Source: a bacterium (GTDB lineage: Bacteria > Myxococcota_A > Bradymonadia > UBA7976 > UBA1532). Taken from it: DNA of 59,228 nt. Shown here piece by piece: positions 1 to 59,228 of the stretch. The stretch lies in contig JAUHYW010000069.1 of the NCBI GenBank assembly GCA_030426085.1, positions 1 through 59,228 on the forward strand, written 5' to 3'. The first letter of the stretch is position 1. Each line of letters opens with the position of its first letter. The notes beneath the pieces were generated by a model. The model saw only the letters and a program-made list of their open reading frames with translations, searched no databases and was not told where the DNA came from. The position numbers and the translations under genes are program-made.

Positions 1-470
1 GGGGGTCGGGCCGCGCAAAAATCGGGCGGCCTTCGGCGTTATGGGGGTCGAGGGTCGGGATCGGCCGGGCGCGGCCCGGGCGCTCGGGGGTCGGGTCCCC
101 CGTGCGGGCGGAGCGGGCCCGGCCGCTCGGGGGTCGGGCCGCGCGAAAATCGGGCGGCCTTCGGCGTTATGGGGGTCGAGGGTCGGGATCGGCCGGGCGT
201 GGCCCGGGCGCTCGGGGGTCGGGTCGCGCAAAATTCGGGCGGCCTCCGGCGATATGGGGGGCGAGGGTCGGGGTCGGGCCAGGGGCGGCCCGGTCGATCG
301 GGGGTCGGGTCGTGCGTCGGGGCGGAGCGGCTTCGAAATTCGGGGGTCGGGTCGCGCGAGATTCGGAGGGCCTCCGGCGATGTGGGCGGCGAGGGTCGGG
401 GTCGGGCCAGGGGCGGCCCGATCGAGCGGGGGTCGGGTCGTGCGTCGGGGCGGAGCGGGCCCGGCGACGG
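1..470. repeat. Tandem array, 42-44 bp period, about 11 degenerate units
   Basis: Units begin with a GGGGGTCGRG-like core at positions 1, 43, 86, 129, 171, 214, 256, 300, 342, 384 and 428, so the period is 42, 43 or 44 bp throughout. Adjacent units differ more from each other than from units two or three places away. This gives a higher-order pattern: the units at 1, 129, 214 and 342 share an A-rich patch (CGCAAAA-type) and a CTCCGGCG or CTTCGGCG segment. The period is not a multiple of three and the array starts before the window, so it is unlikely to be coding. Long open frames through it reflect GC bias. It lies directly upstream of the AlbA_2 gene. I recognise no known repeat family. Confidence 0.8.
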
Positions 471-574
471 CGAGGGGCGGTCGCGTGGGGCGCGTCGCGG
501 CCGCGGCCGTCCGCCGATCGCTCCGCATTGCCGCCCCGCCGAGCCGGATGATAGACACCGTACGAGGAGGTCGG

Positions 575-2554
575 ATGGCGCATCTGTTGCCGATCGGGAT
601 CGATGAGCTGCTCGCCGGACGGGTCGAGGACGCCCGCCTCGAGCTCAAGAGGTCGTGGAGCGAGAAGACGACCGGGCCCCAGGTGCTCAAGACGCTCTGC
701 GCGTTCGCCAACGACCTCCACAACCTCAACGGCGGCTACGTGATCATCGGCCTCGAAGAGCGGGACGGCGTGGCGGTCCGGCCGGCGCATGGGGTGCCAT
801 CGGGCCTGCTCGACCGGGCCCAGAAGTGGATCCGGGGCAACTGCAACCGCATCGAGCCGCCGATCGCGCCGCTCATGGCGCCGACGCCGCTCGACGGGCA
901 GACCGTGCTGGTGGTGCACATGCCGGCGTCGGACACCCGACCCCACGCCGCACCGGACGGGCCGAAGGGGCGCCGGGTGCCGTGGGTCCGGGTCGGCTCG
1001 GAGACGGTGAAGGCCGATCGGGAGCCGCTGCGGACCCAGCTCTATCAGCAGACCGCGCGGGTGCCGTTCGACGACCGCCGGGCCCTCGACGCCGAGGTCG
1101 CCGATCTGCGCGAGGGCCGGGTGCGCGAGTTCCTGCGGGATGTGCGCAGCGATCTGGAGCGGGAGCGCGATCCGCAGGCCCTGTACTCGGCGATGCGGCT
1201 GATCGACCGGGTCAACGGCCACCACGCCCCGCGCAACGTGGGCCTGCTCTTCTTCGCCGACGACCCCCGGCGGTGGTTCCCGGGCGCGGTGATCGACGTC
1301 GTGCGGTTCCCGGACGACGGGGGCACCACGGTCGAAGAGAAGCGTTTCCAGGGCCCGCTGCACGAGCAGCTCCGGGCCTGCCTCACCTGGCTCGAGAACT
1401 ACACCGTGCGCCATGTGCAGAAGCTGCCCGACGCGGTGGAGGCGGGCGGGTACGTCAGCTATCCCCTCATGGCGCTGCGCGAGGCGCTCGTCAACGCGGT
1501 GTACCACCGGGGCTACGAGCGGGCGTATCCCGAGCCGACCAAGGTCTATCTGCACCCCGACCGGGTCGAGGTCATCAGCTATCCCGGGCCGGCGCCGGGG
1601 CTCGACCCCGATGACTTCGACGGCGGCCGGGTCAAGCCGATCCCCGCCCGCAATCGGCGCATCGGTGAGCTGCTCAAGGAGCTGCGGCTGGCCGAGGAGC
1701 GCTCGACGGGCGTGCCCAAGATCTACCGCAGCATGATCGAGAACGGGTCGCCGCCGCCGCGCTTCGACTTCGACGCGCAGCGGTCGTACTTCAGGGTGAC
1801 GCTGCCGGCGCACCCGGAGTACGTGACGGTCGAGGCGCTGCGGGACGCGGCTTATCTGGAGACGACCGGCGATCGGGCGGGCGCGATCCGCCGCCTGCGC
1901 GAGACGCTGGTCGCCCGGCCCGACTCGGCGACGGTGGCGGTGACGTTGGTCCGGATGCTGGGCCGCGAGGGGACGCCGGACGCCGCGCGGGCCGTGCTCG
2001 ACGGGTTCACCGGGGGCGATGCGCAGCGGGCGCGGGTCGCCATCGCGCTGGCCGAGGTCGCCATGGACGATCGCGGCGAGGCGGGGGAGGCCGACGCGCG
2101 GGCGATCCTCGATGGTATCTCGCCGGACGTCGTCGCCGCCCGGGACGCGATGGACGCGGCGATCCTCGCCCGCCGGGCCCGGGAGCACGAGAAGGCGCAC
2201 CGCTTCTTCGTGCGGGCGGGGTCGCTGGTCGACGGTGATCCCAAGATGCTGCACGAGTTCGCCCAGACCAAGCTGGCCCTGGCGCGTGGCATGCGGCGTC
2301 GCGAGCGATCGCGCGCCGAGCAGGGCGCGATGGAGCAGCTCCTGCGCGAGGCGGGGGGGATGCTCGAGCGGGTGATCCAGCTCGACGCGCCCCGCGCCCG
2401 TCACGCGTGGGCCTGGTTCGATCTGTCGCGGGTCCGCCGGTGGCAGGGGGCGCCGGACAGCGCGCAGCGCGAGGCGCTGGAGCGGGCCGTGGCGCTGAAG
2501 GATGAGCCGCGGTTCCACGAGGCGCTGGCCAGGCTGGAGAGCGAGGCGGGCTGA
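575..2554 (+). CDS. AlbA_2 (Schlafen-like) domain ATP-binding protein with helical C-terminal extension
   Basis: 659 aa. The ATG is chosen because GAGGAGG lies four bases upstream; an in-frame ATG at 548 lacks this. The N-terminal part (about 14-150) matches the AlbA_2 putative DNA/RNA-binding fold, with LELKRSW and later GGYVIIGLEERDG. The centre (about 300-410) resembles HATPase_c_4, with ALREALVNAVYHRGYE as the N-box-like helix and RSTGVPKIYRSM further on. This is the architecture of the family often annotated as a RecG-like transcriptional regulator. From about residue 410 onward it is helical and TPR-like (RLRETLVARPDSATVAVTL), which is an unusual addition. It converges with the TOPRIM-like gene, leaving 27 bases between stops. 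Family members occur as regulators and in phage-defence islands; the actual role is unknown. Confidence 0.82.
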   Translation: MAHLLPIGIDELLAGRVEDARLELKRSWSEKTTGPQVLKTLCAFANDLHNLNGGYVIIGLEERDGVAVRPAHGVPSGLLDRAQKWIRGNCNRIEPPIAPLMAPTPLDGQTVLVVHMPASDTRPHAAPDGPKGRRVPWVRVGSETVKADREPLRTQLYQQTARVPFDDRRALDAEVADLREGRVREFLRDVRSDLERERDPQALYSAMRLIDRVNGHHAPRNVGLLFFADDPRRWFPGAVIDVVRFPDDGGTTVEEKRFQGPLHEQLRACLTWLENYTVRHVQKLPDAVEAGGYVSYPLMALREALVNAVYHRGYERAYPEPTKVYLHPDRVEVISYPGPAPGLDPDDFDGGRVKPIPARNRRIGELLKELRLAEERSTGVPKIYRSMIENGSPPPRFDFDAQRSYFRVTLPAHPEYVTVEALRDAAYLETTGDRAGAIRRLRETLVARPDSATVAVTLVRMLGREGTPDAARAVLDGFTGGDAQRARVAIALAEVAMDDRGEAGEADARAILDGISPDVVAARDAMDAAILARRAREHEKAHRFFVRAGSLVDGDPKMLHEFAQTKLALARGMRRRERSRAEQGAMEQLLREAGGMLERVIQLDAPRARHAWAWFDLSRVRRWQGAPDSAQREALERAVALKDEPRFHEALARLESEAG

Positions 2555-2581
2555 GCGCGATCCGTGCTCCGCGGCGCGCAG

Positions 2582-3328
2582 TCAGGTTCGGGGCGAGGGC
2601 GTCAGCAGCGGCGCGAGCCGGGTCGAGAGTTCGTCGAGGAAGGCGGTCAGGCCGACGGCGTCGCCCCGGGCGCGCAGCGTATCGAGCGGCAGCGCGTGCA
2701 GCCCGCGCAGGGCGCGCCGGGGGTCGTGGGCGGTGAGGCGGCCGAGCACGGTCTTGGTGCCCCGGGGCAGGTCGTCGCGCTTGGGGGCGAGGCGGTGGGC
2801 CACGGCGTGGGGGTGGGCGCCGAGGTCGGCGCGCAGCGACGCGAGGGCCTCCTCTTCGGTGTCGTCGGCGGGGTCGAAGGCGACGATGCTCCACGCCTCG
2901 ACTTCGGGGGTGGGCAAGGCCAGCACGACCGCCGGGCCGGCGTCGACCCGGGCGGCTTCGAAGGACGGGCGGCGGTTCTGGCCGTCGTCGTCTCGCATCA
3001 GGATCACGGCGTTGGCGTCGGGTCGTTCGAGGGCGGTCCAGACGAGCGCCTTGCGGGCCTGGGCGGCCTCGCCCTTGATGGTCCGACCGTAGCGGCCATG
3101 GATCCGCAGGCGGCGATGCGGTCGGCCGGTGGGGCGCTTCTTGAGGTCGGTCCACTTGACGAACCAGACGTCGTCGTCGCCGTGACGGTGGCGGTCGCCG
3201 CGCCAGGCCCGCAGGGCGTCGAGCACGCCGTCGGCCCACGGGGCCGCGTCGCGCAGGATCCGGTCGGCGAGGCGCTGCGCGACCTGCGCGTCGGCGCGGG
3301 CCTCGCAGAAGACGACGCACTCAATCAT
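2582..3328 (-). CDS. TOPRIM-like (DUF4276/RloB-type) partner protein of an AAA ATPase
   Basis: 248 aa. The call rests on three spaced motifs: an N-terminal strand ending in a glutamate (VVFCEARAD, E9), an Asp triad after a hydrophobic strand (VILMRDDDGQ, D113-D115), and LPTPEVEAW near 138-146. The last resembles the pelEsW motif of DUF4276 proteins. Such a set of acidic residues suggests a metal-dependent TOPRIM nuclease or nucleotide-binding fold. It overlaps the upstream AAA gene by eight bases (3321-3328), so the two are translationally coupled. AAA plus TOPRIM pairs are known in OLD-family and PARIS defence modules, but I cannot assign this pair to either by eye. Confidence is high that the gene is real and moderate for the fold. 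Confidence 0.75.
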   Translation of the reverse strand: MIECVVFCEARADAQVAQRLADRILRDAAPWADGVLDALRAWRGDRHRHGDDDVWFVKWTDLKKRPTGRPHRRLRIHGRYGRTIKGEAAQARKALVWTALERPDANAVILMRDDDGQNRRPSFEAARVDAGPAVVLALPTPEVEAWSIVAFDPADDTEEEALASLRADLGAHPHAVAHRLAPKRDDLPRGTKTVLGRLTAHDPRRALRGLHALPLDTLRARGDAVGLTAFLDELSTRLAPLLTPSPRT

Positions 3329-4388
3329 CGGCGCCGATGACCCAGTCCTCGCCCTCGGCGCTCAGCAGCTCGCCGGTGGAGAGGACCCGCAAGAGGTCGC
3401 CGGCCCGGGGGTGATCGCTGAGGGCCCGGCAGCGGGTGACGCCGCTCGCGTCGAGCGCGAGGACCCGGACCTCGTCGGCTTCGAGCTCGTCGACGAGGTC
3501 GGCCGAGTGGGTGGTGGCGACGATCTGGAGGTCGGGGTCGAGCTCGAGCACCCGGCGCAGCGCGGCGACCAGCTCCCATTGGGCTCTGGGGTGCAGGGCG
3601 TGGTCGAGGTCGTCGATGAGCAGCAGCCGCGGGCGGGGGTCGGTGTGCAGGAGGGTGAGCAGGCCGATGGTGATGAGGGTGCCTTCGCTGACCGCGTGGG
3701 CCGGCACGCCGCGGGCGTTGTCGAAGTCGACGAGCAGCTCCATGCGGCCCTCTCGCGCCTGCTTGCCGTCGGGGCTCGGGGCCGAGACCGTGCGCACCCG
3801 CAGGCCGCTGACCTGGGGCACGACGCGGCGGGCGTCTTCGACGAGGGCGGCGAAGCCGTCGGCGCCGGAGAGGATCATCTCGGCGATGACCGCGGCGAGG
3901 CCTTCGCCGTCGTCGGCGAGGCGGGGGTCGGGGCGGATCGGGGCCGGGCGGGCGAGGGCCCGTCCGTCGAGGCGGAGGAGGACGGCGGGGGAGATGGCCT
4001 CGCGGACAACCAGCGGGATCGCTGCCGGGTTGCCGAAGTCGACCCGCTTGGGGTCATAGCTCACCGGCTCGGTCTCACCGAGCGTATGGCTCACCCGGGC
4101 TTCCCACCACTCCGCGGTTCCGATGAGGTTCAATGCGAGTTTCCACGTCGAAGCCACGACCGAGATGGTCAGATCCTCGGCGCCGAGGCGGATGAGAAGC
4201 CCCGGATCGCGAAGGTCGCCGAAAGCGCGGCCGAAACCCGACGAGGCGAGCCGGCCCATGGCATGCAGCGCCATCAGCACCGATGACTTGCCGCTCCCAT
4301 TCGGCCCGACCAGCACGGTGAGCCGGCCGAGGTCGATCGCCGTGTCGGCGTGCGTCTTGAGGTTCGTCAGCTCGATGCGCCGGATCAT
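3321..4388 (-). CDS. AAA_15/AAA_21-type (OLD/RecF-like) ATPase
   Basis: 355 aa. It starts with the RecF/SMC-like pattern IRRIELTNLKTHADT, then Walker A GPNGSGKSS at 28-36. An SEGT signature lies in HAVSEGTLITIGLLTLL, Walker B is LLLIDDLDHALHP near residue 255, and VATTHSADLVDEL is the H-loop region. The residue normally catalytic Glu after Walker B is Asp (IDDLD rather than IDE). The length suits single-domain AAA_15/21 ATPases that work with a separate effector. The effector is likely the TOPRIM-like protein overlapping its 3 prime end. Its ATG lies nine bases after the stop of the FliG-like gene on the same strand, so it may be co-transcribed with the motor-like operon. Confidence 0.85.
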   Translation of the reverse strand: MIRRIELTNLKTHADTAIDLGRLTVLVGPNGSGKSSVLMALHAMGRLASSGFGRAFGDLRDPGLLIRLGAEDLTISVVASTWKLALNLIGTAEWWEARVSHTLGETEPVSYDPKRVDFGNPAAIPLVVREAISPAVLLRLDGRALARPAPIRPDPRLADDGEGLAAVIAEMILSGADGFAALVEDARRVVPQVSGLRVRTVSAPSPDGKQAREGRMELLVDFDNARGVPAHAVSEGTLITIGLLTLLHTDPRPRLLLIDDLDHALHPRAQWELVAALRRVLELDPDLQIVATTHSADLVDELEADEVRVLALDASGVTRCRALSDHPRAGDLLRVLSTGELLSAEGEDWVIGADD

Positions 4389-4397
4389 GGCCTCACG

Positions 4398-6290
4398 CTA
4401 CGCCAGCAGCCCGTGGAACGCCACGCCGCGGCGGGTCAGGCGGCGCTGCAAGCCGGCCGACAGCGCGGCCCGGCCGTCGTTGGCCCGGGCGTAGAGCGCC
4501 GCGCCGCGCAGGGGCGGGGCGCCGCCGAGGGCCGCGCGCAGGGCGGTGGGCATGCGGGCCTCGATGGCGGTCTTGGCGGCCGCGGTCTGCACCGCGAGCC
4601 ACGCGGCGAGCGCGTCGGGGTCGACCTCCAGCAGCAGATCGGTGCGCAGCTCGTCGTCGAGGCGCAGGAGCATCTCGCCGAAGAGCGTGTCGTGCATCCA
4701 GCTCGGCAGGTGGCCCGCGTGGTGGCTCAGGGCGGCGTCGACCAGGGCCCGGCGGGTCTCGGGGTCGACGTGGGGCAGCATGATCGAGAGCGCGCCGGTG
4801 GCGTCGAAGGCCGAGCCGCGGTCCGAGACGGCGCCGTGGGGCGGCGGGGCCGGCACGCCCTCGCCCTTGCGCAAGGCGTCGAGCACGTCGAGCAGGTAGG
4901 TCGTCTCGGCGGGATCCATGCGGTTGGAGCGCATGAGCTGGCCCACCAGCGCGGCGAGGGTGCGGCCGTCGAGGCGGCGCACGGCCTCGTATTGCATCGC
5001 CTCGGGGGCGACGGCGAAGAGCAGCGCGCCGTGGCGGGCGGGCAGGCGGGCGACGGCGTCGACGAGGGCCGCCGGGCCGAAGTCGTCGTGCAGCGAGCGG
5101 ATGAGCCCGGTGTCGGGCTGGGCGGTGAGCGCGGCCGACATGGCGTAGCGGTCGAGGGTGTCGAAGAACTGGCCGTCGCTGGGCAGCGCGCCGCGGTCGG
5201 CGTGCTTGAGGAACTCGGCCAGCTCGAACTTGGCCGAGGCGAAGTCGCCGCCCTTGGGGAAGACCCGGGGGAAGGCGTCGGGGAAGAGGATGACGGCCTT
5301 GGCCAGCATCCGCCGCTCGCCGGTGCGCAGCAGGTCGGTGACGAGCACCTGGAGCACCTGGTCGGCCTCGAGGTCGCTGCGGGCGAGGCGGTCGCGCCAG
5401 GCGCGCAGGCGGGCCGAGACCCGCTCGGCTTCGAGGTCGGCCGGGTCGGCGTCGGGCTCGGCGTCGGCGTCCTCGGGGTCGTCGGGCGCGGCCGGGCCCT
5501 CGGCGGCGAGGCTGGCGATGAGGGCCTGCTCTTCGGGCGAGACCCGGCCCAGGCGGCGGGCGGCCCAGATGACGATCAGCGCGGCGAGGGTGGCGAGCAG
5601 CAGGCCGAGCATCCACGGGAAGTGGGGCAGCACGCTGAGCCACGCTTCGCGGCCGGCGACGGCGCCGTCCCAGGTCTCGGGGGCCGGGGGCGGGCCGGCG
5701 TCGGCTTCGGGCTCTTCGACCGGGGGCGCCTCGGGCTCCTCGGGTTCTTCGGGCTCTTCGGGCGGGTCGCGCAGGAAGTCGGGCAGGGGGTCGAGGCTCT
5801 CGAAGGTGACGTCGACCTTGGTCCAGCCGCTCGACAGCTTGGATCCGAGGCGCTTGGCGAGCGCCCGGGCGTTCTTGGCGGCGACCGAGGGCTCGTGGGC
5901 GAAGCTGCACTCGACGGTGGTGAGGTAGACCTGCTCGCCGTCGCCGCCCCCGGGGCCCGGGTCGAGCCCGAGGCCGGGCAGCGAGCGGGCGGCGGGGCGG
6001 TCGACGACGGTGTGCGAGACGTAGAGGCAGCCCTTGGAGAAGCAGCGCTCGGGGGCGCAGTCCCGGGCGAGGGCCTGTTCGAACTGGTGGCTCATGAGGC
6101 GCACCCCGGCCAGCACCGGCGGGGGGAGCTGGCGGTCGGGGACCTCGGCCCGCCGGGGGCCCTCGGGGGCGGCGGGCGCGGCGGGGGTCTGGGCTGCGGC
6201 GGGCGCGGCGAGCAGCGCGAGCGCGAGCAGGGCGGCCGCGCGCAGGGCCGGTGGCGTGGGTCGAGTCATCGGTGTCATCCGGGATGGCAT
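4398..6290 (-). CDS. Membrane-anchored FliG-like protein (FliF/FliG-like architecture)
   Basis: 630 aa. Order of parts: signal peptide (about 1-34), a periplasmic domain with four cysteines (C78, C83, C88, C128), a Pro/Glu-rich linker (about 175-205), one membrane segment (about 222-243), an acidic linker (about 265-290), and a helical cytoplasmic part (295-630). The last part follows the FliG middle and C-terminal pattern. LVDAVARLPARHGALLF and VAPEAMQYEAVRRL (409-440) resemble FliG-M. The stretch 516-590, with MHDTLFGEMLLRLDDEL and LLLEVDPDALAAWLAV, tracks FliG-C, where the family has MF.FEdl..ldD...q.LL.evd...L..AL. FliG is the rotor protein that stators push against. Here it is tethered by its own membrane segment and follows the MotB-like gene (TGATG overlap). 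The homology is by eye only. Confidence 0.72.
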   Translation of the reverse strand: MPSRMTPMTRPTPPALRAAALLALALLAAPAAAQTPAAPAAPEGPRRAEVPDRQLPPPVLAGVRLMSHQFEQALARDCAPERCFSKGCLYVSHTVVDRPAARSLPGLGLDPGPGGGDGEQVYLTTVECSFAHEPSVAAKNARALAKRLGSKLSSGWTKVDVTFESLDPLPDFLRDPPEEPEEPEEPEAPPVEEPEADAGPPPAPETWDGAVAGREAWLSVLPHFPWMLGLLLATLAALIVIWAARRLGRVSPEEQALIASLAAEGPAAPDDPEDADAEPDADPADLEAERVSARLRAWRDRLARSDLEADQVLQVLVTDLLRTGERRMLAKAVILFPDAFPRVFPKGGDFASAKFELAEFLKHADRGALPSDGQFFDTLDRYAMSAALTAQPDTGLIRSLHDDFGPAALVDAVARLPARHGALLFAVAPEAMQYEAVRRLDGRTLAALVGQLMRSNRMDPAETTYLLDVLDALRKGEGVPAPPPHGAVSDRGSAFDATGALSIMLPHVDPETRRALVDAALSHHAGHLPSWMHDTLFGEMLLRLDDELRTDLLLEVDPDALAAWLAVQTAAAKTAIEARMPTALRAALGGAPPLRGAALYARANDGRAALSAGLQRRLTRRGVAFHGLLA

Positions 6291-6913
6291 CAGTACACCC
6301 GCACGACGACCCGCCGGTGGCGGGCGAGGATCTGGTCTTCGGTGAGGCCGGCCAGCTCGTCTTCGGGCAGCGCCTGGGTGTCGGCGTAGCCCTCGACCCG
6401 CACCCGGCCGGGGTCGACGCCGACCCGCTCGAGCCGGACCCGCACGGCGTTGGCCCGGGCGGTCGACAGCTCCCAGTTCGACTGGAACGCCTGGCTGTTG
6501 ATGGGGCGGCTGTCGGTGTGGCCCTCGACGGCGAAGCGGTAGCGCGCGGCGTAGGGCACCAGCGTGTCGAGCATCGAGGCGAGCACGGGCTCCATGCCGG
6601 GCACGATGTCGGCCTCGGCGGTGTCGAAGACGACCCCCGAGTTGAGCGAGAGCTTGAGCCCGTCGTCGGTCAGGTCGGTCTGCACCACGTCCTCCAGGTC
6701 CTGCTCGCGGATGCGCTCGTCGATCTCTTCCTGGATCGAGGCCAGGCTGGCCGGGCTCGTCTGCCCCGAGAGCTTCTGGCGCACCGTCTGCATCTTGGTG
6801 GTGCTGATCTCGGCCATCGACAGCAGCATCACGAAGAAGATGAGCAGGTTGGTGATGAGGTCGGCGTACGAGAGCAGCCAGCTCTCGTTGTCGTCTGGGG
6901 TCCGGCGCTCCAC
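6290..6913 (-). CDS. MotB-like stator protein with OmpA peptidoglycan-binding domain
   Basis: 207 aa, GTG start four bases after the MotA-like stop. A short cytoplasmic N-terminus leads into one membrane helix (12-33) with YADLITNLLIFFVML. D18 sits where MotB carries its ion-binding aspartate. The C-terminal half is an OmpA-like peptidoglycan-binding domain: FAVEGHTDSRP, then NWELSTARANAV and VEGYADTQAL. The plug-like middle region is short. Together with the MotA-like gene it would form an ion-driven stator anchored to the cell wall. ExbD/TolR-type function is less likely because those lack the OmpA domain. The gene is coupled to the FliG-like gene by a TGATG overlap. Confidence 0.9.
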   Translation of the reverse strand: MERRTPDDNESWLLSYADLITNLLIFFVMLLSMAEISTTKMQTVRQKLSGQTSPASLASIQEEIDERIREQDLEDVVQTDLTDDGLKLSLNSGVVFDTAEADIVPGMEPVLASMLDTLVPYAARYRFAVEGHTDSRPINSQAFQSNWELSTARANAVRVRLERVGVDPGRVRVEGYADTQALPEDELAGLTEDQILARHRRVVVRVY

Positions 6914-6917
6914 GGGC

Positions 6918-7622
6918 TCACCCCCTCTCGCCTTCGGCCAGCTCGATGACCGTCTGCCGGCAGCGGCTCAGCGCCCCGAGGCGGCCGTCGAGCAGGCTGC
7001 GCAGGTAGTGGCCGATGGGCCCGGCGACCCCGGCCCCGAAGGCGATGCCGTAGAGCGTCGCGACGAGGGCCAGCGAGATGGCGGCGCCGATGTTGAGGTC
7101 TTCGTTGCCCATGTTGCGGAAGAGCTGGATCATGCCGGTGACGGTGCCGACCATGCCGAAGCTGGGGCCGAGGCGGGCGAGCAGCTCCCAGTTCGAGGTG
7201 GCCGGCTGCCAGCGCTCCAGCTCGGCGTGGCGCAGCTCGAGGAAGACGGTGCTCACCCGCTTCTCGCTGGCCCGGGCGAGCACGAGGCGCAGCATCTCCC
7301 GCACCGGGCCGGTGGCCCGCTCGGCGAAGTCCACCGCCTGGGCCCGCTTGCCGTCACGCCACAGCTCGGCGAACCGGGTGCGCTCGCGCTCGATCTGCGC
7401 GGTGCCTCTGTCGAGCTGGCCGGCGAACGGCAGCAGCTCCCGCAGGCAGAGCAGGGTGCGCAGGCTGGTCAGCGCGCTGGACGAGGTCATGATGGCCGCC
7501 GCGCAGCCGCCGAGCACGACGACGAGCGCGTGCAGGTCGATGGCGCTGACCTGGGTCATCTCGCGGTCGCTGAAGCCGTAGAGCACGACGCCGACGAGGC
7601 AGACGAGTCCGATGATCTGCAT
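6918..7622 (-). CDS. MotA-like stator protein
   Basis: 234 aa with the MotA/PomA layout: membrane helices at about 2-18, 31-52, 152-170 and 180-202, with a long cytoplasmic loop (about 55-148) rich in charged residues. The third helix carries the family motif as FGMVGTVTGMIQLF. The fourth is SLALVATLYGIAFG, as in MotA. The length fits MotA-type stators; there is no long C-terminal tail of the ZorA kind. It starts five bases after the stop of the upstream lipoprotein gene and precedes the MotB-like gene. Predicted role: five-subunit ring around the MotB-like dimer, using ion flow to push a cytoplasmic rotor, here plausibly the FliG-like protein. Confidence 0.9.
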   Translation of the reverse strand: MQIIGLVCLVGVVLYGFSDREMTQVSAIDLHALVVVLGGCAAAIMTSSSALTSLRTLLCLRELLPFAGQLDRGTAQIERERTRFAELWRDGKRAQAVDFAERATGPVREMLRLVLARASEKRVSTVFLELRHAELERWQPATSNWELLARLGPSFGMVGTVTGMIQLFRNMGNEDLNIGAAISLALVATLYGIAFGAGVAGPIGHYLRSLLDGRLGALSRCRQTVIELAEGERG

Positions 7623-7626
7623 GGGT

Positions 7627-8283
7627 TCAGTTGCCTCCCTGGCGCAGCGTCTCGAGCATCTCCCTCACCTGGGGGTCGCTCTCGATCTCTTCGACCGCTT
7701 CGTAGACTTCGATGGCTTTTTCGCGCTCGCCCATCAGGTACAGGATCGAGCCCTTGGCCCGCATGAACTCGGGGTGCGCCGGGTAGCGGGCGAGCACCAT
7801 CTCGGCCCACTCGAGCGCGAGCTGTACGTTGCCCGTCTCGAGGGCGTCCTGCATCAGCGTGCGCGAGCGGGTGATGCTGATGTCGGGCGCGTCGGCGTTC
7901 ACCCGCAGCCCGCGGGCCCGGTAGGCCTCGACGAGCGTGGCGTCGGCGATGGTCGGCTTGGGCGGCACCAGCCGGGTCGAGGGCAGGGTCTTGACCTCGC
8001 CCGAGGCGTCGCTGTGCTCGATGATGATGCGCTGGCCCCCGGCGAGCACCGGGATCTGCACCTCGGTGAGCACCTCGCCGTCGTTCCAGCTCACCTTCAT
8101 CACGGTGGTCGAGCCGAAGCCGAACGGGCGGGCGAGGGTGCCCTCGTCTTCGTCGAGCGCCGGGTTCTTCGCCGGGGCCGGCTCGATGAGGTAGGTGGTG
8201 TAGTTGCGGGCCGAGCACGCCGGGAGCAGGGCGCCCGACGCGAGGCAGGCCAGCAGCCACAGTGATGCGCGCGGGTGTCTCAT
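7627..8283 (-). CDS. Lipoprotein with C-terminal TPR-like helices, motor-like operon
   Basis: 218 aa. The signal peptide ends in a lipobox (LLPAC). A beta-rich middle follows (VMKVSWNDGEVLTEVQIPV and GGQRIIIEHSDASGEV). The C-terminal 80 residues are helical and TPR-like (TGNVQLALEWAEMVLARYP, then GEREKAIEVYEAVEE). ATG overlaps the upstream stop by ATGA. It probably sits in the periplasm or inner leaflet of the outer membrane. Its place immediately before the MotA-like gene suggests a structural part of the envelope complex. I do not recognise a named family. Confidence 0.75.
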   Translation of the reverse strand: MRHPRASLWLLACLASGALLPACSARNYTTYLIEPAPAKNPALDEDEGTLARPFGFGSTTVMKVSWNDGEVLTEVQIPVLAGGQRIIIEHSDASGEVKTLPSTRLVPPKPTIADATLVEAYRARGLRVNADAPDISITRSRTLMQDALETGNVQLALEWAEMVLARYPAHPEFMRAKGSILYLMGEREKAIEVYEAVEEIESDPQVREMLETLRQGGN

Positions 8284-9251
8284 GGCAGCACCGGCAGGAT
8301 GGTCGAGTTGAGCAGGGTGATGCCGACGCCGATCTCGCCGTTGGTCGAGATGGCGAGCAGGCCGGCGAAGTTGGAGCTGCCGATGGGCACCCGCAGCAGG
8401 CCGGTGACGGTCAGCACCGGGTCGAGGATGTCGATGTCGGCGTCGGCGATGCCCTGGGCGACGGCGGTGGGCACGCTGAGCAGGAGCTTGGCGCCGAGGG
8501 TCATGTGCAGCCAGGGCAGCACCCGGTGGTACGAGGCGCCGACGCCGAGCACCGGGTCGTAGAGCGAGAGGACGAAGCCGGTGAGGTTGCTGTTGGTGTC
8601 GCCCCACTGGTCGGCCCACTCCAGCGAGATGTGCTGGCCGGGGTACAGCGCGAGGTCGAACATGGCGTGGGTCAGGCTCTCGCCCCGGGCCCGGCGCTCC
8701 AGCTCTTCGGCGAGGCGGTAGGTGCGCTGGGTGCCGCTGTAGCTGCGCAGGTCGGGCTCGATGTTGCCGGCGAAGATCACCCGCCCGTTGCGCAGGTCGA
8801 CGATGCGCAGGGCGACGCCGGTCTGCGTCTCTTCGATCCACACCGCGCTGCGGGCGGGCGCGCTCTGGCCCCGGTAGCGCTCGTCGAAGGCGACGATCTC
8901 GTCGAGCGCGGTGGGGCCGCTGGATTGCAGCAGGTAGCCTTCGCCGACGGTGGTGCGGATGCGCATGCAGGCCTCGCACACCCGCACCCCGCCGTCGCCG
9001 AAGGCCCGCAGCAGCGCGGCGAGGGCCCGGGCCTCGAACCAGCCCTGCGACGCCTCGTAGCGGGGGGCGGCGGCGACGAGGATCAACGGCAGGATCTCGC
9101 TGTGATCGAGGCGGCCGGCCTCCTGGCGCAGCTCGAGCAGCTCTTCGAGGCGCTCCATGGCCTCGCGGGTGGTGTCCCGCTCGGCGGATGCCATCGATGG
9201 CATCAGGCACAGGGCGCCGCACAGCGCCAGGGTGGCCGGCCTCAGAAGCAA
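8280..9251 (-). CDS. Secreted CsgG/FlgO-like domain plus predicted outer-membrane barrel (paralogue of the upstream gene)
   Basis: 323 aa if translation starts at the TTG at 9251. That start has GAGG seven bases upstream, overlaps the preceding gene by ten bases, and yields a complete signal peptide (ATLALCGALCLMPSMASA). The nearest ATG (9203) would destroy the signal. The N-terminal half has a CEAC pair and TGVALRIVDLRNGRVIFAGNI, a pattern like the CsgG/FlgO/LpoB group. The C-terminal half is a run of alternating short strands (SLYDPVLGVGASYHRVLPW; NFAGLLAISTNGEIGVGITL), as in outer-membrane barrels. It shares this two-part layout with the gene at 9242-10390. Confidence 0.7.
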   Translation of the reverse strand: MLLRPATLALCGALCLMPSMASAERDTTREAMERLEELLELRQEAGRLDHSEILPLILVAAAPRYEASQGWFEARALAALLRAFGDGGVRVCEACMRIRTTVGEGYLLQSSGPTALDEIVAFDERYRGQSAPARSAVWIEETQTGVALRIVDLRNGRVIFAGNIEPDLRSYSGTQRTYRLAEELERRARGESLTHAMFDLALYPGQHISLEWADQWGDTNSNLTGFVLSLYDPVLGVGASYHRVLPWLHMTLGAKLLLSVPTAVAQGIADADIDILDPVLTVTGLLRVPIGSSNFAGLLAISTNGEIGVGITLLNSTILPVLP

Positions 9252-10390
9252 AACGAGACCTCGGCGCCGAAGCTGTGGAACTCGAGCCCGAACAGCGCGA
9301 CGAAGTCGCCGATGCGCTCCGAGTCGTTGAACGCGGGCATGTTCTCGAGGAAGGCCGCGGCGCTGATGCGATCCCCGACCCGCATCTCGAGGCCGAGGTG
9401 CAGCCCGGCGAAGGTGCCCCGCCCGGGGCCGCCCTCGTCGCTGAGCAGGGCCACCGCGTCGCCGTCGACGGTCATCAGCGCCGCCCCGAGGAAGAGGTAG
9501 ACGTCGGGGCCGGTCAGCGAGCGGGTCTGGCCGCTGATGAGCCGCGCCATGCGGGACTGCACCATGAAGCCGTCGTAGGCGTCGGGCAGCCAGGCGTAGC
9601 CCAGCACGAGGTCGGCCTTCCACCGGCGGGCCTGGGTCAGCGCCGCTTCGAACCCGGTCTGCAACCAGATGATCGGCGCCGGGGGGAACCCGCCCTCGTC
9701 CGATCCGGCGTAGGTCCGCACGGCGAACTTGATCGGGATGTTGAACGGGCCCCGGTCTTCGAGCGCGTCGAGGTACTCCTCGCGGGCCTCGGCGGCCGAC
9801 TTGAGGCGCTCGGGGTGGCGCAGCAGCGAGGGCTTGCCCACCGGGGAGGCGATGGTGCGGCTCCATACGATGGGCAGGTCGGGGGTCAGCCGGGTGATGC
9901 GGGCCCGCAGGACGAGCCAGGCGCCCTCGGCGGCGAGGTCGATGTACAGGCCGTGGCGCCCGCCGGCACCGCCCATCTTCTCGAGCGTCTCGGGGTTGTC
10001 CAGGCCCCGGGAGACGACGGTGCCTTCGGGGCCGGAGTGCACGACCATCGCGGTGCAGGTGGGGCAGGCCGAGAGCACGAGGCTCGAGCGGGGGTTGGCC
10101 AGCAGCAGCGCGGCGAGGTGGTTCTCGACGAGGCCGGCGAGGCCGCTGCCCATGCCCACCGGTACGGTGAGGTCGGCGAGGATGACCGGGGTCGGCTCGC
10201 CGAACGGCGGGGCCTGGGTCATGTCGTGGATCAGCTCGTCGAGCAGGTCGAAGGCCGAGAGCTGGACCTGACCGGCGATCACCCGGCGCAGCTCTTCGAG
10301 CTCGGCTCGCTGCGCTTCTTCGGCGGTGATCGCGCCGGCGAGCGTCGGGATCAGGGCCAGCGCGCAGGCGAGGGGCAGGGCGCGGATCAT
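9242..10390 (-). CDS. Secreted CsgG/FlgO-like domain plus predicted outer-membrane barrel
   Basis: 382 aa, ATG overlapping the upstream stop (ATGA). It has a signal peptide (ALPLACALALIPTLAGA). The first half has VILADLTVPVGMGSGL, a CPTC pair, and WLVLRARITRLTPDLPIVW, recalling FlgO/LpoB/CsgG-type periplasmic domains. Residues after about 240 are amphipathic strands typical of a barrel (GFEAALTQARRWKADLVLGY), ending in Phe (EVSFCF), as outer-membrane proteins often do. It precedes a shorter paralogue. Vibrio flagella use FlgO, FlgP and FlgT as outer-membrane rings, which makes the co-occurrence with a MotAB/FliG-like set notable. The family assignment is tentative. Confidence 0.72.
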   Translation of the reverse strand: MIRALPLACALALIPTLAGAITAEEAQRAELEELRRVIAGQVQLSAFDLLDELIHDMTQAPPFGEPTPVILADLTVPVGMGSGLAGLVENHLAALLLANPRSSLVLSACPTCTAMVVHSGPEGTVVSRGLDNPETLEKMGGAGGRHGLYIDLAAEGAWLVLRARITRLTPDLPIVWSRTIASPVGKPSLLRHPERLKSAAEAREEYLDALEDRGPFNIPIKFAVRTYAGSDEGGFPPAPIIWLQTGFEAALTQARRWKADLVLGYAWLPDAYDGFMVQSRMARLISGQTRSLTGPDVYLFLGAALMTVDGDAVALLSDEGGPGRGTFAGLHLGLEMRVGDRISAAAFLENMPAFNDSERIGDFVALFGLEFHSFGAEVSFCF

Positions 10391-11046
10391 CGCAGCCACC
10401 GCCACGCGCCGTCGGCGCAGTAGCCCACGTTGAGGATGGTCGCCCGCCGGTCGCGCAGGGCGATGCCCATCAGCGCGTCGCCGGGTCCGAGCGATCCGCC
10501 GGCCACGTAGCGGGTGCAGGCGAGGGGCCACGCCCGCTGGGGGTCGATGCGGCCGATGACCTCGACGTCGCCCGCGGCGAGGGTCGGGGCCCGGTCGCTG
10601 ACGGTGAGGCCGGCGGCCATCAGGGCGTTCTTGGCGGCGAACTCGACCTTGCCGGCGACGTGCAGGTCGGGGTGGTAGACCTCGACCAGCCAGGTGCGGC
10701 GGCGCAGCGGGTCGGCGAGGCCGGCGATGTGGCCCGCCATCTCGTCGGCGGCGGTCCGCAGCGTGGACAGGATCGCCTCGTCCCGGGCCCGGCGCACGCC
10801 CTCGGGCATCAGCCGGGCCCGGCAGATCACCGCCCGGCGCTCGAAGAAGTCGCCCCGGGGGGCGGGGGTCTCGATGCGGCCCGGCGCCTGCTGGCGGGCG
10901 GCCTCGGTGCTCAGCGCCTCGCAGTCGAGCGCGCGCAGCTCGCGGGCGCTGCCGGTGAGCGGGCCGATGAAGCCGTCGACCGGATCCCGGATCTCTTCGA
11001 TGAGCGAGGGCAGCGCGAAGAGCAGCACGTACAGCCAGAACTCCAT
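10387..11046 (-). CDS. Envelope protein of the motor-like operon, N-terminal anchor
   Basis: 219 aa. The N-terminus is a short hydrophobic segment (EFWLYVLLFALPSLIEEI) that could be an uncleaved anchor or signal. The rest is soluble. It includes cysteines spaced like disulfide pairs and a C-terminal domain with VEFAAKNALMAAGLTVSDR and GDVEVIGRIDP, resembling the small alpha/beta domains of LPP20/CsgG-like secreted proteins. It starts three bases after the upstream lipoprotein stop and overlaps the next gene by ATGA. The function is unknown; context places it in the same envelope complex. Confidence 0.7.
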   Translation of the reverse strand: MEFWLYVLLFALPSLIEEIRDPVDGFIGPLTGSARELRALDCEALSTEAARQQAPGRIETPAPRGDFFERRAVICRARLMPEGVRRARDEAILSTLRTAADEMAGHIAGLADPLRRRTWLVEVYHPDLHVAGKVEFAAKNALMAAGLTVSDRAPTLAAGDVEVIGRIDPQRAWPLACTRYVAGGSLGPGDALMGIALRDRRATILNVGYCADGAWRWLR

Positions 11047-11049
11047 GGG

Positions 11050-11658
11050 TCAGCCGGGCCCCGTCGGGCGGCCTTCGGCGAGCACCCGCCGCCGCACCCG
11101 GGCGTTGAGCGCGAGCTGGCTGAGCTGGGCGTAGAAGTCGGCCGAGAAGTCCTCGTCGGCGTCCGAGAAGAAGCCCCACCGCTTGACGAAGCGGCCGGTG
11201 AGGGTGTCCCGGGCGAGCATGAACCCGGTCTCGTCGCGGATGACGACGTCCTGGGCGACGGTGTAGTCCGAGACGTGCTCCCAGAAGAGCCAGTCGGTGA
11301 TCTGGCGGTGCAGGATGCGGGCGGTCAGCTCGACGCGCAGGGCGGTGCGGGGGGTCGCGGGGGCCTCGGCGTCGGGCTCGGGCTCGGCGGCGGGGGCGCC
11401 GGGGGTGTGGATCTCGACCCGGGCGCCCTGGTTCTCGAAGAGGCGGGCGACCCGGCGGCAGAGCGCGCCGGCTTCGGTGGCGTCGACGGCCCCGCCCGGC
11501 GGGCAGCGGACCTCGATGTCGACGTCGGTGAAGTTGGGCCGGGTGGGGTCGACGGCGACCGGGCGGTGCAGGCCCGACATGGGCTGGTAGACCACGACCG
11601 TGCACCCCCCGGACAGCAGGGCGGCGAGCAGGGCGAGGGGTGTGCCGCGGGGCGCCAT
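11050..11658 (-). CDS. Lipoprotein, first gene of the motor-like operon
   Basis: 202 aa. ATG at 11658 with GGAGA nine bases upstream; longer in-frame extensions would run into the promoter region. The signal peptide ends with lipobox LLSGC-like (ALLSGGC). The body holds CPPGGAVDATEAGALCRRVARLFENQGARVEI split by a Pro/Glu linker, then LRVELTARILHRQITDWLFW and an Asp-rich segment. The strand-helix-strand pattern recalls LptE/DUF4136-like lipoproteins, but I cannot name it. It heads a run of minus-strand genes with gaps of nine bases or fewer down to 2582. Confidence 0.72.
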   Translation of the reverse strand: MAPRGTPLALLAALLSGGCTVVVYQPMSGLHRPVAVDPTRPNFTDVDIEVRCPPGGAVDATEAGALCRRVARLFENQGARVEIHTPGAPAAEPEPDAEAPATPRTALRVELTARILHRQITDWLFWEHVSDYTVAQDVVIRDETGFMLARDTLTGRFVKRWGFFSDADEDFSADFYAQLSQLALNARVRRRVLAEGRPTGPG

Positions 11659-11820
11659 CGGGCGGTGTCTCCAGGGGGTGGATCTCGGCCGGCGGAGGAT
11701 AGCAGAAAGAGGGCGGCGGGGCTTCTTCGCGACGGGCGGTGGATACCGCATCCGGGTGGGGGCCGCGGCGCGGTCGGAGGCCGCTTGCCTCGGCCGGCCC
11801 ATGCGCATAGGGTGTCGCGC
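11659..11820. promoter_or_regulatory. Divergent intergenic region (motor-like operon / TPR protein)
   Basis: 162 bases separate the starts of two divergent genes, so promoters for both should lie here. It contains a slightly AT-richer patch (GGATAGCAGAAAGAGG, 11694-11709) and GGATACCGCATCC (11741-11753). I could not identify a convincing pair of -35 and -10 boxes. Confidence 0.45.
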
Positions 11821-12917
11821 ATGATGACACCCCCCTGCGCCCGCGCCTCCGCGATCGGCCTGTGCGCCGCGATGCTGTGGGCCGCTCCCGGGTGGGGGCA
11901 GCCGCCGGCCGCCGATCCCCCGCCGGCCGAGCCCGAGGCCCCGTCGACCGAGCCCGAAGTGGCCGCCGAGCCCGAAGAGGCCGCCGAGCCCGAAGAGGCC
12001 GCTGAGCCCGATGCGCCGCCCGCCGATCCGGCGGCCCTCGAGGCCGAGGGCAAGCAGGCGATGATGGCTCGGGACTGCGCCACCGCCGCGGCCCGCTTCG
12101 ACGCCTTCGCCGACGCGGTGAAGGACGATCCCGAGATGAACGAGCGCCGGCTGTACGCCCGGCTCTACGCCGGGGTGTGCTACGAGCGGCTCGAGAGGCT
12201 GCCCGAGGCCGCCGCCCGGCTGCGGGAGGTGGTCTACGGCGGCGCGCCGCAGGACGCGATCGACAAGGCCGAGCCGCTCTTGCAGACCGTCGAGTCCCAG
12301 CTCCCGGTGCCGGTGACCTTCGTCTGCGAAGAGGTCGGCATCACCATCGCGCTGCTCGATCACCCCGACGAGCCCAAGCCGTGCCACGAGGTGTGGCGCC
12401 TGCCCGAAGGGGTGTATCGCGGCGCGGCGAGCGCGCCCGACGGGCGCGAGGTGCCGCTGACCATCCAGGTGCGGTCGGGTATCCCCGAAGAGGTGGTCGT
12501 GCTGCTGCCGGGGGCCAAGCGCGAGCTGGTGTCGAACGACCCCCAGCCGAGGCCCGCGGGGCCGGTCGACCGCACGCTGGCGTGGATCGTGACCGGCGGC
12601 GCGGTGGCCGCCCTGGGCACCGGCGTCGCGTTCAACCTCGTGGCCCGCTCGGCGGTCGATCGGGGTGATGAGGCCTACGGGCGCTACGAGCGGGCCCGGG
12701 CGGTGGGCAACGCCGCCGGCGCCGCCGCGGCCCGGGTCGAGGTCGAGGACGCCCGGGGCGACGCCGACACCGCGGCCTACACCAGCTACGCCTTCCTGGG
12801 CGTCGGCGCGGCCCTCGCCGGGGTCGCCGCCTGGATGTGGCTCGATTCGCCCGACGCCGAGGCGGCCGCGCTGCGGGTGGTGCCGGGCCCGGGCGGGATC
12901 GGGATCGTCGGGCAGTG

Positions 12918-12921
<4 letters not shown>
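11821..12921 (+). CDS. Secreted TPR protein with PEGA-like region and two C-terminal membrane helices
   Basis: 366 aa. Signal peptide, then a Pro/Glu/Ala repeat stalk (AAEPEEAAEPEEAAEPDA), then TPR-like helices (about 70-165: MMARDCATAAARFDAFADAV and YAGVCYERLERLPEAAARL). A beta region follows with cysteines (VTFVCEEVGITIALLDH; VYRGAASAPDGREVPLTI) like a PEGA or surface domain. Two hydrophobic helices near the end flank a coiled segment. The layout matches the TPR-plus-PEGA secreted proteins common in Myxococcota. The ATG pair at 11821/11824 leaves the start uncertain by one codon. It is followed by the MopE/FGE lipoprotein with a GTGA overlap, suggesting an operon. Confidence 0.8.
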
Positions 12922-14594
<1,673 letters not shown>

Positions 14595-14657
14595 GCGGGC
14601 GCCGCCGCGGCCCTTGATGGGGCGGTCGCCCGGCTGCATGCTGATGCCGGGGGGATC

Positions 14658-15725
14658 ATGCCGTCGTCTTTCGTCATCTTCATCGCGGTGGTCGGCGTCG
14701 CCGTCTTCGTCGTGCGGGTCGTCGCGATCTACCGGGGCTGGGCGACTCGGATGACCCACCTGGCGGCCACCCGCGGCTGGCGGGCGCAGCTCGGCTGGCT
14801 CCGGCGCCCGTCGGCGGTGGGCGAGGTCGACGGCTGCCGGGTCGTCGTCGAGATGCCCTGGCGCATCCCCGATCGCCACGACCGCAAGGGGGGCCTGCTC
14901 GCGCTCTTCGCGCGCCGGCGGGAGTCGGCCTGGGACTACGCCCGCATGACGGTCACCCTGCCCCGGACCTTGCCGCTGCGCTTCGAGCCGGAGTCGACGT
15001 CGAGCATCGGGCGCCTGTTGAGCCGGCGCGATCTCGAGCTGGGCGATCCGACGTTCGACGACGTGGTGCGCCTCGGCGGGCGGGAGGCGGCGCTGCGGGC
15101 GGCCTTCGACGGGCCCACCCGGTGGGCGGTGCGGCTGCTGGTCGAGCGGGGAGGCACCTTCGATGGGCAGGCGCTGCGGCTGGCGTGGCAGCACGATGAT
15201 CAGACCGGGCGCGACGCGGAGGCCATCGACTGCGCGCTGGAGGCGAGTCAGCGGTTGCAGGCGGGCACCTCGCCCTCGCCCGAGCGGCTGGCGCAGATCG
15301 CGGCCGATGATCCCAAGCCCGGCGTGCGGCGGGGCGCGCTGGCCTGCCTGATGCGCCGGAGCCGGGCCGCCACCGCCACCGACGCGGCGATCCGCCGGGC
15401 GCTGACCGACGATGATCCGGCGATGCGGCTGCTGGCGGCCGGCGAGCTGGGCGACCAGCCCACGCTGGAGGCGCTGGTCCCGCCGGGGCACCCGCCCGAG
15501 GTGCGGGTGGGGGCCGTCGAGGCGCTGGGCCGGACGGCGGAGGGGCGGGCCTTCTTGCGGGGGGTCGTGGCCCGGCTCGACGGCGAGGCGCGGGCGGCGG
15601 CGATCACCGCGCTGCGGGCGGCGGGCGACGTGCCGGTCGGCGGGCTGGCGCTGGCCGAGGTCGAGGGCGGGGGGTTGTCGGTCGCCGCGGACGACGCCGC
15701 CGGCAAGCTGTCGCCGGGGTCGTGA
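14658..15725 (+). CDS. Membrane-anchored protein with HEAT-like repeats
   Basis: 355 aa. One N-terminal membrane helix (FVIFIAVVGVAVFVVRVVAI) is followed by a cytoplasmic region with a beta-rich part (about 45-120). From about residue 200 come Ala/Asp-rich helical repeats (AQIAADDPKPGVRRGALACL; PEVRVGAVEALGR; LDGEARAAAITALRAAGD) of the HEAT/PBS-lyase kind. ATG follows GGGGGGATC. It lies 63 bases after the FGE gene and converges with the ornithine decarboxylase gene nine bases further on. Function unknown. Confidence 0.75.
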   Translation: MPSSFVIFIAVVGVAVFVVRVVAIYRGWATRMTHLAATRGWRAQLGWLRRPSAVGEVDGCRVVVEMPWRIPDRHDRKGGLLALFARRRESAWDYARMTVTLPRTLPLRFEPESTSSIGRLLSRRDLELGDPTFDDVVRLGGREAALRAAFDGPTRWAVRLLVERGGTFDGQALRLAWQHDDQTGRDAEAIDCALEASQRLQAGTSPSPERLAQIAADDPKPGVRRGALACLMRRSRAATATDAAIRRALTDDDPAMRLLAAGELGDQPTLEALVPPGHPPEVRVGAVEALGRTAEGRAFLRGVVARLDGEARAAAITALRAAGDVPVGGLALAEVEGGGLSVAADDAAGKLSPGS

Positions 15726-15734
15726 CGGGCGCCC

Positions 15735-16916
15735 CTACGCGAGCCGGCGCGCGCGCCGGACTCGATCGATGTCGACGAAGGTCGGCCGCGGCATAGAGTT
15801 GAAGTCGCTCGCGCTGGCCCAGGAGTAGGCCCCGACCATCGGCGAGACGAAGATCTCGCCGATCGGGCAGTCGGGCTGCATCGTGCGGGGGTAGACCACG
15901 TCGAAGCCGTCGCAGGTGGGGCCGGCGATCACCACCGGCTGGAGCGGCACGTCGGGTGTGCGCATGGCCGAGACGCAGGTGATGGGGTAGTCGGCCTTGT
16001 CGAAGACCTTGCCCGAGTACGAGCCATAGAGCCCGTCGTCGATGTAATACCACCACACCCCCTCCCGCCGGGCGCGCCCGATGACGGTCGTCACCAGGGT
16101 CATCGCCGGCGCCGAGATGAAGCGGCCGGGCTCGAGCCAGATGCGGGCCTCGGGGAAGAGCCGGTCCAGCTCGGCGGCGATCGGCGCGGTGTACGACTCG
16201 AGCGGCACGGTCGCCGGCGGGTTGAGGACCGGGAAGCCGCCGCCGATGTCCAGGGTGTCGAAGGCGACGCCGGCGTGGGCCGCCTGCTCGAAGAGCCCGT
16301 GGCAGATCTGGATCGCCTCGACGTAGCGCCGGGCGTTGAGGTTCTGGCTGCCGACGTGAAAGCTCAGCCCCCGGACGTCGAGGCCCAGGTCGACGGCCAG
16401 CGCCAGGAGGCGGGGCACGCCCGTCGGCGAGGCGCCGAACTTGCACCCCAGGTCGACGACGGCGTCGGGGTTGTCGAACCGGACCCGGAGCAGGATTCGG
16501 GCCCGATCGCGCCAGGGCACGAACTTGCGCAGCTCCTCGGGGTTGTCGGCGATGAACGTCCGGCAGCCGTAGTCCAGCGCCTCGCGGATGGCGGCCGGCC
16601 GCTTGATGGGGTGGCTGTGCAGGCACCGGGCGGGGCCGATGCCCTCGGCGCGCAGCAGGTCGATCTCGCCGGTGCTCGCCACGTCGAAGCCCGCCCCGGC
16701 CTCGGCCAGCGCCGCGATGAGCGGGGGGTGGGGCGAGGACTTGATCGCGTAGAAGATCTGCGCCCGGGGGAAGGCCGCCGCCAGCGTCCGATAGCGGTCG
16801 ACGGCGCGCTGCGGTGAGCACAGCATCAGCGGCGAGCCGAAGCGGGCGACGAGCTGCTCCAGCTCATCGGCCGACGGCATCAGGCAGTGGCTGATGTCCC
16901 TCGAATGCGCGTTCAT
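15735..16916 (-). CDS. Ornithine decarboxylase, fold III PLP-dependent (eukaryotic-type)
   Basis: 393 aa, alanine-racemase fold. FYAIKSS holds the PLP lysine K59. GFDVASTGEI, HVGSQ, DIGGGFP, EPGRF and YYIDDGLYGSYSG follow in the order expected for ODC. CDGFD carries the active-site cysteine that in ODC is contributed by the other subunit of the dimer. This distinguishes it from diaminopimelate decarboxylase. Product: putrescine. Its neighbours downstream of the regulatory region and on the same strand are two aminopropyltransferases, so the pathway continues to spermidine. A broader substrate range (lysine or ornithine) cannot be excluded. Confidence 0.9.
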   Translation of the reverse strand: MNAHSRDISHCLMPSADELEQLVARFGSPLMLCSPQRAVDRYRTLAAAFPRAQIFYAIKSSPHPPLIAALAEAGAGFDVASTGEIDLLRAEGIGPARCLHSHPIKRPAAIREALDYGCRTFIADNPEELRKFVPWRDRARILLRVRFDNPDAVVDLGCKFGASPTGVPRLLALAVDLGLDVRGLSFHVGSQNLNARRYVEAIQICHGLFEQAAHAGVAFDTLDIGGGFPVLNPPATVPLESYTAPIAAELDRLFPEARIWLEPGRFISAPAMTLVTTVIGRARREGVWWYYIDDGLYGSYSGKVFDKADYPITCVSAMRTPDVPLQPVVIAGPTCDGFDVVYPRTMQPDCPIGEIFVSPMVGAYSWASASDFNSMPRPTFVDIDRVRRARRLA

Positions 16917-16971
16917 GGCATGTCCCCTCGCTGAAGCGGGTCGCCGTGACGGTCAGCGACCCGCGGGACGT

Positions 16972-17919
16972 TCAGACCACCGTGATCCGCAAGCGCCGGT
17001 CGGGCCCGTTGACGTCGATCGCGTCGTCGAAGCCGTCGTCGGCGTCGGTGACCGGGCGCACGTCGCGAGCGCCGGCCCGGATGGCGTCGATGTACGGGAA
17101 GCCGACCTGCATGCTGTGGTGGGTCGCCGGGCTGTAGACCTGGAGCCCGTCGATGCCCCGGGCGGCCAGCCGCCGCTCGATCTCGTCGGCGGTGATGGTC
17201 GCGACGGCGTCGGTGTCGCCGTTGACGACGACCGCCCACAGCGTGGCGTACATCTGCACGTAGACGTAGAAGATCGTCTGGTGGGCCCAGACGCCGTCGA
17301 GCGTCTTCAGGATCTGCTGATAGGTGAGCGGCCGCGAGATCGGGCTCTCGCAGTGCATCACGAAGAGCCCGTCTTCGCCGCGCAGGGTCTGCTTCACGGC
17401 GGCGTAGAACTCGCGGGTGTACAGCCGCCGGGACGGGCCGAAGGGGTCGGTCATGTCCATGATGACGACGTCGAAGGTCTCATCGGTCTCTTCGATGTAC
17501 TGCCGCCCGTCGCCGATGACACACGCCACGGCGGGGTGGCGGAAGACCCCCTGATTGATCTCGGGCAGATGCGCCTCGCAGGCGTCCATCACCGCCTTGT
17601 CGAGGTCGCATTGGATGGCGCGCTCGGGGCCGTGCTTGAGCACCTCCCGCATCACGCCGCCGTCGCCCCCGCCGATGACGCACACCCGCTTCGGGTCGGG
17701 GTGGGCGGTGAGCGCCGGGTGCACCATCGGCTCGTGGTACAGCCAGTCGTTCTTCTCGACCACCTGGGTGATGCGATCGAGCAGCATCACCTTGCCGAAC
17801 TCCTCGGTCTCGATGATCTCGAGGGTCTGATACGGGGTCTGCTGGCGCACCAGCGTGCCCTTGACGGTGTAGAAGTAGCCGAACGCTGGGTTGAGGTTCT
17901 CGGCGAAGTAGCGGTCCAT
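16972..17919 (-). CDS. speE: Spermidine synthase (putrescine aminopropyltransferase)
   Basis: 315 aa from the ATG at 17919 (GTG at 17922 is an alternative). It has the SpeE order: N-terminal beta-barrel region YQTLEIIETEEFGKVMLLDR, then YHEPMVHPALTAHP, then the dcSAM site VIGGGDGGVMREVLKH. VIGDGRQYI and the catalytic block IMDMTDPFGP follow, with RLYTREFY after it. All canonical residues (GGGDGG, the Asp pair of DMTDP) are present, so it should be active. It starts within the stop codon of the second aminopropyltransferase gene (TGATG). It transfers the aminopropyl group from decarboxylated SAM, made by the SpeD encoded at 21093-21560. Confidence 0.93.
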   Translation of the reverse strand: MDRYFAENLNPAFGYFYTVKGTLVRQQTPYQTLEIIETEEFGKVMLLDRITQVVEKNDWLYHEPMVHPALTAHPDPKRVCVIGGGDGGVMREVLKHGPERAIQCDLDKAVMDACEAHLPEINQGVFRHPAVACVIGDGRQYIEETDETFDVVIMDMTDPFGPSRRLYTREFYAAVKQTLRGEDGLFVMHCESPISRPLTYQQILKTLDGVWAHQTIFYVYVQMYATLWAVVVNGDTDAVATITADEIERRLAARGIDGLQVYSPATHHSMQVGFPYIDAIRAGARDVRPVTDADDGFDDAIDVNGPDRRLRITVV

Positions 17920-18863
17920 CACTCTCTCTTCTTCGAGGGGGCGGAAGGCCTACCGCCGAACTGGGGGACATCGGCGTCGGTGAAGATCGTCGTCGATCGG
18001 ATCTGGCGGTCCAGGAGATAGCGTGGCGGGTCGACGATGTGGGCGTCCATGGCGCGGTCGTAGAGCTGCGGCGTCACCCCTCGCTCGGCGAGCCACCCGT
18101 CGAGGTCGTCCGGCGGCCGGAGCACGTCCGGCTGGGCGGCCCCGAGCACGAACCCGACCGCGCCGAAGAAGCTGGGCACCTCGAGGACGACGTCCTGCGC
18201 GCATTCGAAGACCGCGCCGAACGTGTGGCGGGCCTCGCCGTGGAAGGTCTCGCCGAACGGGCCGAGCTGCGCGCAGCAGACGCCGCCGGGGGTGAGCACG
18301 GCCCGCACGCGCTGATAGAACTCGCAGGTGAAGAGCCGCTGGGCCGGGCCATCGGCGCACGGCTCGGTCAAGTCCAGCACGATCACGTCGAGGCCGGTGT
18401 TGGCCTCGATGTAGGCCCGGCCATCACCGACGATCAGCTCCACCCGGGGGTCGGACCACGGATCGCCGTACAGGTCGCCGAGGTGCGCCCGGCAGATGTC
18501 GACCAGCTCGCCGTCGATGTCGACCATGACCACCTGCTCGACGTCCGGATAGCGCAGCACCTCGCGCAGCGGGCCGCCCTCTGCGCCGCCGATGATCAGG
18601 ACCCGCCGCCGGCTGCGGGCGCGGACCATGGCCGGGTGGATCAGGGCCTCGTGGTAGCTGGCCTCGTCGCTCTCAGCCGAGTTGACGTAGCCGTCGAGCA
18701 CGAGGGTGCGGCCGAAGGGCACCGCGTCGAGGATCTCGACCTGCTGGTAGCGGGTGCGGGACCGGTGCAGGACCCGGCGGTACTCGAACCCCACGAAGGT
18801 GCCGTCGAGCGGGGGCTCGTCGTGTCGTGGGTGGGTGGATCCGTCGTCGCGGGCGTCGGTCAT
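17919..18863 (-). CDS. Second aminopropyltransferase, ACL5/thermospermine-synthase-like
   Basis: 314 aa from the ATG at 18863; the open frame extends to a GTG at 18905 without a ribosome site. The fold is that of SpeE (YQQVEILDAVPFGRTLVLDG; SYHEALIHPAM). Two active-site motifs depart from spermidine synthase: GGGDGG is GGAEGG, and DSTDP is DLTEP followed by CADGPAQRLFT. Plant thermospermine synthase (ACL5) has GGGEGS and GDLADPIEGGPCYKLYT at these places, so the similarity is specific. It may make thermospermine or spermine, or a branched product. It is co-transcribed with speE. Substrate assignment is inference. Confidence 0.8.
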   Translation of the reverse strand: MTDARDDGSTHPRHDEPPLDGTFVGFEYRRVLHRSRTRYQQVEILDAVPFGRTLVLDGYVNSAESDEASYHEALIHPAMVRARSRRRVLIIGGAEGGPLREVLRYPDVEQVVMVDIDGELVDICRAHLGDLYGDPWSDPRVELIVGDGRAYIEANTGLDVIVLDLTEPCADGPAQRLFTCEFYQRVRAVLTPGGVCCAQLGPFGETFHGEARHTFGAVFECAQDVVLEVPSFFGAVGFVLGAAQPDVLRPPDDLDGWLAERGVTPQLYDRAMDAHIVDPPRYLLDRQIRSTTIFTDADVPQFGGRPSAPSKKRE

Positions 18864-19070
18864 GGTCCGGCGGGTGTCCGGCTCGGGCAGCCGGGCTGCG
18901 ATCACGGCAGTACAGGGAGACGAATCTGTCCCGCCCGAACCCTGTTGTCAACCGTCGGTCTCCCTCGGGACGTATACCGCAAGGGGCTCGGGTCCCGGCC
19001 CGTGGACGCCGCTACATTCGGTGGGCTATCGTCGGCCGCCGGTCGGCAGACGGCCGGCGGCGGGGGGCCG
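18864..19070. promoter_or_regulatory. Divergent intergenic region (aminopropyltransferases / P-type ATPase)
   Basis: 207 bases between divergent starts. It contains TTGTCA at 18945-18950 and GACGTATACCGC at 18969-18980. The latter 12-mer recurs exactly upstream of the urocanase gene at 40196-40207. Spacing between TTGTCA and TATACC is 22 bases, too long for a standard sigma-70 pair, so the promoter call is weak. Confidence 0.35.
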
Positions 19071-21131
19071 ATGATCATCCAGATCATGTTGCTCGGGGGC
19101 GGCCTCGCGGCCGCCGTCGGCGTCGTGCGCCGTCGGCAGGCCGCCCGTCGGCGGCTGCCGGGGCCCGACGCCGGGACCGAGCCCCCCGAGCCCGACGACA
19201 CCCCATCCGATGCCCGCGCCCGCCGCCGGGAAGAGGCGCAGCGCGAGGCCCGTACCCTCGATCGCTCGCTCGGGTTCAGCGCCGCCGGGCTGGCGGGCGT
19301 CCTCGGCGGCGGGCTGGGATCGGCGGCGCTGGGTACCGTGGGTCTCGTCTGCCTCGTCCCCCCTGCGCTGCTCACCGTGCACATGGGCTGGCAGGACGTC
19401 CGGGCCAAGCGGAAGCTGACCTTCCTCGGCCTGGAGGCGGTGTCGGTCGCCTTCCTGCTGGGCGCGGGCTACGCGGTCTATGTGGCCATCGACCTCGTGA
19501 TCTTCCTCGGGACCACCCGGGTCATCCTCGCGACGCAGCGCAAGGCGGAGGACGAGCTCTCCCGGGCCTTCGCCGACTGGGCCGAGACCGCCTGGCTGCT
19601 GCGCGACGGGGTCGAGGTCCAGGTGCCCGTCGAAGCGCTGGTGGCCGGCGACCGGGTCGTCGTGCGGGGCGGGGAGCCGGTGCCCTGTGACGGGGTCGTG
19701 CTCGACGGGGTCATCGCGGTCGACGAGCGGGCCCTCACCGGGGAGTCGCAGCCGACCGAGAAGATGGCCGGGGCCGAGGTGTGCGGGTCGACGCTGGCGG
19801 TCGCGGGCGAGGCGATCGTCGAGGTGCGCACCAGCGGCCGGGAGACAGCCGCCGCCCGCATCGAGGCGCTCGTCGCCCGGAGCACGTCCTACGAAGAGAC
19901 GCTCGACCTCGAGAGCGGCGAGCTGGCCGATCGGACGGTGCCCCCGACGCTGGTCATGGCCGGGATGGGTCTGGCCGCCCGGGGGGTGCCGGGCGCCGTC
20001 GGCGGGCTGTGGTCGAATCACGTCGACGTCATCTGGTCGGTCTATCCGCTGGCGGTGCTCATGCTCATGCGCACCGCGTCCGAGCAGGGCATCTTGATCA
20101 AGGACGGCCGCTCGCTGCGCGCGCTTCGGGGCATCGACACCGTCGTCTTCGACAAGACCGGCACGCTCACGCTCGACGCGCTCACCGTGGCCGCGATCCA
20201 CCCGCTGGAGGGGTGGACGACCGCCGAGCTGCTGGCCATCGCCGCGGCCGTCGAGCACCGCCAGACCCACCCCATCGCCGCCGCGATCCTCGCCGCCGCC
20301 GAGCAGGCCGCGGTCACCCCGCGCGCATGCCACGCGCCCAGCGTGCAGCGAGGGCTGGGCCTCGAGGCCGTCGTCGATGGCGCGACGGTCGTCCTGGGCA
20401 GCGATCGCCTGATGGGGGACTGCGCGATCCCCATCCCCGATGAAGCGGCCGATCGCATCGGGCAGGCCACGGGAGGGGGGCGGACGGTCACCTACCTCGC
20501 GATCGGCGGGCGGCTGGCCGGGTGGTTCGAATTGCAGGCGCAGATCCGGCCCGAGGCCCGGCGGGTGATCGCCGACCTCCGGGCCCGCGACATCGAGCCG
20601 ATGATCCTGTCGGGCGACGCGCCGGGGCCGACCCGGGCCCTGGCCCGGTCGCTGGGGGTGGAGCGCTGGTTCGCCCGGGTGCTGCCGGAGGGCAAGGCGG
20701 CGTGCATCGACGCCCTGCGGGGCGAGGGGCGCGCGGTGTGCTTCGTCGGCGACGGCATCAACGACGCCCTGGCGATGCGCCGGGCCCGGGTCTCGGTCTC
20801 GATGACCGGCGCCTCGGCCCTGGCGGTGGACAGCGCCCAGATCGTGCTGCGCGACGGCTCGCTCGACGCGTTGGGCAGGCTGCTCGACCTCGGCGCGCAC
20901 GACCACGCCACGAGCGATCATCTGCTCGCCGTCTCGGGGTATTCGAGCGTCGCCTCGCTGGGTGGGGTCCTGTTCGCCGGCTTCTCGGTGGCGCTGCCGG
21001 CGTTCATCTACGCCGGCGCGCTCACCGGCGGGCTGGGCTGGGCCGTGCGGCGCGCGCGGCGGCTGCCCGGAGGGCGCGACGAGGGGCCGACCTCACCCGG
21101 GCCGGACCCGGACGGCGCTGACGCCGCCTGA
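19071..21131 (+). CDS. P-type ATPase, P1B-like but without CPx motif or metal-binding N-domain
   Basis: 686 aa. Core marks: TGES (actuator, near 223), DKTGT with the phosphorylated Asp at about 362, HP of the P1B nucleotide-binding domain (RQTHPIAAAI, near 400), and GDGINDALAM near 560. The intramembrane CPC/SPC/CPH motif of metal-transporting P1B pumps is replaced by VYPLAV (about 323-328). No CxxC domain is present at the N-terminus. Hydrophobic segments occur before the actuator domain, near 300-330 and at the end. The start at ATG 19071 gives the hydrophobic N-terminus. The 3 prime end overlaps the convergent speD gene by 39 bases. The transported ion or molecule is unknown; its position inside a polyamine locus is suggestive only. 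Confidence 0.85.
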   Translation: MIIQIMLLGGGLAAAVGVVRRRQAARRRLPGPDAGTEPPEPDDTPSDARARRREEAQREARTLDRSLGFSAAGLAGVLGGGLGSAALGTVGLVCLVPPALLTVHMGWQDVRAKRKLTFLGLEAVSVAFLLGAGYAVYVAIDLVIFLGTTRVILATQRKAEDELSRAFADWAETAWLLRDGVEVQVPVEALVAGDRVVVRGGEPVPCDGVVLDGVIAVDERALTGESQPTEKMAGAEVCGSTLAVAGEAIVEVRTSGRETAAARIEALVARSTSYEETLDLESGELADRTVPPTLVMAGMGLAARGVPGAVGGLWSNHVDVIWSVYPLAVLMLMRTASEQGILIKDGRSLRALRGIDTVVFDKTGTLTLDALTVAAIHPLEGWTTAELLAIAAAVEHRQTHPIAAAILAAAEQAAVTPRACHAPSVQRGLGLEAVVDGATVVLGSDRLMGDCAIPIPDEAADRIGQATGGGRTVTYLAIGGRLAGWFELQAQIRPEARRVIADLRARDIEPMILSGDAPGPTRALARSLGVERWFARVLPEGKAACIDALRGEGRAVCFVGDGINDALAMRRARVSVSMTGASALAVDSAQIVLRDGSLDALGRLLDLGAHDHATSDHLLAVSGYSSVASLGGVLFAGFSVALPAFIYAGALTGGLGWAVRRARRLPGGRDEGPTSPGPDPDGADAA

Positions 21132-21560
21132 TCCGCTCGCCGCGCCGCCGGGCGGCGCGCGCTCGGCGGGCACGGTGTGGGTCTGGTGGGACGCGACGCG
21201 CATCATGCGCTCGCTGCGGATGCCGCCCCGCTCGACCCGCATCGACTCGACCCGCGTCGCCCCGAGCGCCTGCGCGAGCACCCGCTCGGCCTCCTCGGGC
21301 CGGCAATCGCCGCAGGTGAAGAAGTCCACGGCCGCGTAGCCCCGCTCGGGCCAGGTGTGGATCGACAGGTGCGACTCTTCGACGACGACGACCCCGCTGA
21401 CCCCCTGCGGCGCGAAGCGGTGGAAGGCCGCCGTCACGATCGTCGCCCCGGCCGCGACCGCCGCCTGCTTCATGAAGCCCTCGATCGCGTCGAGGTCGTC
21501 GAGCGTGTCCGCCGAACAGAGCAGGAACTCGCTGAGGATGTGTGTACTCTGAGTGTCCAC
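21093..21560 (-). CDS. speD: S-adenosylmethionine decarboxylase proenzyme, bacterial type
   Basis: 155 aa. The GTG at 21560 gives an N-terminus typical of the family (THILSEFLLC). It puts the cleavage serine at S63 (EESHLS), with H68 and C83, the same numbering as the well-studied Thermotoga enzyme. The frame continues upstream to an ATG at 21605, which would add 15 residues. Self-cleavage before S63 would create the pyruvoyl group; the enzyme supplies decarboxylated SAM to the aminopropyltransferases at 16972-18863. A C-terminal tail of about 40 residues rich in Gly/Ala/Pro is unusual and coincides with the overlap with the P-type ATPase gene. Confidence 0.92.
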   Translation of the reverse strand: MDTQSTHILSEFLLCSADTLDDLDAIEGFMKQAAVAAGATIVTAAFHRFAPQGVSGVVVVEESHLSIHTWPERGYAAVDFFTCGDCRPEEAERVLAQALGATRVESMRVERGGIRSERMMRVASHQTHTVPAERAPPGGAASGSGGVSAVRVRPG

Positions 21561-21755
21561 TGTGACGTGCGTCCCCCGAAGCGGCCTTCGCGACCCACGC
21601 TCCATCACCGCGGATCTCGCGGCGCATGATAGCCCGGTGCCCGTCCCGACGCCATCCCCCCGATCCCGGGGGCTGGCGGATACGGCAGAGTCGTCACCCG
21701 GCGTATCGGTGAGCCACGCGCCCGGATGGGTGTATGTCATCTGGGATGGCATGCC

Positions 21756-22205
21756 TCAGCCGGGCAGCGCGTAGGTCCCCACCACCAGCGCCACCGGGGC
21801 CGGCTCGCCGTCGGCGAACAGCCGCACCTCGAGGACCGCCTGCCGCCGCCCGAGGCGCACGATCTCGGCCCGGGCCAGCATGTCCTCGGGCGGGGGGCGG
21901 CGCAGGAAGCGGATGCTCATCTCCGAGGTCACCGCCATGCGCCCGTCGTCGAGCCGGGCGAGGAGGGCGGCCCACATCGCCGCGTCGGCCAGCCCCATCA
22001 TCGCCGGCCCCGAGAGGGTGCCGCCGGGGCGCAGGTCGAGGGGGCGGAACGGGCAGCGCATCACCGCGCCGGTGGGCGTGATCGCCTCGACCGCGAGCCC
22101 CCGGGCGGCGGCCTCGGGCACCCCGGCGTGCATGATGGCCTGCACCGCGGCCGCCGGGCGATCGGGGCGTGGGGCGAGGCGGTCGCCCCCGGCGTCGGCG
22201 CTCAC
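21756..22205 (-). CDS. Hotdog-fold thioesterase, PaaI-like
   Basis: 149 aa, GTG start. The hotdog pattern is clear: LRPGGTLSGPAMMGLADAAMW (helix start with the catalytic-region Asp), then VTSEMSIRFLRRPPPEDM, ARAEIVRLGRRQAVLEVRL and a final strand ending VALVVGTYAL. Likely hydrolyses acyl-CoA or aryl-CoA thioesters. It starts seven bases after the thrS stop, so it is probably co-transcribed. About 195 bases separate it from speD downstream; I see no gene in that gap. Confidence 0.85.
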   Translation of the reverse strand: MSADAGGDRLAPRPDRPAAAVQAIMHAGVPEAAARGLAVEAITPTGAVMRCPFRPLDLRPGGTLSGPAMMGLADAAMWAALLARLDDGRMAVTSEMSIRFLRRPPPEDMLARAEIVRLGRRQAVLEVRLFADGEPAPVALVVGTYALPG

Positions 22206-22212
22206 CCGGCGC

Positions 22213-24051
22213 TCACTCGGCGGGGGCCGGGCTCAGCTCGGTCGACTCGGCCGCCCGCGACGCGACCAGCGCCTGCACCCCGGCGATGAAGTCGTCCACC
22301 GACAGGGTCACCGACTTCTTGGAGTCCCGCCGACGCACCGCCACGGTGCCGCCCTCGACCTCGGTGTCGCCCATCACCAGGATGAACGGCACCTTCTCCA
22401 GCGTCGCCTGCCGGATGCGGGCGTTCATCCGGCTGCCGGCGTCGGGGTGCTCGACCCGGATGCGGGCCGCCTTCAGCCGGGCCTCGACCGCCTCGGCGTA
22501 CTCGACGTGGCGGTCGGCGATGGGCACCAGCGTCGCCTGCACCGGCGACAGCCACACCGGGAAGGCCCCCGCGGTGTGCTCGATGAGGATGCCGATGAAG
22601 CGCTCGAGCGATCCATAGATCACCCGGTGCACGACGACCGGGGTCTTCTCGGCGCCGTCGGAGTCCACGTAGCGGCAGTTGAACCGCCGGGGGAGCTGGA
22701 AGTCGAGCTGGATGGTGCCCATCTGCCACTGCCGGCCGAGCGCGTCCTCCATGAGGATGTCGACCTTGGGGCCGTAGAACGCGCCGTCGCCGTCCTCGAC
22801 GAGGTACTGCCCCACGCCGGCCTTGGTGTCGAGGATGCGCCGCAGCGCCGCCTCGGCCCGATCCCAGGTCTCGACGTCGCCGATGAACTTCTCCGGGCGG
22901 GTGCCCAGCCGCAGGGTATAGGTCAGCCCGAAGATGCTGTAGAAGTGATCGGTGAGTGCCAGGACCCGGGCGTACTCCTCCTCGATCATGTCGGGCGTGA
23001 TGAAGATGTGGGCGTCGTCCTGCTGGAACTTCTGCACCCGCAACAGCCCGTGCAGCGCGCCCGAGCGCTCGTTGCGGTGCAGCACGTCGCAGTCCGACAG
23101 CCGCAGCGGCAGGTCGCGGTAGCTGCGGGTCTTCAGGTTGAACACCACCATCGCGTTGGGGCAGTTCATCGGCTTGACGCCATAGGTCCGGTGCTCGTCG
23201 ACCGGGCAGATGAACATGTTCTCCTGGTAGTGCTCCCAGTGGCCCGAGATGTCCCAGAGCTGGCGGGCGTTGACCAGCGGGGTCGAGATCTCCTGGTAGC
23301 CGGCCTTCTCGTGCTCCTCGCGCCAGAAGTCGATGAGCGTGGTCAGCAGCTTGAAGCCCTTGGGCAGCCAGTAGGGCATGCCCGGCGCGGTGGGATCGAG
23401 GTGGAACAGCTCGAGCTGCTTGCCCAGCTTGCGGTGGTCCCGCCGCTCGGCCTCGGCCAGCCGCCACAGGTGCTGGTCCAGCTCCTCCTTGGTGCGGAAG
23501 GCGGTGGCGTAGACCCGCTGGAGCATCGGCCGCTTCTCGTCGCCCCGCCAGTAGGCCCCGGCGATGCTGAGCACCTTGAGCGCCTTGGGGTTGATCTGGC
23601 GGGTGTCTTCGACGTGCGGCCCGCCGCACAGGTCGGCGAAGTCGGCGTGGCGGTAGACGGTGAGCTTGGGGGCCTGCCCCTCGGGCAGCGGCTCGCCGTC
23701 CTCGTCGAGCGCGCCCTCGAGGATGCCGTCGATCAGCTCGAGCTTGAACGGCTGGTCGGCGAACATCTCCCGGGCCTCTTCGGGGCTCAGCTCGCTCTGC
23801 TCGAAGGTGTGCCGCTGGGAGACGATCTTCTTCATGCGCTTCTCGATCCAGCGTAGATCGTCGTCGTTGAGCGACCGGGGCAGCACGAAGTCGTAGTAGA
23901 AGCCGTCGGCGATCGGGGGCCCGATGCCGAATTGCACCTCGCCGTCCTGGCCATCCTTCTTGAAGCGATCGCGCACCGCCTGCGCGAGCACATGGGCCGC
24001 GCTGTGGCGGATGCGGTGCAGCTCGTCCTTCGCGTGATCGGTGGTGGCCAT
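22213..24051 (-). CDS. thrS: Threonyl-tRNA synthetase lacking the N-terminal TGS domain
   Basis: 612 aa. It begins directly in the editing domain: HSAAHVLAQAV near residues 17-27 and DLCGGPHVED further on are its zinc-site-like motifs. The class II catalytic core follows: MNCPNAM (zinc cysteine), motif 2 HRNERSGALHGLLRVQ with FQQDDAH, and motif 3 YGSLERFIGILIEH. The anticodon-binding domain ends the protein. Standard bacterial ThrS carries an extra TGS domain of about 60 residues before this, which is missing here. Upstream sequence to 24131 offers no TGS-like frame. All catalytic and editing residues appear intact. Confidence 0.95.
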   Translation of the reverse strand: MATTDHAKDELHRIRHSAAHVLAQAVRDRFKKDGQDGEVQFGIGPPIADGFYYDFVLPRSLNDDDLRWIEKRMKKIVSQRHTFEQSELSPEEAREMFADQPFKLELIDGILEGALDEDGEPLPEGQAPKLTVYRHADFADLCGGPHVEDTRQINPKALKVLSIAGAYWRGDEKRPMLQRVYATAFRTKEELDQHLWRLAEAERRDHRKLGKQLELFHLDPTAPGMPYWLPKGFKLLTTLIDFWREEHEKAGYQEISTPLVNARQLWDISGHWEHYQENMFICPVDEHRTYGVKPMNCPNAMVVFNLKTRSYRDLPLRLSDCDVLHRNERSGALHGLLRVQKFQQDDAHIFITPDMIEEEYARVLALTDHFYSIFGLTYTLRLGTRPEKFIGDVETWDRAEAALRRILDTKAGVGQYLVEDGDGAFYGPKVDILMEDALGRQWQMGTIQLDFQLPRRFNCRYVDSDGAEKTPVVVHRVIYGSLERFIGILIEHTAGAFPVWLSPVQATLVPIADRHVEYAEAVEARLKAARIRVEHPDAGSRMNARIRQATLEKVPFILVMGDTEVEGGTVAVRRRDSKKSVTLSVDDFIAGVQALVASRAAESTELSPAPAE

Positions 24052-24250
24052 GGGAGGCTCCTCATCAGGTCGGCCCGGCGGGCGCAGGTGGAACGACGGG
24101 CGAGCCTACCGACCTGCCCCAGAGGCGTCAACCGCGGCCCGCCGGGGGCCTCGGCGCCCTCCCGGGGCCTGTGGCGGGCGCCCGTTCGTCGCGTCGGCGC
24201 CCGCCGTTGCTGTATGGTGCACGGCGAATCGCCTTGCCGCCGAGGTCGTG
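24052..24250. promoter_or_regulatory. Divergent intergenic region (thrS / secreted-protein operon)
   Basis: 199 bases between divergent starts. Candidate ribosome site GAGG at 24242-24245 serves the plus-strand gene. A T-box would not be expected in this kind of organism and none is visible. No convincing sigma-70 pair was found. Confidence 0.4.
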
Positions 24251-26287
24251 GTGTCCGGCTTTACCCGAGTCCTGCCATTCGCCGCCGCCGCCCTGCTCGT
24301 GGGCGGCCTCGCCGGCTGCAAGGTGCCGCTGACCGACATCGCCGCCCGCTTCGTCGTGGCCGACGCCGCGTGGTTCGCCGAGGAGGAGACGCTCTTCGTC
24401 TTCTACGAGGTCGAGGCCGAGCAGGGGCTGAGCGTCGAGACCACCGTCGAGCTCCGCTACGTGACCGACGACGGGGTCGTCGACTGGACCGAGCTCGGCG
24501 ACATCGAGCCGGTGCACACCCACGTCCCGGTGGACTGCGGGCCGAACACCCGCTGCGGCAGCACCAGCATCCACGTCCCGCTCGAGCCGCGCGACGTCGA
24601 GGTCCGGATGCGCTACCACCGGGACGGCGCTCTGACGCTCGACCCCGAGACCCGGCTGAACGTCATCGGCCCCGGCCCGGCCCACAGCAACCGCAGCCTG
24701 CTGGTCTACGGCGTCTTCGACGAAGACAACCGGGGCGTGCAGTGGCGGGCGCGGCACCTCTTCCCCACGCTGCGCAACATGGAGGTCGAGCGGTTGGGGC
24801 TGCGGCGGCGGTTCACCGTCGATCTGATCAGCCGGGCCGGCGCGGCGCCCGAGCCGAACGGCAACGCCTACCTGTACGGCGTCCGCTGCGAAGACCCCGT
24901 CGCGCTCGACTGGCAGACCGTCGAGACCGAGGACCGGGCGATCTTCAGCCCCGAGGAGCTGCCCGAGTCGGCGTTCGCAGCGGAGACCGTCTGCGCCCGG
25001 GCCACCGTCTACGACCCCACCGGGCCCTTCGCCGCCAGCGCCGTCGCCCGCAAGAACCCCGAGGTGCGCCCGGCCTTCCCGCTGCTGCGCAGCCCCATCA
25101 AAGAAGCCACCCCCATCAAGTACTTCCTGCGCGTCTGCGACCGCACGATCTCGGGCCCGCACGCCGAGATGCAGCAGCAGCGGCTGCTGATGGAGGGCAT
25201 CGCCGCCATCTGCATCGACGCCTGGGCCGACCCCGACCGGGTCGACGCCGAGGTCGACGCGTTCGTGGCCCGGGTGCGCGACGACCTCGAGGCGGTGCGC
25301 GCGGCCGGGCGGGACATGGTCATCGCCCTCGCGATCCACCACGACGACCCGGCGGTGTTCGCCGCGGCGCTCGAGCAGACGCTGGCCGAGATCATCACCC
25401 CCGAGCTGGCCCGCAATACACCCCGGCTCGTGGGCGGCTTCGTCTTCGACAGCTTCGAGTACACCCTCACCGACGCCACCGTCGGCTCGACGGTGCTGTG
25501 GTGCCCGGCCCTCATCGACCTCGACCCCGACGCCCTCGAAGACGGGGTGCTGCCCATCCCGACGACCGGCCTGTCCAGCCTCGTCTGCGCGCTGCCCGCC
25601 GAGGATCTGCGGCTGAGCCTGGGCCCGTTCAACCTGGGGGCGCTGCCCATCCTGCCCAGCCGGGCCAAGTACCTCAGCTTCCTCGACATCTACACCGCCG
25701 ACGAGGCGGGGCGCATGAACTCGCTGACCTTCCTGGCGCCCGAGCTGCCGCCCAACGCCGACAGCCTGTCGCTGCCGCCCTTCGGATCGGTCACCTTCTT
25801 CAACGACGAGCAGATCAGCGCCGAGGCGGACGACGCCTTCTCGTACTGCGAGACCCAGGGCGAGGCGACGACGGTGGTCTTCCGCTCGGGCGCGGTGCCG
25901 ATCTTCCTGCCGGTGGCCGCGCTGCCCGACTGGCACGCGGCCTTGCAGGAAGAGAGCTATGGCCTGGGCCTGACCTGGGAGTTCCCCTATCTGCTCGAGC
26001 TGAACTACGAGGCGGTCGCCGCGCTGGCGGTCTCGGCGTTCGGGGCCAGCCTGCCGCTGGGGCTGGGCACCGACGTCGACCAGGACTACGGCAGCGCGGT
26101 GTGGAAGACCGGCGAGTTCCCGCTGGCCCGCAGCCTGACCCAATGCCGGCGCTACTGCGGGCACCCGACCTTCGACGCGGCGGGGGTCTACCAGATCGAG
26201 GATCTGTTCTCGGTGGCCTATCGCACGGTGTGCTACACGCCGGCCTTCCCCGCGCGGGGCGACGACGGGTTCCCGTATGATCCGTGA
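24251..26287 (+). CDS. Large lipoprotein of unknown function
   Basis: 678 aa. GTG at 24251 lies five bases after GAGG and gives a signal peptide with lipobox GLAGC. The body has many cysteines and mixed beta/alpha character (FYEVEAEQGLSVETTVELRY; RVRDDLEAVRAAGRDMVIAL; FVFDSFEYTLTDATV). No family is recognised. The gene overlaps the next one by 11 bases and heads a four-gene run of envelope proteins (24251-29772). A surface or periplasmic location is expected. Confidence 0.78.
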   Translation: MSGFTRVLPFAAAALLVGGLAGCKVPLTDIAARFVVADAAWFAEEETLFVFYEVEAEQGLSVETTVELRYVTDDGVVDWTELGDIEPVHTHVPVDCGPNTRCGSTSIHVPLEPRDVEVRMRYHRDGALTLDPETRLNVIGPGPAHSNRSLLVYGVFDEDNRGVQWRARHLFPTLRNMEVERLGLRRRFTVDLISRAGAAPEPNGNAYLYGVRCEDPVALDWQTVETEDRAIFSPEELPESAFAAETVCARATVYDPTGPFAASAVARKNPEVRPAFPLLRSPIKEATPIKYFLRVCDRTISGPHAEMQQQRLLMEGIAAICIDAWADPDRVDAEVDAFVARVRDDLEAVRAAGRDMVIALAIHHDDPAVFAAALEQTLAEIITPELARNTPRLVGGFVFDSFEYTLTDATVGSTVLWCPALIDLDPDALEDGVLPIPTTGLSSLVCALPAEDLRLSLGPFNLGALPILPSRAKYLSFLDIYTADEAGRMNSLTFLAPELPPNADSLSLPPFGSVTFFNDEQISAEADDAFSYCETQGEATTVVFRSGAVPIFLPVAALPDWHAALQEESYGLGLTWEFPYLLELNYEAVAALAVSAFGASLPLGLGTDVDQDYGSAVWKTGEFPLARSLTQCRRYCGHPTFDAAGVYQIEDLFSVAYRTVCYTPAFPARGDDGFPYDP

Positions 26288-27200
26288 CTGGCGGGCGCGG
26301 GCGCTGATCCTGGCGCTGGCGGTGTCTGCGGCCCACGCGCAGCCCGGAGAGCCACCCATAGAGCCATCCGCAGAGCCATCGGAGCCGCCATCGGAGCAGC
26401 CATCGGAGGAGGGGCCCGCCGAGGCATCCGAGGCCCCGTCGAGCGATCCGCCGCCCTTCGCCGATCCCATCCCCGAGCCCGAGCGGCTGCCCGACACCGC
26501 CATCGAGGCGCACCGCACGCCGTTCGACACCCTGGTCGATCGGGCCATCGGCCGCACCTCGCGCCCGGTGCGCTACGACTGGCGCAAGGCCACCGTCGAG
26601 GTCGGCCTCTCGGGCGCGCTGCCCGCCGAGCTGAACAACTTCCAGAGCTGGCGGGCGGGGGCCTTCGCCCGGGTGCCGGTCTCGGGCCTGCTGCTCGGCG
26701 TCGAGGCGTCTTATGTCTGGGTGTATGGCACCGACAGCACCGATCGGCTGGCGCTGACGCCGTATCGCCAGCCGGGGCGCCCCGATCGGATCGAGGTCGA
26801 CCTGACGCTGGCGTTCCCCCTCGCCGAAGGCATCGTGACCGCCTGGCCCGGCTGGTTCCCTTCGGCCGAGCTGGTCTTGCAGAGCCACCTCGACGTCCGC
26901 TACCTGCTCTACACCGGCGCCTTCGACGGATACGACTTCACCGACACCGCCCGGGCGCTGTTCTCGGGCAGCCTCTCCGACCGCGACCTGGCCAACCTCG
27001 AGAGCGACCGCCTGCCCGGCATGCAGATCGACCGCGGGCGCTACGCCATCCTCGCCGGGCTGGGCGCCGATCTGTACTTCCAGTCGGGGCTCTTCTTCAG
27101 CCACAAGCTGCTCGTCGCCGTGCCGCTGCTGGCCGCGGCGACCGAGTCCGAGCTGTACGTCTGGCTCGAGCTGCACCTGCTGACCGGCATCTCGTTCTGA
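26277..27200 (+). CDS. Predicted outer-membrane beta-barrel protein with Pro/Glu/Ser stalk
   Basis: 307 aa. The signal peptide (ALILALAVSAAHA) is followed by a low-complexity stretch of PSE-type repeats (PSAEPSEPPSEQPSEE). From about residue 100 come alternating amphipathic strands (ATVEVGLSGALPAEL; LLLGVEASYVWVYG; DLTLAFPLAEGIV), ending in aromatic Phe (LLTGISF), as in barrel proteins. It is coupled to the preceding lipoprotein and the following gene (TGATG). Confidence 0.72.
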   Translation: MIRDWRARALILALAVSAAHAQPGEPPIEPSAEPSEPPSEQPSEEGPAEASEAPSSDPPPFADPIPEPERLPDTAIEAHRTPFDTLVDRAIGRTSRPVRYDWRKATVEVGLSGALPAELNNFQSWRAGAFARVPVSGLLLGVEASYVWVYGTDSTDRLALTPYRQPGRPDRIEVDLTLAFPLAEGIVTAWPGWFPSAELVLQSHLDVRYLLYTGAFDGYDFTDTARALFSGSLSDRDLANLESDRLPGMQIDRGRYAILAGLGADLYFQSGLFFSHKLLVAVPLLAAATESELYVWLELHLLTGISF

Positions 27201-29110
27201 TGCTCGCCCTGCTGCTCGTCGGCCTGCTGGCGCCCCCGCCGGCCGAGCCATCGCCCCAGACGCTGGTCTATTACAACGCCCGCATGGCGCTGCGCGAGGG
27301 CCGGCCGCTGGAGGCCGTCGAGCTGTGGCTGCTGCGCAACGCCATCGCCAGCGAGACCGGGCGGGTGAGCGCGTACGACGTCGACCTGCGCTCGAACACC
27401 TGGGCCGCGCTGGGCGCGCTGGGCTTCTGCCCCGACGGGCTGCCGGCCGACGACGACGGGGTCGGGCTGTGGCCGGTGGCGATGCACAACTGGACCGTGC
27501 GCAACCGCCGCCCGGCGCCGCCCGACAGCGAAGCGGCGCCGTTCGACGCCTTCGAGGTCGGCCGGCAGCAGCGGTGGGTCTCGCTGAACGACGTGCTCGA
27601 CGCCGACGAGCTGAAGGCGGTGAAGCTGCGCCGCACCGAGTGCTGGTGGGGCAACCGGCTGGTGACCCGGGTCGCGCTGCCGTGGACCGAGCTGACCGAC
27701 AGCCGGGTGGCCGCCGAGGTGATGCGGGCGCTCTTGCGGGAGGCGCTGACGACGCTCGATCGGGGGCGCACGGTGGGGCTGGCGGCGATCGAGGCCCGCA
27801 TCTTCGACCTCGAGCTGCGCATCACCGGCCTCGGGGCCCGCGCCCGGCGGCGGGCCCGGCGGGAGGCGGTGATCGAGGGCCGCCGCCGGGGCCTGAGCCG
27901 GGACGAGCTGAGCGCGCTGGGGCGGGACGCGGCGCCGACGATCGCGCCCGACAGCGTGCCCGGCCGCATCCTGCGCCGCAGCCTCGCCTGGAGCGCCGAG
28001 GAGTGGATGACCCTCTCCCCCGAGCGCCGGCAGTATCTCTTCGGGCACGCCATGCGCTCGGCCGGCGCGATGACCCCCCCGCCGGACATGGCCGCCAGCC
28101 GGCGGCTGATCCTGAAGGTGATCGATCAGCTCATCGAGCGGCGGGCCGGCGCCGAGATCGGCGGCTGGATCGCGCACCTGGGGTCGGACGAGGCCAGCCG
28201 GCGCCTGGTGTGGGCCGGCGACCGCGGCGCGGGCCTGCTGAGCCTCGACGCGGAGTCCGGCTTCCGCGAGCGGGCCCCCATCGCGCTGCACCGGGGCGTC
28301 GATCAGCTCGCCCGGGGCGACCTGCCGGGGTCGCTGCGCACGCTGGCCCTGGCGCTGAAGTGGTCCGAGACCTCCCGGGCCGGCGACGCGGCGCGCAACC
28401 TCGCCCGGCGCTGGCTCTCGTTCGTCGCCGCGCAGTTCCGGGTGACCGACGGCCTGCTGACGATGCTGCGCACGGTGGTGCCCCGGACCGACTTCACCGC
28501 GGTGCTCGAAGACCAGCTCTGGCACGCGGCGCTCAACGCGGACGGCGCGTCGTTCGACCGCTGCCTACGGCATCAGGTGGGGCGGGGCGCGCTGGTGCAG
28601 CGCAGCGCGCTCTTGCGGCCGCTGGCCGACGGGGACGGGGGCGCCTTCGCGACGCAGGTGATCGCCGCGATCGACGAGTCGCCCTACTTCGCGGTGCGCT
28701 TCCTGGGGCAGTTCCTCGACCGGCTCGCGGCGCAGGAGACCGCGGTCCGGGCCCGCTACGTGCCCGTGCTGCGCCCGCTGAAGGATCGGCTCGAGCGGCT
28801 GCTGGCCGAGGATCAGAGCGGGCGCGGGCAGCGGCGGGTGCAGGGGCTCGTCGACCGCATGCGGGCCATCATCGACGGGCTGGTGCCGATGCCCGACGAC
28901 GCCTCCGAGGCCGACCGGGCCCACGGGCTGTCGGCCGATCGCGCGCTGTACGTGGGCAGCGTGCGGGTCGCGCCCTCCGACCCGCTGCCGTGGCCCTTCC
29001 GGGTGCCGATCGTGCAGGCCCCGTCGGTTTTCCTGCCGCTCGAGCTGCGCCCCGAGGAGTGGCGGATCGACGGCCGACGGGTCTTCGGCTGGCGGGTGCA
29101 GGAGCCATGA
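27200..29110 (+). CDS. Secreted helical protein of unknown function
   Basis: 636 aa. A short N-terminal hydrophobic segment (LALLLVGLLAPPP) looks like a signal peptide. The mature part is mostly helical, with Arg/Ala-rich stretches that may form a coiled coil (about 195-235: AAIEARIFDLELRITGLG) and TPR-like helices. Conserved-looking aromatic patches include ECWWGNRL. The gene starts inside the stop codon of the barrel gene (TGATG) and overlaps the next gene by ATGA. I recognise no family. Confidence 0.72.
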   Translation: MLALLLVGLLAPPPAEPSPQTLVYYNARMALREGRPLEAVELWLLRNAIASETGRVSAYDVDLRSNTWAALGALGFCPDGLPADDDGVGLWPVAMHNWTVRNRRPAPPDSEAAPFDAFEVGRQQRWVSLNDVLDADELKAVKLRRTECWWGNRLVTRVALPWTELTDSRVAAEVMRALLREALTTLDRGRTVGLAAIEARIFDLELRITGLGARARRRARREAVIEGRRRGLSRDELSALGRDAAPTIAPDSVPGRILRRSLAWSAEEWMTLSPERRQYLFGHAMRSAGAMTPPPDMAASRRLILKVIDQLIERRAGAEIGGWIAHLGSDEASRRLVWAGDRGAGLLSLDAESGFRERAPIALHRGVDQLARGDLPGSLRTLALALKWSETSRAGDAARNLARRWLSFVAAQFRVTDGLLTMLRTVVPRTDFTAVLEDQLWHAALNADGASFDRCLRHQVGRGALVQRSALLRPLADGDGGAFATQVIAAIDESPYFAVRFLGQFLDRLAAQETAVRARYVPVLRPLKDRLERLLAEDQSGRGQRRVQGLVDRMRAIIDGLVPMPDDASEADRAHGLSADRALYVGSVRVAPSDPLPWPFRVPIVQAPSVFLPLELRPEEWRIDGRRVFGWRVQEP

Positions 29111-29772
29111 GCCGGCCGTCCCCCCGCGAGGCGCGCCGGGCGGCCCGGCGGCTGATGAAGCAGCGGCGGGCCGAGGTGAAGGCCCGGCTGGCGGCGGCCC
29201 GGGCGCCGGCCGATCGGGCCCGGCGGCGGCGCAGCCTGCGGCGGCGGCTGGCGCTGCTGGCGATCCTGCTGTTGATCTACCTGCTGCTGCGGAGCTGCGA
29301 CTGCGACGACCCGCCGGGGGCCGGTCCGATCGCCGACATGGGCCCCGACGCGGCGGCGATGGCCGACGACATGGGGCCCGACGCCGCCCGGCTGCGCCCC
29401 CGGAAGAAGGCCGCGAAGCCGCGCCCCATCGAGGCCCCCATCCGGGGCACCGGGCGCCCGACCTTCGAGAACCCGACCCCCGCGCCACCGGACTGGCTCG
29501 TCGCCCTGCGCATCCAGGTCTCGGCCCGCGGCCCGCGGCTGGCCCGGTGCTTCGAGGGCGCCGACCGGCCCGGCGCGCTGCGGTGGAGCGCCCGGGTCGA
29601 CATCCCCCGGGGCGTGGTCTCGGATCACGACTTCGAGCCGGTGCTGGACGGGGCCGATCTGTCCAAGGACCTGCGGCGGTGCCTGATCGGCGTGCTGGCC
29701 GATCCGCGGTATCATCTGCCGCCGGCCCCCGAGGCGGGCCAGCCGCGTATCTCCATCGTCGTCGAGTTCTGA
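29107..29772 (+). CDS. Inner-membrane protein with AgmX/PglI-like (TonB-like) C-terminal domain
   Basis: 221 aa. An Arg-rich cytoplasmic N-terminus leads to one membrane helix (LALLAILLLIYLLLRSC). A periplasmic Pro/Asp stalk contains two GPDAA units. The C-terminal 90 residues (LARCFEGADRPGALRWSARV, then GVVSDHDFEPVLDG, a second Cys in RRCLIGVL, and a final strand) follow the AgmX/PglI C-terminal pattern of two cysteines around a G.V segment. That domain is common in Myxococcota and related to energy-transducing TonB proteins. No ExbB/ExbD pair is adjacent. It may couple inner and outer membranes for the barrel protein of the same operon. Confidence 0.75.
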   Translation: MSRPSPREARRAARRLMKQRRAEVKARLAAARAPADRARRRRSLRRRLALLAILLLIYLLLRSCDCDDPPGAGPIADMGPDAAAMADDMGPDAARLRPRKKAAKPRPIEAPIRGTGRPTFENPTPAPPDWLVALRIQVSARGPRLARCFEGADRPGALRWSARVDIPRGVVSDHDFEPVLDGADLSKDLRRCLIGVLADPRYHLPPAPEAGQPRISIVVEF

Positions 29773-29791
29773 CCCGGGGAGGGAGCCAGCC

Positions 29792-30541
29792 ATGGATCCG
29801 GCGTTCTTCGAACTGCACAGCGGCCTCGAGCGGGAGGGGCCGGGCAGCGAGGCGAGCACCCGCGAGGCCCTCGCCCGATGCGGGCCGCTGCCCGACGCGC
29901 CGCGGGTGGTCGACATGGGCTGCGGGCCGGGCGCGTCGGCGATCACCCTGGCCCGGGCGCTGCCCGACGCCCGGATCGTCGCGGTCGACACCCACGGGCC
30001 GTTCCTCGACGCGCTCACCGCCCGGGCGGCCGCGGCCGGGGTGGGGGATCGGATCGAGACCTGGCACGGCTCGATGCTCGACTACCGCCCGCCGGAGCCG
30101 GTCGATCTGTTCTGGAGCGAGGGCGCGGCCTACAGCGTCGGCGTCGAGGCGGCGCTGAAGGCGTGGCGCCCGCTCGGCGCGCCGGGCGCTCGGGTGGGGT
30201 TGAGCGAGCTGGTGTGGCTGTCGGCCGATCCGCCGCCCGCGCTGCGGGCGACCTTGCAGGTGGAGTATCCCCCGATGGGTGATCGGGAGACCCTGCGAGC
30301 CCGGGTCGCCTCGGCCGGGTGGCGCCCGATGAGCGACGTCGTCCTGCCGGCGCGGGACTGGGCCAACTACTACGGGCCGTTGAAGGCGCGGGCGGCGGCG
30401 ATGCGCTCGCGGGCCGTGGATGATCCGGCGATGGCGGCCGTGCTCGACGAGGCCGACGCCGAGGCGGCGCTGTACGCGGCGCACGGCGCGGACTATGGCT
30501 ATGCCTTCATCGTCGCCGAGCTGCCCGGGGGGTCGCCGTGA
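29792..30541 (+). CDS. Class I SAM-dependent methyltransferase
   Basis: 249 aa. The SAM-binding motif I is VVDMGCGPGASAITLA. Acidic loop RIVAVDTHG and motif II-like FWSEGAAYSVG follow. RBS GGGAGG upstream. The fold is UbiE/Methyltransf_11-like and the substrate is unknown. It is 19 bases after the AgmX-like gene and coupled by TGATG to the next small secreted protein. Confidence 0.85.
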   Translation: MDPAFFELHSGLEREGPGSEASTREALARCGPLPDAPRVVDMGCGPGASAITLARALPDARIVAVDTHGPFLDALTARAAAAGVGDRIETWHGSMLDYRPPEPVDLFWSEGAAYSVGVEAALKAWRPLGAPGARVGLSELVWLSADPPPALRATLQVEYPPMGDRETLRARVASAGWRPMSDVVLPARDWANYYGPLKARAAAMRSRAVDDPAMAAVLDEADAEAALYAAHGADYGYAFIVAELPGGSP

Positions 30542-31086
30542 TGGGATATCGAGATGTGATGCGCGCCCTGTGTGTCGTGGGTGTGATGACCGGGGGGATG
30601 GCGATGGCCGAGCCGAAGGCGCCCGGCGAGGGGCTGACCAAGCGCCCGCTGCCGCCGGCCACCTGGGCCGACGGCCCGAGCGTCGCCGAGCGCGCCGCCC
30701 TCGACGCGTGGCTCGCCGGGCTGGCGACCGAAGCGCGGGTGCGGCTGCCGGTCGCGATCACCCGGGGCCCCCTCGGCGGCGTGCAGCGGGCGACGCTGTA
30801 TGGCACCGCGAAGGGTGACGATCCGGGCGTCCGGCTGAGCCTGGACGACAGCCGGATGGGCATCGCGCTGACCACCCACCTGCGCGACCTGTGCGGTGAG
30901 GGATCGACGTGCGCGCTGTGGATCGACGGGCGGTGGCGGCCGGAGCCGGTGATGCCCTCGCTCACCGTCGACGCCGGCACCCCGGTCGCGGTCCGCAGGG
31001 TGGGCCCGGTGGTCGACCCGGCGAAGCCCGCCCGGCCGGCGCGGGCGGCGCCCCCGGGCGCCAAGGGCCCGGCGAAGCCGAAGTGA
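30541..31086 (+). CDS. Small secreted protein of unknown function
   Basis: 181 aa from the ATG at 30541 (GTG at 30538 is an alternative). Signal peptide (ALCVVGVMTGGMAMA) followed by a mature domain of about 120 residues with CGEGSTC in the second half and a Pro/Ala/Lys tail (DPAKPARPARAAPPGAK). No family recognised. It starts in the stop of the methyltransferase gene and converges on the barrel gene, leaving 16 bases between stops. Confidence 0.72.
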   Translation: MGYRDVMRALCVVGVMTGGMAMAEPKAPGEGLTKRPLPPATWADGPSVAERAALDAWLAGLATEARVRLPVAITRGPLGGVQRATLYGTAKGDDPGVRLSLDDSRMGIALTTHLRDLCGEGSTCALWIDGRWRPEPVMPSLTVDAGTPVAVRRVGPVVDPAKPARPARAAPPGAKGPAKPK

Positions 31087-31102
31087 GCCGCGGTTCGGGC
31101 CC

Positions 31103-31942
31103 TCACAGCCCGGCGTAGGTCAGCCCCAGGCTCAGCGAGAAGAAGCTCAGCCAGTTCTCGTTGTAGTTGTCCCCCGGGTTGTCGTCGTCCTCGCCGCCGC
31201 CCGACGCCCCGCCGCCCAGCCAGCGCAGGTTGAGGAAGGCCTCGACGTCCCGGGGCAGCTCGAGCCCGGCCCGCAGGCTGGCGTCGACGATGGCCCCCTC
31301 GACGTCGGTCTCGCCCCCGTTGAGGTACTTGATCGGGGCGTAGAACCCGTCGACCTCGACCCCGACGAACGCCCCGTCGGCGAAGCCCTGCCGCCAGCGC
31401 AGCTTGATGACCGGCACCGGGCCGACGTCCCGCCGGCTGCGGAAGGCGGGGCCGTCGAGCTGCTCGAACTCGATGGTGGCGTTGCGGAGCTGGAGCGACA
31501 GCCCGACCGCCAGCTCGTCCCGGCCGGCGGTGAAGTCGTACATGTAGCTGATACGGGCGAACGGGAAGCTGTAGGTCGAGCGCACCGCTGCGCCCTCGGG
31601 GAAGACCTGATCGTCGATGGTCAGATCGCGGGCCAGGGTGCGGGTCGAGACGATCTCGAGCGGCTGGTAGAGCAGGGTGATGACGTGGTGCTCGCCGAGG
31701 TAGACGTCGGCCGAGGCCCGGGCGAACGGCACCAGGTTCTCCTGGCCCAGATCGTCGATGTAGTCGATGTCGCTGCCGTCCCGGTCGAGCTTGATGGTGT
31801 GATGGCCGACCCACAGGCTGCCCAGCTCGGCGTGCAGGTCGAGCCGCCAGGGGGGCGGATCCCCGTCGGGCGCGGCGAGCGCGGGGGCGGCGAGGGCCAG
31901 GGTGAACAAGGCGGCGAGCAACGTCCGGGGGTCGTGGCGCAT
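31103..31942 (-). CDS. Predicted outer-membrane beta-barrel protein
   Basis: 279 aa. ATG 31942 is selected because GGAGA lies eight bases upstream and a clean signal peptide follows (TLLAALFTLALAAPALA). The mature protein is a series of amphipathic strands (VPFARASADVYLGEHHVITL; YSFPFARISYMYDF; LAVGLSLQLRNATIEF) with an acidic, Gly/Asn-rich loop near the C-terminus, and ends FFSLSLGLTYAGL. Likely a porin-like or surface barrel; substrate unknown. Divergent from the small membrane protein at 32011. Confidence 0.82.
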   Translation of the reverse strand: MRHDPRTLLAALFTLALAAPALAAPDGDPPPWRLDLHAELGSLWVGHHTIKLDRDGSDIDYIDDLGQENLVPFARASADVYLGEHHVITLLYQPLEIVSTRTLARDLTIDDQVFPEGAAVRSTYSFPFARISYMYDFTAGRDELAVGLSLQLRNATIEFEQLDGPAFRSRRDVGPVPVIKLRWRQGFADGAFVGVEVDGFYAPIKYLNGGETDVEGAIVDASLRAGLELPRDVEAFLNLRWLGGGASGGGEDDDNPGDNYNENWLSFFSLSLGLTYAGL

Positions 31943-32010
31943 CGTGTGGTCTCCGCGGTGGGTGCCCCATCGTGATGCAGCGCCCGCCTCGCGGGTCACG
32001 GAGGTGAAGC

Positions 32011-32610
32011 ATGGGGCGCGCCGCCCGCCGCCGACGCCGCCACGGACCGATCGCCGGCCCGGTGCGCCACACCGGCCCCGCCGATCAGATCGCCGGCGCC
32101 CGCTGGGCCCGGCGGGACGCGGCCTCGCTGACCTTCTACACCCTGCCGTGGCCGGTGTGGCTCAGCGCGCTGTTCATGGTGGCGATCGGGATCTGGGTCG
32201 GCCTCTCGGCCTGGGCCGAGCGCAACCTGTTCGGGGTCGCGGGGGTGATGTTCTTCATCTTCGCCGGCTGGATCGTGCGCAAGGCGCCCCGGGAGCGCAC
32301 CGTCCTCCAGCGCGACCCGGGCGAGCTGCGTATCGAGGAGGGCCTGCTGCGCATCCGGCCTCGGCGGGTGGTGCCGTTCGGCGAGATCGACGGCTTCGTG
32401 GTCGAGCACAACCGCGCCCGCAACCTGTATCGGGTGGTCGCCGTCTCCGGCGAGGCGCGGGTGCCCATCGGGCGCTCGTTCGTCGACGAGGCCGAGGTGG
32501 TGCAGCGGGTCGACGCCCTCGGCGAGTGGATGGGGGTCGGCGGGCCGCCGGTCGACCCCCGGCTCGACGAGGACGAGGACGACGACGACGAGGGGCCCGA
32601 AGACGGGTAG
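32011..32610 (+). CDS. Small inner-membrane protein, two membrane helices
   Basis: 199 aa. An Arg-rich N-terminus precedes two adjacent helices (WLSALFMVAIGIWVGLSAW; LFGVAGVMFFIFAGWIV). The remaining 100 residues look like a small beta domain of the bPH/PH-like kind (ELRIEEGLLRIRPRRVVPFG, then VVAVSGEARVPIG) and end in a strongly acidic tail. GGAGG seven bases upstream of ATG. Function unknown. Confidence 0.75.
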   Translation: MGRAARRRRRHGPIAGPVRHTGPADQIAGARWARRDAASLTFYTLPWPVWLSALFMVAIGIWVGLSAWAERNLFGVAGVMFFIFAGWIVRKAPRERTVLQRDPGELRIEEGLLRIRPRRVVPFGEIDGFVVEHNRARNLYRVVAVSGEARVPIGRSFVDEAEVVQRVDALGEWMGVGGPPVDPRLDEDEDDDDEGPEDG

Positions 32611-32620
32611 GGGGCCGGCG

Positions 32621-33058
32621 CTACTGGCGCTGGATCCACATGCGCAGGGCGGTGCCCCCGGCCAGCAGCAGCAGCACGACCAGGCCCCCCAGCACGCCCA
32701 GGAAGTGCGGGCGGGCGAGCGGCAGCGCGCCCCGCCGCCGCAGGTGGAGCGTCCAGATCAGCGCCGCGAGCACCAGCGCGGTCGAGATGCCCGGCGGGAT
32801 CACCGCCCACCACTGCGGGTCGTCGGTCAGGAAGCCGAAGGGGAACACCGCCACCACCGCCGCCAGCGCGAAGAGCACCAGCGCGCCGGGCCCGAGCAGC
32901 AGGGTCAGCGGGTCGGGCGGCGCCGGCTCGGGTTCGGGCTCGGGTTCGGGCGGCTTGATGCGCAGCGGGCCGGTGTAGCCCCGGGGGCCGAGGGTCGATC
33001 GCCGACGAGGGCCGCGGGTGTCGCCCGGCGCGCCCCCGCCCGGCTCATCCGCGGACAT
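32621..33058 (-). CDS. Small inner-membrane protein, three membrane helices
   Basis: 145 aa. A Pro/Glu-rich N-terminal tail (PPEPEPEPEPAPPDP) precedes three hydrophobic segments (GPGALVLFALAAVVAVFPFG; ISTALVLAALIWTLHL; FLGVLGGLVVLLLLAGGTAL). It overlaps the upstream gene by 14 bases. No family recognised. Confidence 0.72.
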   Translation of the reverse strand: MSADEPGGGAPGDTRGPRRRSTLGPRGYTGPLRIKPPEPEPEPEPAPPDPLTLLLGPGALVLFALAAVVAVFPFGFLTDDPQWWAVIPPGISTALVLAALIWTLHLRRRGALPLARPHFLGVLGGLVVLLLLAGGTALRMWIQRQ

Positions 33059-33656
33059 CGCCCGCGCTCGCTTCGGCCGGGCTCGACGGGGGGATCTCTT
33101 CGGGCGCCTGCCCCTCGGGCACCTGGGGATCGGCCGGCATCCGGTCGCCGATCAGCCCCAGCACGTAGAACACGATGAGCGTCAGCAGGCCCCAGCCGAG
33201 CCCCACGACGACCCCCGCGTCGACGATGCCCCGCCACGGCTGGTCGAGCGCCCGCACCAGCGCCACGAGGCCGGCGACCGCCAGCAGCACCACCCACGCC
33301 GCGATGAGCACCCGCCGGGTCGCCCCGAAGAAGCCCATGCAGAACAGCGGCGCGAGCGCCACCCGCAGCGGCGTGGGGTTGTGCCCGAGGTACAGCGCCC
33401 GGGCGGCGGTGCGGGGTGAGAAGCGCTTCTGGAAGCCGCGGTAGCCCTCGGCGTAGGCGTTGAAGGCCGTCCAGCCGATCATGATCGCCCAGTGCCACGC
33501 CTCGAGCGAACCGTCGGCGATGGGTTCGATGGCCAGCGGCGTCAGCCGCCACAGCGCCGAGCCGATGATCAGCACGACGCCGATCATGCCCCACAAGGAG
33601 ATGAGGGTCGCCGAGGGGCTGCGCTGGGTGGCGGGTGCGTGCATCGGCGCCACCAT
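33045..33656 (-). CDS. Membrane protein with four predicted helices
   Basis: 203 aa from ATG 33656; an internal ATG at 33644 is an alternative. Hydrophobic segments: TLISLWGMIGVVLIIGSALW, an amphipathic central helix, VLIAAWVVLLAVAGLVALV, and VVVGLGWGLLTLIVFYVLGL. A Pro/Glu-rich tail overlaps the next gene. The much longer minus-strand frame upstream is antisense to the beta-lactamase-fold gene and is not coding. Confidence 0.72.
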   Translation of the reverse strand: MVAPMHAPATQRSPSATLISLWGMIGVVLIIGSALWRLTPLAIEPIADGSLEAWHWAIMIGWTAFNAYAEGYRGFQKRFSPRTAARALYLGHNPTPLRVALAPLFCMGFFGATRRVLIAAWVVLLAVAGLVALVRALDQPWRGIVDAGVVVGLGWGLLTLIVFYVLGLIGDRMPADPQVPEGQAPEEIPPSSPAEASAGDVRG

Positions 33657-33836
33657 ACTCCCGGGCGGGTGCCCGGACAACCGGCTGCCGGCCGAGACGG
33701 GCGCCGGGTCATCGCCCGCGGGGGACCCCGAGCGGCGTCCCCCGGCGCGGCGACCCGCCCGGATGTCGTCTCCGGTTACATCGACGATCGGGTGCCCCGT
33801 ACCGCCGGCCCCCACGCTCGATCGAGGAGGACAGCG

Positions 33837-35675
33837 ATGCACGGGACCTTCGTCCGCGGGGTGTATGGGATCCGCCGCGGCCCGGCCGCGCTCGCCCTGG
33901 CGGCGCTGCTCGCGCTCGGCTGCGACGACGGCGACGCCGACGGCGAGCCCTCGCCGGACGTCGGCGCCGACGTCACCCCCGACGCCGCGCCGCTCGACGC
34001 GCAGCCCCCGGCGGTCGACATGGGCCCCGACCCCGATCTGGCCCCGCCCGACGCGGCGCCGCCGCCCGACCTCGGCCCCGACATGGCCCCCGACGCCGCG
34101 CCGCCGCTCGGCCGCTTCGGGCGGCTCGACGAGTGCATCGACCGGGTGCTCGAGAACTCGTCGGCCACCGGGGCGGCGGTCGCCGTCGTCGAAGACGGCG
34201 CCGTGGTGCACGCCGCCGGCCTCGGCCACCGCAACGACCTCGACGAGACGCCGGTCGAGCCGACGACGCTCTTCCGCTTCGGCTCGACGCTCAAGGGCAT
34301 GACCGCGCTGGCCGTCCTCACCGAGATCGAGGCCGGCCGGCTGACCCCCGACACCCCGGTGGCCGACGTGCTGCCCCCGCTCGCCGAGCACGCCGACCCC
34401 CGGTGGCAGGCGCTGACGGTGCATCACCTGCTGACCCACCAGGGCGGCCTGAGCGACTACATCGACATCCAGGAGCCGGGCGATCCCGACAGCGTGCTGG
34501 GCGAGGTCGTCGAGAGCGCCGAGTTCGCCGAGGCGGCGTACTTCATGGTCGACCCGGGCACCTTCTACAACTACTCCAACCCCAACTTCATGCTCGCCGG
34601 GCGGGTGCTCGAGGTGCTCACCGACGAGGCCTATCGGGCCGCGATCGGGCGGCTGGTCTTCGAGCCGCTGGGCATGCAGCGCACGATGTTCCTGCCCGAA
34701 GACGTGCTGGCCGACGGGGACTACGCCGCGGGGGTGACCGCGGGCGGGCTGCCCGGCACCACCCGCCGGGTGCCGGCCGACGAGTACGACAGCGTGTGGG
34801 TGCGCCCGGCGGGCATGGGCTGGTCGTCGGTGCTCGATCTGGCCCGCTACGCCCAGTACATCGTCGACGGCACGGTGCCCGACGCCATGGACGACTTCGC
34901 CGCGCCGGTCGCGCCCGAGACGTGGACCATCTGGCGGGCGGCGCAGGTGCCGGCGGAGTCGTTCGCGGTGATCAACGAGTACGCCCACGGGCTGCTCATC
35001 CACCGCGGCTTCCGCCTGGGCATGGACTACTACGCGTCGGACGCGGTGGGCCACGGGGGCAACATCCCGGGCTACACCAGCGTGCTGCTCACCGTGCCCG
35101 AGATGGGCATCGGGGCCTCGGTGCTGGCCAACGGCGACGCCCTCAACAACCCGCTGGAGGGCTGCCTGTCGATCGCCCTGGCCACGAGCGAGCACCTGCC
35201 GGCGCCCGCCGCACAGCCCGACAACCGCCCCGATCCGAGCACCTTCGCCGACTACGTGGGCGACTACGTCGGCGGCCCCAACATCGGGCCGATGCAGATC
35301 CGGCAGGCCGACGACGGCGGCCTCGACCTGACGCTGCCGGCGGTGGACGACGCCGGGATCCCCTACGACCCCCGGCTGGTGCCCATCGCCCGGGACATGT
35401 TCGCCATGTCGATCCAGGGCTTGCAGATCCCGCTGAGCGGCATCCGCGAGGCGGAGGGCGAGCCCGTGCGCTACCTGCGCACCCGGTACTTCGTCGGCGC
35501 GCGCCCCGCCGACGAGCCCGTAGAGCCCGTCGAGCCCGAAGAACCGATGGATCCCATGGAGGAAGGCATGCAGAAGCGTCGCCCCACCGTCGACGTCGCC
35601 CGCCTGCGGCGGCAGCTCGAGCGGGCCGCCGTGCTCGCCGAGCCGGCCCCGACCACCGCCCACCCGCTGCGCTGA
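33837..35675 (+). CDS. Lipoprotein with serine beta-lactamase / DD-peptidase fold (PF00144 type)
   Basis: 612 aa. GAGGAGG six bases before the ATG. Lipobox LALGC, then a Pro/Asp stalk (DMGPDPDLAPPDAAPPP). The catalytic triad motifs are intact: SxxK as STLK near residue 150, YSN near 246, and HGG in VGHGGNIPGY. LLTHQGGLSDY and FEPLGMQRTMF support the class C/esterase-like family. After about 470 there is a lipocalin-like beta domain (ADYVGDYVGGPNIGPMQI), common in this family. It probably acts on peptidoglycan peptides or esters in the periplasm rather than on antibiotics. Confidence 0.92.
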   Translation: MHGTFVRGVYGIRRGPAALALAALLALGCDDGDADGEPSPDVGADVTPDAAPLDAQPPAVDMGPDPDLAPPDAAPPPDLGPDMAPDAAPPLGRFGRLDECIDRVLENSSATGAAVAVVEDGAVVHAAGLGHRNDLDETPVEPTTLFRFGSTLKGMTALAVLTEIEAGRLTPDTPVADVLPPLAEHADPRWQALTVHHLLTHQGGLSDYIDIQEPGDPDSVLGEVVESAEFAEAAYFMVDPGTFYNYSNPNFMLAGRVLEVLTDEAYRAAIGRLVFEPLGMQRTMFLPEDVLADGDYAAGVTAGGLPGTTRRVPADEYDSVWVRPAGMGWSSVLDLARYAQYIVDGTVPDAMDDFAAPVAPETWTIWRAAQVPAESFAVINEYAHGLLIHRGFRLGMDYYASDAVGHGGNIPGYTSVLLTVPEMGIGASVLANGDALNNPLEGCLSIALATSEHLPAPAAQPDNRPDPSTFADYVGDYVGGPNIGPMQIRQADDGGLDLTLPAVDDAGIPYDPRLVPIARDMFAMSIQGLQIPLSGIREAEGEPVRYLRTRYFVGARPADEPVEPVEPEEPMDPMEEGMQKRRPTVDVARLRRQLERAAVLAEPAPTTAHPLR

Positions 35676-35869
35676 GCCGGAGGCCGGGCCCGAGAAACCT
35701 CCTGGATTTCAGGGTCTTGCCAGAAAAATCAGAAAAATCCGCCCCGCCGATGACGGATCGCCGAGCTGGCCGCAATACTCCGTCGAGCCGCTGACGCGGT
35801 CCGACGCAACCGAAGCCATGGGTGGCCCGCTGGGTGCCACCCCGATAGACGACGACGGAGGAGTATGCC
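35676..35869. promoter_or_regulatory. AT-richer upstream region of the Cys-rich lipoprotein gene
   Basis: 194 bases. AGAAAAATC occurs twice in direct repeat (35724-35732 and 35733-35741), standing out from the GC-rich surroundings. GAGGAG lies at 35859-35864 before the ATG at 35870. An inverted GGAGG/CCTCC pair just after the beta-lactamase-fold stop could be a weak terminator. Confidence 0.4.
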
Positions 35870-37423
35870 ATGCGAGGCGTGATTCGCCTGATGGGGATCT
35901 GTGCGCTCACCCTGGGCGCCGTGGGCTGTGTGCCCGACGAGCTGATCGACGGGCTGGGGGGCGACCCCGAGCTGGAGGAGGCCATCGCCGAGTGCGAGGC
36001 GGCCGCCGAGGCCACGCTCGAGGCCTGCCTCGAAGCGCGCGACGCCGAGGTGTGCCGGGCGGCGTTCGAGGCGGCGATCGCTGCGTGCCACGACGCGATC
36101 GAGCCGCAGCCCGAGCCCGAGGCCGACCCGGAGCCCGAGCCGCAGCCCGAGCCCGACCCCGAGGACGGCTGCGAAGAGATCGCCCGGGTCACGCTGGACA
36201 CCTGCCTGGACGATGGCGCCCCGTTCCGCATCTGCGAAGAGCTGGCCGGCGAGGCCTTCCGCCAGTGCGAGGGCGCGGTGGATCCCGAGCCGCAGCCCGA
36301 AGAGGACTGCGATCGGGCGGCGCGGGCGGCCTTCGAGGGCTGCCTCGAAGCCGGCGAGCGGCCCCGGGTCTGCGAGGGCGCGGCCGAGGCGGCGTTCTGG
36401 ATGTGCCTGGAGGGCGAGGAGCCGGAGGAGCCCCAGGAGCCCGAGAACTGCGATCAGGCGGCGGGGCAGGCGTTCGACGCGTGCATCGAGAGCGGGGCCG
36501 ACCCCCGGCGGTGCGACCAGCTCTCGGAGGAGATCTTCCGGGCCTGCGCCGGCGAGCAGCCCGAGCCGCAGCCGGAAGAGGCGTGCGACCTGGCGGCCCG
36601 CGAGGCGTTCGAGGCGTGCCTGGAGGCCGGCGAGCGGCCCCGGGTCTGCGAGGGCGCGGCCGAGGCGGCGTTCTGGATGTGCCTGGAGGGCGAGGAGCCG
36701 GAGGAGCCGGGGGAGCCGGAGGAGCCCCAGGAGCCCGAGAACTGCGATCAGGCGGCGGGGCAGGCGTTCGACGCGTGCATCGAGAGCGGGGCCGACCCCC
36801 GGCGGTGCGACCAGCTCTCGGAGGAGATCTTCCGGGCCTGCGCCGGCGAGCAGCCCGAGCCGCAGCCGGAAGAGGCGTGCGACATGGCGGCCCGTGAGGC
36901 GTTCGAGGCGTGCCTGGAGGCCGGCGAGCGGCCGTGGATCTGCGAGGGCGCGGCCGAGCAGGCGTTCTGGATGTGCCTGGAGGGCGAGCAGCCCGAGGAG
37001 CCGGAGCAGCCCCAGCCCGAGGATGAGTGCGAGCAGGCCGCCCGGGAGGCGTTCGAGGGCTGCATGGCGGCCGGTGAGCGGCCGCGGGCCTGCGAGGGCG
37101 CGGCCGAAGAGGCGTTCTGGATGTGCCTCGAAGGCGAGCAGCCCGAGCCGGGCCCCGAGGAGGCGTGCGACCGTGAGGCCCGCGCGGCGTTCGAGGGCTG
37201 CCTGGAGGACGGCACCCCGCCCTGGGAGTGCGAGTGGGCCGCCGAGGACGCGTTCTGGATGTGCCTCGAAGGCGAGCAGCCCGAGCCGCCGGCCGAGCCC
37301 GAGCCGGGCGACGACTGCTTCGCCGCCGCCGGGGCCGAGCTCGACGGCTGCCTGCGCAGCGGCGAGGCGCCCGAGGCCTGCTTCGGCGACTTCGAGCAGG
37401 CCATCGACGCCTGCGCGCTCTGA
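35870..37423 (+). CDS. Lipoprotein made of ten Cys-rich helical-hairpin modules
   Basis: 517 aa. Signal peptide with lipobox GAVGC. The whole mature protein is ten modules of about 35 residues, each with four cysteines in a C-x10-C-x9-C-x10-C pattern (first half CDRAARAAFEGC, second half CEGAAEAAFWMC). They are joined by linkers of Pro, Glu and Gln. Each module reads as two short amphipathic helices that two disulfides could pin together, recalling CHC-type helical hairpins. Modules alternate between two flavours (RPRVCEGAAEAAFWMC and DPRRCDQLSEEIFRAC). I know of no characterised bacterial family with this make-up. A surface-exposed, extended, acidic string of disulfide beads is the most natural reading. 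Confidence 0.85.
   Translation: MRGVIRLMGICALTLGAVGCVPDELIDGLGGDPELEEAIAECEAAAEATLEACLEARDAEVCRAAFEAAIAACHDAIEPQPEPEADPEPEPQPEPDPEDGCEEIARVTLDTCLDDGAPFRICEELAGEAFRQCEGAVDPEPQPEEDCDRAARAAFEGCLEAGERPRVCEGAAEAAFWMCLEGEEPEEPQEPENCDQAAGQAFDACIESGADPRRCDQLSEEIFRACAGEQPEPQPEEACDLAAREAFEACLEAGERPRVCEGAAEAAFWMCLEGEEPEEPGEPEEPQEPENCDQAAGQAFDACIESGADPRRCDQLSEEIFRACAGEQPEPQPEEACDMAAREAFEACLEAGERPWICEGAAEQAFWMCLEGEQPEEPEQPQPEDECEQAAREAFEGCMAAGERPRACEGAAEEAFWMCLEGEQPEPGPEEACDREARAAFEGCLEDGTPPWECEWAAEDAFWMCLEGEQPEPPAEPEPGDDCFAAAGAELDGCLRSGEAPEACFGDFEQAIDACAL
36351..36935. repeat. Recent internal DNA duplication in the Cys-rich lipoprotein gene
   Basis: Sequence from 36351 is repeated from 36627. After an extra 18 bases at 36707-36724, the copy resumes with an offset of 294 (36431 matches 36725). 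About 160 bases from 36431 match the copy exactly by eye, including synonymous positions, showing a recent two-module duplication. Confidence 0.8.
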
Positions 37424-37457
37424 TCGACCGACCCCCCAGGCCGGGCCCGGCGCGACC

Positions 37458-38123
37458 TCAGCCGGGCCCGGCCACGATCAGCCGGTTCTTCGGCGTGATC
37501 GCCGCCGGGATGCGCTGCACCCACGCCGCGTAGCCCGCCCCTTCCAGCCGCACCACCCGCGCCGTGTCGATCGCCAGGCCGACCTCCATCCAGGGGGCGT
37601 AGCTCGGCACGGCGCAGGCCCGCTTGTCGTGGCAGCACGGCAGCACCGCCACCCGGCAGCGGGCGGCGAGCGCCCGGTCGAGCACCCGATCGGTCAGCGC
37701 GCCGCAGGCGTGGGCCGACACCACGATGTCATCCGACGTGATGCCACCCACCGCCTCGATGTCATCCTCGACGTAGCGCACCCGCCCGGCGATGCGCGGC
37801 CAGCGGGCGGCGAGCGCGTCGCGCGCCCGGGCGAACGACCGCGGCCGCCGCCGATCGACACACACGACGTCGGGGCTGGAGTCGTCGAGCAGCAGCATGA
37901 TCATGCCCAGCACCCCGTGCCCCGCCGCGAGGTCGAAGACCCGCCCCCCGCGCATGCGGCGCCGCACCCGGCGGGCGACCTGCCACGCCTCGTGGAACTC
38001 CTTGCGCGGCAGGCTGCCGGCGTCGCAGAGGGCCCGGGCGATGCGATGCTCGAGCGTCTCGTCGGGGAAAAGCACCTTGCCCCGGGGGTTGAGCACGTTG
38101 CGCGAGCCGGGATCGGCGCTCAC
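37458..38123 (-). CDS. SAM-dependent methyltransferase, Methyltransf_32-like
   Basis: 221 aa, GTG start overlapping the urocanase stop by four bases. FDLAAGHGVLGMIML is the SAM-binding loop. VVSAHACGALTDRVLD and VLPCCHDKR match the PCC-containing family that includes TRM13-like and GSTCD-like methyltransferases. Substrate, probably RNA or a protein, is unknown. It is translationally coupled to urocanase, yet no histidine-degradation link is evident. Confidence 0.82.
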   Translation of the reverse strand: MSADPGSRNVLNPRGKVLFPDETLEHRIARALCDAGSLPRKEFHEAWQVARRVRRRMRGGRVFDLAAGHGVLGMIMLLLDDSSPDVVCVDRRRPRSFARARDALAARWPRIAGRVRYVEDDIEAVGGITSDDIVVSAHACGALTDRVLDRALAARCRVAVLPCCHDKRACAVPSYAPWMEVGLAIDTARVVRLEGAGYAAWVQRIPAAITPKNRLIVAGPG

Positions 38124-40165
38124 CCCTCACCCCACTCGACCCCGGCGAGGGCCGCGGCGACCACCGCGTCCTCGGCCCGGGCCGGCAGCGTGATGCGGGT
38201 CTCGGGATCGGCCTGCATCGCCCGCTTCGAAGCGAACTCGGCCCCGGGGTTGCGGGCCCACGCCCGGCGGGCGAGGCCGTTGGCCACGTCCCAGTCGAGC
38301 ATCGCGTCCGCCCGGCGCCCGGCGGCCGCGCTGCCGTCGAGCACCAGCCCGAAGCCGCCGTTGATCACCCGCCCCCAGCCGACGCCGCCCCCGTTGTGCA
38401 GGCTGACCCAGGTCGCGCCCCGCATCGCGTCGCCGACGAAGTTGTGCACCGCCATGTCGGCGCAGAAGCGCGACCCGTCGCGGATGTTGGCCGTCTCGCG
38501 CCACGGGCTGTCGGTGCCGCTGACGTCGTGGTGATCCCGCCCGAGCACGATGGGCCCGCCGACCCGCCCCTCGGCGACGGCCCGGTTGAAGGCCGCGGCG
38601 ATGGCCCGCCGCCCGGCGTGATCGGCGTAGAGGATGCGGGCCTGGCTGCCGACGACCATCCGGTTGGCCTCGGCCTGCTCGATCCAGCGCAGGTTGTCGA
38701 GCATCTGCTGGCGGATCTCATCCGGCGCGTCGGCCGCCTGCCGCCGGATGACATCGGCCGCGATGGCGTCCGTCCGGCGCAGATCGGCCGGATCGGCGCT
38801 GGTGCACACCCAGCGGAAGGGCCCGAAGCCATAGTCGAAGCACATCGGCCCCATGATGTCTTCGACGTACGACGGATAGCGGAACCCGCGGCCCTCGCCC
38901 TCGATGTCGGCCCCCGCCTCCCGGGCCATGACCAGGAAGGCGTTGCCATAGTCCCAGAACGACATGCCCTCCGCCGCGAGCCGGTTGATGGCGTGCACCT
39001 GCCGCCGCAGCGACCCGTAGACCGCCTCCCGGAAGCCATCCGGGTCGTGAGTCATCATGCGCCGGGCCGCCTCGAACTCGACCCCCGCCGGGTAGTAGCC
39101 CCCGCCCCACGGGTTGTGCAGCGACGTCTGATCCGACCCCAGATCGACCGGCACCCCGTGGGCCGCCAGCGCCTCCCAGACGTCGACCACGTTGCCCAGG
39201 TAGCCGATGGACACCGCCTGCTTCGCCGCCCGGGCCGCCTCGACGCGCTTCAGCAGGCGGTCGATGTCGGACTCGACCTCGTCGACCCAGCCCTGGGCGT
39301 GGCGCTTGTGCAGCGCGGCGGGGTTGATCTCGGCGACGACGCCCACCGCCCCCGCGATCACCGCCGCCTTGGCCTGGGCCCCGCTCATGCCGCCCAGCCC
39401 CGAGGTCACGTAGACCTTGCCCGCCAGCCCGGCGTCGCCGGTGCCGAGGTACAGCCGCCCGGCGTTGAGCAGGGTGATGGCGGTGCCGTGCACGATGCCT
39501 TGCGGCCCGATGTACATGAACGAGCCGGCGGTCATCTGGCCGTAGCTGGTCACCCCCAGCGCGTTGAGGCGCTCGAACGCGGCCGGCGTGCTGTACTCGG
39601 GCACCATCATGCCGTTGGTGACGACCACCCGGGGCGCGTCGGGGTGGCTCGGGAAGAGCCCCAGCGGGTGCCCGCTGTAGAGCACCAGCGTCTGCGCGTC
39701 GGTCATCTCGCTGAGGTAGCGCATCGCCAGCCGGTACTGCGCCCAGTTCTGGAAGACCGACCCGTTGCCCCCGTAGGTCACCAGCTCGTAGGGGTGCTGG
39801 GCCACCGCCGGATCCAGGTTGTTGTGGATCATGTGCATGATGGCCGCCGCCTGCCGGGACTGCGCCGGGTAGGCGTCGATGGGGCGGGCGTACATCGCGT
39901 GGGCCGGGCGCAGGCGGCGCATGTAGATGTGGCCGTCCTCGGCCAGCTCGCGGGCCAGCTCGGGCGCGAGATCGGCGTGCCACGCCGGGGGCAGATAGCG
40001 CAGGGCGTTGCGCAGGGCCAGGGCCCGATCGGCGGCGTCGAGCGCCGGGGTGCGGCGGGGGGCCCGGTCGATGTCGGGATCCATCGGGGGCGCCTCGGCG
40101 GGCAGCGTCGGGGGCAGGCCCATGCGGATCTCGGCCCGCATCAGCTCCAGGTCGTCGTCGGTCAT
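38120..40165 (-). CDS. hutU: Urocanate hydratase, long form
   Basis: 681 aa. ATG with GGAGG seven bases upstream. The urocanase core is unmistakable: TYGGNGSVFQNWAQYRL, VTNGMMVPEY, TSYGQMTAGSFMYIG and TSGLGGMSGAQ (NAD site). YYPAGVEFEAA, RWVCTSADP, ETANIRDGSRFCADM (active-site region) and SLHNGGGVGWGR follow. Usual bacterial HutU is about 555 residues; this is close to the eukaryotic-type length (about 680), with an N-terminal extension and an insertion in the middle. It converts urocanate to imidazolonepropionate in histidine breakdown. No hutH, hutI or hutG is in the window. Confidence 0.95.
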   Translation of the reverse strand: MTDDDLELMRAEIRMGLPPTLPAEAPPMDPDIDRAPRRTPALDAADRALALRNALRYLPPAWHADLAPELARELAEDGHIYMRRLRPAHAMYARPIDAYPAQSRQAAAIMHMIHNNLDPAVAQHPYELVTYGGNGSVFQNWAQYRLAMRYLSEMTDAQTLVLYSGHPLGLFPSHPDAPRVVVTNGMMVPEYSTPAAFERLNALGVTSYGQMTAGSFMYIGPQGIVHGTAITLLNAGRLYLGTGDAGLAGKVYVTSGLGGMSGAQAKAAVIAGAVGVVAEINPAALHKRHAQGWVDEVESDIDRLLKRVEAARAAKQAVSIGYLGNVVDVWEALAAHGVPVDLGSDQTSLHNPWGGGYYPAGVEFEAARRMMTHDPDGFREAVYGSLRRQVHAINRLAAEGMSFWDYGNAFLVMAREAGADIEGEGRGFRYPSYVEDIMGPMCFDYGFGPFRWVCTSADPADLRRTDAIAADVIRRQAADAPDEIRQQMLDNLRWIEQAEANRMVVGSQARILYADHAGRRAIAAAFNRAVAEGRVGGPIVLGRDHHDVSGTDSPWRETANIRDGSRFCADMAVHNFVGDAMRGATWVSLHNGGGVGWGRVINGGFGLVLDGSAAAGRRADAMLDWDVANGLARRAWARNPGAEFASKRAMQADPETRITLPARAEDAVVAAALAGVEWGEG

Positions 40166-40236
40166 CGGGGCCTCCGGGGGGCGGCTCGGGTCGATGACGT
40201 ATACCGCGGGGGTGGAGCCGCGATCGAGCGGGTCGC

Positions 40237-40539
40237 TCAGCGCGGCGGGGCGTCGGGCGGGGCGTCGGGCGGGGCGTCGCCCGTCAGCGACATCCGCTTC
40301 ATCGGCGAGGCGACCCACAGCACCCCGGCCAGCACGAGCTGCGCGCCCACCAGGAAGCCGCCGTAGCCCCCGCCGTAGGCGATGAGCCCCCAGATGGCCA
40401 GGCAGATGACGACGGTGAGCCCGGCGGCGATACGGGCCGCGAGGCGCAGGCCGAGCAGGCGCAGGATCAGCCCCACGACCAGGGGGCCGGTGGTGATGGC
40501 CACCACGGCGATGAACACGGGCATGAAGTCGATGAACAT
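40237..40539 (-). CDS. Small membrane protein, three helices
   Basis: 100 aa. Hydrophobic segments FMPVFIAVVAITTGPLVVGL, GLTVVICLAIWGLIAYGGG and FLVGAQLVLAGVLWVAS. The C-terminus has a triple DAPP repeat, encoded by a threefold 12-base repeat near 40246. It precedes hutU on the same strand by 71 bases. No family recognised. Confidence 0.65.
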   Translation of the reverse strand: MFIDFMPVFIAVVAITTGPLVVGLILRLLGLRLAARIAAGLTVVICLAIWGLIAYGGGYGGFLVGAQLVLAGVLWVASPMKRMSLTGDAPPDAPPDAPPR

Positions 40540-40624
40540 CGGGGCTCCGCAGAGGGGGACGCGGGGCCATGATCCGACGGGGGGCGGGCGGGGAGCAATG
40601 GGGGTCTCGAGGCGCGTGGGCCGA

Positions 40625-41050
40625 TCAGCTCCCCGGCGGCACCAGATCGACCCGCAGGTCGTGCTCGACCCGATCGTCGAAGACGACCCGCACCGTGCAC
40701 CAGCCCCGGTCGGGCGCGTGCTCGGGCAGGTCGAGGCGCCCCAGGTGGAAGCCGGTGGCCGCGTCGAAGGCCAGGGGGATCTCGCCGCTCAGGCCGGGCA
40801 GCGAGGCGGCCACCCGCTCCCGGGCGGGGGCCTCGACGGCGACCTCGATGGTGCCGCCGGGGGTCGCCCGGGGCGAGACATGAATCGTGGTGGGCGGGGT
40901 CAGCTCGACGCGGGCCGCGGCGAAGCGGGCGAAGGTGGCCAGCAGCAGGGTCAGCAGCGTGGCGACGAGCAGGGTGCTCGCCGGGGCGGCGGCGGCGTGG
41001 GCGGCGCGCATCCGGGCGAGCAGGGGGCGGCGGGTCGTCTCGGCGTTCAT
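40625..41050 (-). CDS. Single-pass membrane protein with extracytoplasmic beta domain
   Basis: 141 aa from ATG 41050, with GGAGG seven bases upstream. One helix (STLLVATLLTLLLATFARF) is followed by an Ig- or FixH-like beta domain (IHVSPRATPGGTIEVAVEA; GWCTVRVVFDDRVEHDLRV). Function unknown. It follows the phosphorelay operon by 138 bases. Confidence 0.7.
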   Translation of the reverse strand: MNAETTRRPLLARMRAAHAAAAPASTLLVATLLTLLLATFARFAAARVELTPPTTIHVSPRATPGGTIEVAVEAPARERVAASLPGLSGEIPLAFDAATGFHLGRLDLPEHAPDRGWCTVRVVFDDRVEHDLRVDLVPPGS

Positions 41051-41188
41051 CGGGGCCTCCGGTGTGGGACGACCGGATGCCATCGCACGGCCCGTGCCAG
41101 CCCGGCGGGGGCCTCGAAGGCGCGATCCGGCGCCCGGACCCGCCGCGGCCGATTCGATTCGTGTCGCGCCCCTTCGGAATCCTGTCGG

Positions 41189-41659
41189 CTACGGCGACCC
41201 GAGCAGCCGCAGCATCAGCGCCCGGATGTCCTCGGGCCCGATGGCGTCCGAGACCCAGACCAGCGCCGGGTGGCGGGCCGCGAGCCGCCGCCAGCGGGCC
41301 GGCTCCCGGGAGAAGTCGTAGCTGATGAGCGTCGGGATCGCCCCGTGCCCCGCCCGGGCCAGCGCGTCGAGGATGTACAGCCCCTGGTTGTTCTGCAGGA
41401 AGCGCCAGCCCCGCTGCGGGTCGCCGTTGCGGGCCCGGGTGGCGGCGGCGTGATCCCCCACCAGATCGGCCCGCGGGATCCGGTCGAAGCGCATGTCGAG
41501 GTAGATCAGATCGACCGGCTCGGCCGCCAGCCGGGCCAGCGCCGCGGTGGCCGAGCGGGCCTGCACGTAGCGCGGGCCGGGCACGAAGTTGGCCATGCTC
41601 TCGAGGTACTCGTCGCCGTCCTCGACGATCAGCACCGCGCGGCCGGTCAGCGGGTCCAT
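41189..41659 (-). CDS. Stand-alone response-regulator receiver protein
   Basis: 156 aa. ATG with GAGGAGGAGG five bases upstream and a 13-base overlap with the kinase gene. Receiver marks: acid pocket VEDGD (E13, D14) and phospho-acceptor D55 in IYLDMRFD. After D55 the loop is unusually long (about 30 extra residues, RIPRADLVGDHAAATRARNG) before the next helix. The same LDMRF motif and loop expansion occur in the sigma-54 regulator of this operon, so the two receivers are related. No output domain. Likely a phosphorelay shuttle or sink for the kinase. Confidence 0.8.
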   Translation of the reverse strand: MDPLTGRAVLIVEDGDEYLESMANFVPGPRYVQARSATAALARLAAEPVDLIYLDMRFDRIPRADLVGDHAAATRARNGDPQRGWRFLQNNQGLYILDALARAGHGAIPTLISYDFSREPARWRRLAARHPALVWVSDAIGPEDIRALMLRLLGSP

Positions 41660-44523
41660 CGGTCCTCCTCCTCGTCGTCCGGATCCGGGCCGTCGTCGAA
41701 CCCCGAGATCGCCGCCCGCTGGGCGGTGTCGGCGGCGTCCTCGGCCCGGGGCAGGGTCAGCACCACCGCCTTGGTCCACGGCGCCGCGTCGGGCTCCACC
41801 TCGAGGCTGCCCTCGTGGCGGGTGACGAGGTCGCCGGTGAGCCCCAGCCCCTCCTCGATGAAGCGCCCCCGCAGCCGGGCGGTGGTCAGCGGCTGCGGCG
41901 CCCGGTCGCGCACCCGGAACCGCAGGCTGCACAGGCCGGTGATCGGATCTTCGTCCTGCTCGACCGCCAGCCCGATGATCACCTCGCCCGGCTCGTGGCT
42001 GGCCGCGGCCTGGATGGCGTTGCGCAGCAGGTTCGTCAGGATGTCCTCGAAGGCGAAGCGGGGCACCTCGACCCGGGCGGGCAGGGGGCCGGCGTCGAGC
42101 ATGAGCGGGGCGACCGGGGTCGCGGCGAAGCCCGGCTCCCGGCGGGTGCGGTCGAAGATGGCCCGCAGGCCGGCGGCGGTGACGGTGTACGCCCGGAGCT
42201 GGTCGAGCAGCCCCCGCAGCGCGCCGAGGCCCTCGACGTTGAGCGCGTGCGCCGCCCGGGCCACCGCCCGCCGCAGCCCGCGGCCCGCCCGGCCCCGCAC
42301 CACCGCCCGATCGAGATCGCCCGCCGCCCCCCGCAGGATCCGGAAGCCGCGCAGCAGCGCCGACAGCGCCGGATCGCGCCGCTCGAGGTTCAGCCGGCGC
42401 CCGTGGCTGCGCCCGATCTGGCGGAGCTGCTCGGCGTAGCCCCGCAGCCGGTGATCGGCGGCGTCGGCCTGGGGATCATCCGGCGGCCCCAGCAGGCTCT
42501 GGCGGACCCAGGCCGCCTTCTGCACCGGATCCTCGCCCCGGGCCAGCGCGTCGGCGAGGCCGCCGAGGGCCAGCGTATTGTGCTTGAGCACCTCGTGGCG
42601 GATGGCCGACAGCACCCGCTGCACGTCGGGCCCGGCCTCGGGGAAGCGATCGACCAGCTCGGCCAGGGTGTCGCCGCCCCACCGCCGGCGGGCGAGAGCG
42701 ATCCCGCCCAGCAGCAGCACCAGCAGGGCCCCGCCGTAGACCGCCAGCGCGACCGTCAGCCGGCGCGTCAGATCATCGACGAGCGCGGTGAGCCGATCGG
42801 CGAGCACCGGCGACTCGACCGCCTCGGCCAGCGCCGCCGCCCGCCGGCTCAGCGCCCACAGCGCCGCCGGGCGCCGGAGATCGTCGAGCAGCCCCGGGGC
42901 GCGCGCCGCGTCGAGGGCCAGCAGCCGCACCGCCGCCCGGGGCTCGCCCTCGTCCGCCGCCTGCTGCAAGTGCCGCCGGGCCTCGCCGACGCGCCCCCGG
43001 TCGAGCAGCGCCTCGCCCAGCAGCGCCCGGACCGGCGCCGGCCCCGGATCGAGGCTCAGCGACTCGGTGAACGCGGCGATGGCCTCGTCCAGCCGGCTGG
43101 CCGCGCGGAAGATGCGGCCCTCGAGCGCGGCGACCCGGGCGGTGCGGCTGTCGGGCGGCAGCCCCCGCAAGGCGGCCAGCGCGGCGTCCGGCTCGCCCCG
43201 GCTCAGGTGGGCCCGGGCCCGGGCCAGCGCCTCGCCGATGTCCGACGGATCACGCTCGGCCGGCGCGCGGGGATCGGGGGCCGGCAGGGCCCGGGTCAGC
43301 TCGGCCTCGAGGCGGCGCAGGCGGTCGTCGGGCGCGTCCTCGGGCAGCGCGGCGAGGCCCAGGCGGGTCCGGCGCAGCGCCCGGGGCAGATCGCCGGCCG
43401 ACCGCCACGCGCGGGCGATGGGCAGGTGCAGATCGGTCCACTCGGGGCGCAGGGCCAGCGCCCGATCCCACAGCGAGGCGGCGTCGGCCCAGCGCTCGGC
43501 GGCGCGGTACAGATCACCCAGGCGGCGGGCGGCGTCGGCGTGGGTCCCGTCGATCACCAGCGCCCGCAGGTAGGCGATCTCGGCGGCGGTCGCCGCGCCG
43601 GCCGCCCGGCGGGCGTCGCCCAGATCGGCGTAGGCGTCGGCGTAGCCCGGGGCCTGCTCGATGACCTCGGTCAGCAGCCGGATGGCCTCCTCGGCGTCGC
43701 CCGCCTGCAACGCCGCCCGGGCGCTGCGCCGGCGGGCCCGCACGGCCGGCGGCGGCTCGGCGTCGGGGCGCACCCAGCCGTAGCGCCGGGCCTCCCGCTC
43801 GACCTCGACCTCGCGGATGCGGCGGGCGGCCTCGGCCAGCTCGTCGGCCGGCGCCCGCACCCGCCGATACCAGCCCAGCGCCGCGTCGAGGTCGCCCCGC
43901 CCCCGGTGGAAGTCCCCCAGCTCGAGCGCCAGCGCGTCGTCGACCGGGCCGGTGGCGAGCAGCGCCTCGTAGAACCGCTGGGCCTCGTCGAAGCGCCCCC
44001 GGCGGGCGGCCAGCCGGGCCTGACGGCGGATGATCCGGGGGTCGTTGCCTCGCAGCAGCCGCAGCCGGGCCAGCAGCTCGGCCGCCTCGGCCTGCCGATC
44101 GGGCCCGCTGCTGTCGGCGAGCAGCTCGGCGAGGTTGTCCAGCGCGGTGGCCCGGCGGGGGCTCAGGCGCAGCGTCTCCCGCAGGTGGCGCTCGGCGTCG
44201 GCCCGGTCGCCGAGCAGCAGGTGCAGAAAGCCCAGGTTGTTGGTGATCTCGGGGTCGGTGGGATCGAGCGCGTGGGCCTCGCGGAAGGCGGCCAGCGCCT
44301 CGGGGTGCCGCCCCTGCCCGGTCAGCCGCAGCCCCAGCGCGTTGCGGTCGCGGGCCGCGGCCCGGGCGGCCTCCTCGAAGATCGCGCCCACCGGCCGGCC
44401 GGCGTCGGGCGGGGGGCCGGCGTCGTAGGGATCGATCGGCAGCCGCCCGTCGGGGGCCTGTCCGGCGGCCGGGCCGAGCAGCGCGGTCACGAGCAGCGCC
44501 ACCCCGAGCAGCGCCGACCTCAC
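41647..44523 (-). CDS. Membrane histidine kinase with large periplasmic TPR sensor
   Basis: 958 aa, GTG start overlapping the upstream stop. Signal or anchor at the N-terminus, then about 550 residues of TPR repeats (HPEALAAFREAHALDPTDPE; DADAERHLRETLRLSP-type helices). A membrane helix lies near 588-610. The dimerisation helix has IRHEVLKHNTLAL, with the likely phosphorylated His near 642. The ATPase domain has the N-box FEDILTNLLRNAIQAA near 824-838 and EEGLGLTGDLVTRHEG as the G-box region. The TPR ectodomain is unusual and would sense proteins or glycan rather than small ligands. It is coupled to both response regulators. Confidence 0.85.
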   Translation of the reverse strand: MRSALLGVALLVTALLGPAAGQAPDGRLPIDPYDAGPPPDAGRPVGAIFEEAARAAARDRNALGLRLTGQGRHPEALAAFREAHALDPTDPEITNNLGFLHLLLGDRADAERHLRETLRLSPRRATALDNLAELLADSSGPDRQAEAAELLARLRLLRGNDPRIIRRQARLAARRGRFDEAQRFYEALLATGPVDDALALELGDFHRGRGDLDAALGWYRRVRAPADELAEAARRIREVEVEREARRYGWVRPDAEPPPAVRARRRSARAALQAGDAEEAIRLLTEVIEQAPGYADAYADLGDARRAAGAATAAEIAYLRALVIDGTHADAARRLGDLYRAAERWADAASLWDRALALRPEWTDLHLPIARAWRSAGDLPRALRRTRLGLAALPEDAPDDRLRRLEAELTRALPAPDPRAPAERDPSDIGEALARARAHLSRGEPDAALAALRGLPPDSRTARVAALEGRIFRAASRLDEAIAAFTESLSLDPGPAPVRALLGEALLDRGRVGEARRHLQQAADEGEPRAAVRLLALDAARAPGLLDDLRRPAALWALSRRAAALAEAVESPVLADRLTALVDDLTRRLTVALAVYGGALLVLLLGGIALARRRWGGDTLAELVDRFPEAGPDVQRVLSAIRHEVLKHNTLALGGLADALARGEDPVQKAAWVRQSLLGPPDDPQADAADHRLRGYAEQLRQIGRSHGRRLNLERRDPALSALLRGFRILRGAAGDLDRAVVRGRAGRGLRRAVARAAHALNVEGLGALRGLLDQLRAYTVTAAGLRAIFDRTRREPGFAATPVAPLMLDAGPLPARVEVPRFAFEDILTNLLRNAIQAAASHEPGEVIIGLAVEQDEDPITGLCSLRFRVRDRAPQPLTTARLRGRFIEEGLGLTGDLVTRHEGSLEVEPDAAPWTKAVVLTLPRAEDAADTAQRAAISGFDDGPDPDDEEEDRWTR

Positions 44524-46148
44524 GAGTCGCGCAGCTCGCGGACCTTCAGCCCGATCTGGTTCATGCGCAGCCGGATGGCCCGCCCCCGCTCGGGGTCGCC
44601 CAGCAGCCGCTCGGCCATGCGGGCCAGATCGCCGTCGTACTCTTCGAACAGCGCGATCATGTACTGCCGCTCGACCGAGACCGAGACGTTGTTCAGCGTG
44701 TCGTGGGCCTCGACCACCACCGGGATGCCCGGCCGGTCGTCCTCGCCGTCCGGCTCGGCCTCCAGCGGGGCCGAGCCGGCCAGCAGCTCGGCGATCAGCG
44801 CCGGATCGACCTGCAAGCGCGGGCTCTCGAGCGGCAGGCCGGCCTCGAGCGCGTCCACCGCGCCGACGAGGGTGAACGCGGCGACGTTGTGCAGCACCAT
44901 CGACAGCTCGCGCAGGTTGCCCGGCCAGCGGTGCGCGCTCAGGCGGCGCCACGCCGGCTCGGGCAGGGCCAGCGTCAGCCCGTCGTCGGCCGGATCCCGC
45001 CCGATGCCCAGCCGCAGCGGCGCCCCGGGCGCGACCCCCACCGCGGCGCCCACCCGGTCGCGCAGCGCGGCGATCTCGGGCGCCTCGCCCACCCGGGCGC
45101 ACAGGCGGCGGGCGAGGAAGGGCAGATCCTCGGGCCGGGCCCGCAGCGGCGGCAGCTCGACCCGCGTCGCCGGCGACAGCCGCATGTACAGGTCGGGGCG
45201 GAAGGTGCCCGCCCGCACCCCGTCGGTCAGCGAGCGGTTGCTGGCGACGACGACCTTGACGTCCACCGGCACCTCGCGGCTGCCGCCCAGCGGGCGCACC
45301 TTGCGATCTTGCAGCACGAGCAGGAGCTGCTTCTGCACCTCGGGCGGCACGTTCTGGATCTCGTCGATGAACAGCGTGCCCCGGTGGGCCAGCTCGAAGA
45401 CGCCCTTCCGGTCGCTCACCGCCCCGGTGTAGGCCCCGCGCACCGCGCCGAAGAGGTGGGCCGGGATGAGATCGGTGGGGATGGTCGACAGATCGCAGAC
45501 CACGAACGGCCCCGCGCGGCCGCTGCGGGCGTGCACCGCGCGCTCGGCGAGGAACGACTTGCCGGTGCCCGTCTCGCCCTCGAGGATCACCGGCATCGGG
45601 CCCCGGGCCAGCACCGCCAGCCGCCGCCGGATCGCGCGCAGGGCGGGGGACCGGCCCCACAGCACGCCGCCCTCGTCCTCCCGGGTGCGGGCCGCCGACT
45701 CCAGCGCGCCGTGGATGCGGATGCGCAGCGCGTCGAGCCCGTCCCCGTCGAGCATGTAGGTCATCGACTGCGCCGCCAGCTCGCCGGCCACCTCGCCCAG
45801 CGACAGATCGGCCACCTGGGTCAGCAGCACCACCGGCAGATCGGGCAGCCGCCGGCGGATCTCGCGCAGGATGGCCACCCCCTGGAACCGCCGCTGGCGG
45901 CGCACGGTGCGGGCCTCGGGCAGCGGCAGCAGGCGCTCGCGGGGCAGCTCGAAGCGCATGTCGAGCAGCACCACGTCGACCGCCGCCGGGTGGGCATCGA
46001 GCCACGCCAGCGCCGCCGGCCCGTCGGGGATGCGGGGCAGGCCGCCGAGGCCCGGATCGACCAGCTCGAACTGCGGCAGGTGAGCCGCGATGGCCTCGGC
46101 GTAGGTCTCGCCGTCGTCGATGAGCAGCAGCCGCGGTCGATCGCTCAT
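44520..46148 (-). CDS. Sigma-54-dependent response regulator (NtrC family)
   Basis: 542 aa. Receiver with acidic pair D11/D12 and phospho-acceptor D63 (LLDMRFE). The central AAA+ domain has Walker A GETGTGKS (191-198), the sigma-54 contact loop as GAYTGA (238-243), Walker B TLFIDEIQ, and FRPDLYMRLS. The C-terminus has a Fis-type HTH (YMIALFEEYDGDLARMAERL). It is coupled to the Hpt/DHp-like gene (ATGA) and the kinase gene (GTGA). Its targets should have a -24/-12 promoter; I did not find a convincing one in the window. Confidence 0.93.
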   Translation of the reverse strand: MSDRPRLLLIDDGETYAEAIAAHLPQFELVDPGLGGLPRIPDGPAALAWLDAHPAAVDVVLLDMRFELPRERLLPLPEARTVRRQRRFQGVAILREIRRRLPDLPVVLLTQVADLSLGEVAGELAAQSMTYMLDGDGLDALRIRIHGALESAARTREDEGGVLWGRSPALRAIRRRLAVLARGPMPVILEGETGTGKSFLAERAVHARSGRAGPFVVCDLSTIPTDLIPAHLFGAVRGAYTGAVSDRKGVFELAHRGTLFIDEIQNVPPEVQKQLLLVLQDRKVRPLGGSREVPVDVKVVVASNRSLTDGVRAGTFRPDLYMRLSPATRVELPPLRARPEDLPFLARRLCARVGEAPEIAALRDRVGAAVGVAPGAPLRLGIGRDPADDGLTLALPEPAWRRLSAHRWPGNLRELSMVLHNVAAFTLVGAVDALEAGLPLESPRLQVDPALIAELLAGSAPLEAEPDGEDDRPGIPVVVEAHDTLNNVSVSVERQYMIALFEEYDGDLARMAERLLGDPERGRAIRLRMNQIGLKVRELRDS

Positions 46149-46579
46149 CGGTCGCCCTCCAGGGCCGCCGAGGCCGCCCGGGTCGCCTCGCCGACCGCGG
46201 CCAGATCGGCGATCAGCGCCGCCCGATCGAGCGGGCCGTCGAGGCGCGCGGCCCAGGCCAGCGCCCGGTCGACGGCCGCCGCCAGCCCGTCCCACGGCGG
46301 CCCGGCGTCGGCCGGCGCCCGACCCAGCAGCCCCGCCAGCTCGTCGGCGAAGCCGGCCCACAGCGCCGCCGCCGACACCGCGCCGCCCGGGCCCCGCCGG
46401 GTGCGCAGCAGCGCCGTCGCGGCGGCCCGGCGCAGCGCGTCGGCGTCGGCGTCGGCCGGCAGCAGCCGCACGGGCAGCAGCAGGTGCTTGCCCAGGTCGT
46501 GCTGCACATCGTCCAGGATCTCGCGCAGGCTCTCGGCGTCCACGACCGGAGGATGGGGCAGGTGCCGCCCGAAGTCCAC
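46145..46579 (-). CDS. Small DHp/Hpt-like protein of the phosphorelay
   Basis: 144 aa from GTG 46579; GTG 46543 is an alternative, and neither has a strong ribosome site. A helical protein whose core DDVQHDLGKHLLLPVRLL matches the kinase dimerisation helix (IRHEVLKHNTLAL) in pattern: His, acidic, two, Lys-His. H27 is the candidate phosphorylated residue. No ATPase domain follows. It may act as a histidine phosphotransfer module for the two receivers, or as a regulator binding the kinase. It overlaps the next gene by ATGA. It is divergent from the sirtuin gene by 87 bases. Confidence 0.65.
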   Translation of the reverse strand: MDFGRHLPHPPVVDAESLREILDDVQHDLGKHLLLPVRLLPADADADALRRAAATALLRTRRGPGGAVSAAALWAGFADELAGLLGRAPADAGPPWDGLAAAVDRALAWAARLDGPLDRAALIADLAAVGEATRAASAALEGDR

Positions 46580-46666
46580 CGGCGCGCGGGTGGATGCACC
46601 GTGCGCGTCGATGTCGATCCGCGTCGCCCGACGCGCTATCCTGCCCGCCGGAGTCGAGGAGGTTCG

Positions 46667-47431
46667 GTGGCTGCCGACCCGGAACAGACGCTCGTCGGCG
46701 CGCGGGACGCGCTGCGCAAGGCCCACCGGGTGGTGGCCCTCGTCGGCGAGAGCCTGGCCGCCGAGGAGGGGCTGCCCGACGCCAGCGAGGACGAGAAGAC
46801 CGAGAACTCGGTCATCACCTCGCTGCCCGAGCAGATGGCGACCATCGACACCTTCCGCCGCGACCCGGCCCGCCTGTGGCGGTGGTACCTCTGGCGCCGC
46901 CAGCGCATCGCCGCCGCCCCCCGCCGCACCTGGCCCGAGGCCCTCGCCGAGCTCGCCCGGCGCATCGACAAGCTCACCGTCATCACCGAGAACGTCGACG
47001 GCCAGCACGGCCGCATCGGCGCCTCTTCGCTCGAGCTGCACGGCAGCCTGTGGCGCACCCGCTGCACCGGCTGCGGCCGGGTGCGGGACGACGCCCGCAT
47101 CGTCCTGCCCGAGCTGCCCCCGAGCTGCGGCCACTGCGGGTCGCTCATCCGCCCCGACATCGTGCTGTTCGGCGAGTCCCTCGACGCCGCGATGATGGAG
47201 CGGGCCTACCGCTCGGTCTGCGCGGCCGACGTCTTCCTGGTGCTCGGCGCCGGCGCCACCGGCGAGCCGGCCGCGAGCCTGGCGGGCTACGCCCGGGAGA
47301 ACGGCGCGGTGGTGGTCGAGGTCGACGCCGAGCGCACCCCGCTGTCCGACTTCGTCACCGTCTTCGTGCACGCCGAGGTCGACCGCGGCCTCGACGCCCT
47401 GCTCGCCCCGCCCGCCGCCGACCCGGGCTGA
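46667..47431 (+). CDS. Divergent sirtuin (SIR2-family) protein
   Basis: 254 aa. GTG start with GAGGAGG four bases upstream. Preserved sirtuin marks: TENVDGQH (family TQNIDxLH), catalytic H125 in ELHGSLW, zinc cysteines C133/C136 and C154/C157, and RPDIVLFGE. The NAD-binding loop is strongly altered: the usual GAGISAESGIPDFR appears as GESLAAEEGLPDASE, and the later GTS motif is GAG (LVLGAGATGEPA). It could be a deacylase with unusual substrate use, an NAD hydrolase, or a non-catalytic binder. Divergent from the phosphorelay operon, with an 87-base shared promoter region. Confidence 0.88.
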   Translation: MAADPEQTLVGARDALRKAHRVVALVGESLAAEEGLPDASEDEKTENSVITSLPEQMATIDTFRRDPARLWRWYLWRRQRIAAAPRRTWPEALAELARRIDKLTVITENVDGQHGRIGASSLELHGSLWRTRCTGCGRVRDDARIVLPELPPSCGHCGSLIRPDIVLFGESLDAAMMERAYRSVCAADVFLVLGAGATGEPAASLAGYARENGAVVVEVDAERTPLSDFVTVFVHAEVDRGLDALLAPPAADPG

Positions 47432-48418
47432 AGAGCTCTCCCACACACTCCGGCACTTCGCCCACTCCGATCGCCCTTCGAAGGGGGTCTCGGGCCCCTT
47501 CGCCGCGCGCACCCGGCGTCGACCGGGGGTCGGCGCCGGACGTGACGGCGCAGATGTCGCCCGGCGGGGCGGTGTCGAGTGGGCCGCGCTTCGAAAAACG
47601 GCCCCGCCCGGCGGTCGACGCCACCCTCGCCCCGGGCCCGGGGGCCGGCGAGGGGCGATCCCCGGTGGACGCGGGCGGCGGGATCGGCCCCGCGCGGCAC
47701 ATCGGGCAGGGCGTCGCCCTCTCGCCCGACCCGCCCCGGGGCTGATCGGGGTGGGCGACGCTCGCCAGATGGCCGTCGAGGGGCGAATACGGTGCATCGA
47801 GGCCACCCGGATGGGCCCCGTGGGGCCGACCCGGGGTGGAGCCGAGGCCCGAAATCGGTTCTCGGCGGGGGGGCCGCCTACCCTCGGGGCATCCGGCACC
47901 GCCACCGGGCGCATGATCCGAGCGTCGCCGACGCCGATGACCGCCGCCGGGGGCTCCTCTCGGCGGCCCGTGACCGACCGCGACCCCCACCCGGCGGCGT
48001 TCTCGGGGTCCGGACCCACGCGCCGGTCGCCCGCGGTGCCGATCGCGGAGGGCGCCGCCCGGCGGCGGGTGCCCCGCGGCGGCGATCGCGCGGCCCCGGT
48101 CCAGGCGTCGGCGGCGTCGAGGGCCCTCGCGACCGGGCGCCGGCCACCGCCGAGGGCCGGGGCTCGCCGTCTGCAGAAAACGTCGCCCTCCGGGATCGGC
48201 CCCGCGCAGGGATCGGGCGGCCGGCGCGCCACCGGGCAGGGCCGACCGCCGGCGATCTCACGGCCGTCGCCTGGCCCCGCGGGCCCCGGCCGGGGGGTCG
48301 CGGGTGCTCGCCGCCCATCGCGCCGGGCCGGGCGGCGGTCATCGGCGGCGGCGACGGTCGGCTCATGCGCCGGGCGGGGGGAGATCGGGTGCGCCGGGGG
48401 TCGACGCCCTGCCCCTGA
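47432..48418. other. 987-base region without a convincing gene
   Basis: Frames on both strands here encode Arg/Gly/Pro-rich sequence with no motif and no usable start context, so I treat it as non-coding or decayed. It holds a 12-base palindrome CCCTTCGAAGGG at 47474-47485 and a 14-base palindrome CCCCTGATCAGGGG at 48412-48425. The second lies across the stop of the lipoprotein gene. GGGATCGGCCCCGCGC occurs near 47679 and again near 48196. The palindromes may serve as terminators for the two convergent genes. Confidence 0.6.
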
Positions 48419-51127
48419 TCAGGGGTCGACGAGCGTCGTCGGCCGGGCGCTGTACCCGAAGCACACGCTGATCGCGTCGCAGTCGTCGCCGCACTCCACC
48501 GCTCGGCCGTCGGCGATGCGCGCGTCGTAGCCCCGCAGCAGCGGCGCCATGATCGCCTCGGCCACGTCGCGGGGGTCGCCGGCGACGAACTGCCCGATCG
48601 CGTCGCAGTCGGGGGGGCGGACGGCGGCGGCGCAGACCGCCTGCCACTGCCCGACCATGCCCTCGAGGGCCGCGCGCTCGAGGTAGCCGATGATCGCGCC
48701 CTCGACATACAGACCGTCGTCGGCGACCCGCAGCGCGCCGGTCACCTCGGCCGCCGTGAGGGGCAGCTCGAAGGGGAAGTCATCCGGGCCGGACGGCAGC
48801 TCGAAGAGCAGCGGCGCCCGACCGCTCTGCAAGCGGCTGCACGCCGCGCGGGCGTCGGGCCACTCGCCGCGGGGCGGGCCGACGACCTCGAGGGGCCCGT
48901 CGGCGCCGGCGGGCGCGGGCCGCGCGAGGAGCTGGTAGAGGATGAACTGCGCCTCGGCGCCCGTCTGGCCCGGCGCCCAGCCCTCGAACTCCAGGGCGGC
49001 CCGGGTCCCGGTGCCGTCCGGGCCCCCGACGGCCCGCTCGGGCAGGTCGATCGCCATCAGCCCGAAGAGGCCCGAGAAGCCGGTCCCCCGGTTGAGGCCG
49101 ACCAGCCCCGCCGCGTCGCAGCCGAGCCGGGTGGCGGCCTCGGGCGTCGCCGGGATCTCGAGCCGGTCGATGTGCACCGCCGGGCGGATGATGCCGGGCA
49201 GGGGGTCGGTGTCGTCGTCGGCGTCGCAGGCCGGGTCGGGGTCGGGGTCGGGCTCGGGATCGGGGTCCGGCTCGGGGTCCGGCTCGAGCGGCCCCTCGAT
49301 ACACATCGCGTCGAAGTCGGCCGACGCGGCCCGGATGAAGCCCATCGTCTGCTCGCAGGCGTCGTGGGCGCAGACGATGGCGGCCAGCGCCGGCTGCTCG
49401 GCGCAGGTCAGGCGGCAGCTCTCGTCGACCGCGCGGGCCTCGGCCGGGCCGACGGCGGGGCACGCCTCGTCGGCGGCCGCGCACTGCGCCAGCCAGCGAC
49501 AGGCCCCGAGGCATTGATCGGCGCCGGGTCGGCAGTCCGGGCCGTCGGGCAGGGGCGGCAGCTCGACCCCGGCCCACGGGCCGGGCGCCGCGTCGAAGCC
49601 GAAGCACACGCTCACCGCGTCGCAGTCGTCCTCGCACGCGGCCGGCTGCCCGTCGGCGTCGATCCGGGCGTCGGGGCCGCCGATGATGTCCATCAGGAGG
49701 CGGGCGATGTCCTCCGGCTCGTCCGGGCCGGCGATGAGCTGCTGCCAGCCGTCGCACTCTTCGGGGGGCGCCGCCCCGTCGCACAGCCGCCGGGTCTCGA
49801 GCACGAGGGCCAGCATCGCGTCGCGGGTCAGGTAGCCGGTCAGGACGCCCCGGTCGATGTAGACCCCGTCGTCGTCGACCCGCGCCGCGCCGTGCACCTC
49901 GGTCGCGCTCAGGTCGATCGCCCCCGGGAGGCCGTCGAGGAAGGCCGGCGGCAGGATCAGCCGATGCGGCGCCGGCCCGGTGCTCAGCGCGCCGCACTCG
50001 ACCCGCGCGTCGGGCCAGCGGTTGATCGGGCGGCCGAGCGCGTCGACCACCGCCGGATCGGCGAGGATGCCATCGGGGCCGCTCGCCCCGAGGTAGTGGC
50101 CCAGGGCCATGCGCCCGGCGCCGTCGCCCGTCTCGCCCGGCGACCAGCCCTCGAACTCCATCACCAGCGGCAGGGCCCGCAGGCCGTCGGCGTCGGGGGT
50201 GACGGCGGCGTGGGTGTCGTAGCCGGCGATGTCGAGCAGGGCCCCGAGCCCGGTGCCCCCGTTGTCCCCGACGAGCCCGTGCGCGCCGCAGCCGAACGCG
50301 GCCGCCGCGTCGAGGGTCCGGGGGATCTCCAGCCGCTGGATGATCGTCGCCGGGCCCGGCCGCCCGGGCAGCACCACCCGCCCGAGGGGCGCGGTGTCCT
50401 CGCCCGCTTCGCAGACCGGCGGCCGCGCGCGGCACGCGGCGTCGAAGTCGGCGTTGGTGCCCGAGACGAGGTCGACGGTCGCCTCGCAGGTCACCTGCCC
50501 GCAGATGAGCCGCCCCAGCACCGGCTGATCGAGGCAGGCGTCGACGCACTCTGCGCCCCACAGCGCGGCGCCGTCCGCGTCGAGGCCCGGGCAGAGGTCG
50601 CGCATCGCGGCGCAGGCTCCGAACCAGGCGCAGGCCGTCCGGCAGAGATCGAGGTCGCTGTCATCCGGCCGGCAGCCGGGTCCTTCGCCTTCGCCCTCGC
50701 CCTCGCCTTCGCCCTCGCCTTCGCCCTCGCCGCCGTCGAGCGGCTCGGCGGCGTCCCGCAGGGCGTCCGGCGGGCCGCCGTCGAACAGGTCGGGGGGCAG
50801 CAGGTCCAGCGGCTCGCCGTCGGGCAGGCTCGCATCGGGCAGGGTCGCATCGGGCAGGGTCCCGTCGGGCACGGTCCCGTCGGGCAGGGTCCCGTCGGGT
50901 CTGTTCACATGGGGCAGGGCGATGTCCGGGGGGCGGACGTCGGGGTCGGGGCGGCGGGCGTCGACGACCCGCCCGTCGACGGCCCGCCCGTCGGTGATCC
51001 GCGCGTCCCGCAGTGATCGGGCGGCGTCGGGGTCGGGTCGGCCGTTCGGTGGGTCTTCGATGCAGGCGGTGAAGAGCGGCCCCGCGGTCAGGGCGAGGGC
51101 GATGATGCGGGCTGCGGCGATGCGCAT
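48419..51127 (-). CDS. Large Cys-rich lipoprotein with internal duplication and low-complexity stalks
   Basis: 902 aa. Lipobox LFTAC. The N-terminal stalk is built of Pro/Asp/Gly/Leu pentamers (LPDGTVPDGTLPDATLPDAS) and then eight GE pairs. Two copies of a roughly 370-residue unit follow (about 152-535 and 540-900). Each begins with a Cys-rich helical part (CRTACAWFGACAAMRDLC; CLGACRWLAQCAAADEAC), carries IERLEIP-like and EFEGW(S/A)PG(E/Q)TG segments, and ends in CDDCDA(V/I)SVCFG(F/Y). A PDPEPDPDPEP linker joins them. No known domain recognised. A surface role is likely. Confidence 0.85.
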   Translation of the reverse strand: MRIAAARIIALALTAGPLFTACIEDPPNGRPDPDAARSLRDARITDGRAVDGRVVDARRPDPDVRPPDIALPHVNRPDGTLPDGTVPDGTLPDATLPDASLPDGEPLDLLPPDLFDGGPPDALRDAAEPLDGGEGEGEGEGEGEGEGEGPGCRPDDSDLDLCRTACAWFGACAAMRDLCPGLDADGAALWGAECVDACLDQPVLGRLICGQVTCEATVDLVSGTNADFDAACRARPPVCEAGEDTAPLGRVVLPGRPGPATIIQRLEIPRTLDAAAAFGCGAHGLVGDNGGTGLGALLDIAGYDTHAAVTPDADGLRALPLVMEFEGWSPGETGDGAGRMALGHYLGASGPDGILADPAVVDALGRPINRWPDARVECGALSTGPAPHRLILPPAFLDGLPGAIDLSATEVHGAARVDDDGVYIDRGVLTGYLTRDAMLALVLETRRLCDGAAPPEECDGWQQLIAGPDEPEDIARLLMDIIGGPDARIDADGQPAACEDDCDAVSVCFGFDAAPGPWAGVELPPLPDGPDCRPGADQCLGACRWLAQCAAADEACPAVGPAEARAVDESCRLTCAEQPALAAIVCAHDACEQTMGFIRAASADFDAMCIEGPLEPDPEPDPDPEPDPDPDPACDADDDTDPLPGIIRPAVHIDRLEIPATPEAATRLGCDAAGLVGLNRGTGFSGLFGLMAIDLPERAVGGPDGTGTRAALEFEGWAPGQTGAEAQFILYQLLARPAPAGADGPLEVVGPPRGEWPDARAACSRLQSGRAPLLFELPSGPDDFPFELPLTAAEVTGALRVADDGLYVEGAIIGYLERAALEGMVGQWQAVCAAAVRPPDCDAIGQFVAGDPRDVAEAIMAPLLRGYDARIADGRAVECGDDCDAISVCFGYSARPTTLVDP
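50682..50729. repeat. Hexanucleotide microsatellite, eight units
   Basis: Eight tandem units of CCTTCG or CCCTCG within the lipoprotein gene (minus strand GE repeats). In-frame, so unit number changes would alter stalk length without frameshift. Confidence 0.85.
50821..50895. repeat. 15-base tandem repeat, five units
   Basis: Units of CGGGCAGGGTCSSRT type at 50821, 50836, 50851, 50866 and 50881, encoding the LPDGT/LPDAT pentapeptides of the stalk on the minus strand. In-frame length variation is possible. Confidence 0.85.
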
Positions 51128-51211
51128 GGGGCGTCCTCCGAGGTGGGTCGCGCCGCCGCGGCTCGACGGCGCCGATCACCTATACCCCCGGCGCTGTCCG
51201 ATCTGACGTCC

Positions 51212-52654
51212 TCAGTCGGTCAACGCCGCCGCCGGCTCCTGGCGGGCCGCCGCGTTGGCCGGGAAGAAGGCCCCGACCAGACAGAACAGCACCGCCATGC
51301 CCAGCGCCGCCGCCCACAGCCAGGGCGGGAAGGCGAAGAAGGTCTCCGGTTTGTAGGGGAACTCGGGCAACTGCGCCGCCACGTAGTCCACCAGCTCGGC
51401 CGCGCCCACGCCCAGCGCCGCGCCCAGGCCGCCGCCGAGCAGCCCGATCAGCGCCGCTTCGGCCAGGATGAGCAGCCGCACGTCGCCCCGGCTGGCGCCC
51501 ACCGCCCGCAGCACCCCGATCTCGCGCCGCCGCTGGTAGATGAGCATGAAGAACATCTGGCTGATGTTGATCGCCGCGATGCCCACGATCACGAAGCTGA
51601 TGAGCGCGAAGAAGCTCTCCACCGTGCGGATGATGTCCGCCGCCCGCTCGGCGTTCTCGGTGCTCTCGGCGAGGTCGAACCCCATCTCGCCCACCGCGGC
51701 CACCACCGCCGGCACCCGGGTCTGGTCCTCGACCCGCACCACCACCGAGTGGTAGGTCGACGCCGCCTCGGCCCCGCCGAAGATGTCGTTGAACCGCTTC
51801 ACGTAGCCGATGGGGATGGTCAGCCCCACGGTGATCGCCTTGTCGTTGAAGCCGACCAGCTTCACCCGCCGGGTCAGCGGCTTCGCCCGGGTCGCCCGCC
51901 CCAGGAAGGACCGCCCGAGGGTCAGGTTGAGCTGGAAGCCCTGCACCATGCCCGGGCTGAGCTTGGGCATCTTGGTGCTCGATCCCGACAGCGCCGTCGA
52001 GAGGCTGCCGTTGTACAGCTCGAGCAGGTGGTTGCTGACCAGGAAGGGGATCGGCGTCTCGCACGCGCCGGTGTCTTCGGCGCAGTAGCTGTCGCCGGGG
52101 CAGTCGGCGAGGTACGAGGCCTTGGAGTAGGTGCAGCTCTGCTTGACGCACTGCCCGTCGGCGCAGGTCCGCCCGTCGGGGCAGGCGTCGTCCGCGGCGC
52201 AGGCGATGGGCCCGTCGAAGTCGCGGAAGGCGTCGGGCGCCTCCAGCTCGTCCTCCACCAGCGCCGGCTCGATGCCGTCGGCGATGATCTCGGCGTAGAG
52301 GTCGCGCCCGAAGAGGCTCTTGCCCCCGTACCCCCGGGTGGGGAACGTGAACTTCATCTTGGGGAAGACCTCGCGCACCCCGTCGAGGCCGCGCAGCTCT
52401 TCGACGACCGAGTCGTCGAGCACCCGCCCCGAGCCGCCGAAGCCCAGCCCGGTGTCGAAGCTGCGGGGCACGACCTCGACCTGCTCGACGATGAAGATCT
52501 TGCCGAGCACGACATCGCGGATGCCCTCGCCCAGCCCCAGGAAGAAGACGAAGGTCGAGATGCCGACCACGATGCCGATGCCGCTCATGAAGAAGTTCTT
52601 CTTCGAGCGGCCGATGTTCTGCCGCACCAGCGACCACATGCCGTCGAGCTTCAC
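51212..52654 (-). CDS. MacB/LolCE-like ABC permease with Cys-rich insert
   Basis: 480 aa, GTG start overlapping the ATPase stop by four bases. First membrane helix near 20-40 (FFMSGIGIVVGISTFVFFLG), a large periplasmic domain, then three C-terminal helices: ALISFVIVGIAAINISQMFF, AALIGLLGGGLGAALGVGAA, and LWAAALGMAVLFCLVGAFFP. RRREIGVLRAVGAS is the FtsX-domain coupling motif. The periplasmic domain contains eight cysteines in about 50 residues (148-200: CAADDACPDGRTCADGQC and later), absent from MacB and LolC. With the adjacent ATPase it would be a mechanotransmission exporter of lipoproteins or other envelope cargo. Confidence 0.9.
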   Translation of the reverse strand: MKLDGMWSLVRQNIGRSKKNFFMSGIGIVVGISTFVFFLGLGEGIRDVVLGKIFIVEQVEVVPRSFDTGLGFGGSGRVLDDSVVEELRGLDGVREVFPKMKFTFPTRGYGGKSLFGRDLYAEIIADGIEPALVEDELEAPDAFRDFDGPIACAADDACPDGRTCADGQCVKQSCTYSKASYLADCPGDSYCAEDTGACETPIPFLVSNHLLELYNGSLSTALSGSSTKMPKLSPGMVQGFQLNLTLGRSFLGRATRAKPLTRRVKLVGFNDKAITVGLTIPIGYVKRFNDIFGGAEAASTYHSVVVRVEDQTRVPAVVAAVGEMGFDLAESTENAERAADIIRTVESFFALISFVIVGIAAINISQMFFMLIYQRRREIGVLRAVGASRGDVRLLILAEAALIGLLGGGLGAALGVGAAELVDYVAAQLPEFPYKPETFFAFPPWLWAAALGMAVLFCLVGAFFPANAAARQEPAAALTD

Positions 52655-53334
52655 GCGGGCCTCCCGTCGTCGACGATCTGCCCGTCTTCGAGGCGGATGA
52701 TGCGCTCGGCCGCGTCGCTGACCCGGGCCTCGTGGGTGATGATGACCACGGTGTAGCCCTCGGCGTTGAGCCGCTGGAAGGTCTGGATGATCTGCTCCCC
52801 GGTGGTGCTGTCGAGGCTGCCGGTCGGCTCGTCGCACAGCAGCAGCTTGGGCTTGAACAAGAGCGCACGGGCGATGGCCACCCGCTGCTTCTGCCCCCCG
52901 CTGAGGCTGGTCGGCCGGCTGTCGAGCTTGTCGCCGAGCCCGAGCCGGGTCAGCGTCTCGATCGCCCGCGCCCGGGGGTCGGCCACCGGCGGCTTGCCCT
53001 TGGCGAAGCGGGCCGGCAGCATCACGTTCTCCACCGCGGTGAGGTGGTCGAGCAGGCTGAAGTGCTGGAAGACGAACCCGATCTCGCGGTTGCGCAGGTC
53101 GGACAGCGCCCGATCGGACAGCTTCGCCAGATCGTGCCCCATCACCTCGACCTGGCCCTCGTAGTCCCGGTCGAGGCCGCCGACCAGGTTGAGCACGGTC
53201 GTCTTGCCCGAGCCGGAGGTGCCGATGATGACCACCAGCTCCCCCTCCTCGATGGCCAGCGACACCCCCCGCAGGGCGTACTCGCCCGTCGCGGCGCGCC
53301 GGTAGCTCTTCTTCACGTCGGTGAGTCGAATCAT
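52651..53334 (-). CDS. ABC transporter ATPase, LolD/MacB type
   Basis: 227 aa. Walker A GTSGSGKTT, Q-loop VFQHFSLL, signature LSGGQKQRV, Walker B LLLCDEPTGSLD and H-loop VVIITHEARV are all consensus. The length and SLDS D-loop fit the LolD/MacB/FtsE group. It is coupled to the permease by GTGA. Together they probably form a homodimeric exporter. Confidence 0.93.
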   Translation of the reverse strand: MIRLTDVKKSYRRAATGEYALRGVSLAIEEGELVVIIGTSGSGKTTVLNLVGGLDRDYEGQVEVMGHDLAKLSDRALSDLRNREIGFVFQHFSLLDHLTAVENVMLPARFAKGKPPVADPRARAIETLTRLGLGDKLDSRPTSLSGGQKQRVAIARALLFKPKLLLCDEPTGSLDSTTGEQIIQTFQRLNAEGYTVVIITHEARVSDAAERIIRLEDGQIVDDGRPA

Positions 53335-53440
53335 GACCGCCTGTGTATCGGGTCCGGGCCCCGGCGTAAACCGTCGAGCGCATCGGGCGAACCGGGCGCG
53401 GGGCGTGTTATCGTCTCGTCGGATTCACCCGGAGGCCCCG

Positions 53441-53920
53441 ATGTCTCGCCTCACGCCCGTCGCGCTCGGCCTGCTGCTCGCCCTGCCGTCCCTCGCGCTC
53501 GCCAAGCCGTTCGAGCAGGGCAGCATCCGGCCGTCGATCTCGGCCGGCGGCAACAGCGACGGCTTCGGGGCGGGCCTCGGCGCGGCCTACTGCATCATCG
53601 ACGGGCTCGAGGCCGAGGCCTCGGTCTTCCACTGGTTCGGCGAGCCGTCCTACACCCAGCTCACCCCCGGCCTGCGCTACGTCTTCATCCAGGTGCCGGC
53701 GGTGCACCCCTACGTCGGCGGCTTCTACCGGCGGCAGTTCGTGCACGACGACGCCTACGCCGACGGCGACTTCGTCGGGGCCCGGGTGGGGGTGTTCTTC
53801 GCCGTCGGCGAGCGGACCTACCTCGGCGTCGGCGGAGGCTACGAGCGCCGCCTGAGCTGCGACGACGATCAGGACTGCGACGGCTTCTTCCCCGAGCTGC
53901 AGTTCACGATGAGCCTCTGA
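53441..53920 (+). CDS. Small outer-membrane beta-barrel protein
   Basis: 159 aa. GGAGG five bases before the ATG. Signal peptide ([13 protein letters not shown]). The body is a set of eight or so amphipathic strands ([54 protein letters not shown]) ending [14 protein letters not shown] near the C-terminus looks like a metal-binding DxDxDG loop. OmpX/OmpW-size barrel; function unknown. Divergent from the exporter operon. Confidence 0.78.
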
Positions 53921-53953
53921 AGGCACCGCGCGCGCCCCTGATCCCACCCCCCG

Positions 53954-54994
53954 ATGGAGCCCCCAATGCTGGCACCGGTCGACCTGCGCTCCGACACCGT
54001 CACCCGCCCCACGCCCGCCATGCGGCAGGCCATGGCCGAGGCCGCCGTCGGCGATGATGTCTTCGGCGAGGATCCCACGGTGCACGCCCTGCAATCGCGG
54101 GCGGCGCTGATGACGGGCCACGAGGCGGCGCTGTTCGTGCCCTCGGGCACCATGGGCAACCAGATCGCGCTGCTGACCCACTGCCGGCCGGGGGACGACG
54201 TGCTCGTCGGCCAGCACGCCCACGCCTGCTTGTACGAGTCGGGCGCCGGGGCCGCCATCGCCGGGGTGCAGTTCACCACGGTGGGGCAGGGGGGGCACTT
54301 CGACGCCGATCAGATGCAGGCCGCCATCCACGGGCTCGACCGCTCGGGGCACGTCCCGCCGACGACGCTGGTGATGGTCGAGAACACCCACAACCGGGGC
54401 GGGGGCAAGGTGATGCCGCCCGACGCCTTCGCCGCGATCGCCGCCCGGGCCCGCGCCCGGGGGCTGGCGGTGCACATCGACGGGGCCCGGCTGTTCAACG
54501 CCGCGGCGGCCTGCGGGGTCGGGCCGGCCGCCTGGACCCGCCACGCCGACACGGTGACCTTCTGCCTGTCGAAGGGCCTCGGGGCCCCGGTCGGCTCGGT
54601 GCTCTGCGGGTCCGAGGCGGTCATCGCCCGGGCCCACCGCTACCGGAAGATGCTCGGCGGCGGCATGCGCCAGGCGGGCGTGCTCGCCGCGGCCGGGCTG
54701 TGCGCGCTGGACGACGCGCCCCAGCTCGTCGACGACCACCGCCGGGCCCGGGCGCTGGCCGAGGCGCTCGCCGGCATGAAGCACGTCCGGCTCGACCCGG
54801 CGGCGGTGCAGACCAACATCGTCATCTTCGAGGCGACCGACCACGCGCCGGTCCAGATCTGCGGGCAGGTGGCCGACGACGTGCTCATCCTGCCGTTCGG
54901 GCCGCGCCACATCCGGGCGGTGCTGCACCGGGACGTGGACGACGGGATGCTCGCCCGGGCCATCGAGGCCCTGAAGGACGTGCTCGACGGATGA
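53954..54994 (+). CDS. ltaE: Low-specificity threonine aldolase
   Basis: 346 aa (Met5 at 53966 is an alternative start). [14 protein letters not shown] at the N-terminus, [10 protein letters not shown], and [10 protein letters not shown] (PLP phosphate site) are family marks. [11 protein letters not shown] (Asp on the pyridine nitrogen) and [13 protein letters not shown] (PLP lysine) follow. [12 protein letters not shown] completes the signature. Splits threonine or allo-threonine to glycine and acetaldehyde. It overlaps the next gene by ATGA, which joins it to the Mla-like operon, although the metabolic link is not obvious. Confidence 0.95.
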
Positions 54995-56046
54995 GGGCCG
55001 CCGCCGTCGCCTGGCTCTGCGCGCTCGCCGGCTGCTGCGGCCCGAGCCCGCAGGAGGCCGCCGCCCTCGACGCCCGCGCGCAGCGCTACGCCGCCGCCGA
55101 GCGGGCCTACGCCCGGCGCCACGACCCCGACGCGTTCGAAGCGTTCGCCGCCATCGCCGCCGATCCGGCGTTCGACGCCGCCACCCGGGCCCTCGCCCGC
55201 CACCGGCAGGGGGCCATCCGGCTGCGGCAGGGCCAGACCCCCGAGGCCCGCCGGCTGCTGGCGTCGGTCGCCGACTTCGGGGTGCCCGAGCGGGCCGCCC
55301 TCGCCGCGCTCGACGCCGCCGAGGCCGCGCCCGACGCCCGGGGAGCCACGCTGGATGTCATCCGATCACACCCCGACACCGCCGCCGCCGAGGTGGGCGT
55401 CGAGCGGCTGGCCCGGGGGTGCCCGCCGGCCGAGGCCCCGGCCCTGGTCGCTACGCTGACCGCGCTGGCCGAGGCCCACCCCGACACGACGCTGGGCCCC
55501 GTCGCCACCCGCTGGCGGGCCTACCTCGAGGTCGAGGCGCTGGTTGATCTGCCCGCCGCCCGGCGCACGCTGTGGGGGTTGGTGCAGCGGTGGCCCGAGT
55601 CGCACGAGGCGGCGGTGGCCATGCGGCGCCTCGCCGAGCTGGAAGAGCGCCGGGGGGCCTGGGTCCGGGCCCGGGCCACCTGGGATGCGCTCGCCGGCCG
55701 CCACCCGGACCGGGGCTGGCTGTGGATGGGCAGCGAGCGGGGCATCGGATCGGACGCGGCGGCCCTGAGCGCGGCGCGCATCACGCTGCATCACATCGGC
55801 GATCTGTCGGGCGCGGTGGAGCGCTATCGGGACGCCATCGACGACTTCGGCGACGGCGTCCTGGGCGACGACATGCGCTTCGAGTTGGCGGTGGCGCTCT
55901 TCGCCGCCGATCGGCCGGGCGAGGCCCGCGACGCGCTGCGGGCGCTGCTCGACGCCGACCCCGAGAGCCGCCACGCGCCCGCCGCGCGGGCCATCCTCGA
56001 TGGCGGGGCGCCGCCGGCCCTCGACGCCCTGCGAGGCCGGGCATGA
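54991..56046 (+). CDS. TPR lipoprotein preceding the MlaFE-like operon
   Basis: 351 aa. Lipobox LAGC followed by another Cys. The rest is TPR-like ([63 protein letters not shown]). It is coupled to threonine aldolase and to the first ATPase gene by ATGA overlaps. It could help assemble or dock the transporter, but no partner is shown. Confidence 0.8.
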
Positions 56047-56762
56047 TCCGCCTCGAGGGCGTCGGCAAGGCGTTCGACGGCCAGCCGGTGCTGCGCGACA
56101 TCAGCTTCACCGTGCCCGCCGGGGGCACCCTGGGCCTCATCGGCGCCGGCGGGGCCGGCAAGAGCCTCGTGCTCAAGATTCTGTGCGGCCTCGTGCGCCC
56201 CGACGCCGGCCGGGTGTGGCTCGACGACACCGAGCTGGGCCCGCTCTCCGAGCGCGAGCTGATGGACGTGCGCGGCCGGATCGGCATGATCTTCCAGAAC
56301 TACGCGCTCTTCGACTACCTGACCGTGGCCGAGAACATCGGCTTCCCCCTCGCCCGCATGCAGCGCCCGGCGGACGCGATCGCGGCCCGGGTGCAGACCC
56401 GGCTCGATCAGGTGCACCTGCCCGACATCGGCCCCCGCTACCCCCGCGAGCTGAGCGGCGGCATGAAGAAGCGGGTGTGCCTCGCCCGGGCCACGGTGCA
56501 CGATCCGCCCATCATGCTGTGCGACGACCCCACCGCCGGGCTCGACCCGGTGACCACCAACCGCATCTTCCGGCTGCTCAAGGATCTGCAAGCGCAGAAC
56601 GACGCCACCGCGATCATCGTGAGCCATGAGACCGGCTATCTGCGCCCCATCTGCGACGCCATCGCCCTGCTCGACCGGGGGCGGCTGGTCTTCGCCGGGC
56701 CCACCGCCGAGGCGGTCGAGCACCCCGAGGTGCGGGCCTTCATGGAGGGCGAGCCCCCGTGA
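56043..56762 (+). CDS. MlaF-like ABC ATPase 1 (signature intact, Walker B Glu to Asp)
   Basis: 239 aa. Walker A GAGGAGKS (34-41), Q-loop IFQNYALFD, signature LSGG (137-140), D-loop AGLDP and H-loop IVSHE. The catalytic residue after Walker B is Asp (IMLCDDP, D162) where MlaF and nearly all active ABC ATPases have Glu. The downstream paralogue has the reverse defect. MlaF-type ATPases drive phospholipid or other lipid trafficking with MlaE permeases. It is coupled to the TPR lipoprotein and to the permease. Confidence 0.9.
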   Translation: MIRLEGVGKAFDGQPVLRDISFTVPAGGTLGLIGAGGAGKSLVLKILCGLVRPDAGRVWLDDTELGPLSERELMDVRGRIGMIFQNYALFDYLTVAENIGFPLARMQRPADAIAARVQTRLDQVHLPDIGPRYPRELSGGMKKRVCLARATVHDPPIMLCDDPTAGLDPVTTNRIFRLLKDLQAQNDATAIIVSHETGYLRPICDAIALLDRGRLVFAGPTAEAVEHPEVRAFMEGEPP

Positions 56763-57526
56763 CCGCCGTCGCCCGCCTCGGCGGCGCCGTGCTCGACCTG
56801 TGCCGGGTCGTCGGCGCCCTGACCCTCTTCTGCGGGTCGGTCCTCCGGGCCCTGATCCCGCCCCGGGCCGACCGGGTCGAGACCTGGCGCGCCCTGCACC
56901 GGGTCGGCGTGCGCTCGCTGCCCATCGTCATCGTCACCGCGTTCTTCGCCGGGGGCATCGCCGCGATCCAGGTCAGCACCTACGTGACGAAGTTCAGGGC
57001 CTACGAGGCGGTCGGCTGGGGCTTCGGCTTCGTGACCTTCCGCGAGCTGGGCCCGCTGCTGGTCGGGCTGATGTTCAGCGGCCGGGTCGGGGCCCACAAC
57101 ACCGCCGAGCTGGGCACGATGAAGGTCACCGAGCAGATCGACGCCCTGCGCATCCTGGCCATCGATCCCATCCACTTCCTGGTGCTGCCCCGCATCATCG
57201 CGATGCTGGTGATGATGACCCTGCTCAACGTCATCGGGGATGTCTTCGCCCTGGCCGGGGGCATGATCACCGCCTATGCCATGGTCGGGGTCGATCCGTA
57301 TGTCTTCTGGAACTCGTTCACCGAGTACGTGATGCTCATCGACTTCGTCAACGGGCTGATCAAGGCCGCCGCGTTCGGGCTGGCCATCGGCGTGGTGAGT
57401 TGCAGCTTCGGCCTCGACGTGCGCGGGGGCGCCCCCGGCGTGGGACGGGCGGTCAACGGCGGGGTGGTGGTCTCGGCGGTGGGCATCTTCGTGCTCGACT
57501 ACCTCATCACGGCGGTGATGCAGTGA
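56759..57526 (+). CDS. MlaE-like permease 1
   Basis: 255 aa, GTG start overlapping the ATPase stop. MlaE marks: FRELGPLLVGLMFSGRVG, AELGTMKVTEQIDALR (coupling helix region), LPRIIAMLVMMTLLNVIGD, and five to six hydrophobic helices. The FxGxxxAxQ-like region appears as FFAGGIAAIQVSTYV. Homologues move lipids across the inner membrane with an MCE protein. It is followed by a 63-base spacer with a 15-base tandem repeat. Confidence 0.92.
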   Translation: MTAVARLGGAVLDLCRVVGALTLFCGSVLRALIPPRADRVETWRALHRVGVRSLPIVIVTAFFAGGIAAIQVSTYVTKFRAYEAVGWGFGFVTFRELGPLLVGLMFSGRVGAHNTAELGTMKVTEQIDALRILAIDPIHFLVLPRIIAMLVMMTLLNVIGDVFALAGGMITAYAMVGVDPYVFWNSFTEYVMLIDFVNGLIKAAAFGLAIGVVSCSFGLDVRGGAPGVGRAVNGGVVVSAVGIFVLDYLITAVMQ

Positions 57527-57527
57527 G

Positions 57528-57572
57528 CTGCCATGCCATGACCTGCCATGCCATGGCCTGCCATGCCGTGCC
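57528..57572. repeat. Three 15-base tandem repeats between the two permease genes
   Basis: CTGCCATGCCATGAC, CTGCCATGCCATGGC and CTGCCATGCCGTGCC at 57528, 57543 and 57558, just after the mlaE-1 stop. The repeats contain several ATG codons but no good ribosome site of their own. Confidence 0.8.
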
Positions 57573-57589
57573 GCGGGGAACCATCGCCG

Positions 57590-58363
57590 ATGGCTGAGCC
57601 GACCACGCTCGCGGGCTTCGTCGCCGAGATCCGGGCCCAGGTCGTCGACACCGCCGACGTGGCCCGCCAGTCGGCGTGGTACCTCGCCCGCGGCCGCTGG
57701 GACTGGCCCGCCATCTGGGCCCAGGCCCACGAGATCGGGGTGCGCAGCGTCTTCTTCGTCATCGTGTGCCTCGGCTTCCTCGGCGCGATCATCAACCTGC
57801 AAGCCGGCTTCCAGGCCACCCGCATCATCGGCGACGCCTCGCTCATCGGCGCGCAGTCGATGCCGCTCGTCGTGCGCCTGCTCGGCCCGACCCTCACCGG
57901 CATGATGGTCGCCACCCGGGTCGGCACCGGCATCGCCGCCGAGATCGGCAGCATGGTCGTCACCGAGCAGGTCGACGCCCTGCGCATGAACCGGGCCCCG
58001 CCGGCCGAGTACCTGGTCAAGCCGCGCCTCGTCGCCTGCATGATCATGGTGCCCGCGCTGACCACCATCGGCATCACCGCCGCCTTCTTCGCCGGCATGG
58101 CCGTCGCCGCGTTCGCCTTCGGCACCAACCCCGGGACCTACGCCGACTTCGACGTCGTCGTCGGCCTCGACCTCGTCGAGGGCATGGTCAAGGCGGCGGC
58201 CTACGGCGTCGCCATCCCGATCATCGCGTCCACCGCGGGGCTGCGGGCCCGGGGCGGCAGCGAGGGGGTGGGGGAGGCCACCACCCAGGCGGTCGTGGCC
58301 AGCTCGCTGGCGGTCATCGTGCTCGACTTCGCCATCAGCGGCGTCGTCTTCGTGCTGCGATGA
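57590..58363 (+). CDS. MlaE-like permease 2
   Basis: 257 aa from ATG 57590 (MAEPTTLAGF); an ATG at 57548 lies inside the repeat and would add an unlikely N-terminus. Marks: FLGAIINLQAGFQA, LLGPTLTGMMVATRVGTG, AEIGSMVVTEQVDALR and LVKPRLVACMIMVPAL. It is a clear paralogue of the first permease but diverged, so a heterodimeric membrane part is plausible. Coupled to ATPase 2 by ATGA. Confidence 0.92.
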   Translation: MAEPTTLAGFVAEIRAQVVDTADVARQSAWYLARGRWDWPAIWAQAHEIGVRSVFFVIVCLGFLGAIINLQAGFQATRIIGDASLIGAQSMPLVVRLLGPTLTGMMVATRVGTGIAAEIGSMVVTEQVDALRMNRAPPAEYLVKPRLVACMIMVPALTTIGITAAFFAGMAVAAFAFGTNPGTYADFDVVVGLDLVEGMVKAAAYGVAIPIIASTAGLRARGGSEGVGEATTQAVVASSLAVIVLDFAISGVVFVLR

Positions 58364-59226
58364 GCGCGGCCGACGCGATGATCGCCTTCGAAGGCATCCA
58401 CAAAGCCTTCGGATCGAAGGTCGTGCTCGACGGCGTCGACCTCACCGTCGGCGAGGGGCGCATCTGCTTCATCATCGGCAAGAGCGGGGCCGGCAAGAGC
58501 GTGCTCGTCAAGCACCTCGTCGGGCTGCTGCGGCCCGACGCGGGGGTCATCCGCTACCGCGGCGAAGACATCACCCGCTACACCGAGGCCGAGTTCTTCG
58601 CGCTGCGGCATCGCTGCACCTATGTCTTCCAGCACAGCACGCTGTTCGACAGCATGACCCTGCTCGACAACGTCGCGCTGCCCCTGCGCAAGCACCGGGG
58701 GCTGTCGGCCGGCGAGAGCCGGGAGGCGGCCCGGGGCTATCTGGAGAAGGTGCAGATGCAGCACCTCGCCGACCGCCGCCCGGGGGACGTCGGCGACGGC
58801 CTGCGCAAGCGGGTGGCCATCGCCCGGGCCCTGACGATGCGCCCCGAAGTGATCGTCTTCGACGAGCCGACCACCGGCCTCGACCCGGTCAACGCGGTCA
58901 ACGTCGACCGCCTCATCCGCGACCTCAGCCGCAGCGAGGGGGTCACCAGCCTCGTGGTGAGCCACGACCTGCGCAGCATCTTCGGCGTCGCCGATCGCAT
59001 CGTGATGCTCTACGAGGGCCGGGTGCGGCTCGATGGCACCCCGGATGACTTCCGGGCGAGCGATGATCCCATCGTGCATCAGTTCGTCAACGGCCTGCCC
59101 GACGTAAGCCCTCCGCGAACCCCAGCAGGCGAACGGGTGACCGAATCCGGTTCTGGACGCCCTCCGGACGTGAGCCTCAGGCGGCGGCAGCTCGTCGCCG
59201 GACCTCGGCCCAGCGGTGGGGCATGA
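58360..59226 (+). CDS. MlaF-like ABC ATPase 2 (Walker B intact, signature degenerate)
   Basis: 288 aa. Walker A GKSGAGKS (40-47), Q-loop VFQHSTLFD, Walker B VIVFDEPTTGLDP with the catalytic Glu present, and H-loop VVSHD. The signature is VGDG (144-147) in place of LSGG, losing both the Ser and the first Gly. The C-terminal 40 residues (PPRTPAGERVTESGSGRPPD) are a low-complexity extension not needed for the fold. The stop overlaps an ATG at 59223. Confidence 0.9.
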   Translation: MSAADAMIAFEGIHKAFGSKVVLDGVDLTVGEGRICFIIGKSGAGKSVLVKHLVGLLRPDAGVIRYRGEDITRYTEAEFFALRHRCTYVFQHSTLFDSMTLLDNVALPLRKHRGLSAGESREAARGYLEKVQMQHLADRRPGDVGDGLRKRVAIARALTMRPEVIVFDEPTTGLDPVNAVNVDRLIRDLSRSEGVTSLVVSHDLRSIFGVADRIVMLYEGRVRLDGTPDDFRASDDPIVHQFVNGLPDVSPPRTPAGERVTESGSGRPPDVSLRRRQLVAGPRPSGGA

Positions 59227-59228
59227 GC
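59223..59228 (+). CDS. Start of a further gene, cut by the window end
   Basis: ATGAGC begins inside the stop of ATPase 2, the same ATGA arrangement used through this operon. In MlaFE operons an MCE/MlaD-type gene commonly comes next. Only two codons are visible, so the identity is a guess. Confidence 0.4.

Follow-up and report, generated by a model that had tools for sequence, protein, structure and literature searches.

Gene content of the locus

The stretch of DNA analysed here, all 59,228 nucleotides of which we call the window (contig JAUHYW010000069.1), carries two blocks of genes that belong to one system. Genes 1-8 form a contiguous block on the minus strand (11658-4398), with successive junctions of 3, -4, -10, -4, 4, 4 and -1 bases, where negative values are overlaps; an earlier note on this DNA had reported these eight tightly packed genes but had missed genes 9-12, which lie on the plus strand at 24251-29772. 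In relatives, genes 9-12 come after gene 8. The system thus comprises 12 genes rather than the eight first noted:

Gene 1, 11050..11658, minus strand: outer lipoprotein of 202 aa whose lipobox Cys19 is invariant
Gene 2, 10387..11046, minus strand: 219 aa, N-terminal hydrophobic stretch and a conserved Cys
Gene 3, 9242..10390, minus strand: 382-aa protein with a signal peptide and an invariant CxxC motif (C109/C112)
Gene 4, 8280..9251, minus strand: secreted protein of about 307-323 aa, the start codon being uncertain, with an invariant CxxC motif (C92/C95)
Gene 5, 7627..8283, minus strand: TPR lipoprotein of 218 aa whose lipobox Cys23 is invariant
Gene 6, 6918..7622, minus strand: MotA-type stator subunit, 234 aa
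Gene 7, 6290..6913, minus strand: MotB-type stator subunit, 207 aa
Gene 8, 4398..6290, minus strand: membrane-tethered FliG-like protein, 630 aa
Gene 9, 24251..26287, plus strand: large lipoprotein of 678 aa with numerous invariant Cys
Gene 10, 26277..27200, plus strand: probable outer-membrane barrel ending in F/L, 307 aa
Gene 11, 27200..29110, plus strand: exported protein, 636 aa
Gene 12, 29107..29772, plus strand: 221 aa, N-in single transmembrane (TM) helix and periplasmic linker

The division of the 12-gene set into two blocks is seen in the window's genus. An AAA_21 ATPase and its partner, which lie downstream of gene 8 (2582-4388), were excluded from the system because they are not conserved beside the cluster in relatives.

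Eight of the 12 proteins have no known family, no curated family having matched genes 1-4 or 9-12. Genes 3 and 4 had been described as paralogous barrels of the CsgG/FlgO kind, a description that finds no support here: neither matched any Pfam, NCBIfam or PDB profile, and comparison of the two proteins demonstrated no kinship between them. Gene 3 is nonetheless a probable outer-membrane barrel, as its C-terminal Phe is invariant, a feature common to such barrels. Gene 5 matched TPR models, in agreement with its first description as a TPR lipoprotein. The C-terminal domain of gene 12 resembles the tail of AgmX/TonB-type proteins, with which it aligns end to end in hhalign with both Cys kept (P 0.012, versus 0.048 for the reversed control). 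None of the 12 genes matched the FliF, FliM, FliN, export or axial families, and none contains a pointer to a cargo.

Conservation and distribution

Genes 1-8 occur in identical order and with near-identical overlaps in 14 other loci from several families, in which the relatives share about 36-88% identity. Gene 1 is the first gene in all complete loci, and where loci are truncated by contig ends the gene order is unbroken as far as they run. This conservation of order is far beyond chance, and the view that these genes are kept together in relatives holds. The second block is bound to the first: in a sample from within the host's phylum, genes 8 and 11 occur together in 20 of the 24 genomes with gene 8 (Fisher p 2e-28), while the 355 genomes without gene 8 yielded only two matches to gene 11, of which one is partial and the other very weak.

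A profile search with the gene 8 family across the phylum returned no clear additional carrier, a search of viral contigs found no relatives, and one scan of genome contigs returned a single locus. The carriers are this bacterium and scattered relatives.

A MotA/MotB-type stator

Genes 6 and 7 had been recognized from the start as MotA-like and MotB-like, and profile matches bear this out. Gene 6 matches MotA_ExbB (5.5e-16), and the cytoplasmic loop has an invariant R93 and a mostly kept E101, spaced as are R90 and E98 of E. coli. Gene 6 matches a flagellar motor model at E 2.5e-15, versus E-values of 0.0056 for tolQ and 0.27 for exbB2. Gene 7 matches MotB_plug (1.6e-14) and OmpA (3.9e-12); the channel Asp18 is invariant in all 19 members of the family, as are D134 and R153 of the OmpA peptidoglycan-binding domain. 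Judged by profile, these are flagellar-type MotA/MotB proteins and not of the TolQR/ExbBD type. In a MotA tree the cluster proteins form their own clade, separate from both TolQ/ExbB-type and flagellar MotAs. Since this tree, built by a quick method, is unrooted, with each of the three groups forming one side of a branch, it makes no call on whether the cluster MotAs are sister to the flagellar ones.

A membrane-tethered protein with a FliG fold

Gene 8 encodes a signal peptide followed by a Cys-bearing periplasmic domain, a single TM helix, linkers of Pro and Glu and a superhelix resembling the M and C domains of FliG (FliG M+C). Its parts, all on the minus strand, are:

5766..6146: periplasmic domain, residues 49-175, with four Cys that are invariant
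5547..5633: TM helix, residues 220-248, ending in a positive-inside RR motif
4437..5111: FliG M+C-like region, residues 394-618
4697-4437: FliG_C-like part of that region, residues 532-618

The FliG-like region is predicted to lie on the cytoplasmic side because of the signal peptide, the TM helix at 220-248 and the RR that follows it. The periplasmic domain is predicted, with low confidence, to have an alpha-beta-beta-alpha-beta arrangement; its model (pLDDT 48) is too poor to judge whether it is a ring-building-motif (RBM) domain of the FliF type, and has cation-efflux C-terminal domains as its best matches.

For the cytoplasmic part, an AlphaFold model was built from an alignment that contained no FliG (mean pLDDT 65.6; mostly 67-90 in the matched region, with lower dips). 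The twelve best PDB matches to this model are all FliG. In Foldseek, FliG is matched at E 2.3e-4 with probability 1.00, the next unrelated fold following at E 0.15. By VIA, 1qc7 superposes on the C-terminal part with Z 7.3 and 2.5 Å over 84 of 89 residues, and 8ucs_H, a FliG bound to MotAB, fits the model at 2.8 Å over 84 residues. As modelled, then, the cytoplasmic part of gene 8 has the FliG M+C fold. The earlier note had placed a FliG pattern at residues 516-590; the fold is present, but it spans about 394-618, with FliG_C at 532-618.

Sequence comparison gives a fainter signal. Alignment with 16 flagellar FliGs by hhalign gave E 0.06-0.09, which beats reversed controls but is not significant alone, and a PDB profile search returned only a weak match to the FliG N-domain (E 0.79). 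The only Pfam family matched widely in the gene 8 family is MgtE_N, which is related to the FliG repeats and is found in 16 of 19 members (best match 1.2e-8). At the positions of the FliG torque-helix charges (Salmonella R281, D288 and D289), gene 8 has Ala/Ser, Gly/Ala/Ser and Ala or other residues, respectively, and the FliM-binding EHPQ(R) motif of FliG is absent from the family alignment. Since neither feature is conserved, any contact with the stator need not work as it does in flagella.

Flagella in the host and in other carriers

The locus had been presented as a motor without a flagellum. This is accurate for the window, in which no flagellar marker gene was found, but not for the genome, which carries flgB-flgC-fliE-fliF-fliG (contig C131), flhA (C134) and, on C11, two MotBs besides that of the cluster, and whose gene content indicates that the host is probably flagellated. 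The cluster itself is supported as independent of flagella because four carriers that are 88-95% complete (G069, G175, G220 and G248) have neither FliG nor FlhA, and the cluster's MotB_plug gene is the sole one in their genomes. Flagellated carriers mostly have separate MotBs. Across the sample, 142 of the 160 FliG-bearing genomes lack the cluster, while FliG is found in 18 of the 24 cluster carriers versus 142 of the 355 other genomes (p 0.001, not corrected for kinship).

Proposed machine and alternative explanations

Because genomes that lack flagella also retain the cluster, it probably encodes a machine not described before, by which something is moved or pulled across the envelope. The account we favour, by a modest degree, is a 12-gene, flagellum-independent, envelope-spanning machine in which a MotA/MotB stator acts on a tethered FliG-like protein and force is delivered to the outer membrane. 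We infer that the parts form one motor. Genes 6-7, as family membership and key residues show, make up its flagellar-type stator, an ion-driven channel that the OmpA domain of MotB anchors to peptidoglycan. The cytoplasmic ring of MotA would push on the FliG M+C-like domain modelled for gene 8, a putative contact. With its own TM anchor and periplasmic domain, gene 8 is proposed to combine the roles of FliG and of the FliF anchor in one chain, and would transmit a motion, either rotation or a conformational stroke, across the inner membrane. Gene 12, as a TonB/AgmX-like inner-membrane arm, together with the lipoproteins, barrels and periplasmic proteins of genes 1-5 and 9-11, may then carry force to the outer membrane, a relay suggested by export signals and co-conservation. 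The likeliest task would be surface movement or the transport of outer-surface material. A stronger version, which we put forward only tentatively, is a second FliG-based rotary motor outside the flagellum, in which a tethered FliG-like rotor ring with its own MotA/MotB rotates or drags an outer-membrane apparatus.

Alternatively, the set could be a Tol/TonB-like energiser, a push-pull, non-rotary link for envelope upkeep or uptake, with the FliG-like domain as a docking scaffold and gene 12 as a TonB-like arm. The end-to-end alignment of the gene 12 tail, the missing torque charges of gene 8 and the several outer-membrane and lipoprotein partners are all consistent with this, and we regard it as possible though rather unlikely: the stator is of the MotA/MotB type, its MotB carries an OmpA domain, and gene 6 matches a flagellar motor model far better than tolQ or exbB2. 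TonB-type systems are also not known to have a FliG-fold protein. Another account is that the FliG likeness reflects a generic MgtE_N/ARM-like superhelix forming a scaffold around stators, as in the E-ring proteins MotE, FlgY and FlbB, which have an MgtE_N domain and TPR partners (PMC13023049). The breadth of the MgtE_N matches and the presence of a TPR lipoprotein, gene 5, fit this idea, but E-ring domains are periplasmic while that of gene 8 is predicted to be cytoplasmic, FliG M+C ranks above MgtE in both structure comparisons, and the C-terminal part fits FliG_C alone at 2.5 Å, which leaves this scaffold improbable.

That genes 6-8 serve the cell's own flagellar motor as an accessory stator set, or recently derive from it, would accord with the probably flagellated host and the excess of FliG among carriers. 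This explanation is largely refuted, and we consider it very improbable, given the four carriers without FliG or FlhA, the many FliG-bearing genomes without the cluster, the separate MotBs of most flagellated carriers and the lack of any FliM, FliN, FliF, axial or export gene among the 12; the high conservation of the cluster speaks against a relic in particular. Least probable of all, to the point of being almost negligible, is a Zorya-like anti-phage system in which the MotAB-like channel senses infection. Gene 7 does match ZorB models (2.5e-17), but no match to ZorA, ZorC, ZorD or ZorE was found among the ten genes scanned, the remaining proteins are exported or belong to the envelope, and the gene order is stable. 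ZorA moreover has a long tail, which the 234-aa MotA of gene 6 does not have.

If the parts of the favoured machine do work together, they would offer a natural system in which to ask what purpose a stator and rotor serve when there is no filament, and by what route the flagellar motor may have come together; eight protein families of no known role would gain a testable context. Should the FliG-based rotary version be true, the stator-FliG engine would be a portable module with uses beyond turning a filament.

Comparison with known systems

FliG is regarded as a hallmark of the flagellum. The cluster shares with the flagellar stator and rotor the MotA and MotB types, the channel Asp, the OmpA anchor, the R/E pair of the MotA loop and a cytoplasmic FliG M+C fold. 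It differs in that one chain joins the FliG-like domain to a TM helix and a periplasmic domain, and that this FliG-like domain has neither the torque charges nor EHPQ(R). The cluster has no FliF, FliM, FliN, export apparatus, rod, hook or filament gene, contains nine more envelope genes, mostly of no known family, and also occurs without flagella. With Zorya (ZorAB) the cluster has in common a ZorB-like MotB, but among the ten genes scanned it has no match to ZorA or ZorC/D/E, and it has no nucleic-acid-acting partner.

E-ring proteins (MotE, FlgY and FlbB) likewise link an MgtE_N/FliG-type superhelix to stator function and have TPR partners (PMC13023049, PMC11870540), but their domains are periplasmic and flagellar, whereas that of gene 8 is predicted to be cytoplasmic and includes FliG_C. 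In the Agl-Glt/Agl-Nfs machinery of Myxococcus xanthus, an ion-driven stator is also coupled to inner- and outer-membrane proteins (PMC3858216), and the TPR proteins, barrels and TonB/AgmX-like arm have analogues here. AglRS, however, has been grouped by others with the generic TolQR/ExbBD-type transporters (PMC12505986), while the stator of the cluster is MotA/MotB-type with an OmpA domain, falls outside the TolQ/ExbB-type group and is joined by a FliG-fold protein. Our search of open-access papers found no described system of this kind. In a 2025 stator phylogeny, torque-type stators are described as flagellar and non-flagellar stators as lacking an OmpA-like domain (PMC12505986); the present cluster holds an OmpA-domain MotB and a FliG fold within one conserved 12-gene set that persists without flagella.

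Gene content and conservation of genes 1-8

Genes 1-8 run from 11658 to 4398 on the minus strand, separated by successive gaps or overlaps (negative values) of 3, -4, -10, -4, 4, 4, and -1 bases:

Gene 1, minus strand: lipoprotein, with a predicted lipoprotein Cys
Gene 2, minus strand: 219 aa, with an N-terminal hydrophobic stretch
Gene 3, 9242-10390, minus strand: secreted protein with a terminal Phe
Gene 4, 8280-9251, minus strand: secreted protein
Gene 5, minus strand: TPR lipoprotein, with a predicted lipoprotein Cys
Gene 6, minus strand: MotA-type stator subunit
Gene 7, minus strand: MotB-type stator subunit
Gene 8, minus strand: 630 aa, with a signal peptide, periplasmic domain, single transmembrane helix, and large cytoplasmic part

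Pfam and NCBIfam matches in this block are limited to MotA_ExbB, MotB_plug, OmpA, and TPR. The window's genome has 14 AgmX/PglI-tail proteins above cut-off versus 0 in controls, a count that fits Myxococcota. A search across the phylum found clear gene 8 relatives in 24 of 379 genomes, including the window's own. The order and orientation of genes 1-8 are identical in 14 loci (gene 8 being truncated by a contig end in one), and six further loci are ended by contig ends with the order unbroken as far as they reach. Since this order is kept at identities of only ~36-88% across relatives, the synteny is, as judged from sequence, old and selected.

A CxxC motif is invariant in the exported part of both gene 3 and gene 4, and the gene 8 periplasmic domain has four invariant Cys, making disulphide or metal sites likely in all three. 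Nine bases past gene 8, a 355-aa AAA_21 ATPase and an overlapping 248-aa partner are encoded (2582-4388, minus strand). The ATPase is weakly similar to the defence ATPases MADS3 and PtuA, and the pair is not kept next to the cluster in relatives.

Stator subunits and the FliG fold of gene 8

By profile comparison, the gene 6-7 pair is closest to flagellar stators. In a MotA tree, three groups stand apart: cluster MotAs, the flagellar MotAs from these genomes, and TolQ/ExbB-type proteins. The channel aspartate D18 and peptidoglycan-binding D134/R153 of MotB are invariant (19/19), as is R93 of MotA, with E101 nearly so. R93/E101 have the same eight-residue spacing as the R90/E98 pair with which E. 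coli MotA contacts FliG, and we infer that they are functionally equivalent.

Sequence methods found no FliG match in the window's gene 8. MgtE_N, a relative of FliG repeats, matched 16 of 19 family members (best E 1.2e-8), FliG_C matched one of the 19 (E 0.025), and hhalign against flagellar FliGs gave E 0.06-0.09, with reversed controls poorer (0.4-0.8); such evidence for FliG is weak by itself. A structure model of residues 290-630, whose input alignment paired the window protein with a single relative, has pLDDT mostly 67-90, with dips, across the final 230 residues. Its top 12 PDB matches are FliG (best E 2.3e-4, probability ~1), and the first unrelated fold appears at E 0.15. Re-alignment matched the FliG C-terminal domain 1qc7 (Z 7.3, 2.5 Å across 84 of 89 residues, where Z of ~7-9 alone can arise by chance for helical repeats) and the FliG of the MotAB-FliG complex (8ucs; 2.8 Å across 84 residues), with MgtE N-domains ranking below the FliGs. 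Because FliG heads both lists, on which we place the weight, the FliG fold that an earlier note had proposed for gene 8 holds in the model. The FliG torque-helix charges are not kept, the aligned positions being Ala/Ser or Gly/Ala, and EHPQ of the EHPQ(R) motif is missing.

The window's genome also encodes a stand-alone 133-aa FliG C-domain protein (contig C84, 51642-51959, minus strand; locus L002), which has no flagellar neighbours in the stretch read and seems to retain the torque-helix pattern (SLRAGQRLVED). Within the same genus, a 135-aa match lies at G209:C87:107130-107450 (L072). Another family of the class has a divergent match (G189:C423:12163-12567; E 1.9e-6) to gene 8's FliG_C-like region, possibly a remote version.

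Genes 9-12

Flank comparison showed that relatives carry four extra genes directly after gene 8 on the same strand. In the window these form a separate block on the strand opposite to genes 1-8, again with overlapping stops and starts (assignments by sequence):

Gene 9, 24251-26287, plus strand: large lipoprotein
Gene 10, 26277-27200, plus strand: probable outer-membrane barrel
Gene 11, 27200-29110, plus strand: 636-aa exported protein
Gene 12, 29107-29772, plus strand: inner-membrane protein

None has a Pfam or NCBIfam match. All four follow gene 8 in 8 loci, and genes 9-11 do so up to the contig end in 5 others; the block is on a different contig in a same-genus genome and directly after gene 8 in a same-family genome. 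Gene 11 is present in 20 of the 24 gene 8 genomes, the other 4 all being drafts, and elsewhere in the 379-genome sample is absent save for two matches, one of them partial and the other very weak (co-occurrence Fisher p 2e-28, partial match counted). A methyltransferase gene (29792-30541, plus strand) starts 20 bases past gene 12.

Relation to flagella

The earlier note had described an operon without a flagellum, which the rest of the genome contradicts: flgB-flgC-fliE-fliF-fliG lies on contig C131 (locus L004, 1-3770), whose end truncates the operon, while C134 carries flhA and C11 two additional MotBs. Because of the operon on C131, the organism is probably flagellated. A further, more distantly related gene of the FHIPEP (FlhA) family lies at C37:73306-75099 in the window's genome; found likewise in G209, G073, and G261, it is possibly part of an injectisome.

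Four cluster-bearing genomes (completeness 88-95%) lack FliG_C and FlhA, two of them congeneric drafts in agreement, and in all four the cluster MotB is the sole MotB_plug gene; 142 FliG-bearing genomes lack the cluster. By gene content, the cluster does not require flagella. Its association with them is positive and moderate (p 0.001) and may be explained by shared ancestry.

Proposed mechanism and alternatives

Gene 8 is predicted to have one transmembrane helix with the FliG-like part inside. Its periplasmic domain is predicted (poor model) as alpha-beta-beta-alpha-beta, the topology of ring-building motifs, with cation-efflux domains as top matches. The analysis shows which genes belong to the set and that they are conserved, what type of stator it has and with which key residues, that gene 8 has the FliG fold, and where the products are predicted to lie. 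Beyond that, we propose that MotA would push on gene 8, that gene 8 would convey motion across the membrane, and that the remaining products (genes 1-5 and 9-12) would pass it on to the outer membrane. The PDB list includes a FliF-FliG fusion (8z4d), which makes tethering of a FliG mechanically reasonable.

The main rival is a non-rotary energiser of a Tol/TonB-like kind. The C-terminal domain of gene 12 weakly resembles AgmX/TonB-type tails (P 0.012). Less likely are a plain scaffold of the MgtE_N/E-ring-like kind, for which the family's MgtE_N matches are to be read beside the higher structural rank of FliG, and an accessory of the flagellum, to be weighed with both the moderate association and the four genomes without FliG_C or FlhA. 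A Zorya-type defence system is likewise less likely, its likeness being confined to the ZorB-like MotB.

As a first guess, by analogy with the Agl-Glt/Nfs machines of Myxococcus, which transport surface material (PMC3858216), the cluster might serve surface movement or transport. We found no description of such a system in the open-access literature, and one may exist elsewhere. The engine is of a type already known; the combination and this set of partners are not.

Follow-up and report, generated by a model that had tools for sequence, protein, structure and literature searches.

A membrane-anchored FliG-like protein encoded beside MotA and MotB in a bacterial envelope gene cluster

An open reading frame on the minus strand of contig JAUHYW010000069.1 (the window, which is the whole 59,228-nucleotide stretch that we analysed) encodes a 630-residue protein that combines a signal-peptide-like segment, a small periplasmic domain, one membrane helix and a FliG-like cytosolic region (positions 4398..6290; cluster gene 8). 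The gene adjoins genes for the motor proteins MotA and MotB within a cluster of envelope proteins, and its relatives occur in genomes with no detectable FliF, FliG or FliM. We propose that the protein is probably the torque receiver, or rotor subunit, of a dedicated MotAB motor that is not part of a flagellum.

The open reading frame is a genuine gene and not a chance one, because its relatives (75–39% identity, and ~18% in a divergent branch) keep its length, domain order and gene neighbours. The start codon overlaps the stop codon of the MotB gene upstream, as it does in most loci of the family. Residues 1–34 (6189..6290, on the minus strand like all parts of this gene) look by eye like a signal peptide (MPSRMTPMTRPTPPALRAAALLALALLAAPAAA, followed by Q), and relatives start with a similar segment. 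A Cys-containing domain, predicted to be periplasmic, spans residues ~58–167 (5790..6119) with a predicted alpha-beta-beta-alpha-beta order of low confidence, and is followed by a Pro/Glu-rich linker that sequence and alignment place at residues ~175–215 (5646..5768). There is one strong hydrophobic segment (226–244), modelled as a helix at 224–249 (5544..5621). Structure matches and profile comparison delimit the FliG-like helical region at residues 283–629 (4404..5444), within which residues 529–619 (4434..4706) form a putative torque domain like FliG_C. The single-chain membrane anchoring proposed in the first-pass annotation is supported, with signal peptide, one membrane helix and FliG-like region all in one open reading frame. 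Only six columns are invariant in an alignment of 26 family members: C78, C88, P105, G106 and, flanking or within the membrane segment, W217 and W226. All 20 members of the window's branch have cysteines 78, 83, 88 and 128 of the periplasmic domain, and Cys 78 and Cys 88 are conserved in the divergent branch as well.

The annotation had also read residues ~295–630 as FliG-like, and structural comparison agreed. The AlphaFold model of the window protein was built from two sequences and has a mean pLDDT of 51, with values of 70–80 in places in the cytosolic part; in this model of moderate to low confidence, the cytosolic region adopts the helical M and C arrangement of FliG. The top 12 Foldseek matches were all FliG chains. 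VIA-align likewise ranked FliG first (Z 9.3–6.7), ahead of MgtE (Z 8.7–5.8) and the next unrelated structure (4.8), values that should be read with the caveat that helical repeats can reach Z near 9 without kinship. For the putative torque domain, which matched 1qc7_B and 8ucs_H, VIA-align superimposed residues 529–619 on FliG 235–323 at 2.6 Å rmsd over 85 residues, and on the MotAB-bound FliG domain (8ucs_H) at 2.8 Å over 84 residues.

Sequence comparison of the window protein alone returned no match in the PDB or in NCBIfam and no Pfam FliG_C match above the curated cut-off; its best Pfam match was MgtE_N at residues 506–582 (E 0.016), which is not a confident one. Several divergent relatives, which share the same operon setting, do match FliG_C above the cut-off (best 37.1 bits vs 23.3). 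The two branches are related to each other in the cytosolic part (hhalign probability 85%, 209 columns). Compared with FliG and anchored on E. coli FliG, the profile of the divergent branch scored 73% over 218 columns, and that of both branches together 87%; with different match-column settings the values were 27% and 56%, and unrelated pairs scored 0.2–1%. We trust the predicted FliG match, since the FliG family heads the list consistently and agrees with the sequence evidence.

The adjoining MotA and MotB genes, which the first-pass annotation did not mention, are the strongest context for the FliG-like gene. MotB (6290..6913, minus strand; cluster gene 7) has the plug, the OmpA domain and the conserved proton-site Asp (YAD), and beside it MotA (6918..7622, minus strand; cluster gene 6) is a channel protein of the MotA_ExbB family. 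MotB lies directly upstream of the FliG-like gene, on the same strand, in 36/36 loci examined; MotA is present in 34/36, the remaining two contigs starting within MotB. The YAD Asp is kept in every MotB examined. In the window's branch, MotA has an Arg followed eight residues on by Glu or Asp, matching Arg90 and Glu98 of E. coli MotA, which contact FliG according to PMC12505986. In the divergent branch no clear counterpart of this pair is seen. In the FliG-like protein, an Arg281-like torque residue is kept in 17/20 members of the window's branch, which does not conserve the acidic residues that contact MotA Arg90 in E. coli (D288/D289); the divergent branch keeps the basic-acidic-basic pattern of the torque helix, offset by 1–2 residues from R281, D288/D289 and R297 of FliG. 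MotA-contacting charges had been expected at residues 540–575. That position was off, as structural alignment puts the torque-helix region at ~575–610, where only part of the FliG charge pattern is kept. We conclude that the link of the FliG-like protein to a MotAB motor is supported. Elsewhere in its genome, the window's bacterium has two more MotB genes, which fits a motor dedicated to the FliG-like protein here.

The superhelical fold of FliG is also that of MgtE_N, and structures of both appear in the VIA-align match list of the window protein. MgtE_N passed its own Pfam cut-off in one divergent member and two members of the window's branch, and at E 0.1 or better it was found in 22/26 members, with FliG_C in 7/26 (best E 4e-9). 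The cytosolic region might accordingly act as a scaffold of MgtE_N type, recruiting or gating MotAB by holding the stator or controlling ion flow; no ring would turn, and MotAB would pull or twist a periplasmic partner in the manner of Tol or Ton. Besides the prevalence of MgtE_N, the commonest Pfam match of the family, this explanation could draw on the plentiful periplasmic partners encoded in the cluster, and on the lack of the acidic torque pair in the window's branch and of EHPQR, the FliM-binding motif of FliG, which is absent from the window protein and from the 26-member alignment. The missing motif and acidic pair also weigh against a rotor, as do the fact that the window's branch matches MgtE_N best by sequence, a domain with no torque role in MgtE, the weakness of the full-length model, and the unclear MotA charge pair of the divergent branch. 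Against the scaffold stand the FliG-type M and C architecture over 200+ columns, the FliG_C matches above the cut-off in the divergent branch, and the R90/E98-like pair kept in MotA. We regard the scaffold as unlikely and favour a torque-receiving rotor subunit.

The periplasmic domain had been suggested to be a ring-building motif like those of FliF. The order of elements fits: the predicted helix-strand-strand-helix-strand, linker, membrane helix and FliG part follow the order of the last ring-building motif and second membrane helix of FliF and then FliG, and a FliF ring structure (8z5v_A, FliF 255–452) aligned with residues 58–167 at Z 4.0 in VIA-align. The models are weak, however. Folded alone, the domain reached pLDDT 58, and its best structural matches were CDF C-terminal domains (Z 8) and OsmC, with no FliF among the best 50 matches of this weak model; profile comparison with FliF gave 0.4–6% probability, at the level of a control family (1.9%). 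The domain is possibly a ring-building motif. FliF itself has two membrane helices, three ring-building motifs and a collar, whereas the window protein has one helix besides the signal peptide and one small periplasmic domain. FliG is soluble and encoded in a flagellar cluster, whereas the window protein carries a signal peptide and membrane helix, and the cluster around it contains no recognisable flagellar genes besides motAB. Because these defining features of both families were tested and found missing, we class the protein as a member of neither.

A second alternative is that the protein forms the base ring of an apparatus resembling type III secretion, a role suggested for a natural FliF-FliG fusion of non-flagellated Chlamydiaceae (PMC4768692). 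In its favour, the periplasmic domain weakly matches the fold of a type III ring protein (2y9j_Y), and a needle-less type III system has been reported in Bradymonadia (PMC11509652). Nevertheless, no Pfam match to export-gate proteins was found among the cluster proteins scanned, and the constant pairing with MotAB also argues against such a role, which we consider very improbable.

The rotor proposed here would stand apart from the flagellum, and the distribution of the gene bears this out. Of 377 genomes sampled from the phylum, 45 gave matches with E no higher than 0.01, 41 of them clear and four marginal. Single-sequence search within the class found close relatives in the window's own family only, plus one weak match outside it that covers the Pro-rich linker and membrane region; profile search reached the divergent branch, whose domain order and gene neighbours are the same. 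The gene is carried by 22 genomes of the class. Ten of these also have FliF, and 12 lack FliF, flagellar FliG and FliM alike (G005, G006, G007, G009, G011, G012, G013, G015, G017, G019, G021 and G046); G009, G011, G012, G013 and G021 are 93–99% complete. The sole FliG_M-type match among these 12 is a weak one in G006 that overlaps an MgtE match. Because 12/22 class carriers lack all three proteins, we conclude that the FliG-like/MotAB system does not depend on a flagellum. The first-pass claim that such a protein needs no separate MS ring fits the 12 carriers without FliF, but the same genomes also lack FliG and FliM, and the protein is therefore not simply a flagellar replacement part. That it belongs to an extra stator and rotor set serving the host flagellum, as the presence of FliF, FliG and FliM in the window's own genome might suggest, is largely refuted by this distribution and by cluster partners that match no flagellar proteins, and is the least credible of the explanations.

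Two observations from the same survey concern gene structure. In G050 the FliG-like gene is split over the ends of two contigs (C31, locus L014, and C254, locus L015), probably by an assembly break. Separately, natural full-length FliF-FliG fusions, with FliF and FliG both complete in one open reading frame of ~860–870 residues, occur in two genomes of the same order (L096, 712–3324 of G054:C60; L088, 751–3330 of G055:C12).

In the window's branch, the MotA, MotB and FliG-like genes belong to a cluster of ~12 genes for lipoproteins and secreted proteins. Genes 1–8 lie at 11.7–4.4 kb on the minus strand. Ahead of MotA these are a lipoprotein (gene 1, 11050..11676, start approximate), a 219-residue protein (gene 2, 10387..11046), a secreted protein ending in Phe that by eye is a possible outer-membrane barrel (gene 3, 9242..10390), a further secreted protein (gene 4, 8280..9245, start approximate) and a TPR lipoprotein (gene 5, 7627..8283). 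Genes 9–12 lie at 24.0–29.8 kb on the plus strand and encode a large lipoprotein (gene 9, 24041..26287, start approximate), a secreted protein that is a possible outer-membrane barrel (gene 10, 26277..27200), a 636-residue protein (gene 11, 27200..29110) and a protein with one membrane helix and a C-terminal periplasmic domain (gene 12, 29107..29772, start approximate). The two halves are thus separated by ~12 kb and oppositely oriented in the window; other genomes keep them together, with gene 9 directly downstream of the FliG-like gene, and gene 9 still adjoins it in relatives of the window's own family (L006 and L013). Among the cluster proteins other than the trio, only the TPR lipoprotein could be clearly identified with Pfam and NCBIfam. 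In the divergent branch the trio is surrounded by genes for a separate set of secreted proteins. At one locus of that branch (L049, 8625–9173), a small membrane protein downstream matches the C-terminal domain of AgmX/PglI below threshold (E 0.0048); this family has been linked to gliding in Myxococcus. In the window, the FliG-like gene is directly followed by an AAA_21 ATPase (3321..4388, minus strand) resembling defence ATPases (HEC-01A and AriA models) and then by a 248-residue protein with no family match (2582..3328, minus strand). We rejected both as partners, since no match follows the gene in a genome of the same genus and the ATPase is defence-like.

Taken with the FliG-like protein as torque receiver, the most likely role of the dedicated MotAB motor is to drive an envelope process. 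The stator would be anchored to peptidoglycan through MotB, and ion flow would turn the MotA ring, which would push the FliG_C-like domain. Many copies of the protein may form a ring under the inner membrane through their FliG-like domains, and the single membrane helix and periplasmic domain, the latter probably stabilised by disulphides, would carry the rotation into the periplasm. The TPR lipoprotein, other lipoproteins and probable barrels could pass the motion on to the outer membrane, for surface movement, for example, or envelope work. Engineered fusions of FliF to FliG form rings on expression (PMC6079021, PMC11481574), and a single-chain rotor is therefore physically plausible. The fullest version of this proposal, a Myxococcota rotary machine apart from the flagellum in which a dedicated MotAB stator turns a minimal single-chain rotor resembling MS ring and C ring, within a ~12-gene trans-envelope assembly reaching the outer membrane and perhaps serving surface movement or predation, we put forward tentatively, at a little under an even chance.

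FliG is usually regarded as belonging to the flagellum alone. If the proposal is true, the torque pairing of MotA and FliG exists outside the flagellum, with a widespread partner and its own MotAB in genomes where the flagellar rotor genes tested for are missing; the origin of the rotor-stator partnership would become testable in living bacteria, and a small rotor would be on offer for structural work. A literature search, largely confined to papers outside subscription journals and preprint servers, returned no report of a FliG-type partner for a non-flagellar MotAB.

Compared with known systems, the protein shares with the flagellar C-ring protein FliG (PF14842, PF14841, PF01706) the helical M and C arrangement and a C-terminal domain of torque type, and MotAB, which drives FliG in the flagellum, is encoded beside it; it differs in its added signal peptide, periplasmic domain and membrane helix, in lacking EHPQR, and in that many carriers have no FliM. 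With the MS-ring protein FliF (PF01514, PF08345) it shares a periplasmic domain, a membrane helix and then a cytosolic FliG part, along with the predicted element order of a ring-building motif, but it has one helix and one periplasmic domain where FliF has two helices, three motifs and a collar, and the sequence relation is not significant. The MgtE_N domain (PF03448) has the same superhelical fold, but MgtE is a magnesium channel and the FliG-like protein has no channel domains. AglRQS, GldLM, Tol, Ton and Zorya are likewise ion-driven A/B motors that work outside the flagellum, with partners in the envelope or of other kinds, though the accessible parts of the sources mention no FliG-type partner for them (PMC9389320, PMC12505986). 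The Salmonella and Vibrio FliF-FliG fusions resemble it as joined proteins that assemble rings, but are engineered from full-length, normal flagellar proteins (PMC6079021, PMC11481574). The Chlamydiaceae fusion, from bacteria presumed to lack flagella, is a natural single chain with a periplasmic ring-type and a FliG-type part, but has ~330 residues, two membrane helices and only the FliG_M part, with no MotAB reported with it (PMC4768692). Natural joining of FliF and FliG is thus already known from Chlamydiaceae; as far as the accessible literature goes, what is new here is a non-flagellar MotAB motor whose FliG-like partner is anchored in the membrane.
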